Shown here one piece after another: positions 1 to 41,445 of a DNA stretch of 41,445 bases (position 1 is its first letter; every line of letters begins with the position of its first letter). This stretch comes from a virus: IMG/VR virus record IMGVR_UViG_3300020477_000056, positions 1 through 41,445 of that record; one strand, 5' to 3'. A program made the position numbers and the translations under genes. The notes under the pieces were generated by a model. The model did not search any database, was not told the DNA's origin, and saw nothing but the letters and a program-made list of their open reading frames with translations.

Positions 1-2
1 CG

Positions 3-2198
3 ATTGCAGGTCCCTTTGTTAAAGGTCCTGTTGATGAACCAACAGAAGTTAATACAGAACAAGAATTAATAGATGTATTTGGTAAGCCACAGTCACAGGA
101 TGCTCAATATGAGTATTGGATGACTGCATCTTCTTTCCTAACTTACGGCGGTGTTATTAAGGTAGTAAGGACAGGAGGTCCTTTCCTTTCTAATGCCAAT
201 GCTGGTATTGCTGCTTCTACTGTATCTATGACGGGTACTGGCAGAATTGACAATTATGATGATTATATTCTTAATCATTCAGAAGCAACGAACTTTACTT
301 ATGCTGCTAAGAACCCTGGTTCTTGGTCTAATGGTCTAAAAGTTTGTTTCATTGACGATTATGCCGACCAAACACTTGGTATTAACACCACTAACTTAGC
401 TGGTGCAGGTGCTACTATTGGTGTCGCTGTTACTTCCAACATAGCAGGATATACAATAGCAGGGGTTGGTACTGCAAATGCATTCACAGGTTATCTAAAA
501 GGAATTATTACTGGCATGACGACTGATACGTCTAATGCTGGTAACAGTACAATTGATGTTAAGATCAATTGCCGTGTAGAAACAGTTGGTGGTGGATCCA
601 CTTCAACTCTTATTGATTATGCAGAAGGAAATGTAGGTGCTGCATTCACAACAGGATCTTACATATGGTTTACTGATGCTGATGGTAACACAAGAGCCCT
701 AGGAAATGCATCTGGTTCAGTTGATGGATATCAACTTAGCGATTCTGCTATTAATAATGGAACAGGTGTTGAAGATTGGTATAATCAACAAACATTAGGA
801 CTTACTAATTCCACAGTTTTCTGGAAGTCCATTGCACCAAAACCAGTTACAAGTCAGTATTGCCGTGATAGAAATTCTTATAATGATACCTTACATGTTG
901 CTGTTGTTGATGATGATGGTAGAATAAGTGGCATTCAAGGACAACTTCTTGAAAAGCATGTAGATCTTTCTAAGGCACTGGATGCAGTTTCTGCTGTTAA
1001 TTCTCCGCAGAAGATTTGGTACGAACAGTATTTGGCTGATAATTCAGCGTATATCTATGCAGGTAGTAATCCAGGTGAAACTGCTTCTAGTTACTGGAAT
1101 ACTGCACCCCAAGCAACAGGATTCAATACCGCAACAACTGCAACCACTCCTGTTTCAACAGCAGGTGGTTCATGGGGATTAGATGCACAAGGTGTTACAT
1201 TTAACGCAATTGGTAGAGTATCATATACTCTTAACGGTGGTGATGATTATTCTGCTGCGAATATTGGTGGTGGAACAACATATGGTGGATACACCGCATC
1301 TCTTGGAGATTTGATGACATCTTATAATAAGATATCAAATAAGGATGATCAAGCAGTTGATTATATTATTATGGGTCCTGGTTGCTCTACTAAGGCAGAA
1401 TCACAGGCAAAAGCAAATAAAGTCATTTCTCTTGCACAAGAAAGAAAAGATTGTGTTGCATTTGTTGGACCACACAGAGCAGATATAGTTGGTGTTACTA
1501 ATTCTGATACACAAACTAACAATCTTATTGATTACTTTAGTGCATTAAGTTCTTCTTCTTATGCCGTCTTTGATAGTGGTTATAAGTATACTTATGATCG
1601 CTTTAATAACAAGTTCCGTTATATCCCATGTAATGGAGACATCGCAGGTCTAACTTGTAGAACTGGAATTAATGCCTATCCTTGGTTCTCACCTGCAGGT
1701 CAACAGCGTGGTATTCTTAACAACGCAGTTAAACTTGCATATAACCCAGATAAAGCACAAAGAGATCTTCTCTATCCACAACGAGTCAACTCTATTGTAA
1801 CTCAACCTGGATTAGGAACACTTCTCTTTGGAGATAAGACTGGACTTGGTTATGCATCTGCTTTCGATAGAATTAATGTTCGTCGTTTGTTCCTTACAGT
1901 TGAGCAAGCATTAGAGAAAGCAGCAGAAGCACAACTCTTTGAACTCAATGATGAGATTACAAGAGCAAACTTCCGTAACATTGTTGAACCTTACCTTCGT
2001 GATATTCAGGCGAAGAGAGGAATCTATGGATTCTTAGTTGTTTGTGATAGCACTAACAACACACCTGATGTTATCGATAATAATGAATTCCGCGCAGACA
2101 TCTTCCTGAAGCCTGCGAAGTCTATCAACTACGTCACCTTGACCTTTGTTGCTACACGTACAGGTGTTAGCTTCGAGGAAGTGGCTGGTAGAGTTTAA
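3..2198 (+). CDS. gp18: Tail sheath protein gp18, 5' partial
   Basis: Contractile tail sheath subunit of a T4-like myovirus; its rings surround the gp19 tube and contract during DNA injection. The reading frame is open from base 3, so the gene starts upstream of the window and the methionine at 120 is internal. The visible 731 residues already exceed T4 gp18 (659). The N-terminal half is rich in Gly, Ser, Thr and Asn, as in the variable outer domains of sheath proteins. The C-terminal third carries the conserved sheath core, with the INVRRLFLTVEQAL segment, an FRNIVEPYLRDIQAKRG stretch and a terminal beta segment ending in FVATRTGVSFEEV. It is followed directly by gp19 and gp20, the T4 order. 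Confidence 0.95.
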   Translation: MAGPFVKGPVDEPTEVNTEQELIDVFGKPQSQDAQYEYWMTASSFLTYGGVIKVVRTGGPFLSNANAGIAASTVSMTGTGRIDNYDDYILNHSEATNFTYAAKNPGSWSNGLKVCFIDDYADQTLGINTTNLAGAGATIGVAVTSNIAGYTIAGVGTANAFTGYLKGIITGMTTDTSNAGNSTIDVKINCRVETVGGGSTSTLIDYAEGNVGAAFTTGSYIWFTDADGNTRALGNASGSVDGYQLSDSAINNGTGVEDWYNQQTLGLTNSTVFWKSIAPKPVTSQYCRDRNSYNDTLHVAVVDDDGRISGIQGQLLEKHVDLSKALDAVSAVNSPQKIWYEQYLADNSAYIYAGSNPGETASSYWNTAPQATGFNTATTATTPVSTAGGSWGLDAQGVTFNAIGRVSYTLNGGDDYSAANIGGGTTYGGYTASLGDLMTSYNKISNKDDQAVDYIIMGPGCSTKAESQAKANKVISLAQERKDCVAFVGPHRADIVGVTNSDTQTNNLIDYFSALSSSSYAVFDSGYKYTYDRFNNKFRYIPCNGDIAGLTCRTGINAYPWFSPAGQQRGILNNAVKLAYNPDKAQRDLLYPQRVNSIVTQPGLGTLLFGDKTGLGYASAFDRINVRRLFLTVEQALEKAAEAQLFELNDEITRANFRNIVEPYLRDIQAKRGIYGFLVVCDSTNNTPDVIDNNEFRADIFLKPAKSINYVTLTFVATRTGVSFEEVAGRV

Positions 2199-2206
2199 CC
2201 ATTACA

Positions 2207-2214
2207 TCTAAATA
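2207..2214 (+). promoter_or_regulatory. T4-type late promoter, TCTAAATA
   Basis: An octamer close to the T4 late consensus TATAAATA lies in the gap between gp18 and gp19, 23 bases before the gp19 ATG. An AGGAGG ribosome binding site follows at 2221-2226. It would be read by gp55-programmed RNA polymerase. Confidence 0.55.
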
Positions 2215-2236
2215 ACATACAGGAGGATACCCAACA

Positions 2237-2863
2237 ATGGCTAAAGCAGTAGAAAACATTCCAGTAAGAACCATCTCGCAGTTTAAATCACAACTGCTTG
2301 GTGGTGGTGCAAGACCTAATTTATTTGAAGTTCAGATTCCTGAATTTCCCTCAGCAGTAGGAAATGTGTGGGGTGATTTAGAACAACGACATTTAACGTA
2401 TTTGTGTAAAGCATCTGCATTACCTGCTCAGAATATATCATCAATTGATGTTCCGTTCAGAGGTCGTATTTTTAAAGTTGCGGGAGACAGAACAATTGAT
2501 AACTGGTCTGTAACTATCATTAATGATCAAAGATTTAATCTAAGGACAGCATTTGAACAGTGGACTGAAGCCATTGCTAAACTTGATAATAACATGGGAA
2601 CAGTTAATCCCAATGCTTATATGACTGATGCCTATATCTATCAATTAGGTAGAGGTGCAACTAAAGAAGCTGCCACTAATGCTGGTGACAATAGTGCAAT
2701 TCTTGCTACTTATAAGTTTATTGATATTTGGCCAATAACTGTTGGAGATATCGCTCTTTCTTATGATACGGGTGATACCATCGAAGAATTTGATGTAGAG
2801 TTTGCAGTTCAATCTATTCAGTTAGATCCAGATAACGGACCTGTTGATTCCCCACTTTCCTGA
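2237..2863 (+). CDS. gp19: Tail tube protein gp19
   Basis: Subunit of the rigid inner tail tube through which DNA passes. The product has 208 residues against 163 in T4. It has the tube-family layout: an N-terminal arm (ISQFKSQLLGGGARPNLFEVQIPEFP), the LCKASALPAQNISSIDVPFRGRIFKVAGDRT segment typical of tube proteins, then WSVTIINDQRFNLRTAFEQW and a C-terminal strand pair ending in the FAVQSIQLD region. It sits between sheath and portal genes as in T4. A strong AGGAGG site about 10 bases upstream fixes the start. The extra length relative to T4 lies mostly in the middle of the protein. Confidence 0.93.
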   Translation: MAKAVENIPVRTISQFKSQLLGGGARPNLFEVQIPEFPSAVGNVWGDLEQRHLTYLCKASALPAQNISSIDVPFRGRIFKVAGDRTIDNWSVTIINDQRFNLRTAFEQWTEAIAKLDNNMGTVNPNAYMTDAYIYQLGRGATKEAATNAGDNSAILATYKFIDIWPITVGDIALSYDTGDTIEEFDVEFAVQSIQLDPDNGPVDSPLS

Positions 2864-2868
2864 TAGTG

Positions 2869-2892
2869 TGGTATAATTAGACTAACTAAATA
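2869..2892 (+). promoter_or_regulatory. Extended -10 promoter followed by a late promoter, before gp20
   Basis: TGGTATAAT at 2869-2877 is a TGnTATAAT extended -10 element with no clear -35. ACTAAATA at 2885-2892 is a T4-type late element. Both lie in the 61-base gap between gp19 and gp20, suggesting that gp20 can be transcribed by host-type polymerase and by the gp55 form. Confidence 0.5.
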
Positions 2893-2924
2893 TTATTAAG
2901 TCTAAAAATACTTGGAAATAAATT

Positions 2925-4640
2925 ATGGCTAAGTTATTTGGGTTCTCGATAGAGGACACTGAACAATTACCACAGGACGCTATTTCCCCCGTTCCGCCGA
3001 CTGATGCGGACGGGGTAGAGCATTATTTAACTAGTGGTTTTTTTGGTTCTTATGTTGACATTGAAGGTGTTTATAGAACTGAATTTGAACTTATTAAGCG
3101 TTATCGTGAAATGGCACTCCATCCAGAGTGTGATAGTGCAATTGAAGATATTGTAAATGAAGCAATTGTAGCAGATAGTCATGATAGTCCTGTCGAAGTA
3201 GAACTTTCAAATCTTAATGCTAGTGATGGTATTAAGAAAAAAATTAGAGAAGAATTTAAATATATTAAAGAATTATTAGATTTTGATGCTAAGGCACATG
3301 AAATTTATAGGAATTGGTATATTGATGGTAGATTATATTACCATAAAGTAATTGATTTAAAGAATCCTCAGAATGGATTAGAAGAATTGCGGTATATTGA
3401 CGCAATGAAAATGCGTTATGTGAGAAAGCAAAGAAAAGATGAAAAAGATAAGATGGGGATGGCACTTGTTCCTCGTAGTGATAATCCCGAAGATTTTGAA
3501 TTCCCAGAAATGGATGAATTCTTTATCTACAATCCTAAGGCAAGTTATCCAGTAGGTAGTCCAGCCGCAATGGGTGGAATGGCTGGAATTAAAATGACCA
3601 AGGATTCTATTGCTTATGCAACTAGTGGATTGGTTGATAGAAATAAGGGATCGGTTCTCTCATATCTTCATAAAGCAATTAAATCACTTAATCAGTTAAG
3701 AATGATTGAGGATTCCTTAGTAATATATCGTTTATCTCGTGCTCCTGAACGTAGAATTTTCTATATTGATGTAGGTAATCTTCCCAAAGTAAAAGCAGAA
3801 CAGTATTTAAGGGATGTTATGATGAGATATCGTAACAAACTTGTTTACGACGCTGCTACCGGGGAGGTTCGGGATGACAAAAAGTACATGGCAATGCTTG
3901 AAGATTTCTGGCTCCCTAGAAGGGAAGGAGGTCGTGGAACTGAAATTTCTACTCTTCCAGGAGGTCAGAACCTGGGGGAAATCACGGATATTGAGTACTT
4001 CAAAAAGAAATTATATAGGTCGCTCAATGTACCCCCATCAAGAATGGAGGGAGAAGGAGGATTTAATCTGGGAAGATCCTCAGAGATATTAAGAGATGAA
4101 GTTAAATTTAGTAAGTTTGTTGCACGTCTAAGAAAGAGATTCTCTGGTTTATTCAACGATTTACTTAAAACTCAACTCATTTTAAAGAACATTGTGACCC
4201 CAGAAGATTGGGAAACAATGAGTGAACACATACAATATGACTTCTTATATGATAATCATTTCTCCGAATTAAAAGAAGCAGAGCTCATGAATGAGAGATT
4301 AGCATTGGTTGCTACTGCTGAACCCTATGTAGGAAAGTATTTTTCACAAGATTATATTAGGCGTAAGGTGCTTCGTCAGACTGATGAAGAGATTCTGGAA
4401 CAAGACAAGATTATTAAGAAAGAGATTAAGGATGGTATTATTCCTGATCCTGCTGCAATTGATCAAGAAATGATGTTGGATCCAGAAGGTAGTGGTGGAA
4501 TGCGACCTGTTGATCCAGCAACTTTGGGTACTCCTGTTGGAGGTCAAGAACCTGATGCTGCATTAAGATCAATGGATGTAGATACTTCTGTTGCACAATC
4601 TGACGCTAATTTGGTTAAACCAAAAGGCGGGGAGATTTAA
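2925..4640 (+). CDS. gp20: Portal vertex protein gp20
   Basis: Forms the twelve-subunit portal at the unique head vertex, where packaging and neck attachment take place. The 571 residues compare with 524 in T4. Family-typical stretches include YREMALHPECDSAIEDIVNEAIV near residue 65, FDAKAHEIYRNWYIDGRLYYHKVID near 125, IYRLSRAPERRIFYIDVGNLP near 265 and KKLYRSLNVPPSRME near 360. The C-terminal 60 residues are Pro, Gly and Asp rich and look disordered. The stop codon overlaps the next start (TAATG). This gene is the usual marker for cyanomyovirus diversity surveys. Confidence 0.96.
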   Translation: MAKLFGFSIEDTEQLPQDAISPVPPTDADGVEHYLTSGFFGSYVDIEGVYRTEFELIKRYREMALHPECDSAIEDIVNEAIVADSHDSPVEVELSNLNASDGIKKKIREEFKYIKELLDFDAKAHEIYRNWYIDGRLYYHKVIDLKNPQNGLEELRYIDAMKMRYVRKQRKDEKDKMGMALVPRSDNPEDFEFPEMDEFFIYNPKASYPVGSPAAMGGMAGIKMTKDSIAYATSGLVDRNKGSVLSYLHKAIKSLNQLRMIEDSLVIYRLSRAPERRIFYIDVGNLPKVKAEQYLRDVMMRYRNKLVYDAATGEVRDDKKYMAMLEDFWLPRREGGRGTEISTLPGGQNLGEITDIEYFKKKLYRSLNVPPSRMEGEGGFNLGRSSEILRDEVKFSKFVARLRKRFSGLFNDLLKTQLILKNIVTPEDWETMSEHIQYDFLYDNHFSELKEAELMNERLALVATAEPYVGKYFSQDYIRRKVLRQTDEEILEQDKIIKKEIKDGIIPDPAAIDQEMMLDPEGSGGMRPVDPATLGTPVGGQEPDAALRSMDVDTSVAQSDANLVKPKGGEI

Positions 4641-4927
4641 TGAGTGTCGGTGGAAAGAAAGATGATTATGATTTCCGCCGTGATTCTGATGACATGGAGT
4701 GGTGGGCTGAACAGAGATTTAATATCAGAGAAGTTCGTATGATATACAGTTCTCTTGAAAATTATAAAACTGTTTGGCAAGGTGAACCTGATAGACCAAA
4801 AGAAGAAATGGAATTCGTCGATTGGTATAAAGGACGTTTATTTGCTATGATTACCGACTACAATTATACTCATCATGAGGTAGATGCATCTGGTAGTGAC
4901 TCTACCCCTAGTGGGAATGATACATAA
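4640..4927 (+). CDS. Small acidic protein between gp20 and the prohead core genes
   Basis: A 95-residue protein not recognised by family. It starts by TAATG overlap with gp20, so it is translationally coupled. It is acidic and tryptophan-rich (EWWAEQRFNIREVRMIYSSLENYKTVWQG, FVDWYKGRLFAMITDYNY) with a Ser/Asp-rich tail. Its place between portal and prohead protease genes matches the slot of T4 pip/67/68 and suggests a head-assembly role, but no specific homology is visible. Its stop lies inside a late-promoter motif. Confidence 0.75.
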   Translation: MSVGGKKDDYDFRRDSDDMEWWAEQRFNIREVRMIYSSLENYKTVWQGEPDRPKEEMEFVDWYKGRLFAMITDYNYTHHEVDASGSDSTPSGNDT

Positions 4928-4930
4928 ATA
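4923..4930 (+). promoter_or_regulatory. Late promoter, CATAAATA
   Basis: A TATAAATA-like octamer overlaps the stop codon of the 95-residue gene and precedes the next start at 4956 by 25 bases. Confidence 0.5.
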
Positions 4931-4955
4931 TTAACGATTACTCACATTTAACACA

Positions 4956-5252
4956 ATGCCTGATACTGAAACTGAAATGAATGCAGATCAACAAGCTTCT
5001 GATGAAGTAGCTAATGATGTGCAACAAGAATTAATGGACATGATTATTGCTGATCAGTCACCATCTGAGATAAGTGATAAAATCAAAGATATGCTTTTTG
5101 CAAAGTCTGCAGAGAAAGTTGATTCATATCGTCCAGAGGTAGCAAAGAGTACTTTTGGAGATGAACAAGCTGCTACGGCTGCGGTTGCTAATGCTGCTGC
5201 TGCAATTAGTGGTGAAACTGCTGCGGCACAAGATGCACAGGCTGAGGAGTAA
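4956..5252 (+). CDS. Acidic alpha-helical protein, possible gp67-type prohead core protein
   Basis: A 98-residue, strongly acidic, Ala- and Glu-rich protein without cysteine or tryptophan, predicted by eye to be mostly helical. The middle carries DMIIADQSPSEISDKIKDML and VDSYRPEVAKSTFG; the end is a long alanine tract. Size, acidity and position between gp20 and gp21 resemble T4 gp67, a small acidic prohead core protein cleaved by gp21. That is inference from context, since sequence similarity to T4 gp67 is not evident. It has its own late promoter upstream. Confidence 0.7.
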   Translation: MPDTETEMNADQQASDEVANDVQQELMDMIIADQSPSEISDKIKDMLFAKSAEKVDSYRPEVAKSTFGDEQAATAAVANAAAAISGETAAAQDAQAEE

Positions 5253-5253
5253 T

Positions 5254-5261
5254 TATAAATA
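5254..5261 (+). promoter_or_regulatory. Late promoter, perfect TATAAATA
   Basis: An exact match to the T4 late consensus, 26 bases before the ATG at 5288 and just after the preceding stop. It implies a short leader. Confidence 0.7.
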
Positions 5262-5287
5262 AATAAGACAATGAATTTGTATCCATA

Positions 5288-5869
5288 ATGGCCGTTATAA
5301 ATCCGGTTGGTCCCAATCTGCGAGTAGATACTGCTAATACAGTTTCTGTTGCCACTACTCAACAAACACCTTATTTGAGAGTTGTAGCAATAGGATCCAG
5401 TCATGCTCATGTCGCTATTGGTTCAGCACCAACAGCAACAGTAAGTGATTTTGTAGCAGTAAGAGATGTTCCTTCCATAATAAGTCTTGGACAACCAAGA
5501 TCTCAACCTCTGGTGGGAGTAACTACTGGTACTACAACTAGATTTAGAATCCAAGAAGGAGAAGGATCGCAATTTGTTAAAGGGCAAATGGTGATGCTTA
5601 CTGATTGTGATGATGATACAAGTGATCCTTATTGGAAGAATCTTTGCGGAATTACCACGGTACAATCTATTGATGATCGTATTAATTTCCCTAACAACCC
5701 TTATCCACATAATGTAGAAATTGTGGTTGCTACTGATAGTAGTTTAATTCAAACTAGTTTTTCTAGTAATTCAAGGTTAGTTAGTGCATTCCAAGTATCT
5801 GCCCTCAAAGCAGCAACTGCGGGAGAAGGTTATGTTCATTGTCAACAAGTTCAAATTACTGGGGGTTAA
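5288..5869 (+). CDS. Beta-rich probable virion protein of unknown function
   Basis: A 193-residue protein that I do not recognise. It is rich in Val, Thr, Ser and Gly, with alternating hydrophobic and polar residues (RVVAIGSSHAHVAIGSAPTA, NVEIVVATDSSLIQTSF) that suggest a mainly beta fold, and has no signal peptide or transmembrane segment. It lies between the acidic core-like gene and gp21, behind a perfect late promoter, so it is expected to be made late and to be part of, or used to build, the capsid. A decoration protein is one possibility, not demonstrated. Confidence 0.75.
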   Translation: MAVINPVGPNLRVDTANTVSVATTQQTPYLRVVAIGSSHAHVAIGSAPTATVSDFVAVRDVPSIISLGQPRSQPLVGVTTGTTTRFRIQEGEGSQFVKGQMVMLTDCDDDTSDPYWKNLCGITTVQSIDDRINFPNNPYPHNVEIVVATDSSLIQTSFSSNSRLVSAFQVSALKAATAGEGYVHCQQVQITGG

Positions 5870-5875
5870 TTTCCA

Positions 5876-6529
5876 ATGAAACTCATTAGAGAAGAAATTG
5901 AATCAGTTAAGTTTATTACTGAAAAATTAAAGTCCGGTAAGCAGAACCTTTATATTGAAGGTATTTTCCTTCAAGGAAATATTACGAACAGAAATGGTCG
6001 TATGTATCCTATTGAGACTCTACGTAAAGAAGTTGGACGTTATAATGAGTCCAATGTTCAATCTGGAAGAGCACTTGGAGAATTGGGTCATCCTGATAGT
6101 CCAACTGTGAATCTTGATAGAGTTTCACATAAAATCGTCTCTTTAAAAGAGCACGGTTCTAATTTCATTGGTAGAGCGAAAATTCTCGACACACCAATGG
6201 GTCAAATTGCATCTTCACTTATTAAGGAAGGTGTTAAACTTGGCGTTTCTTCTCGTGGTATTGGTTCTTTGAAACCAACCAAAGAAGGATTTAATGTTGT
6301 TGGTGATGACTTCATGTTAGCAACTGCTGCTGACATTGTTGCCGATCCATCAGCACCTGATGCTTTCGTTGAAGGTATCATGGAAGGTAAGGAGTGGGTT
6401 TGGGAAGGAAATTCTTTCCGTGAAAAACTCGCTGCTGAAACTAAGAGCAAAATTGACACTCTTGTAGGGCAAAAAGCACTCGAAGAGCACAAGATTAAAT
6501 TGTTTGATGAGTTTATTAACTCATTGTAA
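5876..6529 (+). CDS. gp21: Prohead core protease gp21
   Basis: Serine protease that digests the scaffold and trims head proteins during prohead maturation. It has 217 residues against 212 in T4. The conserved GELGHPDSP block (His72) and the GVSSRGIGS block (Ser125/Ser126) carry the expected catalytic His and Ser of the herpesvirus-assemblin-like phage protease family. The N-terminal YIEGIFLQGNITNRNGRMYP stretch is also typical. It is followed by scaffold gp22 and capsid gp23, its substrates. A plausible (L/I)xE cleavage site, LTE at residues 56-58, is visible in gp23. Confidence 0.95.
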   Translation: MKLIREEIESVKFITEKLKSGKQNLYIEGIFLQGNITNRNGRMYPIETLRKEVGRYNESNVQSGRALGELGHPDSPTVNLDRVSHKIVSLKEHGSNFIGRAKILDTPMGQIASSLIKEGVKLGVSSRGIGSLKPTKEGFNVVGDDFMLATAADIVADPSAPDAFVEGIMEGKEWVWEGNSFREKLAAETKSKIDTLVGQKALEEHKIKLFDEFINSL

Positions 6530-6539
6530 ACATCAACAT

Positions 6540-6547
6540 TATAAATA
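6540..6547 (+). promoter_or_regulatory. Late promoter, TATAAATA, with overlapping second copy
   Basis: A perfect TATAAATA is followed by an overlapping AATAAATA (6544-6551), upstream of gp22 (ATG 6590). The doubled element may mark high late expression of gp22 and gp23. Confidence 0.7.
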
Positions 6548-6589
6548 AATATAGATTTTAACTACAGATCGATTCGGAGTATCAAACAA

Positions 6590-7750
6590 ATGTCTAGTGA
6601 CAAGCAATTACAGGAAATGGAAGTAGGCACTGTGCAATCCAAGACTGCCGTTAATGCAAACGCAGCCCCTGGAGACGAAGCCCTTCCAAAAGCAGGAACC
6701 AACGCAAGTGGTGTTAAAACCCCTGGCAATCAGGCACAGGTAGAAGACTTGGGTGGACCTACACCTGATAATTATAGTCCTACTAACGATTCTGCTAAGT
6801 TGAAGCCAGCAGGTGGAACACTTAAGCAAGTTAGAGACATTGTTAACAAGAATGCGGAAGCTGGTGATCCAGAACCGTTGAAAAGTGCAACTCCCGTTAA
6901 GATACCTGAGGATGCAGAAGTTACTGATGAGGTAATCGAAGAGGATCAGGTAACTACTGATGAAGTAGTTGAAGAAGTAGCAACTGAAGAAGAAGAAGTT
7001 GTTGCAGAAGCACCTGAATACGAAGAGATTAGCATCGAAGAAGATGTTAAAGCTCTTGTAGAAGGTGAAGAACTTTCCGAAGAGTTCAAAGAAAAAGCAA
7101 AGACTATCCTAGAAGCCGCCGTTAAAGGTAAGGTTACACAAATTAAGGAAGTTCTTACTGCTGAGTATGATCAAAGACTCATCGAGGAAGTTGAGGAAAT
7201 CAAAGGCGCACTTAATGAGCGTGTTGATTCCTATCTTGAGTATGTTGCTGACGAATGGTTCACTGAGAACCAACTCGCAGTAGAATCCGGTCTTAAAGAA
7301 GAACTCACTGAGTCCTTTATGACTGGTCTAAAAGGTCTTTTTGAAGAACATTATGTATCAATCCCTGAAGAAAAATATGATGTACTTGAGAGTATGGTAG
7401 AAAAACTAGATGATATGGAAACCAAGCTCAATGAGCAAATTGAGAAGAATGTTTCCCTCAACAAGCGACTCGGTGAGTCACAAGCTGAAGGAATTTTCGA
7501 TCAAGTTTCTGAAGGTCTTGCAGACACTCAGAAAGAGAAGCTCGCCTCACTTTCCGAAAGTGTAGAGTTTGAAAGTGAATCAGAATATCGTGAGAAGTTG
7601 GTTACCCTAAGAGAATCTTATTTCCCTGGAAAGGTAGCACCAACAACCGCTAAGACAGAGACACTCTCAGAGGGAATGGAAGCCGCACCTGCAACACATT
7701 CAGGTTCAATGGCTGCATACCTAAAATCAATGTCTATGATTAGCAAGTAA
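6590..7750 (+). CDS. gp22: Prohead scaffold core protein gp22
   Basis: Major scaffold of the prohead core, degraded by gp21 before packaging. The product is 386 residues, much longer than T4 gp22 (269). The extra length is mainly at the N-terminus, a Gly/Pro/Ala-rich tract followed by a Glu/Val-rich acidic stretch around residues 110-165. The C-terminal two thirds is charged and heptad-like (LESMVEKLDDMETKLNEQIEKNVSLNKRL), as expected for a coiled-coil scaffold. Several (L/I)xE motifs offer gp21 cleavage sites. It lies directly between gp21 and gp23. Confidence 0.92.
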   Translation: MSSDKQLQEMEVGTVQSKTAVNANAAPGDEALPKAGTNASGVKTPGNQAQVEDLGGPTPDNYSPTNDSAKLKPAGGTLKQVRDIVNKNAEAGDPEPLKSATPVKIPEDAEVTDEVIEEDQVTTDEVVEEVATEEEEVVAEAPEYEEISIEEDVKALVEGEELSEEFKEKAKTILEAAVKGKVTQIKEVLTAEYDQRLIEEVEEIKGALNERVDSYLEYVADEWFTENQLAVESGLKEELTESFMTGLKGLFEEHYVSIPEEKYDVLESMVEKLDDMETKLNEQIEKNVSLNKRLGESQAEGIFDQVSEGLADTQKEKLASLSESVEFESESEYREKLVTLRESYFPGKVAPTTAKTETLSEGMEAAPATHSGSMAAYLKSMSMISK

Positions 7751-7797
7751 TTGAATTTTTAATTAAATCAAACTAAACTTTAAAAGGTAAATCGCAA

Positions 7798-9240
7798 ATG
7801 TTCCAATCCGAACAGTTGCAGGAAAAGTGGGCTCCTCTCCTCGATCATGAGGGAGCTGATAAAATCGAAGATTCACATCGTCGTGCAGTTACCGCTGTCC
7901 TGCTAGAAAACCAAGAAAAATTCCTCCGTGAGCAACAGTCCTTTGAATCTGGGACTTCAATGCTTACTGAGCAGCCAACCAACAACACTAATTCAACAGT
8001 AGCATCTGCTGGATATAGTTCTGGTGCCGCCGCTGGTGGTCCTGTTGCTGGTTTCGACCCAGTATTGATCAGCCTTATTCGTCGCGCAATGCCTAACTTG
8101 GTGGCATACGACGTTGCTGGCGTTCAACCAATGTCCGGTCCTACTGGACTTATTTTCGCAATGCGTTCACGCTACTCCAGTCAGTCTGGAACAGAGACCT
8201 TCTACAACGAAGTAGATTCTGCATTCTCTGGTCAGAACTCTGGATTGGGTGCAACAGACTTCTCCAGTGCTTCAACTGGTTTGGGTACAACTTCACAGCG
8301 TGGTACTAACCCTGCTATCTTGAACCCAACTTCTTCATATCCAACTGGTAATATCGACACTGTTTACAACGTCGGTCAGGGTATGAATACTGGTACTGCT
8401 GAAAAGCTAGGTACTGGTACTGCCACACAGTTCAACCAGATGGCATTCTCAATCGAGAAAGTCACTGTTACTGCGAAGTCTCGTGCGCTAAAAGCTGAGT
8501 ACTCATTAGAACTCGCTCAAGACCTTAAAGCAATTCATGGTCTTAACGCAGAAGCAGAACTTGCTAACATCCTTAGTACTGAAATCCTCGCTGAAATTAA
8601 CCGCGAAGTTATCAGAACTATCTACAAGGTTGCTGAACAGGGTGCTGTTTCTAACACCGCTACTGCTGGTGTGTTTGACCTCGACATTGACTCCAATGGT
8701 AGATGGTCAGTTGAGAAGTTCAAGGGACTTATCTTCCAGATCGAGCGAGATGCTAACGCAATTGCACAAAGAACTCGTCGCGGGAAGGGTAACATCATCC
8801 TCTGCTCTGCAGACGTTGCTTCCGCCCTTACAATGGCTGGTGTACTTGATTATACACCTGCGCTTAACGTTAACCTCAATGTTAACGACACTGGCAATAC
8901 ATTTGCTGGTACTCTACAAGGTAAGTACAAGGTCTACATCGACCCTTATGCTGCAAACCTAACTAATGCTAATGCTGCTACTGCTAGTGGTAATCAGTAT
9001 TATGTTTGTGGTTATAAAGGTTCTTCACCTTATGACGCTGGACTGTTCTATTGTCCTTATGTTCCTCTCCAAATGGTCAGGGCAGTGGGCGAGAACACCT
9101 TCCAACCAAAAATCGGGTTTAAGACTCGTTATGGTATGGTTGCTAACCCATTCTCACAAGGTACAACTCAAGGACTTGGCGTTCTTACTGTTAACTCCAA
9201 CCGTTATTACAGACGTGTTGCTGTTAAGAACCTCATGTAA
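7798..9240 (+). CDS. gp23: Major capsid protein gp23
   Basis: Main HK97-fold subunit of the head lattice, 480 residues against 521 in T4. Family signatures include the N-terminal WAPLLDHEGADKI, PNLVAYDVAGVQPMSGPTGLIFAMRSRY near residue 100, TVTAKSRALKAEYSLELAQDLKAIHGLNAE near 225 and YGMVANPF near the end. gp21 probably removes the first 58 residues after LTE. Codon choice is visibly more C-ending than in neighbouring hypothetical genes, as expected for the most abundant virion protein. No clear late element lies in the short gap before it, so it is probably read through from the gp22 promoters. Confidence 0.97.
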   Translation: MFQSEQLQEKWAPLLDHEGADKIEDSHRRAVTAVLLENQEKFLREQQSFESGTSMLTEQPTNNTNSTVASAGYSSGAAAGGPVAGFDPVLISLIRRAMPNLVAYDVAGVQPMSGPTGLIFAMRSRYSSQSGTETFYNEVDSAFSGQNSGLGATDFSSASTGLGTTSQRGTNPAILNPTSSYPTGNIDTVYNVGQGMNTGTAEKLGTGTATQFNQMAFSIEKVTVTAKSRALKAEYSLELAQDLKAIHGLNAEAELANILSTEILAEINREVIRTIYKVAEQGAVSNTATAGVFDLDIDSNGRWSVEKFKGLIFQIERDANAIAQRTRRGKGNIILCSADVASALTMAGVLDYTPALNVNLNVNDTGNTFAGTLQGKYKVYIDPYAANLTNANAATASGNQYYVCGYKGSSPYDAGLFYCPYVPLQMVRAVGENTFQPKIGFKTRYGMVANPFSQGTTQGLGVLTVNSNRYYRRVAVKNLM

Positions 9241-9259
9241 TTCATATTACATACTTTTC

Positions 9260-9287
9260 AAAGACCTCCTGCGGGAGGTCTTTTTTT
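9260..9287 (+). terminator. Rho-independent terminator after gp23
   Basis: A perfect 10-bp stem, AAAGACCTCC at 9260-9269 with GGAGGTCTTT at 9274-9283, a four-base loop TGCG and a T run to 9287. It ends the virion block. Confidence 0.93.
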
Positions 9288-9288
9288 A

Positions 9289-9297
9289 TGCTATAAT
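9289..9297 (+). promoter_or_regulatory. Extended -10 promoter, TGCTATAAT
   Basis: A TGnTATAAT element starts two bases after the gp23 terminator T run. The predicted start of transcription near 9304 would make a leader of about 110 nt ahead of the deformylase gene. The terminator-tail plus promoter sequence (9282-9297) matches 31960-31975 with one mismatch in 16. Confidence 0.65.
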
Positions 9298-9303
9298 ATA
9301 GAA

Positions 9304-9399
9304 GTTGAGAGAAAAGGCACTGTGTGTGGGTAAGTCCTTCCTCCGACTGCTGCAATTCCCTTTGGTAGTTTCAGGATTGGAGGCGATAGGAAACTACCA
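9304..9399 (+). ncRNA. Structured leader of the deformylase gene, possible kissing loop
   Basis: This segment contains no convincing gene although its reading frame is open; the deformylase homology begins only at 9413. Two hairpins are visible. The first pairs AGTC (9333-9336) with GACT (9345-9348) around a CTTCCTCC loop. The second pairs GGTAGTTTC (9364-9372) with GAAACTACC (9390-9398), a perfect 9-bp stem. The first loop contains CCTCC (9340-9344) and the second loop contains GGAGG (9379-9383), which are complementary, so the loops could kiss. Function unknown: a cis-acting leader or a small RNA are both possible. Confidence 0.5.
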
Positions 9400-9407
9400 C
9401 CTAAATA
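9400..9407 (+). promoter_or_regulatory. Late promoter, CCTAAATA
   Basis: A late-promoter-like octamer lies five bases before the deformylase ATG. A transcript from here would start inside or after the start codon region, so it more probably serves later genes or is chance. Confidence 0.3.
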
Positions 9408-9412
9408 TTAAG

Positions 9413-9862
9413 ATGTTAAAACCTTTAATACCATCCGAAGACTCTTTACTACACAACAAGATAAAGAAGTGTAGTTATGATTTAGATCGTTCAAAGTTAT
9501 CTTATACTTTGAATGAGAATATGTTTCATCATAATGGGGTAGGACTTTCTGCTAACCAAATAGGTATAAACGAAAGAGCATTTGTAATGATGACAGATAT
9601 AGAATCACAAGAAACTATAACTTGTTTTAATCCTAAAATTATAAAAGAATCAAAGAAACAAGTTGTAATGGAAGAAGGGTGTTTATCCTATCCCGATTTA
9701 TTTCTACAAATACCTCGACCAGATTCAATCATTGTAAAGTATGAGGATGAAGGGAAAAATATTTTTAAAAGGAGATTAGAAGGATTTAGTGCCAGAGTAT
9801 TTCAACATGAGTATGATCATATGGAAGGGATTGATTTTACTCAACGAACCATAAATAAATAA
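9413..9862 (+). CDS. def: Peptide deformylase
   Basis: Removes the N-formyl group from nascent proteins; in cyanophages it is thought to favour processing of photosystem II D1. It has 149 residues, the short phage form. All three catalytic motifs are present: GVGLSANQI at 42-50, EGCLSYP with metal ligand Cys90, and HEYDH with ligands His132 and His136 and catalytic Glu133. I place the start at 9413 because homology begins there; the frame extends upstream to 9305 but that stretch is a structured leader. It is preceded by a promoter and followed closely by a small gene. Confidence 0.92.
   Translation: MLKPLIPSEDSLLHNKIKKCSYDLDRSKLSYTLNENMFHHNGVGLSANQIGINERAFVMMTDIESQETITCFNPKIIKESKKQVVMEEGCLSYPDLFLQIPRPDSIIVKYEDEGKNIFKRRLEGFSARVFQHEYDHMEGIDFTQRTINK
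9850..9857 (+). promoter_or_regulatory. Late promoter, CATAAATA
   Basis: A late-type octamer at the end of the deformylase gene, followed by AAGGAG at 9861-9866 and the ATG of a small gene at 9881. Confidence 0.45.
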
Positions 9863-9880
9863 GGAGACCTGCTTTCTACC

Positions 9881-10030
9881 ATGTTCTGTAAAAATAAGAT
9901 GAGTCGAGAAGACCGTCAAAAATGGAAACTAAAAATGTATACACGTTGGGAAGATACTCTGGAAGAGAGACTTGCTGGTGTAAAAGCTGCCAAAGCAAAA
10001 TTGGAAGAACAAATGTCTAGAGATGAGTAA
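9881..10030 (+). CDS. Small charged helical protein, 49 aa
   Basis: A short gene with no family that I recognise. It encodes MFCKNKMSREDRQKWKLKMY followed by a Lys/Glu/Ala-rich helix. Support comes from the AAGGAG site upstream, the late-promoter motif and the tight TAATG overlap with the next gene. An alternative start is Met7 at 9899. It is probably a single long helix or coiled coil. Confidence 0.65.
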   Translation: MFCKNKMSREDRQKWKLKMYTRWEDTLEERLAGVKAAKAKLEEQMSRDE

Positions 10031-10614
10031 TGCCTACTAGAAAAAGACCTGTTAGATCATCTAAGAATCCCATTGAAAATAGGAATTTTTTATCTCCTGT
10101 TGGGTTCAAATTTGCATTGAAAAGAAGTCCTGCTGTTGCTTTCTTTTGTAATGAAGCAAATATTCCTTCATTGGATTTGGGTGTAGCGGAACAACCTACT
10201 TATTTAAAAAATATTCCAACACCTGGTGATAAAATACAGTTTGGTGATTTAAGTCTTCGTTTCTTAGTTGATGAAGACCTTACAAATTATATGCAAATTC
10301 AGAATTGGATTCGTGGATTAGGTTTTCCAGAAAGTCTAAAAGAATTTTATGATTTAGAAAAAGAAGGTGAAGAAAATATTGCTACTAACTATGGTCAATT
10401 AGCACCCCAAGAAATATATTCTGATGGAACACTTCAAATATTAAGTAGCAATCTTGTCCCTAAATTTCAGGTAGTATTCAATGATCTCTTCCCTTATTCT
10501 CTTTCAACTGTCACTTTCGATGCAACTGATACAGATATCGAGTACTTTACAGCAGACGTAAGTTTTAAGTATACTATTTACGAGATAACCGATTTGGAAA
10601 ATAATCCATTATAA
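10030..10614 (+). CDS. Tail-tube-like structural protein in the gp3 position
   Basis: A 194-residue protein whose pattern (FKFALKRSPAVAFFCNEANIP, LKNIPTPGDKIQFGDLSLRFL, WIRGLGFPE) resembles the tube-type proteins of marine T4-like phages. Compare gp19 in this window, which also has an LPAQNISSIDVPF-type step. In related cyanophages the gene between gp23 and uvsW is usually assigned to gp3, the tail completion and tube-terminating protein. I infer that role from position and tube-like fold; direct similarity to T4 gp3 cannot be judged by eye. Its start overlaps the preceding stop by one base. Confidence 0.7.
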   Translation: MPTRKRPVRSSKNPIENRNFLSPVGFKFALKRSPAVAFFCNEANIPSLDLGVAEQPTYLKNIPTPGDKIQFGDLSLRFLVDEDLTNYMQIQNWIRGLGFPESLKEFYDLEKEGEENIATNYGQLAPQEIYSDGTLQILSSNLVPKFQVVFNDLFPYSLSTVTFDATDTDIEYFTADVSFKYTIYEITDLENNPL

Positions 10615-10623
10615 TGTATAATA

Positions 10624-11028
10624 GTGTATGAGACCGAAACCCCTGATAATGACGGAGTTCCTCTTTTATGGCATCAACTCCAAAATCCCAGTGATACTCT
10701 TGCGTGGTGGGAGGAAAATTTAGGATGTGCCATAGACAGTCGAGAAAGATATAGAATATGTCAATCTTGTCCAAACTTTATAAATCTGACTAAACAGTGT
10801 AAATTATGTGGGTGTTTGATGTTTATAAAGTGTCGTATTCCTCAGTATAAATGTCCTGATAATCCACCTCGATGGGGAAAAAGTCAAAGACGTAAAACAA
10901 TGAGTAAAAATTCACCCCATTATGTAGAAGGAATTGATTATGATGACCCAGAATTTCGTAAAACATTGATTAGGAAACAGGATTATGATGAATCAGAATT
11001 TAGTAAAAAATTTATTAAGAAAAATTAA
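10624..11028 (+). CDS. Zinc-ribbon-like protein with clustered cysteines, GTG start
   Basis: 134 residues of unknown function. The centre holds CQSCPNFINLTKQCKLCGC and then CRIPQYKCPDNPPRW, a spacing of CxxC, CxxCxC and later cysteines that suggests a bound zinc. The pattern is like the small DUF6171-type proteins common in marine T4-like phages. The C-terminal 50 residues are charged and carry a near repeat, DYDDPEFRKTLIRK and DYDESEFSKKFIKK. GTG at 10624 is the only start that keeps the whole frame. A TATAAT lies just upstream at 10615-10620. Confidence 0.7.
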   Translation: MYETETPDNDGVPLLWHQLQNPSDTLAWWEENLGCAIDSRERYRICQSCPNFINLTKQCKLCGCLMFIKCRIPQYKCPDNPPRWGKSQRRKTMSKNSPHYVEGIDYDDPEFRKTLIRKQDYDESEFSKKFIKKN

Positions 11029-11031
11029 TTT

Positions 11032-11469
11032 ATGAATATAACTCTTGAAGTGCTTCAAGAGATGTGGGAAAAAGATTCCAAAATAGATCGTGATAATCTA
11101 CACGAAGAGTCATTAAATATCCCCTCTCTCCATGCAAAATATTTTGAATTATATAATACTATATTCCTTTTAAGAAAAAAAGCAGAGCAACAAAGGAAGA
11201 ATATCCGTCATGAACGGTATGAGTATTTTAGTGGGAAAGCAGATCCAGAAGTATATGTAGAGAATCCTTTTCCGAAGAAGATAAGAGATAAGGATACCAT
11301 GCAGAAGTATTTGGATGCAGATGAGAAACTGTCCAATACCTCTCTAAAGATAGATTATTATGATACAATGCTTACATATATTGAAAGCATTCTTAAAGTG
11401 ATACAGAATAGGACATATCAAATTAAGAATGCAATTGAGTTTATGAGATTTAATTCGGGATTAGGATGA
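11032..11469 (+). CDS. uvsY: UvsY recombination mediator
   Basis: Loads the UvsX recombinase onto single-stranded DNA coated with gp32 in recombination-dependent replication. It has 145 residues against 137 in T4. The T4-like pattern is clear: LQEMWEKDSKID at the start, RHERYEYFSGKADPEVY in the middle (T4 has KARLDYYSGRGD), LDADEKLSNTSLKIDYYDTML, and the end IKNAIEFMRFNSG (T4 IKHIQDMRAFEAG). It is mostly helical. The stop overlaps the next start (ATGA). Its partner UvsX is at 36878. Confidence 0.9.
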   Translation: MNITLEVLQEMWEKDSKIDRDNLHEESLNIPSLHAKYFELYNTIFLLRKKAEQQRKNIRHERYEYFSGKADPEVYVENPFPKKIRDKDTMQKYLDADEKLSNTSLKIDYYDTMLTYIESILKVIQNRTYQIKNAIEFMRFNSGLG

Positions 11470-12023
11470 ATATTGTACCTCTATTTCCAACTCCTATAGG
11501 AAGTAAAGTTGATTTTATAACTTCTAAAGAAAGACTCCAATTATGGGATCGTATTAAGAAAATTGATCACCATCCCCATGAATCTATTATTGGTGAAGGT
11601 TATTCTACCCATAGAAAATCTCCCAAGTTTGTGGATAAAAAGATTCAAGATCGTATTCAGTCTGCATTAGATGAATATAATGAAACATGTGGTAATTTCC
11701 CCAGTAAGATATTAGATATATGGTCTAATATTCAGAATTCTGGAAGTAAATTAAAACAACACTCACATGCTGGATGTGATATTTCTGGTGCTTTGTATAT
11801 TAATGTAGCAGAAGATGATAAACTATATTTTCATAATCCCAATCCATATGTATATTTTACTCCAAGAAAGGATCTTACTCCATACAATTATGAATATCAT
11901 TGGATTCCTGTTAAGAATTGTCAGTTAGTCTTGTTTCCTAGTTGGTTAAGACATGGAAATGATAATGTTATTAATAAAATGGATGGAAGAATAGTTGTTA
12001 GTTTTAATTCAGTAAACAAATAA
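11466..12023 (+). CDS. 2-oxoglutarate/Fe(II)-dependent oxygenase-like protein
   Basis: 185 residues in the family of putative 2OG-Fe(II) oxygenases abundant in marine T4-like phages. The double-stranded beta-helix signature is visible: WSNIQNSGSKLKQHSHAGCDISGALYI with His99 and His101, then LVLFPSWLRHGNDN with His163, and RIVVSFN with Arg175 as the likely 2OG-binding Arg. Substrate unknown. A second member lies at 14612. Both sit next to recombination or transcription genes, which does not by itself reveal the target. Confidence 0.82.
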   Translation: MNIVPLFPTPIGSKVDFITSKERLQLWDRIKKIDHHPHESIIGEGYSTHRKSPKFVDKKIQDRIQSALDEYNETCGNFPSKILDIWSNIQNSGSKLKQHSHAGCDISGALYINVAEDDKLYFHNPNPYVYFTPRKDLTPYNYEYHWIPVKNCQLVLFPSWLRHGNDNVINKMDGRIVVSFNSVNK

Positions 12024-12029
12024 TAAAGG

Positions 12030-12058
12030 TTGACAATCCTTAATAAATATTAATAGAT
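12030..12058 (+). promoter_or_regulatory. Probable promoter region before uvsW
   Basis: TTGACA at 12030-12035 is a perfect -35 hexamer, but the -10 about 17 bases on (ATAGAT near 12053) is poor. An overlapping AATAAATA at 12042-12049 is a possible late element. A GGAG site at 12063-12066 precedes the GTG start of uvsW. Confidence 0.4.
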
Positions 12059-12069
12059 GCATGGAGTAG

Positions 12070-13548
12070 GTGATTGACACTTCAGCCAATCTTATTATAT
12101 CCAAAGCGAATGAAGTCTTTTTAAGAATTGATTCAGAACCTCATATCGAGTATGAGTTAAGGGATTATTTTACTTTCCAAGTTGAGGGTGCAAAGTTCAT
12201 GCCTCAATATAGGAACAGGAATTGGAATGGCGAAATACATTTATTTGATCTTCGATCTAAACGAATCTATGTGGGTTTGTTAGATCGTATTGTTTCTTTT
12301 TGTGAGAGAAAAGATTATAGTTATAAATTTGTAGATAATGAATACTATGGTGCTCCCTTTGAAATTAATGAAGGAATATCATTTGAAGGTGTCAAAGACT
12401 ATATGAAATCTATTTGTCGTCAAACTCCAAGAAAATACCAAATTGAGGGAGTATACGATGCCTTAAAACATAATAGAAAATTATTGATATCACCCACTGC
12501 CTCAGGCAAATCTTTGATGATATACGCTCTTGTAAGATATTATGTAGCGAAGAAACAAAAAATACTCTTAGTCGTTCCCACGACATCTCTTGTAGAGCAG
12601 ATGTATAAAGATTTTGAAGACTATGGTTGGCATTCTGAGTCATACTGTCACCGTATATATGGAGGTAAAGAAAGAACAAATGAATATCCCGTTACTATTA
12701 CTACATGGCAATCTGTTTATAAATTAGAAAGATCTTTCTTTGAAGACTATAATGTAGTTATAGGAGATGAGGCTCACTTATTTAAAAGTAAGTCCTTAGT
12801 ATCTATAATGACAAAATTACATCATGCTAAGTATAGATTTGGTTTTACTGGAACATTAGACGGCACACAGACGCACAAGTGGGTGTTAGAAGGACTCTTT
12901 GGACCATCATACAAGGTTACAAAAACAGAAGAATTAATGAGACAAGGGCATCTTTCTCAATTAGATATTCAATGTATTGTATTAAAACATTCTGAACAGA
13001 AATTTGAAACTTATCATGATGAAATAGAATATTTAATTACCCATGAACAAAGAAATAACTTTATAAAAAATTTGGCATTAGATTTAAAAGGAAACAGTCT
13101 GATATTATACAGTAGAGTAGAAACACATGGAGCAGTATTATATGATTTAATAAATACAAATAAACAAACTGATCGAAAAGTATTCTTTGTTCACGGTGGT
13201 GTTGATGCTGAAGAAAGAGAACTAGTTCGAGAGATTACTGAAAAAGAGAATAATGCAATCATCGTTGCCTCCTACGGTACATTCTCAACTGGTATCAATA
13301 TTAAAAATCTCCATAATGTTATCTTTGCTTCTCCAAGTAAATCACGCATTCGCAACTTGCAAAGTATTGGACGAGTTCTTAGAAAAGGATCAAACAAAGT
13401 AAAAGCGATCCTCTATGATATATCCGATGATTGTACTTACAAATCAAGGAGAAATTACACCCTCAATCATTTTATTGAAAGAATTAAAATTTACAATGAA
13501 GAGAATTTTAATTATGAAATAATCACTATACAATTAAAAGGAAAATAA
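12070..13548 (+). CDS. uvsW: UvsW helicase, GTG start
   Basis: Superfamily 2 RNA-DNA and DNA helicase of T4 that unwinds R-loops and branch-migrates recombination intermediates, helping the switch from origin-dependent to recombination-dependent replication. It has 492 residues. An N-terminal DNA-binding region is followed by RKYQIEGVYDAL at 121-132, Walker A SPTASGKS at 141-148, DEAH at 233-236, the FGFTGTLDG motif III, and a second RecA lobe with ILYSRVETHG, FVHGG and the QSIGRVLRKG motif VI. GTG at 12070 is chosen because an upstream ATG at 12061 is immediately followed by a stop. Confidence 0.95.
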   Translation: MIDTSANLIISKANEVFLRIDSEPHIEYELRDYFTFQVEGAKFMPQYRNRNWNGEIHLFDLRSKRIYVGLLDRIVSFCERKDYSYKFVDNEYYGAPFEINEGISFEGVKDYMKSICRQTPRKYQIEGVYDALKHNRKLLISPTASGKSLMIYALVRYYVAKKQKILLVVPTTSLVEQMYKDFEDYGWHSESYCHRIYGGKERTNEYPVTITTWQSVYKLERSFFEDYNVVIGDEAHLFKSKSLVSIMTKLHHAKYRFGFTGTLDGTQTHKWVLEGLFGPSYKVTKTEELMRQGHLSQLDIQCIVLKHSEQKFETYHDEIEYLITHEQRNNFIKNLALDLKGNSLILYSRVETHGAVLYDLINTNKQTDRKVFFVHGGVDAEERELVREITEKENNAIIVASYGTFSTGINIKNLHNVIFASPSKSRIRNLQSIGRVLRKGSNKVKAILYDISDDCTYKSRRNYTLNHFIERIKIYNEENFNYEIITIQLKGK

Positions 13549-13551
13549 ACC

Positions 13552-13959
13552 ATGTCAATCGAAGATGATTTCTATGCAACAATAAAATTTAAATCTGGCG
13601 AAGAAATATTTGCTAAGGTTGCTGCTTCGGAAGAAGAAGATAGAACTCTGTTAATTATTCATCATCCAATTATTATAGGAGAAATTAAAGGAAAAAGTGG
13701 AATAGTCGGATATAAAGTAGAACCCTGGTTAAAAACCAGTAGAGAAGATATGTTTATTATTAATATAGATAATATTTTGACTCTATCTGAATCTGCTGAT
13801 CTAGAAATGATTACGATGTATAAAAGATATTTAAAAGATACTGAAAGTGATAGAAAAAATAATTTAAAGATTAATAGAAGAATGGGATATCTTGGAACAG
13901 TAGATGAAACCAGAGATTCCTTAGAAAAATTATTTAAAAAAGATAATACTAATAGTTAG
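13552..13959 (+). CDS. Sm-like small barrel protein, copy A
   Basis: 135 residues. The pattern FKSGEEIFAKV, then HHPIIIGEI, then VEPWLKT, then IINIDNILTLSE and MYKRYL fits a small five-stranded Sm/LSm-type barrel followed by a charged helical tail. Two proteins elsewhere in the window (32199 and 32524) share the same order of motifs, so this is one of three diverged paralogues. I know no assigned function; a role in RNA binding is inference from the fold guess alone. It lies between uvsW and gp55, with a separate promoter after it. Confidence 0.75.
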   Translation: MSIEDDFYATIKFKSGEEIFAKVAASEEEDRTLLIIHHPIIIGEIKGKSGIVGYKVEPWLKTSREDMFIINIDNILTLSESADLEMITMYKRYLKDTESDRKNNLKINRRMGYLGTVDETRDSLEKLFKKDNTNS

Positions 13960-14008
13960 CCCCTGTCCCAGAAACCCTACAAAGGTATTGTAATAGTATA
14001 ATCTAAAC

Positions 14009-14037
14009 TTGTCAAGTCTACTAAGAAATGTTATACT
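14009..14037 (+). promoter_or_regulatory. Sigma70-type promoter for the gp55 operon
   Basis: TTGTCA (14009-14014), a 17-base spacer and TATACT (14032-14037) make a good host-type promoter 25 bases before the gp55 ATG. It fits early or middle expression of the late sigma factor and the recombination genes behind it. Confidence 0.75.
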
Positions 14038-14062
14038 ATCTACATAGTAGTGATAAAGACTT

Positions 14063-14611
14063 ATGGCAATAGCTGCAGGTAGAACTATGGCGAGGCGGAC
14101 AAAAAGGTCTGAGCACTATGTGAATAATAAAGAGTTTCTTACTGCATTAGTAAAGTATAGAGACGATGTTGAAATTACTTTTATTCAAAAGTATGGTAGA
14201 GAACCTTTAAAAGAAGATAGATCTAAGGCATGGGATACTAAACCTGTTATTCCTCGCTATATTGGAGATTGTTTTTTAAAGATTGCTAACCATTTATCAT
14301 TTAAACCAAACTTTGTTAATTACATGTTCAAGGAGGACATGATATCCGATGGAATCGAAAATTGCGTTCAGTACATACATAATTTTGATCCTGAGAAATC
14401 CAAAAATCCTTTTGCTTACTTTACGCAGATCATTCATTATGCGTTTCTCCGCAGAATACAAAGAGAAAAACGACAATTAGAAATTAAGAATAAAATTCTT
14501 GAAAAGTCTGGTTATTCAGAAGTATTTGATGATAATAATCAGATTGACGGATCAACTTATTCCGATTATAATCAGATCAAGGATAATGTTCATTCTAAAT
14601 TGCGTGGCTGA
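14063..14611 (+). CDS. gp55: Late transcription sigma factor gp55
   Basis: Replaces the host sigma factor so that RNA polymerase reads TATAAATA late promoters, and contacts the gp45 sliding clamp. It has 182 residues against 185 in T4. The most telling stretch is NPFAYFTQIIHYAFLRRIQREKRQ near residue 115, the region 2-like core that is conserved between T4 and cyanophages. It is preceded by a sigma70-type promoter, so its own expression does not depend on gp55. The stop is directly followed by the next ATG. Confidence 0.94.
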   Translation: MAIAAGRTMARRTKRSEHYVNNKEFLTALVKYRDDVEITFIQKYGREPLKEDRSKAWDTKPVIPRYIGDCFLKIANHLSFKPNFVNYMFKEDMISDGIENCVQYIHNFDPEKSKNPFAYFTQIIHYAFLRRIQREKRQLEIKNKILEKSGYSEVFDDNNQIDGSTYSDYNQIKDNVHSKLRG

Positions 14612-15148
14612 ATGGAAATAATTTCTGTTAAACATAAGGCAGATATTATTAAAGGTGAATATCAATTTGCTGATAAAGTAAAAAGTGAAGTTTTATCTTT
14701 ATTAAAAGTTTGTAATCCTATACCTCAGGATAATAGTAATGTAAAAGCATCTATTCATACTGAGTGGGATTGGGAGCCAAATAACATTACGTTTAGAAAT
14801 CTTAAATCATTTATTAGGGAGGAAATAGAAAAATATTTTAAGCCCGGTTCTATGTCAGGTGGGGGTAGACCTAGGTTAATATGTAAAAATTTCTGGGCAA
14901 ATGTATATGAGAGGGGGGACCATGCACAATCTCATTGTCATAAACCTTATGATTTTAGTTTTGCATATTTTGTGAAATCAAAATGGTATTATCCTCCTCT
15001 TGTTTTTACGGATACTGCGAAAATGATTAGACCTAAAGAAGGAACCTTTGTTGCTTTCCCTGCATATCTAATGCATCATGTTCCTAAACATAGATTTAAG
15101 GATACTCGTATAACTTTATCTGGTAATTTAGTAATAAACAGAGAATGA
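14612..15148 (+). CDS. 2OG-Fe(II) oxygenase-like protein, second copy
   Basis: 178 residues. FWANVYERGDHAQSHCHKPYDFSFAYFV carries His108 and His110; FVAFPAYLMHHVPKHRF carries His155 and His156; DTRITLSGNLVI carries Arg166. This is the same double-stranded beta-helix layout as the oxygenase at 11466, but identity between them is low. Substrate unknown. It overlaps gp47 by four bases and is translated in the gp55-gp47-gp46 operon. Confidence 0.78.
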   Translation: MEIISVKHKADIIKGEYQFADKVKSEVLSLLKVCNPIPQDNSNVKASIHTEWDWEPNNITFRNLKSFIREEIEKYFKPGSMSGGGRPRLICKNFWANVYERGDHAQSHCHKPYDFSFAYFVKSKWYYPPLVFTDTAKMIRPKEGTFVAFPAYLMHHVPKHRFKDTRITLSGNLVINRE

Positions 15149-16185
15149 AAATAGCAATAATTACAGATCAGCACTTTGGTGCTCGTAAAAATTCTAAACT
15201 ATTCCATGATTATTTCTTAAAGTTTTATGAGGATATTTTCTTTCCTACCTTGGAGAAGGAGGGGATTACTACGATTATCGATATGGGTGACACATTCGAC
15301 AGTCGTAAAGGTATCGATTTTTCTGCCCTAGCTTGGTCAAAGGATCATTACTTTGATCGTCTTAAAGAAATGGGATGTGAAGTTCATACTATTGTTGGTA
15401 ATCATACTGCTTATTATAAGAATACAAATGATATAAATGCAATTGATTTATTATTGCGTGAATATGATAATGTAAAAATTTATTCAGAAACTACTTCTAT
15501 ACGAGTAGATAATTTAAGTATTCTTCTTGTACCTTGGATTAATAAGGAGAATGAAGCACAAACTTTGAGGATGATTAAAAAATCAACTTCTCCTGTGTGT
15601 ATGGGACATCTTGAATTAAAAGGATTTAAGGTAAATGAATATGTGATAATGGAACATGGTTTTGATTATAAACCTTTTGGTAAATTTAAGAAGGTATATT
15701 CAGGTCATTTTCATACGAGATCAAATCAAGAGAACATTTATTATTTGGGAAATCCTTATGAGATGTTTTGGAATGATATAGGAGATCAAAGAGGATTTCA
15801 TTTATTTGATACCGAGACCTTAGAACATACTCCCGTTAATAATCCTTATAGTATTTTTTCTAAAATTTATTATGAGGATACTCCCTATCAGACTTTTGAT
15901 ACTAGACAATATGAAGATAAGATTGTAAAATTAATTGTTCGTAAAAAATCTAATCTTAAACAATTTGAAAAATTCGTAGATAAGCTTTATTCTTCCAATG
16001 TGGCAGAACTTAAAGTAGTTGAGAATTTTGATTTTCAAGAAAGTAAGGAATTTGAAGCATTTGAATCTGAGGATACTATGTCCATTCTTAATAGGTATAT
16101 TGAGGAGGCAGAAATAGATTTAGATAAATCTCGTATTCAAAAGATAATGCAACATACTTATCAAGAGGCATGTGAGTTGGTTTAA
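15145..16185 (+). CDS. gp47: Recombination endonuclease subunit gp47
   Basis: Mre11/SbcD-type nuclease that with gp46 resects DNA ends to start recombination-dependent replication and degrades host DNA. It has 346 residues against 339 in T4. Metallophosphoesterase motifs are intact: TDQHFG (Asp8, His10), MGDTFDSRKG (Asp49), VGNHTAYY (Asn86, His87), MGHLELKG and YSGHFHTRS. The end overlaps the next gene by one base. Confidence 0.95.
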   Translation: MKIAIITDQHFGARKNSKLFHDYFLKFYEDIFFPTLEKEGITTIIDMGDTFDSRKGIDFSALAWSKDHYFDRLKEMGCEVHTIVGNHTAYYKNTNDINAIDLLLREYDNVKIYSETTSIRVDNLSILLVPWINKENEAQTLRMIKKSTSPVCMGHLELKGFKVNEYVIMEHGFDYKPFGKFKKVYSGHFHTRSNQENIYYLGNPYEMFWNDIGDQRGFHLFDTETLEHTPVNNPYSIFSKIYYEDTPYQTFDTRQYEDKIVKLIVRKKSNLKQFEKFVDKLYSSNVAELKVVENFDFQESKEFEAFESEDTMSILNRYIEEAEIDLDKSRIQKIMQHTYQEACELV

Positions 16186-16457
16186 TGTTTATTCTAACTA
16201 TTGCGGGAAAAGAAAGAGAAGGAGCTTACTCAGTAACAGATGAGGATGGGGATCAAATACTTTATTTGTTTGAGGAAGAAGATGATGCGATGAGATTTGC
16301 TATGCAATTAGAAGAGGATAATTATCCTGAAATGCATGTTATGGAAGTTGAAGATGCTATAATGATTAAAACATGTGAAATGCATGGATATAACTATACA
16401 GTTATTACTCCTGATGACATTGTTATTCCTCCGCCTCTAAGTAATGATTATATTTGA
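16185..16457 (+). CDS. DUF3110-like protein
   Basis: 90 residues, acidic. The stretch ILYLFEEEDDAMRFAMQLEEDNYPEMHVMEVE followed by a conserved Cys and a GYNYTVI segment matches the DUF3110 pattern, a family I know from cyanobacteria and their phages. Function unknown. It lies between gp47 and gp46 with overlaps on both sides (the gp46 ATG is inside its end), so it is translated with the nuclease subunits. It is a useful host indicator. Confidence 0.8.
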   Translation: MFILTIAGKEREGAYSVTDEDGDQILYLFEEEDDAMRFAMQLEEDNYPEMHVMEVEDAIMIKTCEMHGYNYTVITPDDIVIPPPLSNDYI

Positions 16458-18156
16458 GAAAATACGGTGGAAGAATTTTCTATCTACTGGTAATCACTAT
16501 ATTGAGATAGATTTAACACAAAAGGATACCACATTAATTGTGGGAACTAATGGTGCGGGAAAAAGTACAGTTTTAGATGCATTAACGTTTAGTCTTTTTA
16601 ATAAACCATTTCGTAAGATTAGTAAGGGTCAGTTAGTTAATACTGTTAATGAAAAGGATTGTAAGGTTGAGGTGGAATTTTCGACGGGATCAACTGAGTG
16701 GAAAGTTATAAGGGGAATAAAACCTAATAGTTTTGAGATTCATCGTAATGGTACCGTACTAGATCAATTTTCATCTGCTAATGATCAGCAGAAATGGTTG
16801 GAACAGAATGTGTTGAAGATGAACTATAAATCTTTTACTCAAATCGTTATTTTAGGTTCTAGTACATTTGTGCCATTCATGCAATTGTCTGCTTCTAATA
16901 GGAGAGAAGTTATTGAAGATCTATTGGATATTAAGATTTTCTCTTCTATGAATAATTTGATTAAAGATAAGATTCGTGTGTTGAGGGAAGAAATTAAAAC
17001 CTTATCTTTAAAGAAAGAGTCTCTTACTGATAAGGTACGAATGCAAGAAGATTTTATCAATGAGATAGAATCTCGTGGAAAAGAAGATATTGAAGATAAG
17101 AATGGAAAAATTAAAGAATTAGAAGTAGAAGTAGCTACTCATATGGAGATGAATACTATTAAGGAATGTGACATCTCGGATTTGATAAAGAAGCAAGAAA
17201 AGGTAACAGGTGCTACTGAGAAACTACGTACCTTAGGAGGATTAAAAGGTAAGATTTCTAATAAGGTATCTACTATTACAAAAGAGCATAAATTTTTTAC
17301 CGACAATACGGTTTGTCCCACATGCGATCAGGACATCGAAGAGGAGTTTAGAATAAATAGGATTAAGGATGCTCAAAATAAAGCAAAAGAGTTGCAATCT
17401 GGTTATAAAGAACTAGAGGAGGCAATTAAAAACGAAGAAGAGCGAGAGCATCAATTCACTGCCCTATCAAAGGAGATTACTCAACTAACGCATGGCATTT
17501 CTAAAAACAATACTCGCATCTCTGGGTGTCAACGCCAAATCAGGGATCTGGAATCGGAAATTCAAAGAATTACCGAACAACTTGCAAACAGAAATACTGA
17601 GCATGACAAGTTAGCAACCTTCAAGGACAATTTAACAACTACATACGACGACTTATCTTCACGGAAGGACACTATAAACTATCACGATTTTGCGTATAGT
17701 TTACTTAAAGACGGTGGAGTTAAATCTAAAATCATCAAGAAGTATCTACCGCTGATAAATCAGCAAGTAAACCGTTATCTACAGATGATGGACTTCTACA
17801 TTAACTTTACTCTTGATGAGGAATTTAACGAAACCGTACAGTCCCCTATTCATGAGGATTTTTCTTATGCTTCTTTTTCGGAAGGTGAGAAAATGCGGAT
17901 CGATCTAGCACTCTTGTTTACATGGAGAGAAGTTGCTAGAATGAAGAATTCCGTTAATACCAATCTTCTTATAATGGATGAGGTGTTTGATAGTTCATTA
18001 GATGGTATGGGAACAGAAGAGTTCCTTAAAATTATTAGGTATGTTATTAAGGATGCAAATATTTTTGTCATATCTCATAAGACAGGAATGGAAGATAAAT
18101 TTGAAAGCATGATAAAGTTTGAGAAGGTGAAAGGATTTAGTAGGATGGTTGATTGA
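16444..18156 (+). CDS. gp46: Recombination endonuclease subunit gp46
   Basis: Rad50/SbcC-type ATPase partner of gp47. It has 570 residues against 560 in T4. Walker A GTNGAGKST at 34-42, a long central coiled coil with a zinc-hook CPTC at 291-294, the ABC signature SFSEGEKMRIDLALLF near 478 and Walker B LLIMDEVFDSSLDG near 508 are all present. Between about 17430 and 17860 the codons become markedly richer in C and G than in the flanks, without any change in family similarity. Confidence 0.95.
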   Translation: MIIFEKIRWKNFLSTGNHYIEIDLTQKDTTLIVGTNGAGKSTVLDALTFSLFNKPFRKISKGQLVNTVNEKDCKVEVEFSTGSTEWKVIRGIKPNSFEIHRNGTVLDQFSSANDQQKWLEQNVLKMNYKSFTQIVILGSSTFVPFMQLSASNRREVIEDLLDIKIFSSMNNLIKDKIRVLREEIKTLSLKKESLTDKVRMQEDFINEIESRGKEDIEDKNGKIKELEVEVATHMEMNTIKECDISDLIKKQEKVTGATEKLRTLGGLKGKISNKVSTITKEHKFFTDNTVCPTCDQDIEEEFRINRIKDAQNKAKELQSGYKELEEAIKNEEEREHQFTALSKEITQLTHGISKNNTRISGCQRQIRDLESEIQRITEQLANRNTEHDKLATFKDNLTTTYDDLSSRKDTINYHDFAYSLLKDGGVKSKIIKKYLPLINQQVNRYLQMMDFYINFTLDEEFNETVQSPIHEDFSYASFSEGEKMRIDLALLFTWREVARMKNSVNTNLLIMDEVFDSSLDGMGTEEFLKIIRYVIKDANIFVISHKTGMEDKFESMIKFEKVKGFSRMVD

Positions 18157-18782
18157 TGGCAACCTATAAACATGAGTCAGGTAAAAGATTTCTTTTTGTT
18201 CATATACCTAGAACTGGTGGGAGATTTATAGAAGTAAATTTAGAGAAGAATGGATGGGCAGTAGAACCAATAGATTATTATGGGATACCTCATTACCAAC
18301 ATTCATTCATAGATGATTGTGAGATAGCACATTTTCATCGAGATTTATATGAGAAGCATTGTGACATAGAAGGAATAGAACAAATTGCTGTTATTAGAAA
18401 TCCTATTGATAAATTCTTTTCAGCATCGACCTATTTGATTACGGTTTATGGTCGTCAGGTGCAAGAGAGATTGGAAGATTATGATGAGATGGTATCTATT
18501 ATAAAGAATTTTCCTCAATCGGAAACTTTGAGTTGGTGGAGACCGCAGGTGGATTTCCTAACTGAAAAGACTCATCTATGGAAATTTGAAAAAGGATTGG
18601 GTACAGACTTTGGTTATTGGGTAAGTGAAAAACTGGGAGTTCCTTTTGAAATAGATCCTTATGTGAATTATGCTACTAATGATTATGAAGGATTTAAACT
18701 TGACAAAACTGATAAATTGATTCACAATATTAGAAGGTTTTGCTTGGAAGATATTGAGCAACTCTATCCAGAATTAAAATAA
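18156..18782 (+). CDS. Sulfotransferase-like protein, copy 1
   Basis: 208 residues in the P-loop-like sulfotransferase superfamily (Sulfotransfer_2 type), which moves sulfate from PAPS to an acceptor hydroxyl. The 5'-phosphosulfate loop is FVHIPRTGGRF near residue 14, where most family members have Lys in place of this Arg. The 3'-phosphate motif is VIRNPIDKFFSAS near residue 80. The tail motif IEQLYPEL is shared by the paralogues at 18783 and 20077. The start overlaps the gp46 stop (TGATG). The acceptor is unknown; lipids, surface sugars or small metabolites are possible. Confidence 0.8.
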   Translation: MATYKHESGKRFLFVHIPRTGGRFIEVNLEKNGWAVEPIDYYGIPHYQHSFIDDCEIAHFHRDLYEKHCDIEGIEQIAVIRNPIDKFFSASTYLITVYGRQVQERLEDYDEMVSIIKNFPQSETLSWWRPQVDFLTEKTHLWKFEKGLGTDFGYWVSEKLGVPFEIDPYVNYATNDYEGFKLDKTDKLIHNIRRFCLEDIEQLYPELK

Positions 18783-19463
18783 ATGGCTACATTTAGACAT
18801 ATACCTACGGGTAAAAGATTTCTTTTTATTCATATTCCTAGAACCGCAGGAAGATTTGTAGAGACTAACTTGATTGTTAATAATGAATTTGAATGGTGTG
18901 ATGATTGGGAGAAGTTTGGAATAGAAAGGATGTTTGAGTCCGTTGACGGACCAGAAGGTGAAATAGAATTAGGACATTTTCATAGATCCTATTATGAAAA
19001 ATATTTGGATTGTGAAGGTATACCTCATGTATCCATTATAAGAAATCCTCTTAAAAGGTTTATTTCTGCATCCATTTATATTAATAGAATATATGGAATG
19101 GCAAATGATACAGGAGAATATACGGAAGAAAGTCTTAAAGAATGTCAGGAGTTAATGGAGGATGAGAATTATTTTTATCCTATGTTAAGAAATTTTCCTT
19201 TTGACGAATCCAAGAATTGGTATAGATCTCAATTAGATTATCTTTCAGATAAGACTCATATATGGAGATTTGAGGATGGATTTAAAGACAATTTCTCTGA
19301 GTGGTTAAGTGAGATAATCGGAGTGGAAGTGAAGATGAAAGAAGATACTCAATATTGGGGACAACCTGATGAAGGTCGGAAATTAAAACCAACTCTTAAA
19401 CTCTTGGAGAATGTGAGAAAACTTTATAGAGAGGAGATTGAAAAATTTTATCCTGACATATGA
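18783..19463 (+). CDS. Sulfotransferase-like protein, copy 2
   Basis: 226 residues, abutting copy 1 with no gap. It keeps FIHIPRTAGRF near residue 15, the GHFHRSYYEKYLDCEGIPH block, IIRNPLKRFISASIYI and the end IEKFYPDI. It is slightly longer than the other two because of acidic inserts around residues 35-60 and 110-130. It is closer to copy 3 than to copy 1 in the RNP-FISASIYI block. The stop overlaps the pebS-like start (ATGA), so translation of the bilin reductase is coupled to it. Confidence 0.8.
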   Translation: MATFRHIPTGKRFLFIHIPRTAGRFVETNLIVNNEFEWCDDWEKFGIERMFESVDGPEGEIELGHFHRSYYEKYLDCEGIPHVSIIRNPLKRFISASIYINRIYGMANDTGEYTEESLKECQELMEDENYFYPMLRNFPFDESKNWYRSQLDYLSDKTHIWRFEDGFKDNFSEWLSEIIGVEVKMKEDTQYWGQPDEGRKLKPTLKLLENVRKLYREEIEKFYPDI

Positions 19464-20077
19464 ATCTGTGGTCAGACTATAAAGCAGCTCTCTTTGACAT
19501 CTTTCCGATGAATAAGATTTTGAGGTGGGGATATTGGAAGAGTAAAGATACTACTCTGGTTGCTCAGTTATTTCATAATTCTTATATAATTAAATCACGG
19601 GAAGTTGAAATTTATAGTGATAAGTCCTGTATCTATAATAATATAATTTATCCTAAGACGGGAAGTAACCTTCCCTGTTTTGGCATGGATTTGATGGGAT
19701 TCTTTGATAAGAAAGTTATTATTGTATTTGATTTTCAACATCCAAAAGAGAATTATCCTTATAAGGTAGATGGATTACCAAAGTTTGAGGGTGATATCAG
19801 GTTCTTTGAACCAGGTAATCATTTCTCAGAAAATATCTATGTGGCTTATTGTACTATGGCAGAAGTAAATGAACATCTGGATATGTTTAAAAAATACTTG
19901 ACCAAGTATAAGGAGATGGTAGAATTAGATAAACCTACGGGAACAGATTACTCTGTTTATAAGGAGTTTGATACTTATATGACTAAACTAGATCCTGTGG
20001 CCGGATACTTAGCTGGTAAATTTGGTAAAGATAAGGCACAACGTTTAGTTAATGAATTTTTGTTTAGTTTTTCTTAA
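19460..20077 (+). CDS. pebS: Ferredoxin-dependent bilin reductase, PebS-like
   Basis: Reduces biliverdin with ferredoxin electrons to a phycobilin; phage PebS makes phycoerythrobilin in one four-electron enzyme. It has 205 residues, about 28 fewer at the N-terminus than P-SSM2 PebS as I remember it. The core closely matches: NIIYPKTG, LPCFGMDLMGF, KKVIIVFDFQHP, GNHFSENIYV, KYLTKYKEMV and TYMTKLDP. The two catalytic Asp of PebS (Asp105 and Asp206) correspond to Asp77 and Asp178 here, so the enzyme looks active. PcyX or PebA-type specificity cannot be excluded from sequence alone. No heme oxygenase gene is present in the window. It lies between two sulfotransferase-like genes and overlaps both. 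Confidence 0.9.
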   Translation: MNLWSDYKAALFDIFPMNKILRWGYWKSKDTTLVAQLFHNSYIIKSREVEIYSDKSCIYNNIIYPKTGSNLPCFGMDLMGFFDKKVIIVFDFQHPKENYPYKVDGLPKFEGDIRFFEPGNHFSENIYVAYCTMAEVNEHLDMFKKYLTKYKEMVELDKPTGTDYSVYKEFDTYMTKLDPVAGYLAGKFGKDKAQRLVNEFLFSFS

Positions 20078-20703
20078 TGCCTACCTTTAAACATTCATCA
20101 GGTAAAAGAGTTTTCTTTGCACATATTCCCCGAACTGCTGGTAGGTTTGTAGAAGCAAATCTTTCTCAGAATGATTTTAAATGGAATGATGCTCATCTTG
20201 ATAATGGAAAAGGTATAATGTCTATTGTTAATGGGTTTGAGGTTGCTCACTATCATCGAGATCATTATATGAAATATTTGGATGTAAAAGATATTCCTCA
20301 TTTTTCCATCGTAAGGAATCCTATTGATAGATTCATTTCTGCTTCCATTTATATAAAGAGATTTTGTGGCGATAAAGCACAGGAAGGAGTGGAGGATAAA
20401 AATAGTTTTTTATATGTACTTAAAAGTATCCCTTATAGACAGTCTCTTAATTGGTTCAGACCTCAAATAGATTTCCTTAGATCTGATACTCATATATGGA
20501 AATTTGAGGATGGATTTGGTGAGGATTTTGTCAGTTGGTTAAGTGGCATAGTAGGAATTGACTTAGAGTTTACGGATGATGTAGAGTATGCAGTAGCCCC
20601 TGATGAGGGGAATAAGTTGGAGAAAACTCCTCAACTTATAGATACTCTTATACACTTCTATAAACAGGACATTGAGCAATTCTATCCCGAACTGGCAGCA
20701 TAA
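20077..20703 (+). CDS. Sulfotransferase-like protein, copy 3
   Basis: 208 residues. FAHIPRTAGRF near residue 14, HYHRDHYMKYLDVKDIPHF, IVRNPIDRFISASIYI, HIWKFEDGFGEDF and the end IEQFYPEL mark it as a third paralogue. Like the other two it has Arg rather than Lys in the phosphosulfate loop. It starts by TAATG overlap with the pebS-like gene, so that gene is embedded in the array. After it comes a 119-base non-coding segment with three hairpins. Confidence 0.8.
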   Translation: MPTFKHSSGKRVFFAHIPRTAGRFVEANLSQNDFKWNDAHLDNGKGIMSIVNGFEVAHYHRDHYMKYLDVKDIPHFSIVRNPIDRFISASIYIKRFCGDKAQEGVEDKNSFLYVLKSIPYRQSLNWFRPQIDFLRSDTHIWKFEDGFGEDFVSWLSGIVGIDLEFTDDVEYAVAPDEGNKLEKTPQLIDTLIHFYKQDIEQFYPELAA

Positions 20704-20739
20704 TTCGGGTAAACCACCGAAGAGAAAGCTGAAACCACA

Positions 20740-20813
20740 GGCACTCCGAAGTGCCAGAGAAAGACGCAGACACTTGATAAAGTGTCTACTGAATCCGTCC
20801 AAGAGGCGGATTT
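20740..20813 (+). ncRNA. Three consecutive hairpins between sulfotransferase and CobT-like genes
   Basis: Hairpin 1: GGCACT (20740-20745) with AGTGCC (20750-20755), loop CCGA. Hairpin 2: AGACACTT (20768-20775) with AAGTGTCT (20780-20787), loop GATA, perfect 8 bp. Hairpin 3: AATCCGTC (20792-20799) with GGCGGATT (20805-20812), including one G-U pair. No T run follows, so they are not ordinary terminators. They may be an mRNA-stabilising or regulatory leader of the large gene at 20823. Confidence 0.6.
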
Positions 20814-20822
20814 CGTCGTATT

Positions 20823-23018
20823 ATGGGTACATACAAAAAGAAAACAAACATGGCAGTACAGCAAGAAGTCAAATCTCAACTAGCGAAGTTGCTTGCTACT
20901 GAGGACATTGTAGTAGAGCATAAGCAAGTGGAGACTGCTCAGTTTAATGTCCACACCAGAGTGTTGATCCTTCCTCTATGGGAGAAAGCAAGCAATGCAG
21001 TCTATGATATGCTTGTAGGTCATGAAGTAGGACATGCACTTTTCACACCTGATCAAGATCCTCCTGAGAATATTCCTCATCAGTTTATGAATGTTGTGGA
21101 GGATGCTAGGATTGAGAAATTGATGAAGCGTAAGTATCAAGGTCTTGCCAAAAGTTTCCGTTGTGGATATAATGAGTTGTATGATCAAGATTTCTTTGAA
21201 CTAGATGGTGAAGATATTAGTAGTTTTAATCTTGCTGATCGGGCTAATCTACATTTCAAGATTGGTGCGTTCCTTGATCTATCTTTTTCAACTCCTGAAA
21301 AGGAGATTATCGATTTAATTTCTAATGCCGAAACCTTTACTCAAACCATCGCAGCAGCAGAAGCGTTATATAATTTCTGCAAGCAGGAGAAGGAAGAGTC
21401 CCTGGAACAGCAACAACAAGCTAAGTTGGATTTTGAGAACGACAGTGAAGATTCTGGGGATCTCGGCATTGATAGGACTGGGGATATTGATGATTCCATT
21501 CCTGACACTGATAGCAGTGCTGATGTGGAAGATAGGGGCGATAGTGTTCCTTCTATTGATCGGGTGGTTGATTCTGGTTCTACTGTAGATAACATAGAAG
21601 TTCAAACTGTGGATTCTTTAGAAACTAAATTAAAGGATCTAGTTAATACCAGCGGAGTAGAGAATGTATATGTAGAAGTTCCTAAGGTTAATCTTGATAC
21701 TATAATTGCTTCTAACGAAGAGGTTCATACCTATATTCAAGAGCATTGGGAGCAGAGTGAAGTAGCCTTTACTAATATGTGTAAGGATTATGAAGGGATG
21801 GATCCGAGGGATCTTTTTGCCCAATCTGATTCAGACTTTGTACAGTTTAAAAGAGATGCTCAAAAAGAAGTCAATTACCTGGTCAAAGAATTTGAGTGTA
21901 AAAAAGCAGCTAGTGCGTATGCTCGTTCTGCTACTAGTCGTACTGGGGTTCTCGATACAACGAAGCTTCAAAATTATAAATTCAGTGAGGATCTTTTTAG
22001 AAAAGTAACCATTCTTCCTGATGGAAAGAATCATGGATTAGTTTTTATATTAGATTGGTCTGGTTCCATGCAGTTTGTGTTGCAGGATACCTTAAAGCAA
22101 CTTTATAATTTAATTTGGTTCTGTAAGAAAGTTCAGATTCCGTTTGAGGTTTATGCTTTTACTTGTGAATGGTGTAGAGATCGTGAATATGAAGGAAATT
22201 TACCTTTTCATTATGAACCAAAAGAAGGAAATCTAATAGTTGATAATAGATTTAATTTAATGAATCTTTTTACTCATAAAGTAAATGGAAAAACATTAGA
22301 ATATCAAATGAAGAATATTTGGAGAGTGGCGGAGACCTTTACTAATGGTCAGGTATTCTTTCGCTATCCACAGCGTCTTTGTCTTTCAGGAACTCCTTTA
22401 AATGAGGCAATTGTTTCTCTTCATGAACTCCTACCTAAATTTCAAAAAGACAATGGAGTAGAAAAAACTCAATGTATTATATTGACTGATGGTGAGGCAC
22501 ATCAACTTCCTTATCATAAAGAAGTACAACGTCATTGGGAAGATGAACCTTATATGGGATCAAGAAATATAAATCCTGATAGATGTTTCTTAAGAGATCG
22601 TAAGGTAGGTAAGACTTATAAGTTTGGATGGCAGTGGCATGATTATACTGGAACTCTTCTTACTAATTTAAAAGATAGATTTCCTACAATTAATTTTATT
22701 GGTATTAGAGTTCTTCAATCTAGGGATGCCAAGAGTTTTATAAGACTCTATTATAATGATGCACATTATGGATATACACCAAGTAAAGAGTATGATAGAA
22801 TAATAAATGATTGGAGAAAGAATAAGAGTTTTGTTATTAAGAACTCTGCATATGATGCTTACATTGGAATGTCTTCCTCAGCACTTTCTCAGGATGCTGA
22901 ATTTGATGTGGTTGAAGATGCAACCAAAGCACAAATTAAAAGAGCATTTGTTAAATCTCTTAAAACCAAGAAACTAAATAAGAAAGTTCTTGGCGAATTC
23001 GTAGAGTTGGTGGTATGA
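20823..23018 (+). CDS. CobT-like metallopeptidase with vWA domain
   Basis: 731 residues. The N-terminal part has a gluzincin-type motif HEVGH (67-71) with a likely third ligand Glu93 in VVEDARIEKL. A long acidic, Ser/Asp-rich linker spans about residues 190-280. The C-terminal vWA domain has a full MIDAS: DWSGS at 411-415, LSGTPLNEA and IILTDGEAH. This layout resembles CobT, partner of the AAA+ protein CobS in aerobic cobaltochelatase; the CobS-type gene is at 24732. No large chelatase subunit (CobN) is seen, so the pair may instead remodel another protein. An alternative start is Met10 (20850). Confidence 0.82.
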   Translation: MGTYKKKTNMAVQQEVKSQLAKLLATEDIVVEHKQVETAQFNVHTRVLILPLWEKASNAVYDMLVGHEVGHALFTPDQDPPENIPHQFMNVVEDARIEKLMKRKYQGLAKSFRCGYNELYDQDFFELDGEDISSFNLADRANLHFKIGAFLDLSFSTPEKEIIDLISNAETFTQTIAAAEALYNFCKQEKEESLEQQQQAKLDFENDSEDSGDLGIDRTGDIDDSIPDTDSSADVEDRGDSVPSIDRVVDSGSTVDNIEVQTVDSLETKLKDLVNTSGVENVYVEVPKVNLDTIIASNEEVHTYIQEHWEQSEVAFTNMCKDYEGMDPRDLFAQSDSDFVQFKRDAQKEVNYLVKEFECKKAASAYARSATSRTGVLDTTKLQNYKFSEDLFRKVTILPDGKNHGLVFILDWSGSMQFVLQDTLKQLYNLIWFCKKVQIPFEVYAFTCEWCRDREYEGNLPFHYEPKEGNLIVDNRFNLMNLFTHKVNGKTLEYQMKNIWRVAETFTNGQVFFRYPQRLCLSGTPLNEAIVSLHELLPKFQKDNGVEKTQCIILTDGEAHQLPYHKEVQRHWEDEPYMGSRNINPDRCFLRDRKVGKTYKFGWQWHDYTGTLLTNLKDRFPTINFIGIRVLQSRDAKSFIRLYYNDAHYGYTPSKEYDRIINDWRKNKSFVIKNSAYDAYIGMSSSALSQDAEFDVVEDATKAQIKRAFVKSLKTKKLNKKVLGEFVELVV

Positions 23019-23188
23019 TGTTTTCTAATCTTATTCCTCATGGAAATTTTCCAGGATTAACCCCTGAGAAACAAGTAATTGCTGTGGCTCTTGTTCTTCT
23101 TTTTGGGGGAGTAATTTATGGGATCTATTTAACCTTTGGTCCTCCTGGTAAAGAATTAATTGACCCTTATGATGATCATGATGACTAA
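23015..23188 (+). CDS. psbN: PsbN-like photosystem II protein
   Basis: A 57-residue membrane protein. One transmembrane helix spans about residues 20-40 (VIAVALVLLFGGVIYGIYL). It is followed by FGPPGKELIDPYDDHDD, which matches the hallmark C-terminus of PsbN (FGPPSKELxDPFxDHED). PsbN is needed for assembly and repair of photosystem II. The N-terminal 19 residues (MMFSNLIPHGNFPGLTPEK) are unlike host PsbN as I know it. It starts by ATGA overlap with the CobT-like gene. Met1 at 23015 or Met2 at 23018 may be used. Confidence 0.85.
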   Translation: MMFSNLIPHGNFPGLTPEKQVIAVALVLLFGGVIYGIYLTFGPPGKELIDPYDDHDD

Positions 23189-23381
23189 AGAATGGATTAA
23201 AGATATCCCTAATTGGGAATCTGAATACTTAAAAATGAAAGATGGTGAATTGTCAGAAAGACAAAGAGAACTTTTAGAAGGTGGTGAGATTAGATCTCAT
23301 GAGGGAATGTTATATGGAGAAATGTATAATGATTGGAAGAAACGTAAAGAAAAGGACATTAAGGAAACCTTAACTGCTTAA
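23178..23381 (+). CDS. Small charged protein, paralogue of the 77-aa gene at 24424
   Basis: 67 residues from MMTKEWIKDIPNW. Function unknown. The block ELLEGGEIRSHEGMLYGEMYNDWKKRK aligns with DLLENGSRSLAQSWMMGALYNKWKKMK of the gene at 24424. The pair is therefore a diverged duplication separated by about 1 kb. It overlaps the psbN end by 11 bases. The alternative start is the adjacent Met at 23181. Confidence 0.7.
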   Translation: MMTKEWIKDIPNWESEYLKMKDGELSERQRELLEGGEIRSHEGMLYGEMYNDWKKRKEKDIKETLTA

Positions 23382-23389
23382 ATAGTTTT

Positions 23390-23521
23390 ATGAGCGTAAT
23401 CATTTATCAAGAACACATAGAAGTGTTGGAAGAGGAGAACGCAGAACTTCGTGAGGAAGTTTTGATTCTTAGGAAAAGATTGGCTTATTATAAGTCTGTG
23501 GTAGAAGAGGAAGAAGAATAA
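23390..23521 (+). CDS. Small coiled-coil peptide, 43 aa
   Basis: MSVIIYQEHIEVLEEENAEL and onward to VVEEEEE, a Leu/Glu heptad helix resembling a leucine zipper. No family recognised. It is supported by compact packing between neighbours and by coding-like codon use. The stop overlaps a late-promoter motif. Confidence 0.6.
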   Translation: MSVIIYQEHIEVLEEENAELREEVLILRKRLAYYKSVVEEEEE

Positions 23522-23524
23522 ATA
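23517..23524 (+). promoter_or_regulatory. Late promoter, AATAAATA
   Basis: A late-type octamer overlaps the stop of the 43-residue gene, 20 bases before the ATG at 23544. It suggests late expression of the next genes. Confidence 0.45.
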
Positions 23525-23543
23525 AGACAGACGTAATAATTAA

Positions 23544-23906
23544 ATGAACAATAAGGTTAAACTAGCCATTGCTGTTGCAGTTGGTGTAGTTGGTGGAGGA
23601 ATTCTTAGTAATCTTGGAGGAGGATCTGAAGTATCTAAAAATGCTTTACTAGGATCTAATCCTGTTGGTGATTTCCCTGAATGGACAAGAGATGGTTCAG
23701 CATTTAGATGTAAGGATGGAAAGGTTCAGGGATGTATCAGTGGATCAAAGTGTGGAACTTCTGGAAGAACAGGAACTGATCAACCTGTTGCAGTTTGTGA
23801 CAAGTGTGTTCAATGGGTTGATTTGGATGAATTCCTAGTTGAGAATCCAGATTTTAATACTAATATGTTCTTACAAACCCTTGAAGGATACGGTCCTAAC
23901 GAATAA
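23544..23906 (+). CDS. Membrane-anchored or exported Cys-containing protein
   Basis: 120 residues. The N-terminus MNNKVKLAIAVAVGVVGGGI is a short positive head followed by a hydrophobic Gly/Val stretch, compatible with a signal anchor. The remainder is hydrophilic with five cysteines (FRCKDG, GCISGSKCG, CDKC), which could form disulfides or bind metal. It follows a late-promoter motif, so a virion or lysis-phase role is possible. No homologue recognised. Confidence 0.65.
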   Translation: MNNKVKLAIAVAVGVVGGGILSNLGGGSEVSKNALLGSNPVGDFPEWTRDGSAFRCKDGKVQGCISGSKCGTSGRTGTDQPVAVCDKCVQWVDLDEFLVENPDFNTNMFLQTLEGYGPNE

Positions 23907-23927
23907 GTTAACTAACTGTCACAAGCG

Positions 23928-24440
23928 ATGAAGACATTTCAAGAATTTATGGTAGAATGTTCTCAGTTAGAGGAGAGCAGTTTAAGCCGTATTAAATCTA
24001 AGTCTGATAAAGGAGGGATGGCAATCCTCTCTGGAAGTCGTGGTGACAAATCCAAGGCAGAGAACAAAGCACGGGCTAAGCAATTAGATCGTGACATTAA
24101 AGGTAGAGGTCTTCCTGGTGCTACTAAGGTAACAGGAAGATGGACTGAGAATCCTGGAACAAAGGATGAAAAGAAAGTTAAAGAAAGAAGTCATGTTGTC
24201 ACCTCTGGTAAAAAAGGTAAAAGAAAGTTTAAGAAAGTAATAAAAGCACTGGGGAAGAAGTATGGTCAAGATGCTGTTTTGACACAGACTAAAAAAACTG
24301 GTACACTAACAGCAACGAGAAAAGGTGGATTAGGTAAAGATAAAAGAGTTAAAGCTGGTAAATTTAGACCAGGAAGATCCTCACCACAAGGTGATACAAA
24401 AATTAAAGGAAAGACATTTACCTATGAACAAAAATTATGA
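23928..24440 (+). CDS. Basic conserved phage protein, DUF3293-like
   Basis: 170 residues, strongly basic. The N-terminal MKTFQEFMVECSQLEES is the type of helical leader seen on several T4-like cyanophage proteins. The middle (NKARAKQLDRDIKGRGLPGA, VTGRW, VKERSHVVTS, LGKKYGQDAVLTQ) loosely follows the DUF3293 pattern, which has an N..R...L..D, G.W, E.S and YGQDA order. Function unknown. The Lys/Gly-rich tail suggests nucleic-acid contact, which is inference. Confidence 0.65.
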   Translation: MKTFQEFMVECSQLEESSLSRIKSKSDKGGMAILSGSRGDKSKAENKARAKQLDRDIKGRGLPGATKVTGRWTENPGTKDEKKVKERSHVVTSGKKGKRKFKKVIKALGKKYGQDAVLTQTKKTGTLTATRKGGLGKDKRVKAGKFRPGRSSPQGDTKIKGKTFTYEQKL

Positions 24441-24657
24441 TGATTCCAATTGGAGAGAAGAGTACAAAGGGTACACTTCTAGTAGGTATGAGTTAGATCT
24501 CTTAGAGAACGGAAGTAGAAGCCTTGCTCAATCGTGGATGATGGGTGCTTTATATAACAAGTGGAAGAAGATGAAAGGATATAAAGATCCTGAACCACCT
24601 GATTGCTCTTCATCATTGAAGGAATGGGAACAGAGTATAAAAAAATACAACCAATAA
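24424..24657 (+). CDS. Small charged protein, paralogue of the 67-aa gene at 23178
   Basis: 77 residues starting MNKNYDDSNWREEYKGY. ATG 24424 is preferred over GTG 24391 because paralogy with the gene at 23178 starts within it and because it overlaps only the tail of the preceding gene. Shared block: DLLENG...GALYNKWKKMK. It is Trp- and Lys-rich. Function unknown. Confidence 0.65.
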   Translation: MNKNYDDSNWREEYKGYTSSRYELDLLENGSRSLAQSWMMGALYNKWKKMKGYKDPEPPDCSSSLKEWEQSIKKYNQ

Positions 24658-24673
24658 AATAAGTGTCCACTGG

Positions 24674-24681
24674 GATAAATA
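24674..24681 (+). promoter_or_regulatory. Late promoter-like GATAAATA before the CobS-like gene
   Basis: A late-type octamer in the 74-base gap before 24732. A TATAAT also occurs at 24700-24705 but has no matching -35. Either could drive the ATPase gene. Confidence 0.35.
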
Positions 24682-24731
24682 AATTGTCTCTATGTCCTTT
24701 ATAATAAGGTCATTGAAACGAATCCCACATT

Positions 24732-25829
24732 ATGTTTGAAATTAAAATGACTCGTGAAGAAATCATCGAGGGTCTAAGAAATGCCTATGGAACAGAGTTT
24801 ACTGCTGCTGATATCCGTGGGTTTTGTGCAATGAATGATATTGCTTACCAGACCGTCACTAAGAAACTGAAAGAGTTTAATGTGGGAAGAGGTAAATGGA
24901 ATTTAGAAGTAACAACAAAAGCAGTTGAAAATATTGAAAAATCTTTCAGTGCTCCTGCTGCTGAACCTCAAGTACAACAAAATTTAGTCCCTGAAAAGGA
25001 TGACACCTTTGTAAGGTTTGGTCATTTTAATGACATTAAAACTATTCTTAAAACAAAGCAGTTTTATCCTACATTTATAACTGGACTTTCTGGTAATGGT
25101 AAAACGTTTGGTGTCGAACAAGCGTGTGCTCAACTAGGAAGAGAATTAATTCGTGTCAACATCACAATCGAAACCGACGAAGACGACCTTATTGGTGGGT
25201 TTCGCCTTATTGACGGTAACACTGTATGGCATAATGGACCAGTTATTGAAGCACTGGAAAGGGGAGCTGTCCTCCTTTTAGATGAGGTAGATTTGGCATC
25301 CAATAAGATTCTTTGCTTACAACCTATTCTTGAAGGAAAAGGAATTTTTCTTAAAAAGATTGGTAGGTTTGTTTCTCCTGCAAAGGGATTTAATGTAGTG
25401 GCCACTGCTAATACCAAAGGAAAAGGATCTGATGATGGAAGATTTATAGGAACTAATGTTCTTAATGAAGCCTTTTTAGAAAGATTCCCTGTAACCTTTG
25501 AGCAGGATTATCCATCACCTAAGATAGAGCAAAGAATTCTTGGTGGAGTGGCTTCCCAATTGGGAGTGACAGATACTGATTTTGTCAAGAGACTTGTAGA
25601 TTGGGGTGATATTATTCGTAAAACATTCTATGATGGAGGTATCGAAGAGATCATTAGTACTCGTAGATTAGTTCATATAGTTCGTGCTTATTCTATCTTT
25701 AAGGATAAGATGAAGTCTATTCAAGTTTGTGTAAACAGGTTTGATGATGAGACTAAACAGGCATTCCTTGAACTATATGATAAGGTAGATGCAACAGTTC
25801 AACTTCCCATTGACAATAAAGAGGAATGA
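24732..25829 (+). CDS. cobS: CobS/MoxR-type AAA+ ATPase
   Basis: 365 residues, the gene annotated cobS in many cyanomyoviruses. Walker A GLSGNGKT at 118-125, Walker B LLLDEVD at 181-187, sensor-1-like VVATANTKG near 222 and an arginine-finger region LERFPVTF near 250 are intact. The N-terminal 75 residues form a small helical domain (DIRGFCAMNDIAYQTVTKKL). In bacteria CobS powers cobalt insertion with CobT and CobN. Here the CobT-like gene lies 1.7 kb upstream and CobN is not seen, so a cobalamin role is uncertain. It could equally power another vWA-linked remodelling reaction. Confidence 0.88.
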   Translation: MFEIKMTREEIIEGLRNAYGTEFTAADIRGFCAMNDIAYQTVTKKLKEFNVGRGKWNLEVTTKAVENIEKSFSAPAAEPQVQQNLVPEKDDTFVRFGHFNDIKTILKTKQFYPTFITGLSGNGKTFGVEQACAQLGRELIRVNITIETDEDDLIGGFRLIDGNTVWHNGPVIEALERGAVLLLDEVDLASNKILCLQPILEGKGIFLKKIGRFVSPAKGFNVVATANTKGKGSDDGRFIGTNVLNEAFLERFPVTFEQDYPSPKIEQRILGGVASQLGVTDTDFVKRLVDWGDIIRKTFYDGGIEEIISTRRLVHIVRAYSIFKDKMKSIQVCVNRFDDETKQAFLELYDKVDATVQLPIDNKEE

Positions 25830-25833
25830 TATT

Positions 25834-26565
25834 ATGATTAACGCATGGAGTTTATTGCACGATGTACTTAATGGCAAACTTGATGAGGAATACCCAATTA
25901 TGAATAAAAAAGATACTAAAGTAACTCCCTTAGAGAGTGATGAATATGATCCAATTACTACTCTTGGAGGAGAGTCCTCTGACACTATTACTTTTACAAG
26001 TGATGGTGTCGGTGCAGCAGATACTTTAAATATAAATTTGGGTGATTATGGTAAGGATGTTGTTACCTTTGGTGTAGATACTACTCCTGCGGGTTCCGAT
26101 ACTCTTAATTTTGGAACTCCCTTTCCTGGTGGGATGGGAGAGGATCATATTAATTTTAGTGGTCTTGCGGGAACACAATATGATGATCCGAAGTATTATG
26201 CCAGTGCAGTTGATTTTGCTCTTGATTCTATGGGATCATCTACAAAACCTCAACCTGATTTAACTAGGTCACATAAGTATGAAGAAGATAAAGGTATCAA
26301 AGATCTTAAAGATTATGTTGCCTCAACTTATAGTGGACACTATACTTCCAAAAACAACAACGTCCAGACACTTGATCTTATCCAATCCGTTGGTGATGCG
26401 GAATCTTTTTGCCGTTCTAATGCAATCAAGTATTTAAGTAGGTATGATAAGCGAGGACAGGCAAAACGTGATATACTAAAAGCAATGCATTATTGCTTAC
26501 TCCTTTATTACTTCAGTGGTCAAACACAAGAAGATACTACACAACATGGTTATGAAACTTTCTGA
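25834..26565 (+). CDS. DUF3310 protein with N-terminal RTX-like repeats
   Basis: 243 residues from ATG 25834. The C-terminal third (KDLKDYVASTYSGHYTSKNN, QTLDLIQSVGDAESFCRSNAIKYLSRYDKRG, KRDILKAMHYCLLLYYF) is the DUF3310 domain common in phages, function unknown. Residues 47-110 instead hold five short repeats, each with D followed by a hydrophobic-rich strand and glycine (SDTITF, ADTLNINLG, KDVVTFG, SDTLNFG, EDHINFSG) spaced 12-15 residues apart. They resemble the GxGxDxLx calcium-binding beta-roll. The fusion is unusual. Its end overlaps the gp45 start. Confidence 0.8.
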   Translation: MINAWSLLHDVLNGKLDEEYPIMNKKDTKVTPLESDEYDPITTLGGESSDTITFTSDGVGAADTLNINLGDYGKDVVTFGVDTTPAGSDTLNFGTPFPGGMGEDHINFSGLAGTQYDDPKYYASAVDFALDSMGSSTKPQPDLTRSHKYEEDKGIKDLKDYVASTYSGHYTSKNNNVQTLDLIQSVGDAESFCRSNAIKYLSRYDKRGQAKRDILKAMHYCLLLYYFSGQTQEDTTQHGYETF

Positions 26566-27223
26566 GACTACAATCAATTTATTAAAGAACTTTAAAGAGA
26601 TTAATCAGTCTATTCTTTTTAAGGAAGGGAATAAACTTCGCACGATTAGTGTGATGAAGAATATTCTTGCTGAAGCCACGATACAGGAAGATATCCCAAA
26701 GGATTTTGGTATCTATGATCTCAGTCAGTTTATTAATGGAATAGAATTACATAAACCAAGTATACCTGAATTTGATTTTTCTAACGATAATCATGTAGTG
26801 ATTAAAGAAGGGAAGATGAGATCAAAGTATTTCTTTGCTGATCCTAATGTCATTATTACTCCACCAGAGAAAGCAATAGAGTTGCCTAGTGAGGATGTTA
26901 CTTTTGATTTAAGTACACAACAGTTGGATAAATTGCTTAAAGCAGCAGGAATATATCAACTTCCTGATCTATCTGTGGTGGGAGAGAATGGTGTTGTTAA
27001 ACTGTTAGTAAGAGATAAGAAGAATGATACTTCTAATAGTTTTGCTATTACAGTTGGAGAAACAGAATCTACATTTATGTTTAATTTTAAGGTGGAGAAT
27101 ATTAAGATTCTTCCAGGAACTTATAATGTAGTAGTATCTCAAAAACTTCTTTCTCGATTTAGGAGTAAAAATTATGATTTGACATATTACATTGCATTAG
27201 AACCTGATTCAACATTTGGTTGA
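26552..27223 (+). CDS. gp45: Sliding clamp gp45
   Basis: Trimeric processivity clamp of gp43 and coactivator of gp55-dependent late transcription. It has 223 residues against 228 in T4. The start MKLSETTINLLKNFKEINQS parallels T4 MKLSKDTTALLKNFATINSG, which selects ATG 26552 over upstream options. The end YIALEPDSTFG parallels T4 VALEADSTHDF. Middle strands (DFGIYDLSQFINGI; FMFNFKVENIKILPGTYNVVV) also match. It overlaps the upstream gene by 14 bases and leads the 45-44-62-regA-43 block. Confidence 0.95.
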   Translation: MKLSETTINLLKNFKEINQSILFKEGNKLRTISVMKNILAEATIQEDIPKDFGIYDLSQFINGIELHKPSIPEFDFSNDNHVVIKEGKMRSKYFFADPNVIITPPEKAIELPSEDVTFDLSTQQLDKLLKAAGIYQLPDLSVVGENGVVKLLVRDKKNDTSNSFAITVGETESTFMFNFKVENIKILPGTYNVVVSQKLLSRFRSKNYDLTYYIALEPDSTFG

Positions 27224-27474
27224 TGTATAAAGTATGTGCATTAGATGATGAATATCCTCATACTTCCATTTCAGAAGTAGAATATGAGGATTGGACTGAT
27301 GCTCAAGATGAGGCTGTACGTTTGTTGGAATCAGGTGTAGAGTATGTACAGATATTGTTGAAGGATGGGTTACTTCAAGAGTTGAATTTGGAGAGGGGGA
27401 TTATGCCGAAGCCTAATTTCAGTACCCACTCTCTTGCACCTTATTATGTGAGATTGAGAAATTATGAGGGATGA
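27223..27474 (+). CDS. Unknown protein between clamp and clamp loader
   Basis: 83 residues from ATG 27223, which overlaps the gp45 stop by one base (TGATG). MYKVCALDDEYPHTSISEVE, then DEAVRLLESGVEYVQILLKDG and a C-terminal YVRLRNYEG. It has an alternating alpha/beta appearance and is acidic. No family recognised. Coupling to gp45 and gp44 on both sides suggests it is co-produced with the replisome. Confidence 0.72.
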   Translation: MYKVCALDDEYPHTSISEVEYEDWTDAQDEAVRLLESGVEYVQILLKDGLLQELNLERGIMPKPNFSTHSLAPYYVRLRNYEG

Positions 27475-28408
27475 ATTTCTTTGGGTTGAAAAATATCGAC
27501 CTAAGACAATTGAAGATTGTATTCTTCCAGAATCTACTAAAAAGACTTTTCTTGACTTCCTAGATAAAGGGGAAGTACCAAATCTTCTTCTTGCCGGTCC
27601 TGCTGGATGTGGTAAGACAACAGTTGCAAAAGCATTATGTAATCAATTAGGAGTAGATGTTTATGTCATCAACGGATCAGACGAAGGACGGTTCCTCGAT
27701 ACCGTCAGAAACAATGCAAAGAACTTCGCATCTACAGTCTCTCTTAGCAGCGAGTCGAAGCATAAAGTCATCATCATCGACGAAGCAGACAATACCACTC
27801 CCGACGTACAACTCCTTCTTAGAGCGAGTATTGAGGAATTCTCAGGAAACTGCCGATTTATTTTTACCTGCAATTACAAAAACAAAATCATCGAACCCCT
27901 CCATTCCCGTTGTGCAGTCGTTGAATTTTCAGTAAATGCAAAACAAAAACCTATACTGCAAGCAGAATTCTTCAAACGATTGTTATCCATTGTGGACGGA
28001 GAACGGATTGAAAGTGATAAGAATGTGCTCATTCAACTTATCAACAAACACTTCCCTGATTGGAGGAGGATCCTCAACGAATGTCAAAGATATTCTGTCG
28101 GGGGGAAAATTGACAGTGGAATTCTCGCCCATTTCTCTGATGTAAAGGTAAATGATCTCGTTAAAAACCTCAAAACGAAAAACTTTCCGGAAGTACGTAA
28201 ATGGTGTGTCAATAACTTGGACAATGATCCTGCTGTTTTACTGCGTCGTATCTACGATGTTCTTTATGATTCCTTGGTCCCTAGTTCTATTCCTCCCGCC
28301 GTTCTTATTATTGCTAAGTATCAGTATCAGATCGCATTCGTCGCAGACCAAGAAATAAATTTACTTGCATGTTTAACAGAGATAATGGTAGAATGTGAAT
28401 TTAAGTGA
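27464..28408 (+). CDS. gp44: Clamp loader ATPase subunit gp44
   Basis: AAA+ subunit that with gp62 opens and loads the gp45 clamp. It has 314 residues against 319 in T4. EKYRPKTIEDCILP at 9-22, Walker A GPAGCGKT at 45-52, Walker B IIIDEADN with DEAD at 106-109, and the SRC arginine-finger motif at 148-150 are all present. The central part (27655-28200) is rich in C-ending codons whereas both ends use T-ending codons. In T4 gp62 follows directly, but here 2.1 kb of accessory genes intervene. Confidence 0.95.
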   Translation: MRDEFLWVEKYRPKTIEDCILPESTKKTFLDFLDKGEVPNLLLAGPAGCGKTTVAKALCNQLGVDVYVINGSDEGRFLDTVRNNAKNFASTVSLSSESKHKVIIIDEADNTTPDVQLLLRASIEEFSGNCRFIFTCNYKNKIIEPLHSRCAVVEFSVNAKQKPILQAEFFKRLLSIVDGERIESDKNVLIQLINKHFPDWRRILNECQRYSVGGKIDSGILAHFSDVKVNDLVKNLKTKNFPEVRKWCVNNLDNDPAVLLRRIYDVLYDSLVPSSIPPAVLIIAKYQYQIAFVADQEINLLACLTEIMVECEFK

Positions 28409-28527
28409 AGAAGAAGTATGCACCATTTAAACTAGATTGTTTTGGCGTTCTAGGAATAATATTGATTATGAGTGGACTCGCTTCTGTTTTTATTAGTGTG
28501 TATGCTATAATGGATAGGTTAAAATGA
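28405..28527 (+). CDS. Tiny membrane protein, 40 aa, GTG start
   Basis: The GTG at 28405 overlaps the gp44 stop (GTGA). The peptide begins with KKKYAPFKLD, then a hydrophobic helix CFGVLGIILIMSGLASVFIS and a charged end MDRLK. It resembles single-span phage membrane peptides; no family recognised. It is supported by overlaps at both ends (ATGA with the next gene). An extended -10 promoter lies inside its 3' part. Confidence 0.6.
   Translation: MKKKYAPFKLDCFGVLGIILIMSGLASVFISVYAIMDRLK
28503..28511 (+). promoter_or_regulatory. Extended -10 promoter, TGCTATAAT
   Basis: The same TGCTATAAT core as after gp23. The predicted start, near 28518, lies just before the ATG at 28524, so it would give a nearly leaderless transcript into the accessory island and dam. 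Confidence 0.4.
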
Positions 28528-28664
28528 AAAAACCCAGTTTAGAAGATTGTTTTTTTATTTCCCTCATTTATCTCGATGAGTTTATTAAAAGAACTTTAAT
28601 GGGAATATACAGATTGTATATGAAATTTGACTACTGGAACTTTAATCGTAAATTACCAAAATGA
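28524..28664 (+). CDS. Small protein, 46 aa
   Basis: MKKPSLEDCFFISLIYLDEF, then IKRTLMGIYRLYMKF and a basic end. Aromatic and amphipathic; it may lie at a membrane surface. It overlaps neighbours at both ends by four bases. No homologue recognised. Confidence 0.55.
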   Translation: MKKPSLEDCFFISLIYLDEFIKRTLMGIYRLYMKFDYWNFNRKLPK

Positions 28665-28906
28665 CTGAAAATTATTATAGAGTTGTAGCACACACTCCCA
28701 CTCGTGACCCTTATCCAGTTTATAAGTTTTATAATGAGCCTGAGGACTGGTCTTGTAATGGAACTGTAAAGATATCTTGCAAAGATGGTAAGGTTAATGT
28801 TACAATATTTGAAAAGGATTCTATCAACATCCATAAGTTAGAAGTTTATTCTGATGATGGTCCTGTTGGTGCAAGACTTACTGAACAATGTGAACATCCA
28901 GCATGA
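28661..28906 (+). CDS. Unknown 81-aa protein
   Basis: MTENYYRVVAHTPTRDPYPV, then EDWSCNGTVKISCKDGKVNVTIFEKDSINIHKLEVY. It is beta-rich with three cysteines and probably a small globular domain. Function unknown. It overlaps both neighbours (ATGA) in the gp44-gp62 insert. Confidence 0.68.
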   Translation: MTENYYRVVAHTPTRDPYPVYKFYNEPEDWSCNGTVKISCKDGKVNVTIFEKDSINIHKLEVYSDDGPVGARLTEQCEHPA

Positions 28907-29193
28907 ATAAGAAAAAAGAAAAATTAAGAGCACAAGTTAAATCTAGATGGTATTATATCTTCTGGGGTACTGCTACGGTTGCAGTATGTGCTGGCCAGAT
29001 TTTGGTTGGAAGTGGATTCCGTAGAATGGCAGAAAGTTTTGAGAAGGTATTAGATGCTCCGCTAGTGATTGATTTTGGTATGCCTTATCGTCGCCATCCT
29101 ATGATGCTTCCTGATCATGAATATCAACATGAATATGATGAATATGATGAAGATGGTCGTTGGTATCCCACAGATCCTCCTCAAAGAATATGA
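28903..29193 (+). CDS. Single-span membrane protein, 96 aa
   Basis: The basic N-terminus MNKKKEKLRAQVKSR leads into a transmembrane helix WYYIFWGTATVAVCAGQILVG. The tail is hydrophilic and His/Tyr/Asp/Pro-rich (DHEYQHEYDEYDEDGRWYP), a possible metal-binding or disordered segment. By the positive-inside rule the tail would lie outside the cytoplasm. No family recognised. Confidence 0.68.
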   Translation: MNKKKEKLRAQVKSRWYYIFWGTATVAVCAGQILVGSGFRRMAESFEKVLDAPLVIDFGMPYRRHPMMLPDHEYQHEYDEYDEDGRWYPTDPPQRI

Positions 29194-29384
29194 CCGAAGA
29201 AGAATTAGAAAAGGAAAGATGGATTGATGATGACTATGCAGTTGTGAGTCAATATTATACTGCACGGAGAATGTATCCTAATATGCCTTTCTATCTTCAA
29301 GATGAAAATGGAGAGACATTTGTATTTGGATTGGATTTAATCTATCAATATCTTGGAAATATAAATCACTATCCTGATTGGTAA
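29190..29384 (+). CDS. Unknown 64-aa protein
   Basis: From ATG 29190, overlapping the preceding stop by four bases. It begins MTEEELEKERWIDDDYAVVS and continues with a Tyr-rich QYYTARRMYPNMPFYLQDENG stretch, ending YLGNINHYPDW. Acidic, Tyr/Trp-rich, function unknown. Confidence 0.62.
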   Translation: MTEEELEKERWIDDDYAVVSQYYTARRMYPNMPFYLQDENGETFVFGLDLIYQYLGNINHYPDW

Positions 29385-29569
29385 TGAAATTAACTCAAAA
29401 AATTATTGATGATCTAACAGTAGCACTGGCACATACTAAGAAAGATGGTACGGAAAATTGGTTAGATGATGATGAAATAGAAGTATGCGTAGGTGGTACA
29501 TTTGCTGCTGATAGATTTATTTCACTTATTAATAGACGTACCAATCCTCGTCCTACACCAAACAAATAA
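29384..29569 (+). CDS. Unknown 61-aa protein
   Basis: ATG 29384 overlaps the previous stop by one base (TAATG). It begins MKLTQKIIDDLTVALAHTKK and contains WLDDDEIEVCVGGTFAADRFISLINRR. Probably a small helical domain. No homologue recognised. Confidence 0.62.
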   Translation: MKLTQKIIDDLTVALAHTKKDGTENWLDDDEIEVCVGGTFAADRFISLINRRTNPRPTPNK

Positions 29570-29572
29570 ATT

Positions 29573-29647
29573 ATGTGGTATATTATATTTTGGACTGCAA
29601 TCACAATGTTTGTATTAGTTCAGTTAGGTATATTTAAAAAGAAATGA
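29573..29647 (+). CDS. Very short membrane peptide, 24 aa
   Basis: MWYIIFWTAITMFVLVQLGI then FKKK: one transmembrane helix with a basic end. It fits exactly between the 61-residue gene and dam (ATGA overlap with dam). Its size and layout recall the tiny single-span subunits of photosynthetic complexes, but no specific family can be claimed. Confidence 0.45.
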   Translation: MWYIIFWTAITMFVLVQLGIFKKK

Positions 29648-30498
29648 AATCTTTGAAAGGTTATAAGACACCTCTTCGTTATCCTGGTGGCAAGTCTCGT
29701 GCTTGTAATAAAATGGATCCTTATTTTCCTGACCTTCGTAACTATGTGGAGTTTAGGGAACCGTTTCTTGGTGGAGGAAGTGTAGCACTTCATATAACAA
29801 AGAAGTATCCTCACTTAAAGATTACAGTTAATGATCTCTATGAACCCTTGATAAATTTCTGGGTTCAGTTACAAACCTTTGGAGAGGAATTGACAAAGAA
29901 ATTACAGGATTATAAGTCTACTCATCCTGATCCCGTATCAGCAAAAGAACTTTTTCTGGAATCTAAGGAGGCAATTAATAAAACTGGTCTTGATGGTATA
30001 GAAAGAGCCGCAGCATTTTATATTGTTAATAAGTGTTCGTTTAGTGGATTAACAGAGAGTTCTTCCTTTTCACAACAAGCATCTATTTCTAATTTCTCAA
30101 TGAGAGGGATTGAGAAGTTAAGGGGATACTCAGAATTAATTTCTCATTGGCATATTAATGGATATTCTTATGAACATTTGATGACCACTAATATGCATGA
30201 TGGGATATTCATGTATTTGGATCCTCCTTATGATATTAAGGATAATCTTTATGGTAAAAGTGGATCTATGCATAAAGGATTTAATCATGATGAGTTTGCA
30301 AAGGTTTGTGATGAGCATGACATTCCTATGCTTATCAGTTATAATTCAGATCAGTTGGTCAAAGATAGATTCAAAAACTGGAATGCGGCGGAGTTTGATT
30401 TAACTTATACAATGCGTTCTGTTGGTGAATATATGAGAGACCAAAAAGAAAGAAAGGAACTTTTACTTTTTAATTATGGAATTGAAGGATTGGCTTAA
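29644..30498 (+). CDS. dam: DNA adenine methyltransferase, Dam-type
   Basis: D12-class N6-adenine methyltransferase, 284 residues against 259 in T4 Dam. LRYPGGKSRA at 11-20 and FREPFLGGGSVALHI near 38 form the AdoMet-binding motif I region. VNDLYEPLINFW near 62 and the catalytic DPPY at 193-196 follow. The C-terminal RDQKERKELLLFNYG is also typical. It may protect phage DNA from restriction or mark it for transcription control. It is placed between gp44 and gp62, not a T4 position, and overlaps gp62 by 23 bases. Confidence 0.92.
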   Translation: MKSLKGYKTPLRYPGGKSRACNKMDPYFPDLRNYVEFREPFLGGGSVALHITKKYPHLKITVNDLYEPLINFWVQLQTFGEELTKKLQDYKSTHPDPVSAKELFLESKEAINKTGLDGIERAAAFYIVNKCSFSGLTESSSFSQQASISNFSMRGIEKLRGYSELISHWHINGYSYEHLMTTNMHDGIFMYLDPPYDIKDNLYGKSGSMHKGFNHDEFAKVCDEHDIPMLISYNSDQLVKDRFKNWNAAEFDLTYTMRSVGEYMRDQKERKELLLFNYGIEGLA

Positions 30499-30856
30499 TT
30501 CTATTAACTTTAATAAGAATAATCTTATTGAGGAAGATCCTTCTGTGGTAAAAGATTATCCTCCTTATATTATTAATCGTTGTTTATCAGGTCATTTGGA
30601 TTGCATAATGTTTGCCAATGAGATGAATAAATATTCGTTTCTGGATAAAGATATGCAATATAGTTTTTATCTAAATACACTTAGGAAAAAGAAGAGATTT
30701 TCTCCCTGGCTCCGTAAGGATAAAGTCACGGACCTCGAAATCATCAAACAATACTATGGTTATAGTAACGAAAAAGCAGCAAATGCTTTGAAAATATTAA
30801 CCCCTGAACAAATCAAATTTATTAAACAACGACTTGAAACTGGAGGATCCAAATGA
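30476..30856 (+). CDS. gp62: Clamp loader small subunit gp62
   Basis: Non-ATPase partner of gp44. It has 126 residues, shorter than T4 gp62 (187) as is usual in cyanophages. The conserved YPPYIINRCLSGHLDCIMFANEMN stretch near residue 28 is characteristic, followed by a YSFYLNTLRKKKRFSPWLR segment and a helical end. It is directly followed by regA (ATGA overlap), the T4 order. Separation from gp44 by 2 kb means stoichiometry cannot rely on the tight 44-62 coupling known in T4. Confidence 0.9.
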   Translation: MELKDWLNSINFNKNNLIEEDPSVVKDYPPYIINRCLSGHLDCIMFANEMNKYSFLDKDMQYSFYLNTLRKKKRFSPWLRKDKVTDLEIIKQYYGYSNEKAANALKILTPEQIKFIKQRLETGGSK

Positions 30857-31287
30857 CTACTACGGTAGAACCTGAAGTCAAGTGGTCACAAGACCAAATG
30901 GTAGAGGTTACTCTTAATGAACCCGATGACTTTCTTAAAGTTAGGGAAACCTTAACAAGAATTGGTGTAGCGTCAAGAAAAGAAAAGAAACTTTACCAAA
31001 GTTGCCATATTCTGCATAAGCAGGGTAGATATTATATCGTGCATTTTAAGGAGTTATTCGCTCTTGATGGCAAACACGCTAACCTTACTTCTAACGATGT
31101 TCAGCGTCGGAATCGTATTGCTCGTCTCCTTGCTGATTGGGGTCTCATAGCAGTAGTAAAATCAGAATGTGTTTCTGATATTGCTCCACTCAATCAAATC
31201 AAAGTTCTTTCTTATAAAGATAAGGGAGATTGGATTTTAGAGCAAAAGTATAACATTGGTAAGAAAGGGAAACCTCAAGAAGAATGA
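30853..31287 (+). CDS. regA: RegA translational repressor
   Basis: Binds the start regions of early mRNAs and blocks their translation. It has 144 residues against 122 in T4. The FLKVRETLTRIGVASRKEKKLYQSCHILHKQGRYYIVHFKELFALDGK core and NDVQRRNRIARLLADWGLI are RegA hallmarks, followed by a basic tail. It sits between gp62 and the polymerase region as in T4. Confidence 0.93.
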   Translation: MTTTVEPEVKWSQDQMVEVTLNEPDDFLKVRETLTRIGVASRKEKKLYQSCHILHKQGRYYIVHFKELFALDGKHANLTSNDVQRRNRIARLLADWGLIAVVKSECVSDIAPLNQIKVLSYKDKGDWILEQKYNIGKKGKPQEE

Positions 31288-31421
31288 CGGTTAATACTAT
31301 ATTATTAATCCTTTTAGTGATCGTTAACTATTCAAATTTCTATCTTACCCATCTTCATGGTAGGAAACCGAAGAAATTAAGACGGCAATCATCACCTCGC
31401 TTTTTAAGAGATCGTGTATAA
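31284..31421 (+). CDS. Small membrane peptide, 45 aa
   Basis: MTVNTILLILLVIVNYSNFY then LTHLHGRKPKKLRRQSSPRF: a hydrophobic helix followed by a strongly basic cytoplasmic-type tail. It overlaps the regA stop by four bases. No family recognised. Its stop codon is part of a TATAAT hexamer. Confidence 0.6.
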   Translation: MTVNTILLILLVIVNYSNFYLTHLHGRKPKKLRRQSSPRFLRDRV

Positions 31422-31448
31422 TTAGTAGTGAACGCCGAAAGGGTTCAC
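31417..31448 (+). promoter_or_regulatory. Promoter -10 and GAAA-capped hairpin in the hsp20 leader
   Basis: TATAAT at 31417-31422 is followed by a hairpin starting near the expected +1: GTGAAC (31428-31433) with GTTCAC (31443-31448), plus CC/GG closing a GAAA tetraloop, with one bulged G. A 5' stabilising hairpin or thermosensor-like element is possible. A strong AAAAGGAG site precedes the ATG at 31484. Confidence 0.6.
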
Positions 31449-31483
31449 ACAACACACACTCGCTTAGAAAAGGAGCTACTATC

Positions 31484-31915
31484 ATGGGCACACTAGCCAG
31501 GTATCATGCCGAAAATCTTCCAGCTTTACTGGATAAGATTAGTAAGAACAGTATTGGAATGGACGATTATTTAAATCGTTTCTGGGATCTCGACACTTCT
31601 TCCAACTATCCCCCTTATAATATTGTCCAAGTAAATAATGTCGAATCGAGGTTGGAGATCGCGCTTGCCGGCTTCAAGAAAAATGAAGTACGAGTCTATA
31701 CGGAGTTTGGAAAACTATATGTGGAAGGCAAAAAAGAAGAATCAAAAGATGTTGGAGAATTTGTCCATAAAGGACTGGCCCAGCGGTCTTTCACTAGGAT
31801 CTGGTCACTCACAGATGATACCGAAATACGAGATGTACGATTCAATGACGGACTACTGGTAGTAGAACTGGGCAAAATAGTTCCGGATCATCATGCTCGT
31901 AAAGACTATCTCTAA
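31484..31915 (+). CDS. hsp20: Small heat shock protein Hsp20
   Basis: Alpha-crystallin-type chaperone found in nearly all T4-like cyanophages, 143 residues. It has the typical IbpA-like start of the crystallin domain, YPPYNIVQVNNVESRLEIALAGFKKNEVRVY, then LYVEGKKE, HKGLAQRSFTRIWSLTDDTEI and the terminal FNDGLLVVELGKIVP. The C-terminal I-x-I/V anchor is not obvious. It probably holds host or phage proteins under infection stress. It has its own promoter, hairpin leader and terminator, so it is a single-gene unit inside the replisome block. Confidence 0.93.
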   Translation: MGTLARYHAENLPALLDKISKNSIGMDDYLNRFWDLDTSSNYPPYNIVQVNNVESRLEIALAGFKKNEVRVYTEFGKLYVEGKKEESKDVGEFVHKGLAQRSFTRIWSLTDDTEIRDVRFNDGLLVVELGKIVPDHHARKDYL

Positions 31916-31938
31916 ATAGAGATGAGTTCGAGATGGAT

Positions 31939-31966
31939 AGGAGGGGTTGCATCCCCTCCTTTTTTA
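31939..31966 (+). terminator. Rho-independent terminator after hsp20
   Basis: A perfect 8-bp stem, AGGAGGGG (31939-31946) with CCCCTCCT (31953-31960), a six-base loop and a T run through 31965. Confidence 0.93.
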
Positions 31967-31975
31967 TGTTATAAT
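31967..31975 (+). promoter_or_regulatory. Extended -10 promoter, TGTTATAAT
   Basis: A TGnTATAAT element directly behind the hsp20 terminator. The predicted transcription start near 31982 coincides with the first base of the terminal helix of the RNA that follows. Confidence 0.65.
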
Positions 31976-31981
31976 TTTTTT

Positions 31982-32171
31982 GTTGAATCGACGGGTTCGA
32001 CACGGGAGTGACTGAACAAACTTGCTGGCATAAGGCTAGTTAAGGTGATGAGACACAGGTGGTGCTGCTGGTTGAAAACCAGAATCGACTTACCAGTCGG
32101 GTCTCAGATAGTACAGTAAAAATCTACTAATGTAGCAATGCCCTGTACTTGTTGGTATACATTAATCCAAC
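31982..32171 (+). ncRNA. Structured RNA of about 190 nt upstream of two Sm-like genes
   Basis: A gene-free segment with several helices. The ends can pair: GTTGAAT (31982-31988) with ATCCAAC (32165-32171), six of seven bases. Inner arms: AACTTGCT/GGCTAGTT (32019-32026 and 32034-32041, one mismatch and one G-U), TGAGAC/GTCTCA (32049-32054 and 32101-32106), CTGGTT/AACCAG (32068-32073 and 32077-32082), GTACAG/CTGTAC (32111-32116 and 32143-32148) and, inside it, CTAC/GTAG (32124-32127 and 32132-32135). A GGGTTCGACACGGG stretch at 31993-32006 recalls the D-loop of tmRNA. No T arm or tag frame is seen. It could be a riboswitch-like leader or a released small RNA. Confidence 0.6.
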
Positions 32172-32198
32172 CTCCCACCCAAATATTACGGAAGTAAA

Positions 32199-32582
32199 AT
32201 GACAGTTAAGTTATTACTACTCAAATCAGGAGAAGATGTCATTGCTGATATAAGTGAAATGACAGCTGGAACAGAAGGTGATATAGATAGACCGAAAAGA
32301 GTGGTAGGATATTTTTTAAAGAAACCTTGTGTAGTGACTTTGAAAAATCCCCACGAAATGAAAGAGGATACAGGTCCACAAAAAGCAGGATTAGAGGTTT
32401 CACTTTTTCCTTGGATGGCACTAGCGAAAGATGAAGTTATACCAATGACTGCTGATTGGTTGATCACTATGGTTGACCCCATAGATAAATTAAAGAAAAT
32501 GTATTTAGAGGATGTATTGAACTATGGCCGACAAGATAATAAAGGTACTAGCACTGACAAATCATCAGTATCTGATAAGTGA
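32199..32582 (+). CDS. Sm-like small barrel protein, copy B
   Basis: 127 residues. LLKSGEDVIADISEM, then GYFLKKPCVVTLKN, then LEVSLFPWMALAKD, then IPMTADWLITMVDPIDKLKKMYLED gives the same motif order as copies A (13552) and C (32524). The last 20 residues (from NYGRQDNK) are low-complexity and lie in the 59-base overlap with copy C in another frame. Function unknown; fold assignment is inferred. It is the first gene behind the structured RNA, with ACGGAAG as a weak ribosome site. Confidence 0.78.
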   Translation: MTVKLLLLKSGEDVIADISEMTAGTEGDIDRPKRVVGYFLKKPCVVTLKNPHEMKEDTGPQKAGLEVSLFPWMALAKDEVIPMTADWLITMVDPIDKLKKMYLEDVLNYGRQDNKGTSTDKSSVSDK

Positions 32583-32796
32583 GATTGAGGAAGTAGGTTC
32601 TGCTGATATTGGAGAGCCTGATTGTAAACTTCTTAATCCATTTGTTATTAATACTGAGACAGGTCAAACTGTTTTAGAGCCCTTTTTAACAAGTGTCACA
32701 AGGGATACCACATTTATGATGGGATCTGATAAAATACTTACATTGGCAGAACCTTCTCCAACTATCCTTGAAAAGTACTTAGATCTTTTAGAATGA
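32524..32796 (+). CDS. Sm-like small barrel protein, copy C
   Basis: 90 residues. IKVLALTNHQYLISEIEEV, LLNPFVINTET, VLEPFLTSVTRD and GSDKILTLAEPSPTILEKYLDLL align with copies A and B, but the KSGE turn is replaced by TNHQ. The ATG at 32524 must be the start because the first two strands of the predicted barrel lie before any other Met. This gives a true 59-base out-of-frame overlap with copy B. Function unknown. Confidence 0.76.
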   Translation: MADKIIKVLALTNHQYLISEIEEVGSADIGEPDCKLLNPFVINTETGQTVLEPFLTSVTRDTTFMMGSDKILTLAEPSPTILEKYLDLLE

Positions 32797-32978
32797 TTCC
32801 TTTTTTAATTGCTTCTATTTCAATTCCAGTAGTACCCTATCAAGTAGATGATTACACTGAGATTAATAGAGCAGCACAGATTTCTACTAAGGAAACATTT
32901 CCTTGGTGGTGGAATGAACATGGATGTGAAGGAACCCAATGGTATGGTCCCGAACCATGTAGAGATTTGACAGAATGA
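32793..32978 (+). CDS. Small secreted-type protein before gp43, 61 aa
   Basis: MIPFLIASISIPVVPYQVDD has a hydrophobic start like a short signal peptide. It is followed by a Trp-rich FPWWWNEHGCEGTQWYGPEPC with two cysteines. It overlaps copy C and gp43 by four bases each. No family recognised. Export is inferred from the N-terminus only. Confidence 0.62.
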   Translation: MIPFLIASISIPVVPYQVDDYTEINRAAQISTKETFPWWWNEHGCEGTQWYGPEPCRDLTE

Positions 32979-35464
32979 AATTTTATACTAATGTTCAATT
33001 GATCGGGAATCAGTTTCTGGTTCGTGGTGTTGAGAATGGGAAAAGATATGAGCATCGGGATGAATTTTTCCCTACTTTATTCGTTAAATCTAAAAAAAAG
33101 GCTAAATATAAAACGTTGAGTGGAGAAAGCGTTGAAGCAATTAATCCAGGAACGGTTAGAGATTGTAGAGACTTCTATAAGAAGTATGAAGATGTTGAAG
33201 GGTTTGAGATTTATGGGAATGACAGGTATATTTACCAATACATATCAGAGAAATATCCTCAGGATGAGATCAAGTTTGACATATCTAAAATTAAGCTTGT
33301 TACTTTGGATATTGAGGTTGCGTCTGAGCAAGGTTTCCCTGATGTTGAATCGTGCGTCGAAGAGATTCTGGCAATCACAATCCAAGACTATACAACTAAG
33401 CAGATCGTTACTTGGGGAAGTAAACCCTTTGAGAATAATAGGAAGGATGTAACTTATTATCATTGTCCAACAGAGTATGAACTTTTAACATCGTTCATTA
33501 ATTATTGGATGCAGGATGTTCCAGATGTAATTACTGGATGGAACATTCAATTGTATGATATTCCATATATTTGTAAGAGACTTAATTATTCCCTTGGTGA
33601 GAAACTGATGAAGAGGTTTTCTCCTTGGGGACTTGTAAGTGAAGGAGAATTGTATATTAATGGTCGTAAGCATACTACTTTCGATGTTGGAGGTGTAACG
33701 CAACTTGATTATCTTGATCTTTATAAGAAGTTTACTTATAAAGCACAAGAGTCATATAGGTTGGATTACATTGCCAGTGTTGAACTAGGGCAGAAGAAAT
33801 TAGACCATAGTGAATTCGACACATTTAAAGATTTTTACACAAAGGGTTGGCAGAAGTTTATAGAATATAATATAATTGATGTAGAACTTGTTGACCGATT
33901 GGAAGACAAGATGAAGTTGATTGAACTTGCTCTTACAATGGCGTATGATGCTAAGGTCAATTATAGTGATGTGTTCTATCAGGTACGAATGTGGGACACT
34001 ATCATTTATAACTATTTGAAGAAAAGGAATATTGTTATTCCTCCTAAGAATAGATCACAAAAGAACGAAAAGTATGCAGGTGCCTATGTTAAAGAACCGA
34101 AAGCGGGACGGTATGATTGGGTTGTTAGTTTTGATCTTAACAGCCTCTACCCTCATCTTATCATGCAATATAACATCTCCCCGGAAACACTCAGGGAGGC
34201 TAGATGCCCCGGCGCGAGCGTTGAGAGGATTTTAAATAAGGAGATTGATATTAATGGAGATTTCGCAGTTTGTGCGAATGGAGCGCAATATAGGAAGGAT
34301 GTACGTGGGTTCCTTCCTGAACTTATGGACAAGATGTATGGGGATCGTGTCGTCTTCAAGAAGAGGATGTTACAAGCAAAACAGGAGTATGAGAATAAAC
34401 CTTCTAAGAAATTGGAGAAGGAGATTGCACGGTGCAACAATATCCAGATGGCAAAGAAGATATCTCTTAATTCTGCTTATGGTGCTATCGGCAATCAGTA
34501 CTTCCGCTATTATAAATTAGCAAATGCTGAGGCAATTACTTTGTCTGGACAAGTCTCTATTCGGTGGATAGAGAATAAAATGAACCAGAAGATGAACAAG
34601 ATTTTGAAAACGGAGGGTGAAGATTATGTTATTGCTTCTGATACTGATAGTATTTACTTGCATGTGGGTCCTTTGGTTGAGGCTGTATACAAGGGGAGAG
34701 AGAAAACTAGTGAGGGCGTTGTTGGGTTCCTTAACAAGGTGTGTGAAAATGAATTCGAGCCTTATATTGAAAGTTCTTACGAAGAATTGGCCGGGTATGT
34801 CAACGCCTATGACCAAAAAATGCAAATGAAGCGGGAGAATATTGCTGATCGTGGTATTTGGACTGCAAAGAAAAGATATATTTTAAATGTGTGGGATAGT
34901 GAAGGAGTTAGATATGAAGAACCCAAATTAAAGATGATGGGGATTGAGGCAGTCAAGTCTTCTACCCCTGCACCCTGTCGTACTATGATTAAGGATGCAT
35001 TAAAGATAATGATGAATGGTACAGAAGAGGAGGTAATTGATTTTATTGATAATTCTCGTAAGGAATTTAAGTCATTACAACCAGAAGATATTGCTTTTCC
35101 TCGTTCTGCGTCTAATGTAGAGAAGTATAAGGCACATTCTACAATTTATGCCAAAGGAACTCCTATACATATACGGGGTGCATTATTGTATAACCATTAT
35201 GTTAAGAAACATAAGTTAGATAATAAGTACTCGCTGATCCAGAATGGCGAAAAGATTAAGTTTTGCTACCTGAAAAAACCTAATATTATTCACGAGAATA
35301 TTATTTCGTTTATTCAGGATTTTCCGCGTGAGATTGGTCTTGACAAGTATGTGGATTATGACTTACAATTTGAAAAAGCATTTCTGGAACCACTCAAAAT
35401 CATTTTGGATGCAATTGGGTGGAATGTTGAAAAAACTGTAAACCTAGAACTCTTTTTTACTTAG
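32975..35464 (+). CDS. gp43: DNA polymerase gp43, family B
   Basis: Replicative polymerase with 3'-5' proofreading. It has 829 residues against 898 in T4. The Exo I motif LDIEVAS with Asp112 and Glu114, polymerase motif A SFDLNSLYP with Asp387, motif B KKISLNSAYGAIGN near 495 and motif C ASDTDSIY with Asp556 and Asp558 are complete. The C-terminal LELFF is a likely gp45-binding tail. It is preceded by a small gene with ATGA overlap and is transcribed with the Sm-like genes. No intein or intron interrupts it. Confidence 0.97.
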   Translation: MKFYTNVQLIGNQFLVRGVENGKRYEHRDEFFPTLFVKSKKKAKYKTLSGESVEAINPGTVRDCRDFYKKYEDVEGFEIYGNDRYIYQYISEKYPQDEIKFDISKIKLVTLDIEVASEQGFPDVESCVEEILAITIQDYTTKQIVTWGSKPFENNRKDVTYYHCPTEYELLTSFINYWMQDVPDVITGWNIQLYDIPYICKRLNYSLGEKLMKRFSPWGLVSEGELYINGRKHTTFDVGGVTQLDYLDLYKKFTYKAQESYRLDYIASVELGQKKLDHSEFDTFKDFYTKGWQKFIEYNIIDVELVDRLEDKMKLIELALTMAYDAKVNYSDVFYQVRMWDTIIYNYLKKRNIVIPPKNRSQKNEKYAGAYVKEPKAGRYDWVVSFDLNSLYPHLIMQYNISPETLREARCPGASVERILNKEIDINGDFAVCANGAQYRKDVRGFLPELMDKMYGDRVVFKKRMLQAKQEYENKPSKKLEKEIARCNNIQMAKKISLNSAYGAIGNQYFRYYKLANAEAITLSGQVSIRWIENKMNQKMNKILKTEGEDYVIASDTDSIYLHVGPLVEAVYKGREKTSEGVVGFLNKVCENEFEPYIESSYEELAGYVNAYDQKMQMKRENIADRGIWTAKKRYILNVWDSEGVRYEEPKLKMMGIEAVKSSTPAPCRTMIKDALKIMMNGTEEEVIDFIDNSRKEFKSLQPEDIAFPRSASNVEKYKAHSTIYAKGTPIHIRGALLYNHYVKKHKLDNKYSLIQNGEKIKFCYLKKPNIIHENIISFIQDFPREIGLDKYVDYDLQFEKAFLEPLKIILDAIGWNVEKTVNLELFFT

Positions 35465-35635
35465 ATGGACTTACCTATCGACGACAAAGATTTAGCGACA
35501 ATAGTTAGTGCTTTGGCATTGGGTGGAGATGCTAGATTATATCATCTTTTAAAAGAGGTTAAGGAGGTTAGAGATCTTAATCCCGATGGTCCATATAAGA
35601 AAATTTTACGGGAAGAAAGAGGAATGACAATCTAA
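35465..35635 (+). CDS. Small helical protein after gp43, 56 aa
   Basis: The ATG follows the gp43 TAG directly and the stop overlaps the next ATG by one base. MDLPIDDKDLATIVSALALG then GDARLYHLLKEVKEVRDLNP and a charged tail. Probably a small helical bundle. No family recognised. Confidence 0.65.
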   Translation: MDLPIDDKDLATIVSALALGGDARLYHLLKEVKEVRDLNPDGPYKKILREERGMTI

Positions 35636-36093
35636 TGATTTTTGATAAAGTTAGTCTTGTTACTGGTGGATTCGATCCCATCCACAGTGGACATATATCA
35701 TATTTTAAAAGAGCAAAGGATCTTTCTAATTATCTGGTAGTTGGACTTAATGGAGATCCTTGGTTAAAGCGTAAGAAAGGACAGTATTTTCAATGTTTTA
35801 CAGAGAGAGCTGATATTGTTCGCCATTTAAGTATGGTAGATGCTGTTATTTCTTGGGATGATTCTGATGAGTCTGCTTGTGGTGCTATTGCTAAGTGTTT
35901 AGAAATTTCTGAAAAAGTTATTTTCTGTAATGGTGGGGATAGAGTTCAAACTAATACTCCTGAAATTAAGGGATATGGTGATGATCCACGAGTAGAGTTT
36001 AAATTTGGTATCGGTGGTGAAGATAAGATGAATAGTAGTTCCTGGATTCTTCATGATTACTTTGAACGTCAGCGTAAATTATTAGGAATTTGA
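35635..36093 (+). CDS. Cytidylyltransferase-like nucleotidyltransferase
   Basis: 152 residues with the Rossmann-type nucleotidyltransferase signature: GGFDPIHSGH at 11-20 (the HxGH catalytic motif His17 and His20), VVGLNGDPWLKRKKG, NGGDR and KMNSSSWIL as the C-terminal ISSTxx-like motif. The family includes glycerol-3-phosphate cytidylyltransferase and the ADP-heptose enzyme RfaE domain; the exact substrate cannot be fixed. In phages it may modify lipid or surface sugar precursors, which fits the neighbouring desaturase. Confidence 0.85.
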   Translation: MIFDKVSLVTGGFDPIHSGHISYFKRAKDLSNYLVVGLNGDPWLKRKKGQYFQCFTERADIVRHLSMVDAVISWDDSDESACGAIAKCLEISEKVIFCNGGDRVQTNTPEIKGYGDDPRVEFKFGIGGEDKMNSSSWILHDYFERQRKLLGI

Positions 36094-36875
36094 CTAACAT
36101 TAAGTGGCCAACTATATTATTCATGTTAGTAATACATATTCTTGCAGGAGTTGCATTGCTTCCTCAGTTTTGGAGTGGAGGAGCAGTAGCAACTCTTCTT
36201 ATTCTGTATTGGGTTACAGCATGTCTTGGTGTCACTCTAGGGTATCATAGATTATTATCACATAGATCATTTAAAGTTCCTCAATGGTTGGCAAGATTCT
36301 TTGCTACATGTGGAGCATTAAGTGCAGAGTATGGACCTGTTACATGGGTAGGTTTACATAGACAACACCATAAACATTCTGATAAAGCACTTGATCCTCA
36401 TAATGCCAAGAGAGGAATTTGGTGGAGTCATATTGGATGGATGTTTGTTAGAGTACCTGGTGAGAAAAGAGTTCGTAGGTATGCTGGTGATATGAGAAAG
36501 GATCCTTATTTTATATGGTTAGATAAATATTTTCTTTTCTTACAAGTTCCCTTAGGTCTTACTCTTTATCTTTTAGGTGGATGGTCTTATGTATTGTGGG
36601 GTATATTTTTAAGATTAGTTCTCGTATATCATGTAACATGGTTAGTTAATTCTGCCACTCATGCATGGGGTACAAGAGCATATGATACTGAGGATAGTTC
36701 CCGTAATAATAAGTGGGTAGCAGCACTTACATTTGGTGAAGGATGGCATAATAATCATCATGCTTATCCTAGTTCTGCTAAACAAGGATTACAACGTGGA
36801 CAGATTGACTTAACATGGTATCATATAGTATTATTAAAGAGATTAAGATTGGCAACTAACGTTAGAATATTTTAA
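36090..36875 (+). CDS. Fatty-acid desaturase, delta-9 type, probable TTG start
   Basis: Di-iron membrane desaturase of the DesC/stearoyl-CoA type. It has 261 residues, several membrane spans and all histidine boxes: HRLLSH at 53-58, HRQHH at 90-94 and HNNHH at 220-224, with an extra His191 in NSATHAWG. It would introduce a double bond in host membrane lipids, changing fluidity around photosynthetic complexes. TTG at 36090 overlaps the previous stop; the alternative ATG is 36123, which would cut into the first membrane span. Confidence 0.9.
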   Translation: MTNIKWPTILFMLVIHILAGVALLPQFWSGGAVATLLILYWVTACLGVTLGYHRLLSHRSFKVPQWLARFFATCGALSAEYGPVTWVGLHRQHHKHSDKALDPHNAKRGIWWSHIGWMFVRVPGEKRVRRYAGDMRKDPYFIWLDKYFLFLQVPLGLTLYLLGGWSYVLWGIFLRLVLVYHVTWLVNSATHAWGTRAYDTEDSSRNNKWVAALTFGEGWHNNHHAYPSSAKQGLQRGQIDLTWYHIVLLKRLRLATNVRIF

Positions 36876-36877
36876 TA

Positions 36878-37885
36878 ATGGATTTTCTTAAAGATATTGT
36901 AAAAGAGATTGGAGATGACTTCACCCAACTCGCAGCAGACATTGACGGAGAAGAAAGATACATCGACACCGGTTCGTACATCTTTAACGGACTGGTTAGC
37001 GGTTCCATTTTTGGCGGCGTATCTTCTAATAAGATTACTGCCATTGCTGGCGAGTCTAGTACTGGCAAAACTTTTTTCTCGCTCGCAGTGGTTAAGAACT
37101 TCCTTGATTCTAATCCTGATGGTTATTGTCTGTATTTTGATACGGAATCCGCTGTTAATAAAGGATTACTTGAATCTCGTGGGGTTGATTTAAATCGTAC
37201 TGTCGTTGTTAATGTAGTTACTATTGAGGAGTTTAGATCGAAGGCACTTAAAGCAGTTGATAAATATCTTCAGATGCCCATAGAGGAACGCAAGCCGTGC
37301 ATGTTTGTGTTAGACTCACTGGGAATGCTCTCAACAGAAAAAGAGATTAGAGACGCACTTGATGATAAACAAGTTCGGGATATGACTAAATCCCAACTGG
37401 TCAAAGGTGCGTTTAGAATGTTAACACTTAAACTAGCACAAGCAAATGTCGCGCTCATTGTCACAAATCACACGTATGATGTCATCGGAGCTTATGTTCC
37501 AACTAAAGAAATGGGAGGAGGTAGTGGACTCAAGTACGCAGCGAGTACAATCATTTATCTCGGAAAGAAAAAGGAGAAGGATGGAAAGGAAGTCATCGGA
37601 AACATTATCAAAGCTAAGACAGCAAAGTCGCGTTTAAGTAAAGAAAATAAACAAGTTGAGATACGTTTATATTATGATGAACGTGGTCTTGATAGGTACT
37701 ATGGTCTTTTGGAACTGGGAGAGATTGGTGGACTCTGGAAGAATGTAGCGGGTAGATATGAGATAAACGGTAAGAAGATTTATGCCAAACAGATACTTGC
37801 TAGCCCTGAAGAATATTTTACTCCTGAGGTAATGCAGGCTTTAGATGAGACTGCAAAGAAGGAATTTAGTTATGGACAAGGTTGA
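36878..37885 (+). CDS. uvsX: UvsX recombinase
   Basis: RecA-like strand-exchange protein that starts recombination-dependent replication with UvsY. It has 335 residues against about 390 in T4. Walker A GESSTGKT at 58-65, Walker B region CMFVLDSLGMLST near 142, and the GGSGLKYAAS loop near 214 are present. Parts of the gene (36915-37060, 37430-37630) use many C-ending codons, while 37080-37250 and the last 250 bases use T-ending codons. Overlap with gp41 is 14 bases. Confidence 0.94.
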   Translation: MDFLKDIVKEIGDDFTQLAADIDGEERYIDTGSYIFNGLVSGSIFGGVSSNKITAIAGESSTGKTFFSLAVVKNFLDSNPDGYCLYFDTESAVNKGLLESRGVDLNRTVVVNVVTIEEFRSKALKAVDKYLQMPIEERKPCMFVLDSLGMLSTEKEIRDALDDKQVRDMTKSQLVKGAFRMLTLKLAQANVALIVTNHTYDVIGAYVPTKEMGGGSGLKYAASTIIYLGKKKEKDGKEVIGNIIKAKTAKSRLSKENKQVEIRLYYDERGLDRYYGLLELGEIGGLWKNVAGRYEINGKKIYAKQILASPEEYFTPEVMQALDETAKKEFSYGQG

Positions 37886-39245
37886 GTTTCTAATTCTTAG
37901 AAACCTTTTATATAATGAAGAATATGTCCGTAAAGTACTTCCTTTTATAAAGGCTGATTATTTTGAGGATTATAATCAAAAGGTTGTCTTTGAAGAGATT
38001 GCAAAGTTTGTTGGAGAATATAATGAACCAGCAACCAAAGAAGTATTATGTATTGAGACGGAAAAACGTCAAGATATAAATGATACTTCTTTTCAGGAGA
38101 TTACTAAACTTATTAGTTATTTGGAGGATGATCCTTCGGAATTTAATTGGTTAGTTAATACAACAGAAAAATGGTGTAGAGATCGTGCTATATACTTAGC
38201 ATTGATGGAATCTATTCAACTTGCGGATGGAAAGGATGAAGAAAAAGATAGAGATGCCATTCCTAATATTTTATCCGATGCTCTTGCAGTATCTTTCGAT
38301 ACGCACATTGGACATGATTACTTAATTGATTATGAAGAAAGGTATGAATCGTACCACAGGAAGGAAGACAAGATCGAATTTGATCTTGAATACTTCAACA
38401 AAATTACGAAAGGGGGTTTACCGAATAAGACTCTCAACATTGCTCTTGCTGGCACAGGTGTTGGAAAGTCTTTATTCATGTGTCATGTGGCAAGCTCAGC
38501 TTTGCTCCAGGGAAAGAACGTCCTCTACATCACTCTCGAAATGGCAGAGGAAAAGATTGCGGAGAGGATCGATGCTAATTTACTTAATATCCCAATACAA
38601 GATATAACAGATCTTCCTAAGGTCATGTATGAGGGTAAGGTAACCGATTTAGCAAAGAAGACTCAAGGAACTCTTATAATTAAAGAATACCCTACTGCAT
38701 CGGCACACAGTGGGCATTTTAAAGCATTACTTCAGGAACTTGCCTTGAAAAAGTCATTCAAACCTGATATAATATTCATTGACTACTTAAACATTTGTGC
38801 ATCATCTAGATACCGTGGAAACTCAACAGTCAACTCTTATTCCTACATTAAAGCAATTGCAGAAGAACTTCGCGGATTGGCAGTGGAAGCCAATCTTCCT
38901 ATCGTCTCTGCCACTCAAACTACTAGGAGTGGTTACGGTAGTAGTGATGTTGAACTTACTGACACCAGTGAATCTTTTGGACTCCCTGCTACTGCTGATC
39001 TTATGTTCGCCCTTATTTCTACGGATGAATTGGAACCACTCGGACAGATAGTAGTTAAGCAATTAAAGAATCGTTATAATGATCCTACAATCAATAAAAG
39101 GTTCATTGTAGGAATTGATCGTGCAAAGATGAGATTATATGATTGTGAACAGAGTGCTCAGGAAGATATCGTTGACAGTGGACAAGAAGAAGAGTATACT
39201 CATAAACAAGAACCCAAAAAATCTTTTAGTGATTTTAAATTCTAA
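37872..39245 (+). CDS. gp41: Replicative helicase gp41
   Basis: DnaB-type hexameric helicase that unwinds DNA at the fork and supports priming. It has 457 residues against 475 in T4. The start MDKVEFLILRNLLYNEEYVRKVLP aligns with T4 gp41 (VEIILSHLIFDQAYFSKVWP), which selects ATG 37872. Walker A AGTGVGKS at 193-200, ITLEMAEEKIAERIDANLL, the Walker B segment IIFIDYLNICASSRYRG and SESFGLPATADLMFALI are conserved. The end SFSDFKF is short and basic-aromatic as in T4 (LANELKF). Confidence 0.95.
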   Translation: MDKVEFLILRNLLYNEEYVRKVLPFIKADYFEDYNQKVVFEEIAKFVGEYNEPATKEVLCIETEKRQDINDTSFQEITKLISYLEDDPSEFNWLVNTTEKWCRDRAIYLALMESIQLADGKDEEKDRDAIPNILSDALAVSFDTHIGHDYLIDYEERYESYHRKEDKIEFDLEYFNKITKGGLPNKTLNIALAGTGVGKSLFMCHVASSALLQGKNVLYITLEMAEEKIAERIDANLLNIPIQDITDLPKVMYEGKVTDLAKKTQGTLIIKEYPTASAHSGHFKALLQELALKKSFKPDIIFIDYLNICASSRYRGNSTVNSYSYIKAIAEELRGLAVEANLPIVSATQTTRSGYGSSDVELTDTSESFGLPATADLMFALISTDELEPLGQIVVKQLKNRYNDPTINKRFIVGIDRAKMRLYDCEQSAQEDIVDSGQEEEYTHKQEPKKSFSDFKF

Positions 39246-39247
39246 TT

Positions 39248-39517
39248 ATGGATAAAAAATATATTCATGATAAAGTTTTTTATCGGGTCTTTGATGAAAA
39301 AGGACAACAGTATTGTGATTGTGGATGGGAAAAACATGCACAAGAACTTATTGAGTTGAATAAGGATGTTCAAAAATTAACTTATAAAAGAATAGATCCA
39401 CCTAAACCACTTCCCCCAACAACTGTTAATGTTGAGGCGGAGGTATTACCAGCGGATCCTCAATTAAAAGGACAGAAAATTTTATCACAAAGTGAATTAC
39501 AACAATTAGAACTATGA
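39248..39517 (+). CDS. Unknown 89-aa protein
   Basis: The N-terminal half (VFYRVFDEKGQQYCDCGWEKHAQELIEL) is compact with a CDCGW motif. The second half is Pro-rich (RIDPPKPLPPTTVNVEAEVLP) and ends in a Gln/Leu helix. It overlaps the next gene by four bases. No family recognised. Confidence 0.68.
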   Translation: MDKKYIHDKVFYRVFDEKGQQYCDCGWEKHAQELIELNKDVQKLTYKRIDPPKPLPPTTVNVEAEVLPADPQLKGQKILSQSELQQLEL

Positions 39518-39792
39518 AAGAAAAGAAATTTGTTCCGTATGTGGAACCAGAAAATACTTCATATTTAGAGTATGAAGTTCTGGGCAGAACTGTCCGAAAA
39601 GGAGTAGGTGCTGATGAGCATACTGTTAGAAGAGTTAAAAGATGTAAGGGTAATCCAGAAGAAATCTTTGAAACCGAAGAACATATCACTTATGAGGTTC
39701 CACATCCACAGGAAGAAGTGACAGTTAGTGATACTCAATCTACGAAGGTTGATCAACAAATTTTTAGAGATGATTTAAGAAGAGACAAATGA
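39514..39792 (+). CDS. Unknown 92-aa protein
   Basis: MKEKKFVPYVEPENTSYLEY, then LGRTVRKGVGADEHTVRRVKRCKGNPEEIFETEEHITYE, then a charged tail. Glu/Val/Lys rich with one Cys. It overlaps mazG by four bases. Function unknown. Confidence 0.65.
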   Translation: MKEKKFVPYVEPENTSYLEYEVLGRTVRKGVGADEHTVRRVKRCKGNPEEIFETEEHITYEVPHPQEEVTVSDTQSTKVDQQIFRDDLRRDK

Positions 39793-40196
39793 CAGTAGAC
39801 ACCGCAAAGTATTTGGATTTCGTTGATGGAGTTACTAGTGAACCTAGTAAGGATTTTGCAATGCTCCTTAAAAGGATAACTGAACTGGAAGTAGAAGATG
39901 ATTGTGATATCTCTCATCTTCTTACTGCGGCTCTTGGATTAACTGCGGAGGCAGGTGAGTTTACAGAAGTGGTAAAGAAAATTATTCTTCAAGGTAAACC
40001 TTATAATAAGGATAATGTATTTCATCTCAAACGTGAACTAGGAGATATTTGTTGGTATATTGCTCAGGCATGTATGGCACTTGATACGACCTTTGATGAG
40101 ATCATTGAGATGAATGTAGAAAAATTAAAGGCACGTTATCCAGGAGGAGAGTTTGATGTTCATAAATCTGAGAATCGTAAGGATGGAGACTTGTGA
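39789..40196 (+). CDS. mazG: MazG-type nucleotide pyrophosphohydrolase
   Basis: All-alpha NTP pyrophosphatase, 135 residues. The metal-binding pattern is present: EAGE at 54-57 in LGLTAEAGEFTEVVKKI and ELGD at 83-86 in LKRELGDICWYIAQ. Cyanophage MazG was long discussed as a (p)ppGpp hydrolase, but published biochemistry favours dGTP and dCTP, consistent with recycling of host nucleotides. It closes the replication block, and a late promoter follows. Confidence 0.92.
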   Translation: MTVDTAKYLDFVDGVTSEPSKDFAMLLKRITELEVEDDCDISHLLTAALGLTAEAGEFTEVVKKIILQGKPYNKDNVFHLKRELGDICWYIAQACMALDTTFDEIIEMNVEKLKARYPGGEFDVHKSENRKDGDL

Positions 40197-40201
40197 TATA
40201 G

Positions 40202-40209
40202 ACTAAATA
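40202..40209 (+). promoter_or_regulatory. Late promoter, ACTAAATA
   Basis: A late-type octamer 22 bases before the ATG at 40231, at the boundary where early/middle genes give way to a probable virion gene. Confidence 0.6.
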
Positions 40210-40230
40210 AAAGAAAAAGTGTTTTGAGCA

Positions 40231-41445
40231 ATGGATTCCAAAAATTTTACTGGATTAGAAGACGCATATAAGCTCATCTATTCTGAAGCTAAAAAAGACG
40301 AGTCTCCTGAGAAGGAAGAAGAGGATCGTAAAAAAGACGATGATCTTTTTGGATCTCCTAATAAAAATGGTAATGGTAAAAATGGTAATGGTAAGAATGG
40401 AGATGATAATGGGAAGAATGGTAAGAAGAAGGCAAAGCGTTGGTGGGATGATGATGGTGATGGAAAGGGATATGAAAAAGGTGAGGTAAAGAAAGAAGCT
40501 TACACTTTAACTAATGCTGATAAAGCAGGGAACACCAAAGCATGGCAAGATAGAGATAAGAAGAATGTAAAGACTGGTGAACCTCTTTATAAAAAAGCAT
40601 CTCACATGAATGAAGAAGATCTTCAAGAGAAGCATAAAGACACTCCTTTACAAGTAGCAGCAGTTATCGATAAGGATAGGGCAAAGAAAGCTACTGATGA
40701 TGCTACCTATGATAGGATGCATGGTAAGAATAAGAAAGCAGATGAAGATGAAAGGTATTCCAAGTGGGAACGCTATAAGATGAAGCGTGATGCTCAGAGA
40801 GCAGGTCATCCTTGGGAACATGCTAAGGGATCTACCACTGAGAAAGAAGGTAAGAAGAGTGAAAAGGCAAAGAGAGTTTATGATCCTCTTCATAATAAAG
40901 AAGAAGTTCTTTGGGATGTAGTTGCTGATGCACTAACTGATCTTCATGAGGTAGGGGGAGTTAAGTTTAAGGTTGTTCCTTTCGATATGGAAGAGGACAA
41001 GAAATGGATTCAAGGTGCAGTAAAGCGTCCGGGTGCATTCACTAGGAAAGCAAAAGCACATGACATGCCCGTTCAGAAATTTGCTAAGTATGTTGATGAC
41101 CATCCTGATAAGTTTGATACTCGTACTAAGAGACAAGCAAACCTTGCTCAGACTTTTGCGTCAATGAAGAAAGAAGGTGCTGATATTCAGGCACTAGCTA
41201 ATTTCTTTATTAATGAAGGTGCAGATGAAGAAGCAGTAAATCATGTTCTTGCTAATTGGGTAGTAACCAAAGAAGATTATTGGATGGAATTTGAGGAAGG
41301 TTACCAACGTGAACCTGACGGTGGAGAAGCAAAGGAGCGTCAGAGAAGAAGAGAGCAAAAAGGTGGAGACAGAACTGAAAAGGTAAGAGGAGAAAGAACT
41401 CCTATGCCACCAAGAGGTGATAAGCGTAGAGAAGAGTTTGAAAGG
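40231..41445 (+). CDS. Large Lys-rich probable virion protein, 3' partial
   Basis: An open frame from ATG 40231 to the window edge, at least 405 codons, with no stop inside. The N-terminus MDSKNFTGLEDAYKLIYSEA is the helical leader type seen on several cyanophage structural proteins. Residues 45-65 are an Asn/Gly/Lys repeat and a Trp-Trp-Asp-rich stretch follows. The middle contains WDVVADALTDLHEVGGVKF and RPGAFTRKAKAHDMPVQKFA, then RTKRQANLAQTFASMKKEG. The visible end is Arg/Glu/Gly-rich. A late promoter precedes it. It is probably a head or neck structural protein, but I cannot name it. Confidence 0.75.
   Translation, partial: MDSKNFTGLEDAYKLIYSEAKKDESPEKEEEDRKKDDDLFGSPNKNGNGKNGNGKNGDDNGKNGKKKAKRWWDDDGDGKGYEKGEVKKEAYTLTNADKAGNTKAWQDRDKKNVKTGEPLYKKASHMNEEDLQEKHKDTPLQVAAVIDKDRAKKATDDATYDRMHGKNKKADEDERYSKWERYKMKRDAQRAGHPWEHAKGSTTEKEGKKSEKAKRVYDPLHNKEEVLWDVVADALTDLHEVGGVKFKVVPFDMEEDKKWIQGAVKRPGAFTRKAKAHDMPVQKFAKYVDDHPDKFDTRTKRQANLAQTFASMKKEGADIQALANFFINEGADEEAVNHVLANWVVTKEDYWMEFEEGYQREPDGGEAKERQRRREQKGGDRTEKVRGERTPMPPRGDKRREEFER
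40363..40423 (+). repeat. 15-bp tandem repeat coding for Lys-Asn-Gly-Asn-Gly
   Basis: AAAAATGGTAATGGT at 40363-40377 is repeated exactly at 40378-40392, followed by degenerate copies to about 40423. It encodes the KNGNG linker of the large partial gene and is a likely site of length variation by slippage. Confidence 0.8.

Follow-up and report, generated by a model that had tools for sequence, protein, structure and literature searches.

The window analysed here, the whole 41 kb (41,445 nucleotides) of an IMG/VR virus record, carries T4-like structural and replication genes together with cobS, hsp20 and mazG. Its gp46 has its nearest match in Synechococcus phage S-SM2 (79% identical), and its phrog_459 gene is common to 461 phage records, nearly all of them from cyanophages. 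On these grounds the window virus is assigned to the cyanomyoviruses.

Three genes coding sulfotransferase-like proteins (ST1, ST2 and ST3) and the phycoerythrobilin synthase gene pebS lie head to tail on the plus strand between positions 18,156 and 20,703. ST1 (18,156–18,782, 208 amino acids) starts at an ATG, an alternative TTG start being possible at 18,153. It is followed by ST2 (18,783–19,463, 226 amino acids), PebS (19,460–20,077, 205 amino acids) and ST3 (20,077–20,703, 208 amino acids). Upstream on the same strand are gp47 (15,145–16,185) and gp46 (16,444–18,156), each coding a recombination endonuclease subunit; gp46 forms the upstream border of a variable slot. The slot is bordered downstream by a small, basic, conserved ORF (20,672–20,902, plus strand), which overlaps both the stop of ST3 and the start of the phrog_459 gene, and by the cyanophage-typical phrog_459 gene itself (20,823–23,018, plus strand; named 'peptidase'). 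In contigs without an ST gene the small ORF has a pN/pS of 0.23 in its own frame and above 1 in the other two, and RNA hairpins at this ORF have z = -4.

The stop of gp46 overlaps the ST1 start by 1 nt (TGATG), the TAA of ST1 abuts the ATG of ST2, ST2 and pebS overlap by 4 nt (ATGA), and pebS and ST3 by 1 nt (TAATG). The tight packing described in an earlier sequence-only reading is thus found at every junction. That reading also took the four genes to be one operon. Their gap-free arrangement stands, but not a separate operon, since the gene run continues gap-free from gp47 and gp46 into the array. Promoter and terminator signals around the array show no excess over shuffled sequence, and for this reason the array is not claimed as a separate transcription unit. 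An Rfam search at the array gave no match.

The sulfotransferase proteins

ST1, ST2 and ST3 all match phrog_3347 (E 3e-18, 2e-18 and 5e-24, respectively). ST2 and ST3 also match the Pfam family Sulfotransfer_2 (PF03567; 24.4 and 27.5 bits for a cut-off of 22), ST1 alone falling below the cut-off; at E 0.01 this family is matched by 29 of 36 ST relatives. The PHROG carries the name 'galactose-3-O-sulfotransferase', and no such Pfam model is found among the matches at E up to 1. Neither ST2 nor the family profile found a true sulfotransferase among PDB sequences, so a fold search was used. With an AlphaFold model of ST3 (pLDDT 92.7), the top 50 entries of VIA-align are all sulfotransferases. The best is NDST1 (8cd0; Z 10.5 over 190 residues), followed by 3rnl (Z 10.4), 3-OST (about 9.5) and HS2ST (9.3), while SULT and tyrosylprotein sulfotransferases are matched with Z of 7–9. 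The best Foldseek match is again 3rnl (E 2e-4). The PHROG, Pfam (ST2 and ST3) and fold matches bear out the identity first proposed for the three proteins, which almost certainly have the fold of PAPS sulfotransferases. It is quite likely that they are active PAPS sulfotransferases.

The three proteins have in common the motifs HIPRT[GA]GRF, RNP[IL][DK][KR]F[FI]SAS and IE[QK][LF]YP[ED][LI], just as they had been read at the outset. Invariant in the alignment of 36 relatives are HIPRTxGR (with R19 and R23), E55, H58, Y64, R80-N-P, F86, D107, W141, E144, F151 and W154; H60, S88 (in at least 90% of the members), R128 and Q130 are nearly so. The Arg and Ser of the Sulfotransfer_2 3'-phosphate site are both retained in the family, as R80 and S88. 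The fold, this RNP..S motif and a conserved His near the expected position of the base are common to the phage proteins and the glycan sulfotransferases of Sulfotransfer_2 (HS2ST and, by fold, NDST1 and 3-OST); the phage proteins differ from them in counting only 200–230 amino acids. From motif order, H58-x-H60 is presumed to lie at the place of the base His142 of HS2ST. In that enzyme His142 acts as the base, and its mutant still binds PAPS but has less than 1% of the enzyme's activity (PMC6094399). Tyr replaces the second His in two ST1-type relatives (L111 and L114). Values of dN/dS between lineages range from 0.05 to 0.25 (0.13, 0.14 and 0.25 for ST1, ST2 and ST3), which indicates that each of the three genes is under purifying selection.

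The sequence-only reading had singled out an Arg in ST1, ST2 and ST3 where the classical 5'-phosphosulfate loop has Lys. The Arg is present in all three, but it is not peculiar to them: all 36 aligned members have Arg19, and it occurs also in the more distant proteins of phages S-T4 and Sf-CH5. In contrast, a cellular relative from Marivita has Lys, its loop reading Lys-Thr-Ala-Gly-Thr instead of Arg-Thr-x-Gly-Arg. Further along the loop a second Arg, R23 in GRF, is Thr in S-T4 and Sf-CH5 and appears restricted to the main group of cyanophages. A review gives Lys for this loop position, with Mt Stf0 having Arg (PMC11625862). This mycobacterial protein is a bacterial glycolipid sulfotransferase with no sequence match to the phage proteins here. 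Since Arg19 is family-wide and an Arg is present in the active Mt Stf0, it neither excludes activity nor sets ST1–3 apart; it marks a variant of the loop, not loss of function.

Distribution and proposed role

ST relatives are encoded in at least 440 viral contigs, of which the best 80 were fetched. Across the genomes of 84,980 species of bacteria and archaea one weak match was found, the Marivita protein (25% identity), by a scan that relied on two conserved patterns and would miss more distant cellular relatives that have a Lys loop. Homologues in annotated phages are limited to P-SSM7, S-T4, Sf-CH5 and Sf-CH8. The one in P-SSM7 (PSSM7_018, 'Galactose-3-O-sulfotransferase') belongs to the same family and is 46% identical to ST3 over the full length, but it is a single copy that adjoins gp5, not gp46. 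No study of this phage family was found in the literature.

In the fetched contigs the ST gene nearly always follows gp46 directly and has the phrog_459 gene after it. After removal of duplicate contigs this slot was visible 99 times, with one ST gene in 76 cases, two in 2, the order ST-ST-pebS-ST in 2 and none in 19; the fetch was biased by the ST queries and the 19 ST-less slots were obtained from annotated phages and through fetches based on pebS, so that the proportions do not represent population frequencies. The region downstream of gp46 is a hot spot of variable genes in cyanomyoviruses (Sullivan 2010, PMC3037559). The array occupies the same genome position; sulfotransferases are not mentioned in the main text of that work.

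Genes for nucleotide-sugar and glycan metabolism abut ST genes in several contigs. An NAD-dependent epimerase does so in L017–L023, L109, L110, L113 and L200, preceded in six of them by a UDP-glucose/GDP-mannose dehydrogenase. The ST genes directly after the epimerase in L109, L110 and L113 are of the ST1 type, and that of L200 groups with ST2. Other abutting genes code a cytidylyltransferase (L016, L182, L188) and a NolO-like carbamoyltransferase (L186, L188); the ST gene of S-T4 likewise adjoins a NolO-like gene. Oxygenase-like genes, read from the sequence, are found next to ST in L007 (with no Pfam match), L008 and L029. No glycan gene abuts the array in the window, where the nearest one found is a cytidylyltransferase-like gene 15 kb downstream (35,635–36,093, plus strand), 83% identical to the copy that abuts ST in L182. 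Sugar genes are also present in ST-less slots (L057, L060, L076, L094); sugar neighbours are therefore a trait of the slot too and not of the ST gene only.

Extracellular glycans of cyanobacteria are commonly sulfated, and LPS is the cyanophage receptor in some systems (PMC4390846). In an estuarine virus survey the abundant auxiliary genes include epimerase and sulfotransferase, assigned there to other hosts (PMC12285232). The abutting nucleotide-sugar and glycan genes, the sulfated glycans of cyanobacteria and the receptor role of LPS together favour glycan sulfation: the acceptor is probably a glycan, and the surface of the host cell is tentatively proposed as the target. The T4-like cyanophage would have filled the variable slot downstream of gp46 with three anciently diverged PAPS-dependent sulfotransferases of a family exclusive to phages. 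The phosphosulfate would sit on the HIPRTxGR loop and the 3'-phosphate would be held by Arg80 and Ser88, while a His (H58/H60) would activate the hydroxyl of the acceptor. Sulfate from host PAPS would then be transferred to a sugar, most likely in LPS or an extracellular glycan of the infected cell, altering surface charge or masking receptors; the three divergent copies may serve different acceptors or positions. Such a change of the surface might exclude rival phages. If these proteins do sulfate the surface of infected cyanobacteria, phages would alter a receptor and the charge of abundant ocean cells, a largely unexplored effect.

An acceptor other than a glycan, such as a metabolite, a signalling or defence molecule or a virion protein, would suit the small size of the STs and the fold matches to SULT and tyrosylprotein sulfotransferases, but glycan sulfotransferases are among the best fold matches and the neighbours are nucleotide-sugar genes, so that sulfation of a small molecule or protein is unlikely. 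It is also conceivable that the STs are PAP(S)-binding proteins with altered catalysis that tie up PAPS or compete for it and divert the sulfur assimilation of the host. The Lys to Arg change and the second, family-specific R23 in the loop could be read in this way; however, active Stf0 has the Arg, the probable base His and the 3'-phosphate residues are retained, and the presence of three divergent copies, all under purifying selection, points to different acceptors. A role as a PAPS sink is accordingly rated as quite improbable. Sulfation of glycans by enzymes housed in the gp46 slot, with pebS as separate cargo, is the account that we favour, and as a whole it is rather likely to hold.

Origin of the array and exchange of pebS

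ST1, ST2 and ST3 are 44–50% identical to each other with near-saturated synonymous sites. In the tree they fall into three separate supported clades, each with members from other phages, and forcing the eight array STs into one clade is rejected (AU test, p = 3.6e-45). As judged from these comparisons, they are three old lineages and recent local duplication is excluded. Growth of the array by duplication, proposed in the sequence-only reading, had in its favour the tandem order and the common motifs, but in view of the identities, the clades and the AU test its recent, local form is highly unlikely. The array may have been put together from separate lineages or go back to an old duplication, perhaps a very old one that recombination later spread.

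PebS matches Fe_bilin_red (Pfam, E 2e-13) and phrog_7278 (E 7e-56). Its match to the structure of P-SSM2 PebS (2vck, E 1e-71) is far above that to PebA (2x9o, E 4e-8), in agreement with its first identification. It matches 31 phage records, with 52–68% identity in full-length matches. It is 54% identical to P-SSM2 PebS across the protein and retains the FGMDLM Asp that is mutated in 2x9i. By its sequence the protein is an ordinary cyanophage PebS with nothing unusual in itself. That pebS is exclusive to phages is supported by a 2026 study (PMC13198022).

The position of the gene is what differs. P-SSM2 has its pebS at another place, with different neighbours, and in relatives of the window virus its usual site is directly after cobS and just before gc152 (also in S-SSM7), about 5 kb from the ST slot. 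In the window cobS (24,732–25,829; an AAA ATPase) and gc152 (25,789–26,565; DUF3310), both on the plus strand, are adjacent without pebS between them. Both places are visible in 50 contigs, from a fetch biased towards ST or pebS: 32 have ST without any pebS, 13 have pebS after cobS without ST, 2 have pebS inside the array, 1 (L015) has both separately and 2 have neither. A pebS within the ST array was found in only three lineages, those of the window and of contigs L003 and L029, corresponding to 2 of the 80 ST-bearing slots plus contig L029.

Contig L003 has the same four-gene order as the window. Nucleotide identity between the two is 0.82–0.98 in ST1 and ST2, drops to 0.5–0.8 over pebS and is back at about 0.9 from the ST3 start; likewise, the PebS proteins are 57% identical and the flanking STs 87–95%. 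As identity falls only across pebS, this exchangeable gene either was swapped from end to end or entered the same junction on two occasions. The metagenome contig L029 (7 kb) has ST1, ST2 and pebS followed directly by gc152 and gp45, the phrog_459 gene and cobS being absent between them. Residues 1–80 of its PebS are 96% identical to the window protein, while residues 81–205 are closest (85%) to PebS of L015, whose gene is in the canonical position. The informative sites switch at about nt 200–290, being window-like before and mostly L015-like after. On the sequence evidence such a mosaic is to be expected if a pebS of the array recombined with one beside cobS. An assembly chimera was considered: the pebS genes of the window, L029 and L015 have no exact shared run longer than 10 nt, which speaks against a k-mer join of window and L015 types, though the actual second parent was not seen among the sequences.

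The swap in L003, the mosaic in L029 and the gene's own site by cobS fit the option, raised early on, that pebS was inserted into the array, and pebS is very likely independent of the STs. The sequence-only reading had offered a single accessory module as the other option and had named rarity of ST-pebS adjacency as evidence against it; adjacency is indeed rare in relatives. That the STs modify bilins, phycobiliprotein or thylakoid components with PebS, acting jointly in this lineage, for instance in the sulfation of a bilin or bilin-bearing product, under selection for the arrangement, could draw on the gap-free run of four genes, on an order retained in two diverged lineages (the window and L003) despite the pebS swap, so that the position could be favoured, and on the P-SSM7 ST gene lying one gene from pcyA, but it is hardly credible given that 76 of the 80 ST-bearing slots hold one ST and no pebS, that canonical pebS is combined with ST in 1 of the 50 contigs of the biased fetch, that the home of pebS is beside cobS and that most genes next to ST elsewhere are sugar genes. 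The bilin link thus fades, and the widespread Arg-loop family of phage sulfotransferases is the more interesting part. PebS, with a predicted biliverdin to phycoerythrobilin activity, would be the product of a separate auxiliary gene that recombination carried from between cobS and gc152 into the ST2/ST3 junction and that was exchanged there as a unit, having transcription in common with the STs but not chemistry. This exchange is a clear example of a phage auxiliary gene moving as a single unit.

The border between ST3 and p459

An unannotated small basic ORF (window 20672-20902) overlaps both the stop of ST3, the third sulfotransferase-like gene, and the start of p459, the phrog_459 gene (20823-23018, + strand). 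Its protein reads PNWQHxSxKxxKRxLKPQALR..., and an ORF of this type adjoins p459 in more than half of the contigs. In contigs lacking sulfotransferase genes its in-frame pN/pS is 0.23, with values above 1 in the other frames. The S-SM2 counterpart is a 45-aa gene labelled 'gp5', a designation that is unlikely to be correct.

The interval between ST3 and p459 features three successive RNA hairpins (20740-20815; fold z = -4.0), which gave no match in Rfam. The last one resembles a terminator but lacks a long stretch of T after it.

Gene order in a related contig

The 7 kb metagenome contig L029 has the order gp46, oxygenase-like gene, ST1, ST2, pebS, gc152 and gp45 (L029 positions 3248-7038). 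Neither p459 nor cobS, a core gene of cyanophages, is in its usual place there.

Other features of the window

The cytidylyltransferase gene (35635-36093, + strand) is immediately followed by a fatty acid desaturase gene (36090-36872; Pfam E 1.5e-23). A full-length manA RNA (RF01745; 172 bits) is found at 31981-32181. Two tail-tube proteins, both phrog_45, are encoded at 2237-2863 and 10030-10614, separated by 7 kb.
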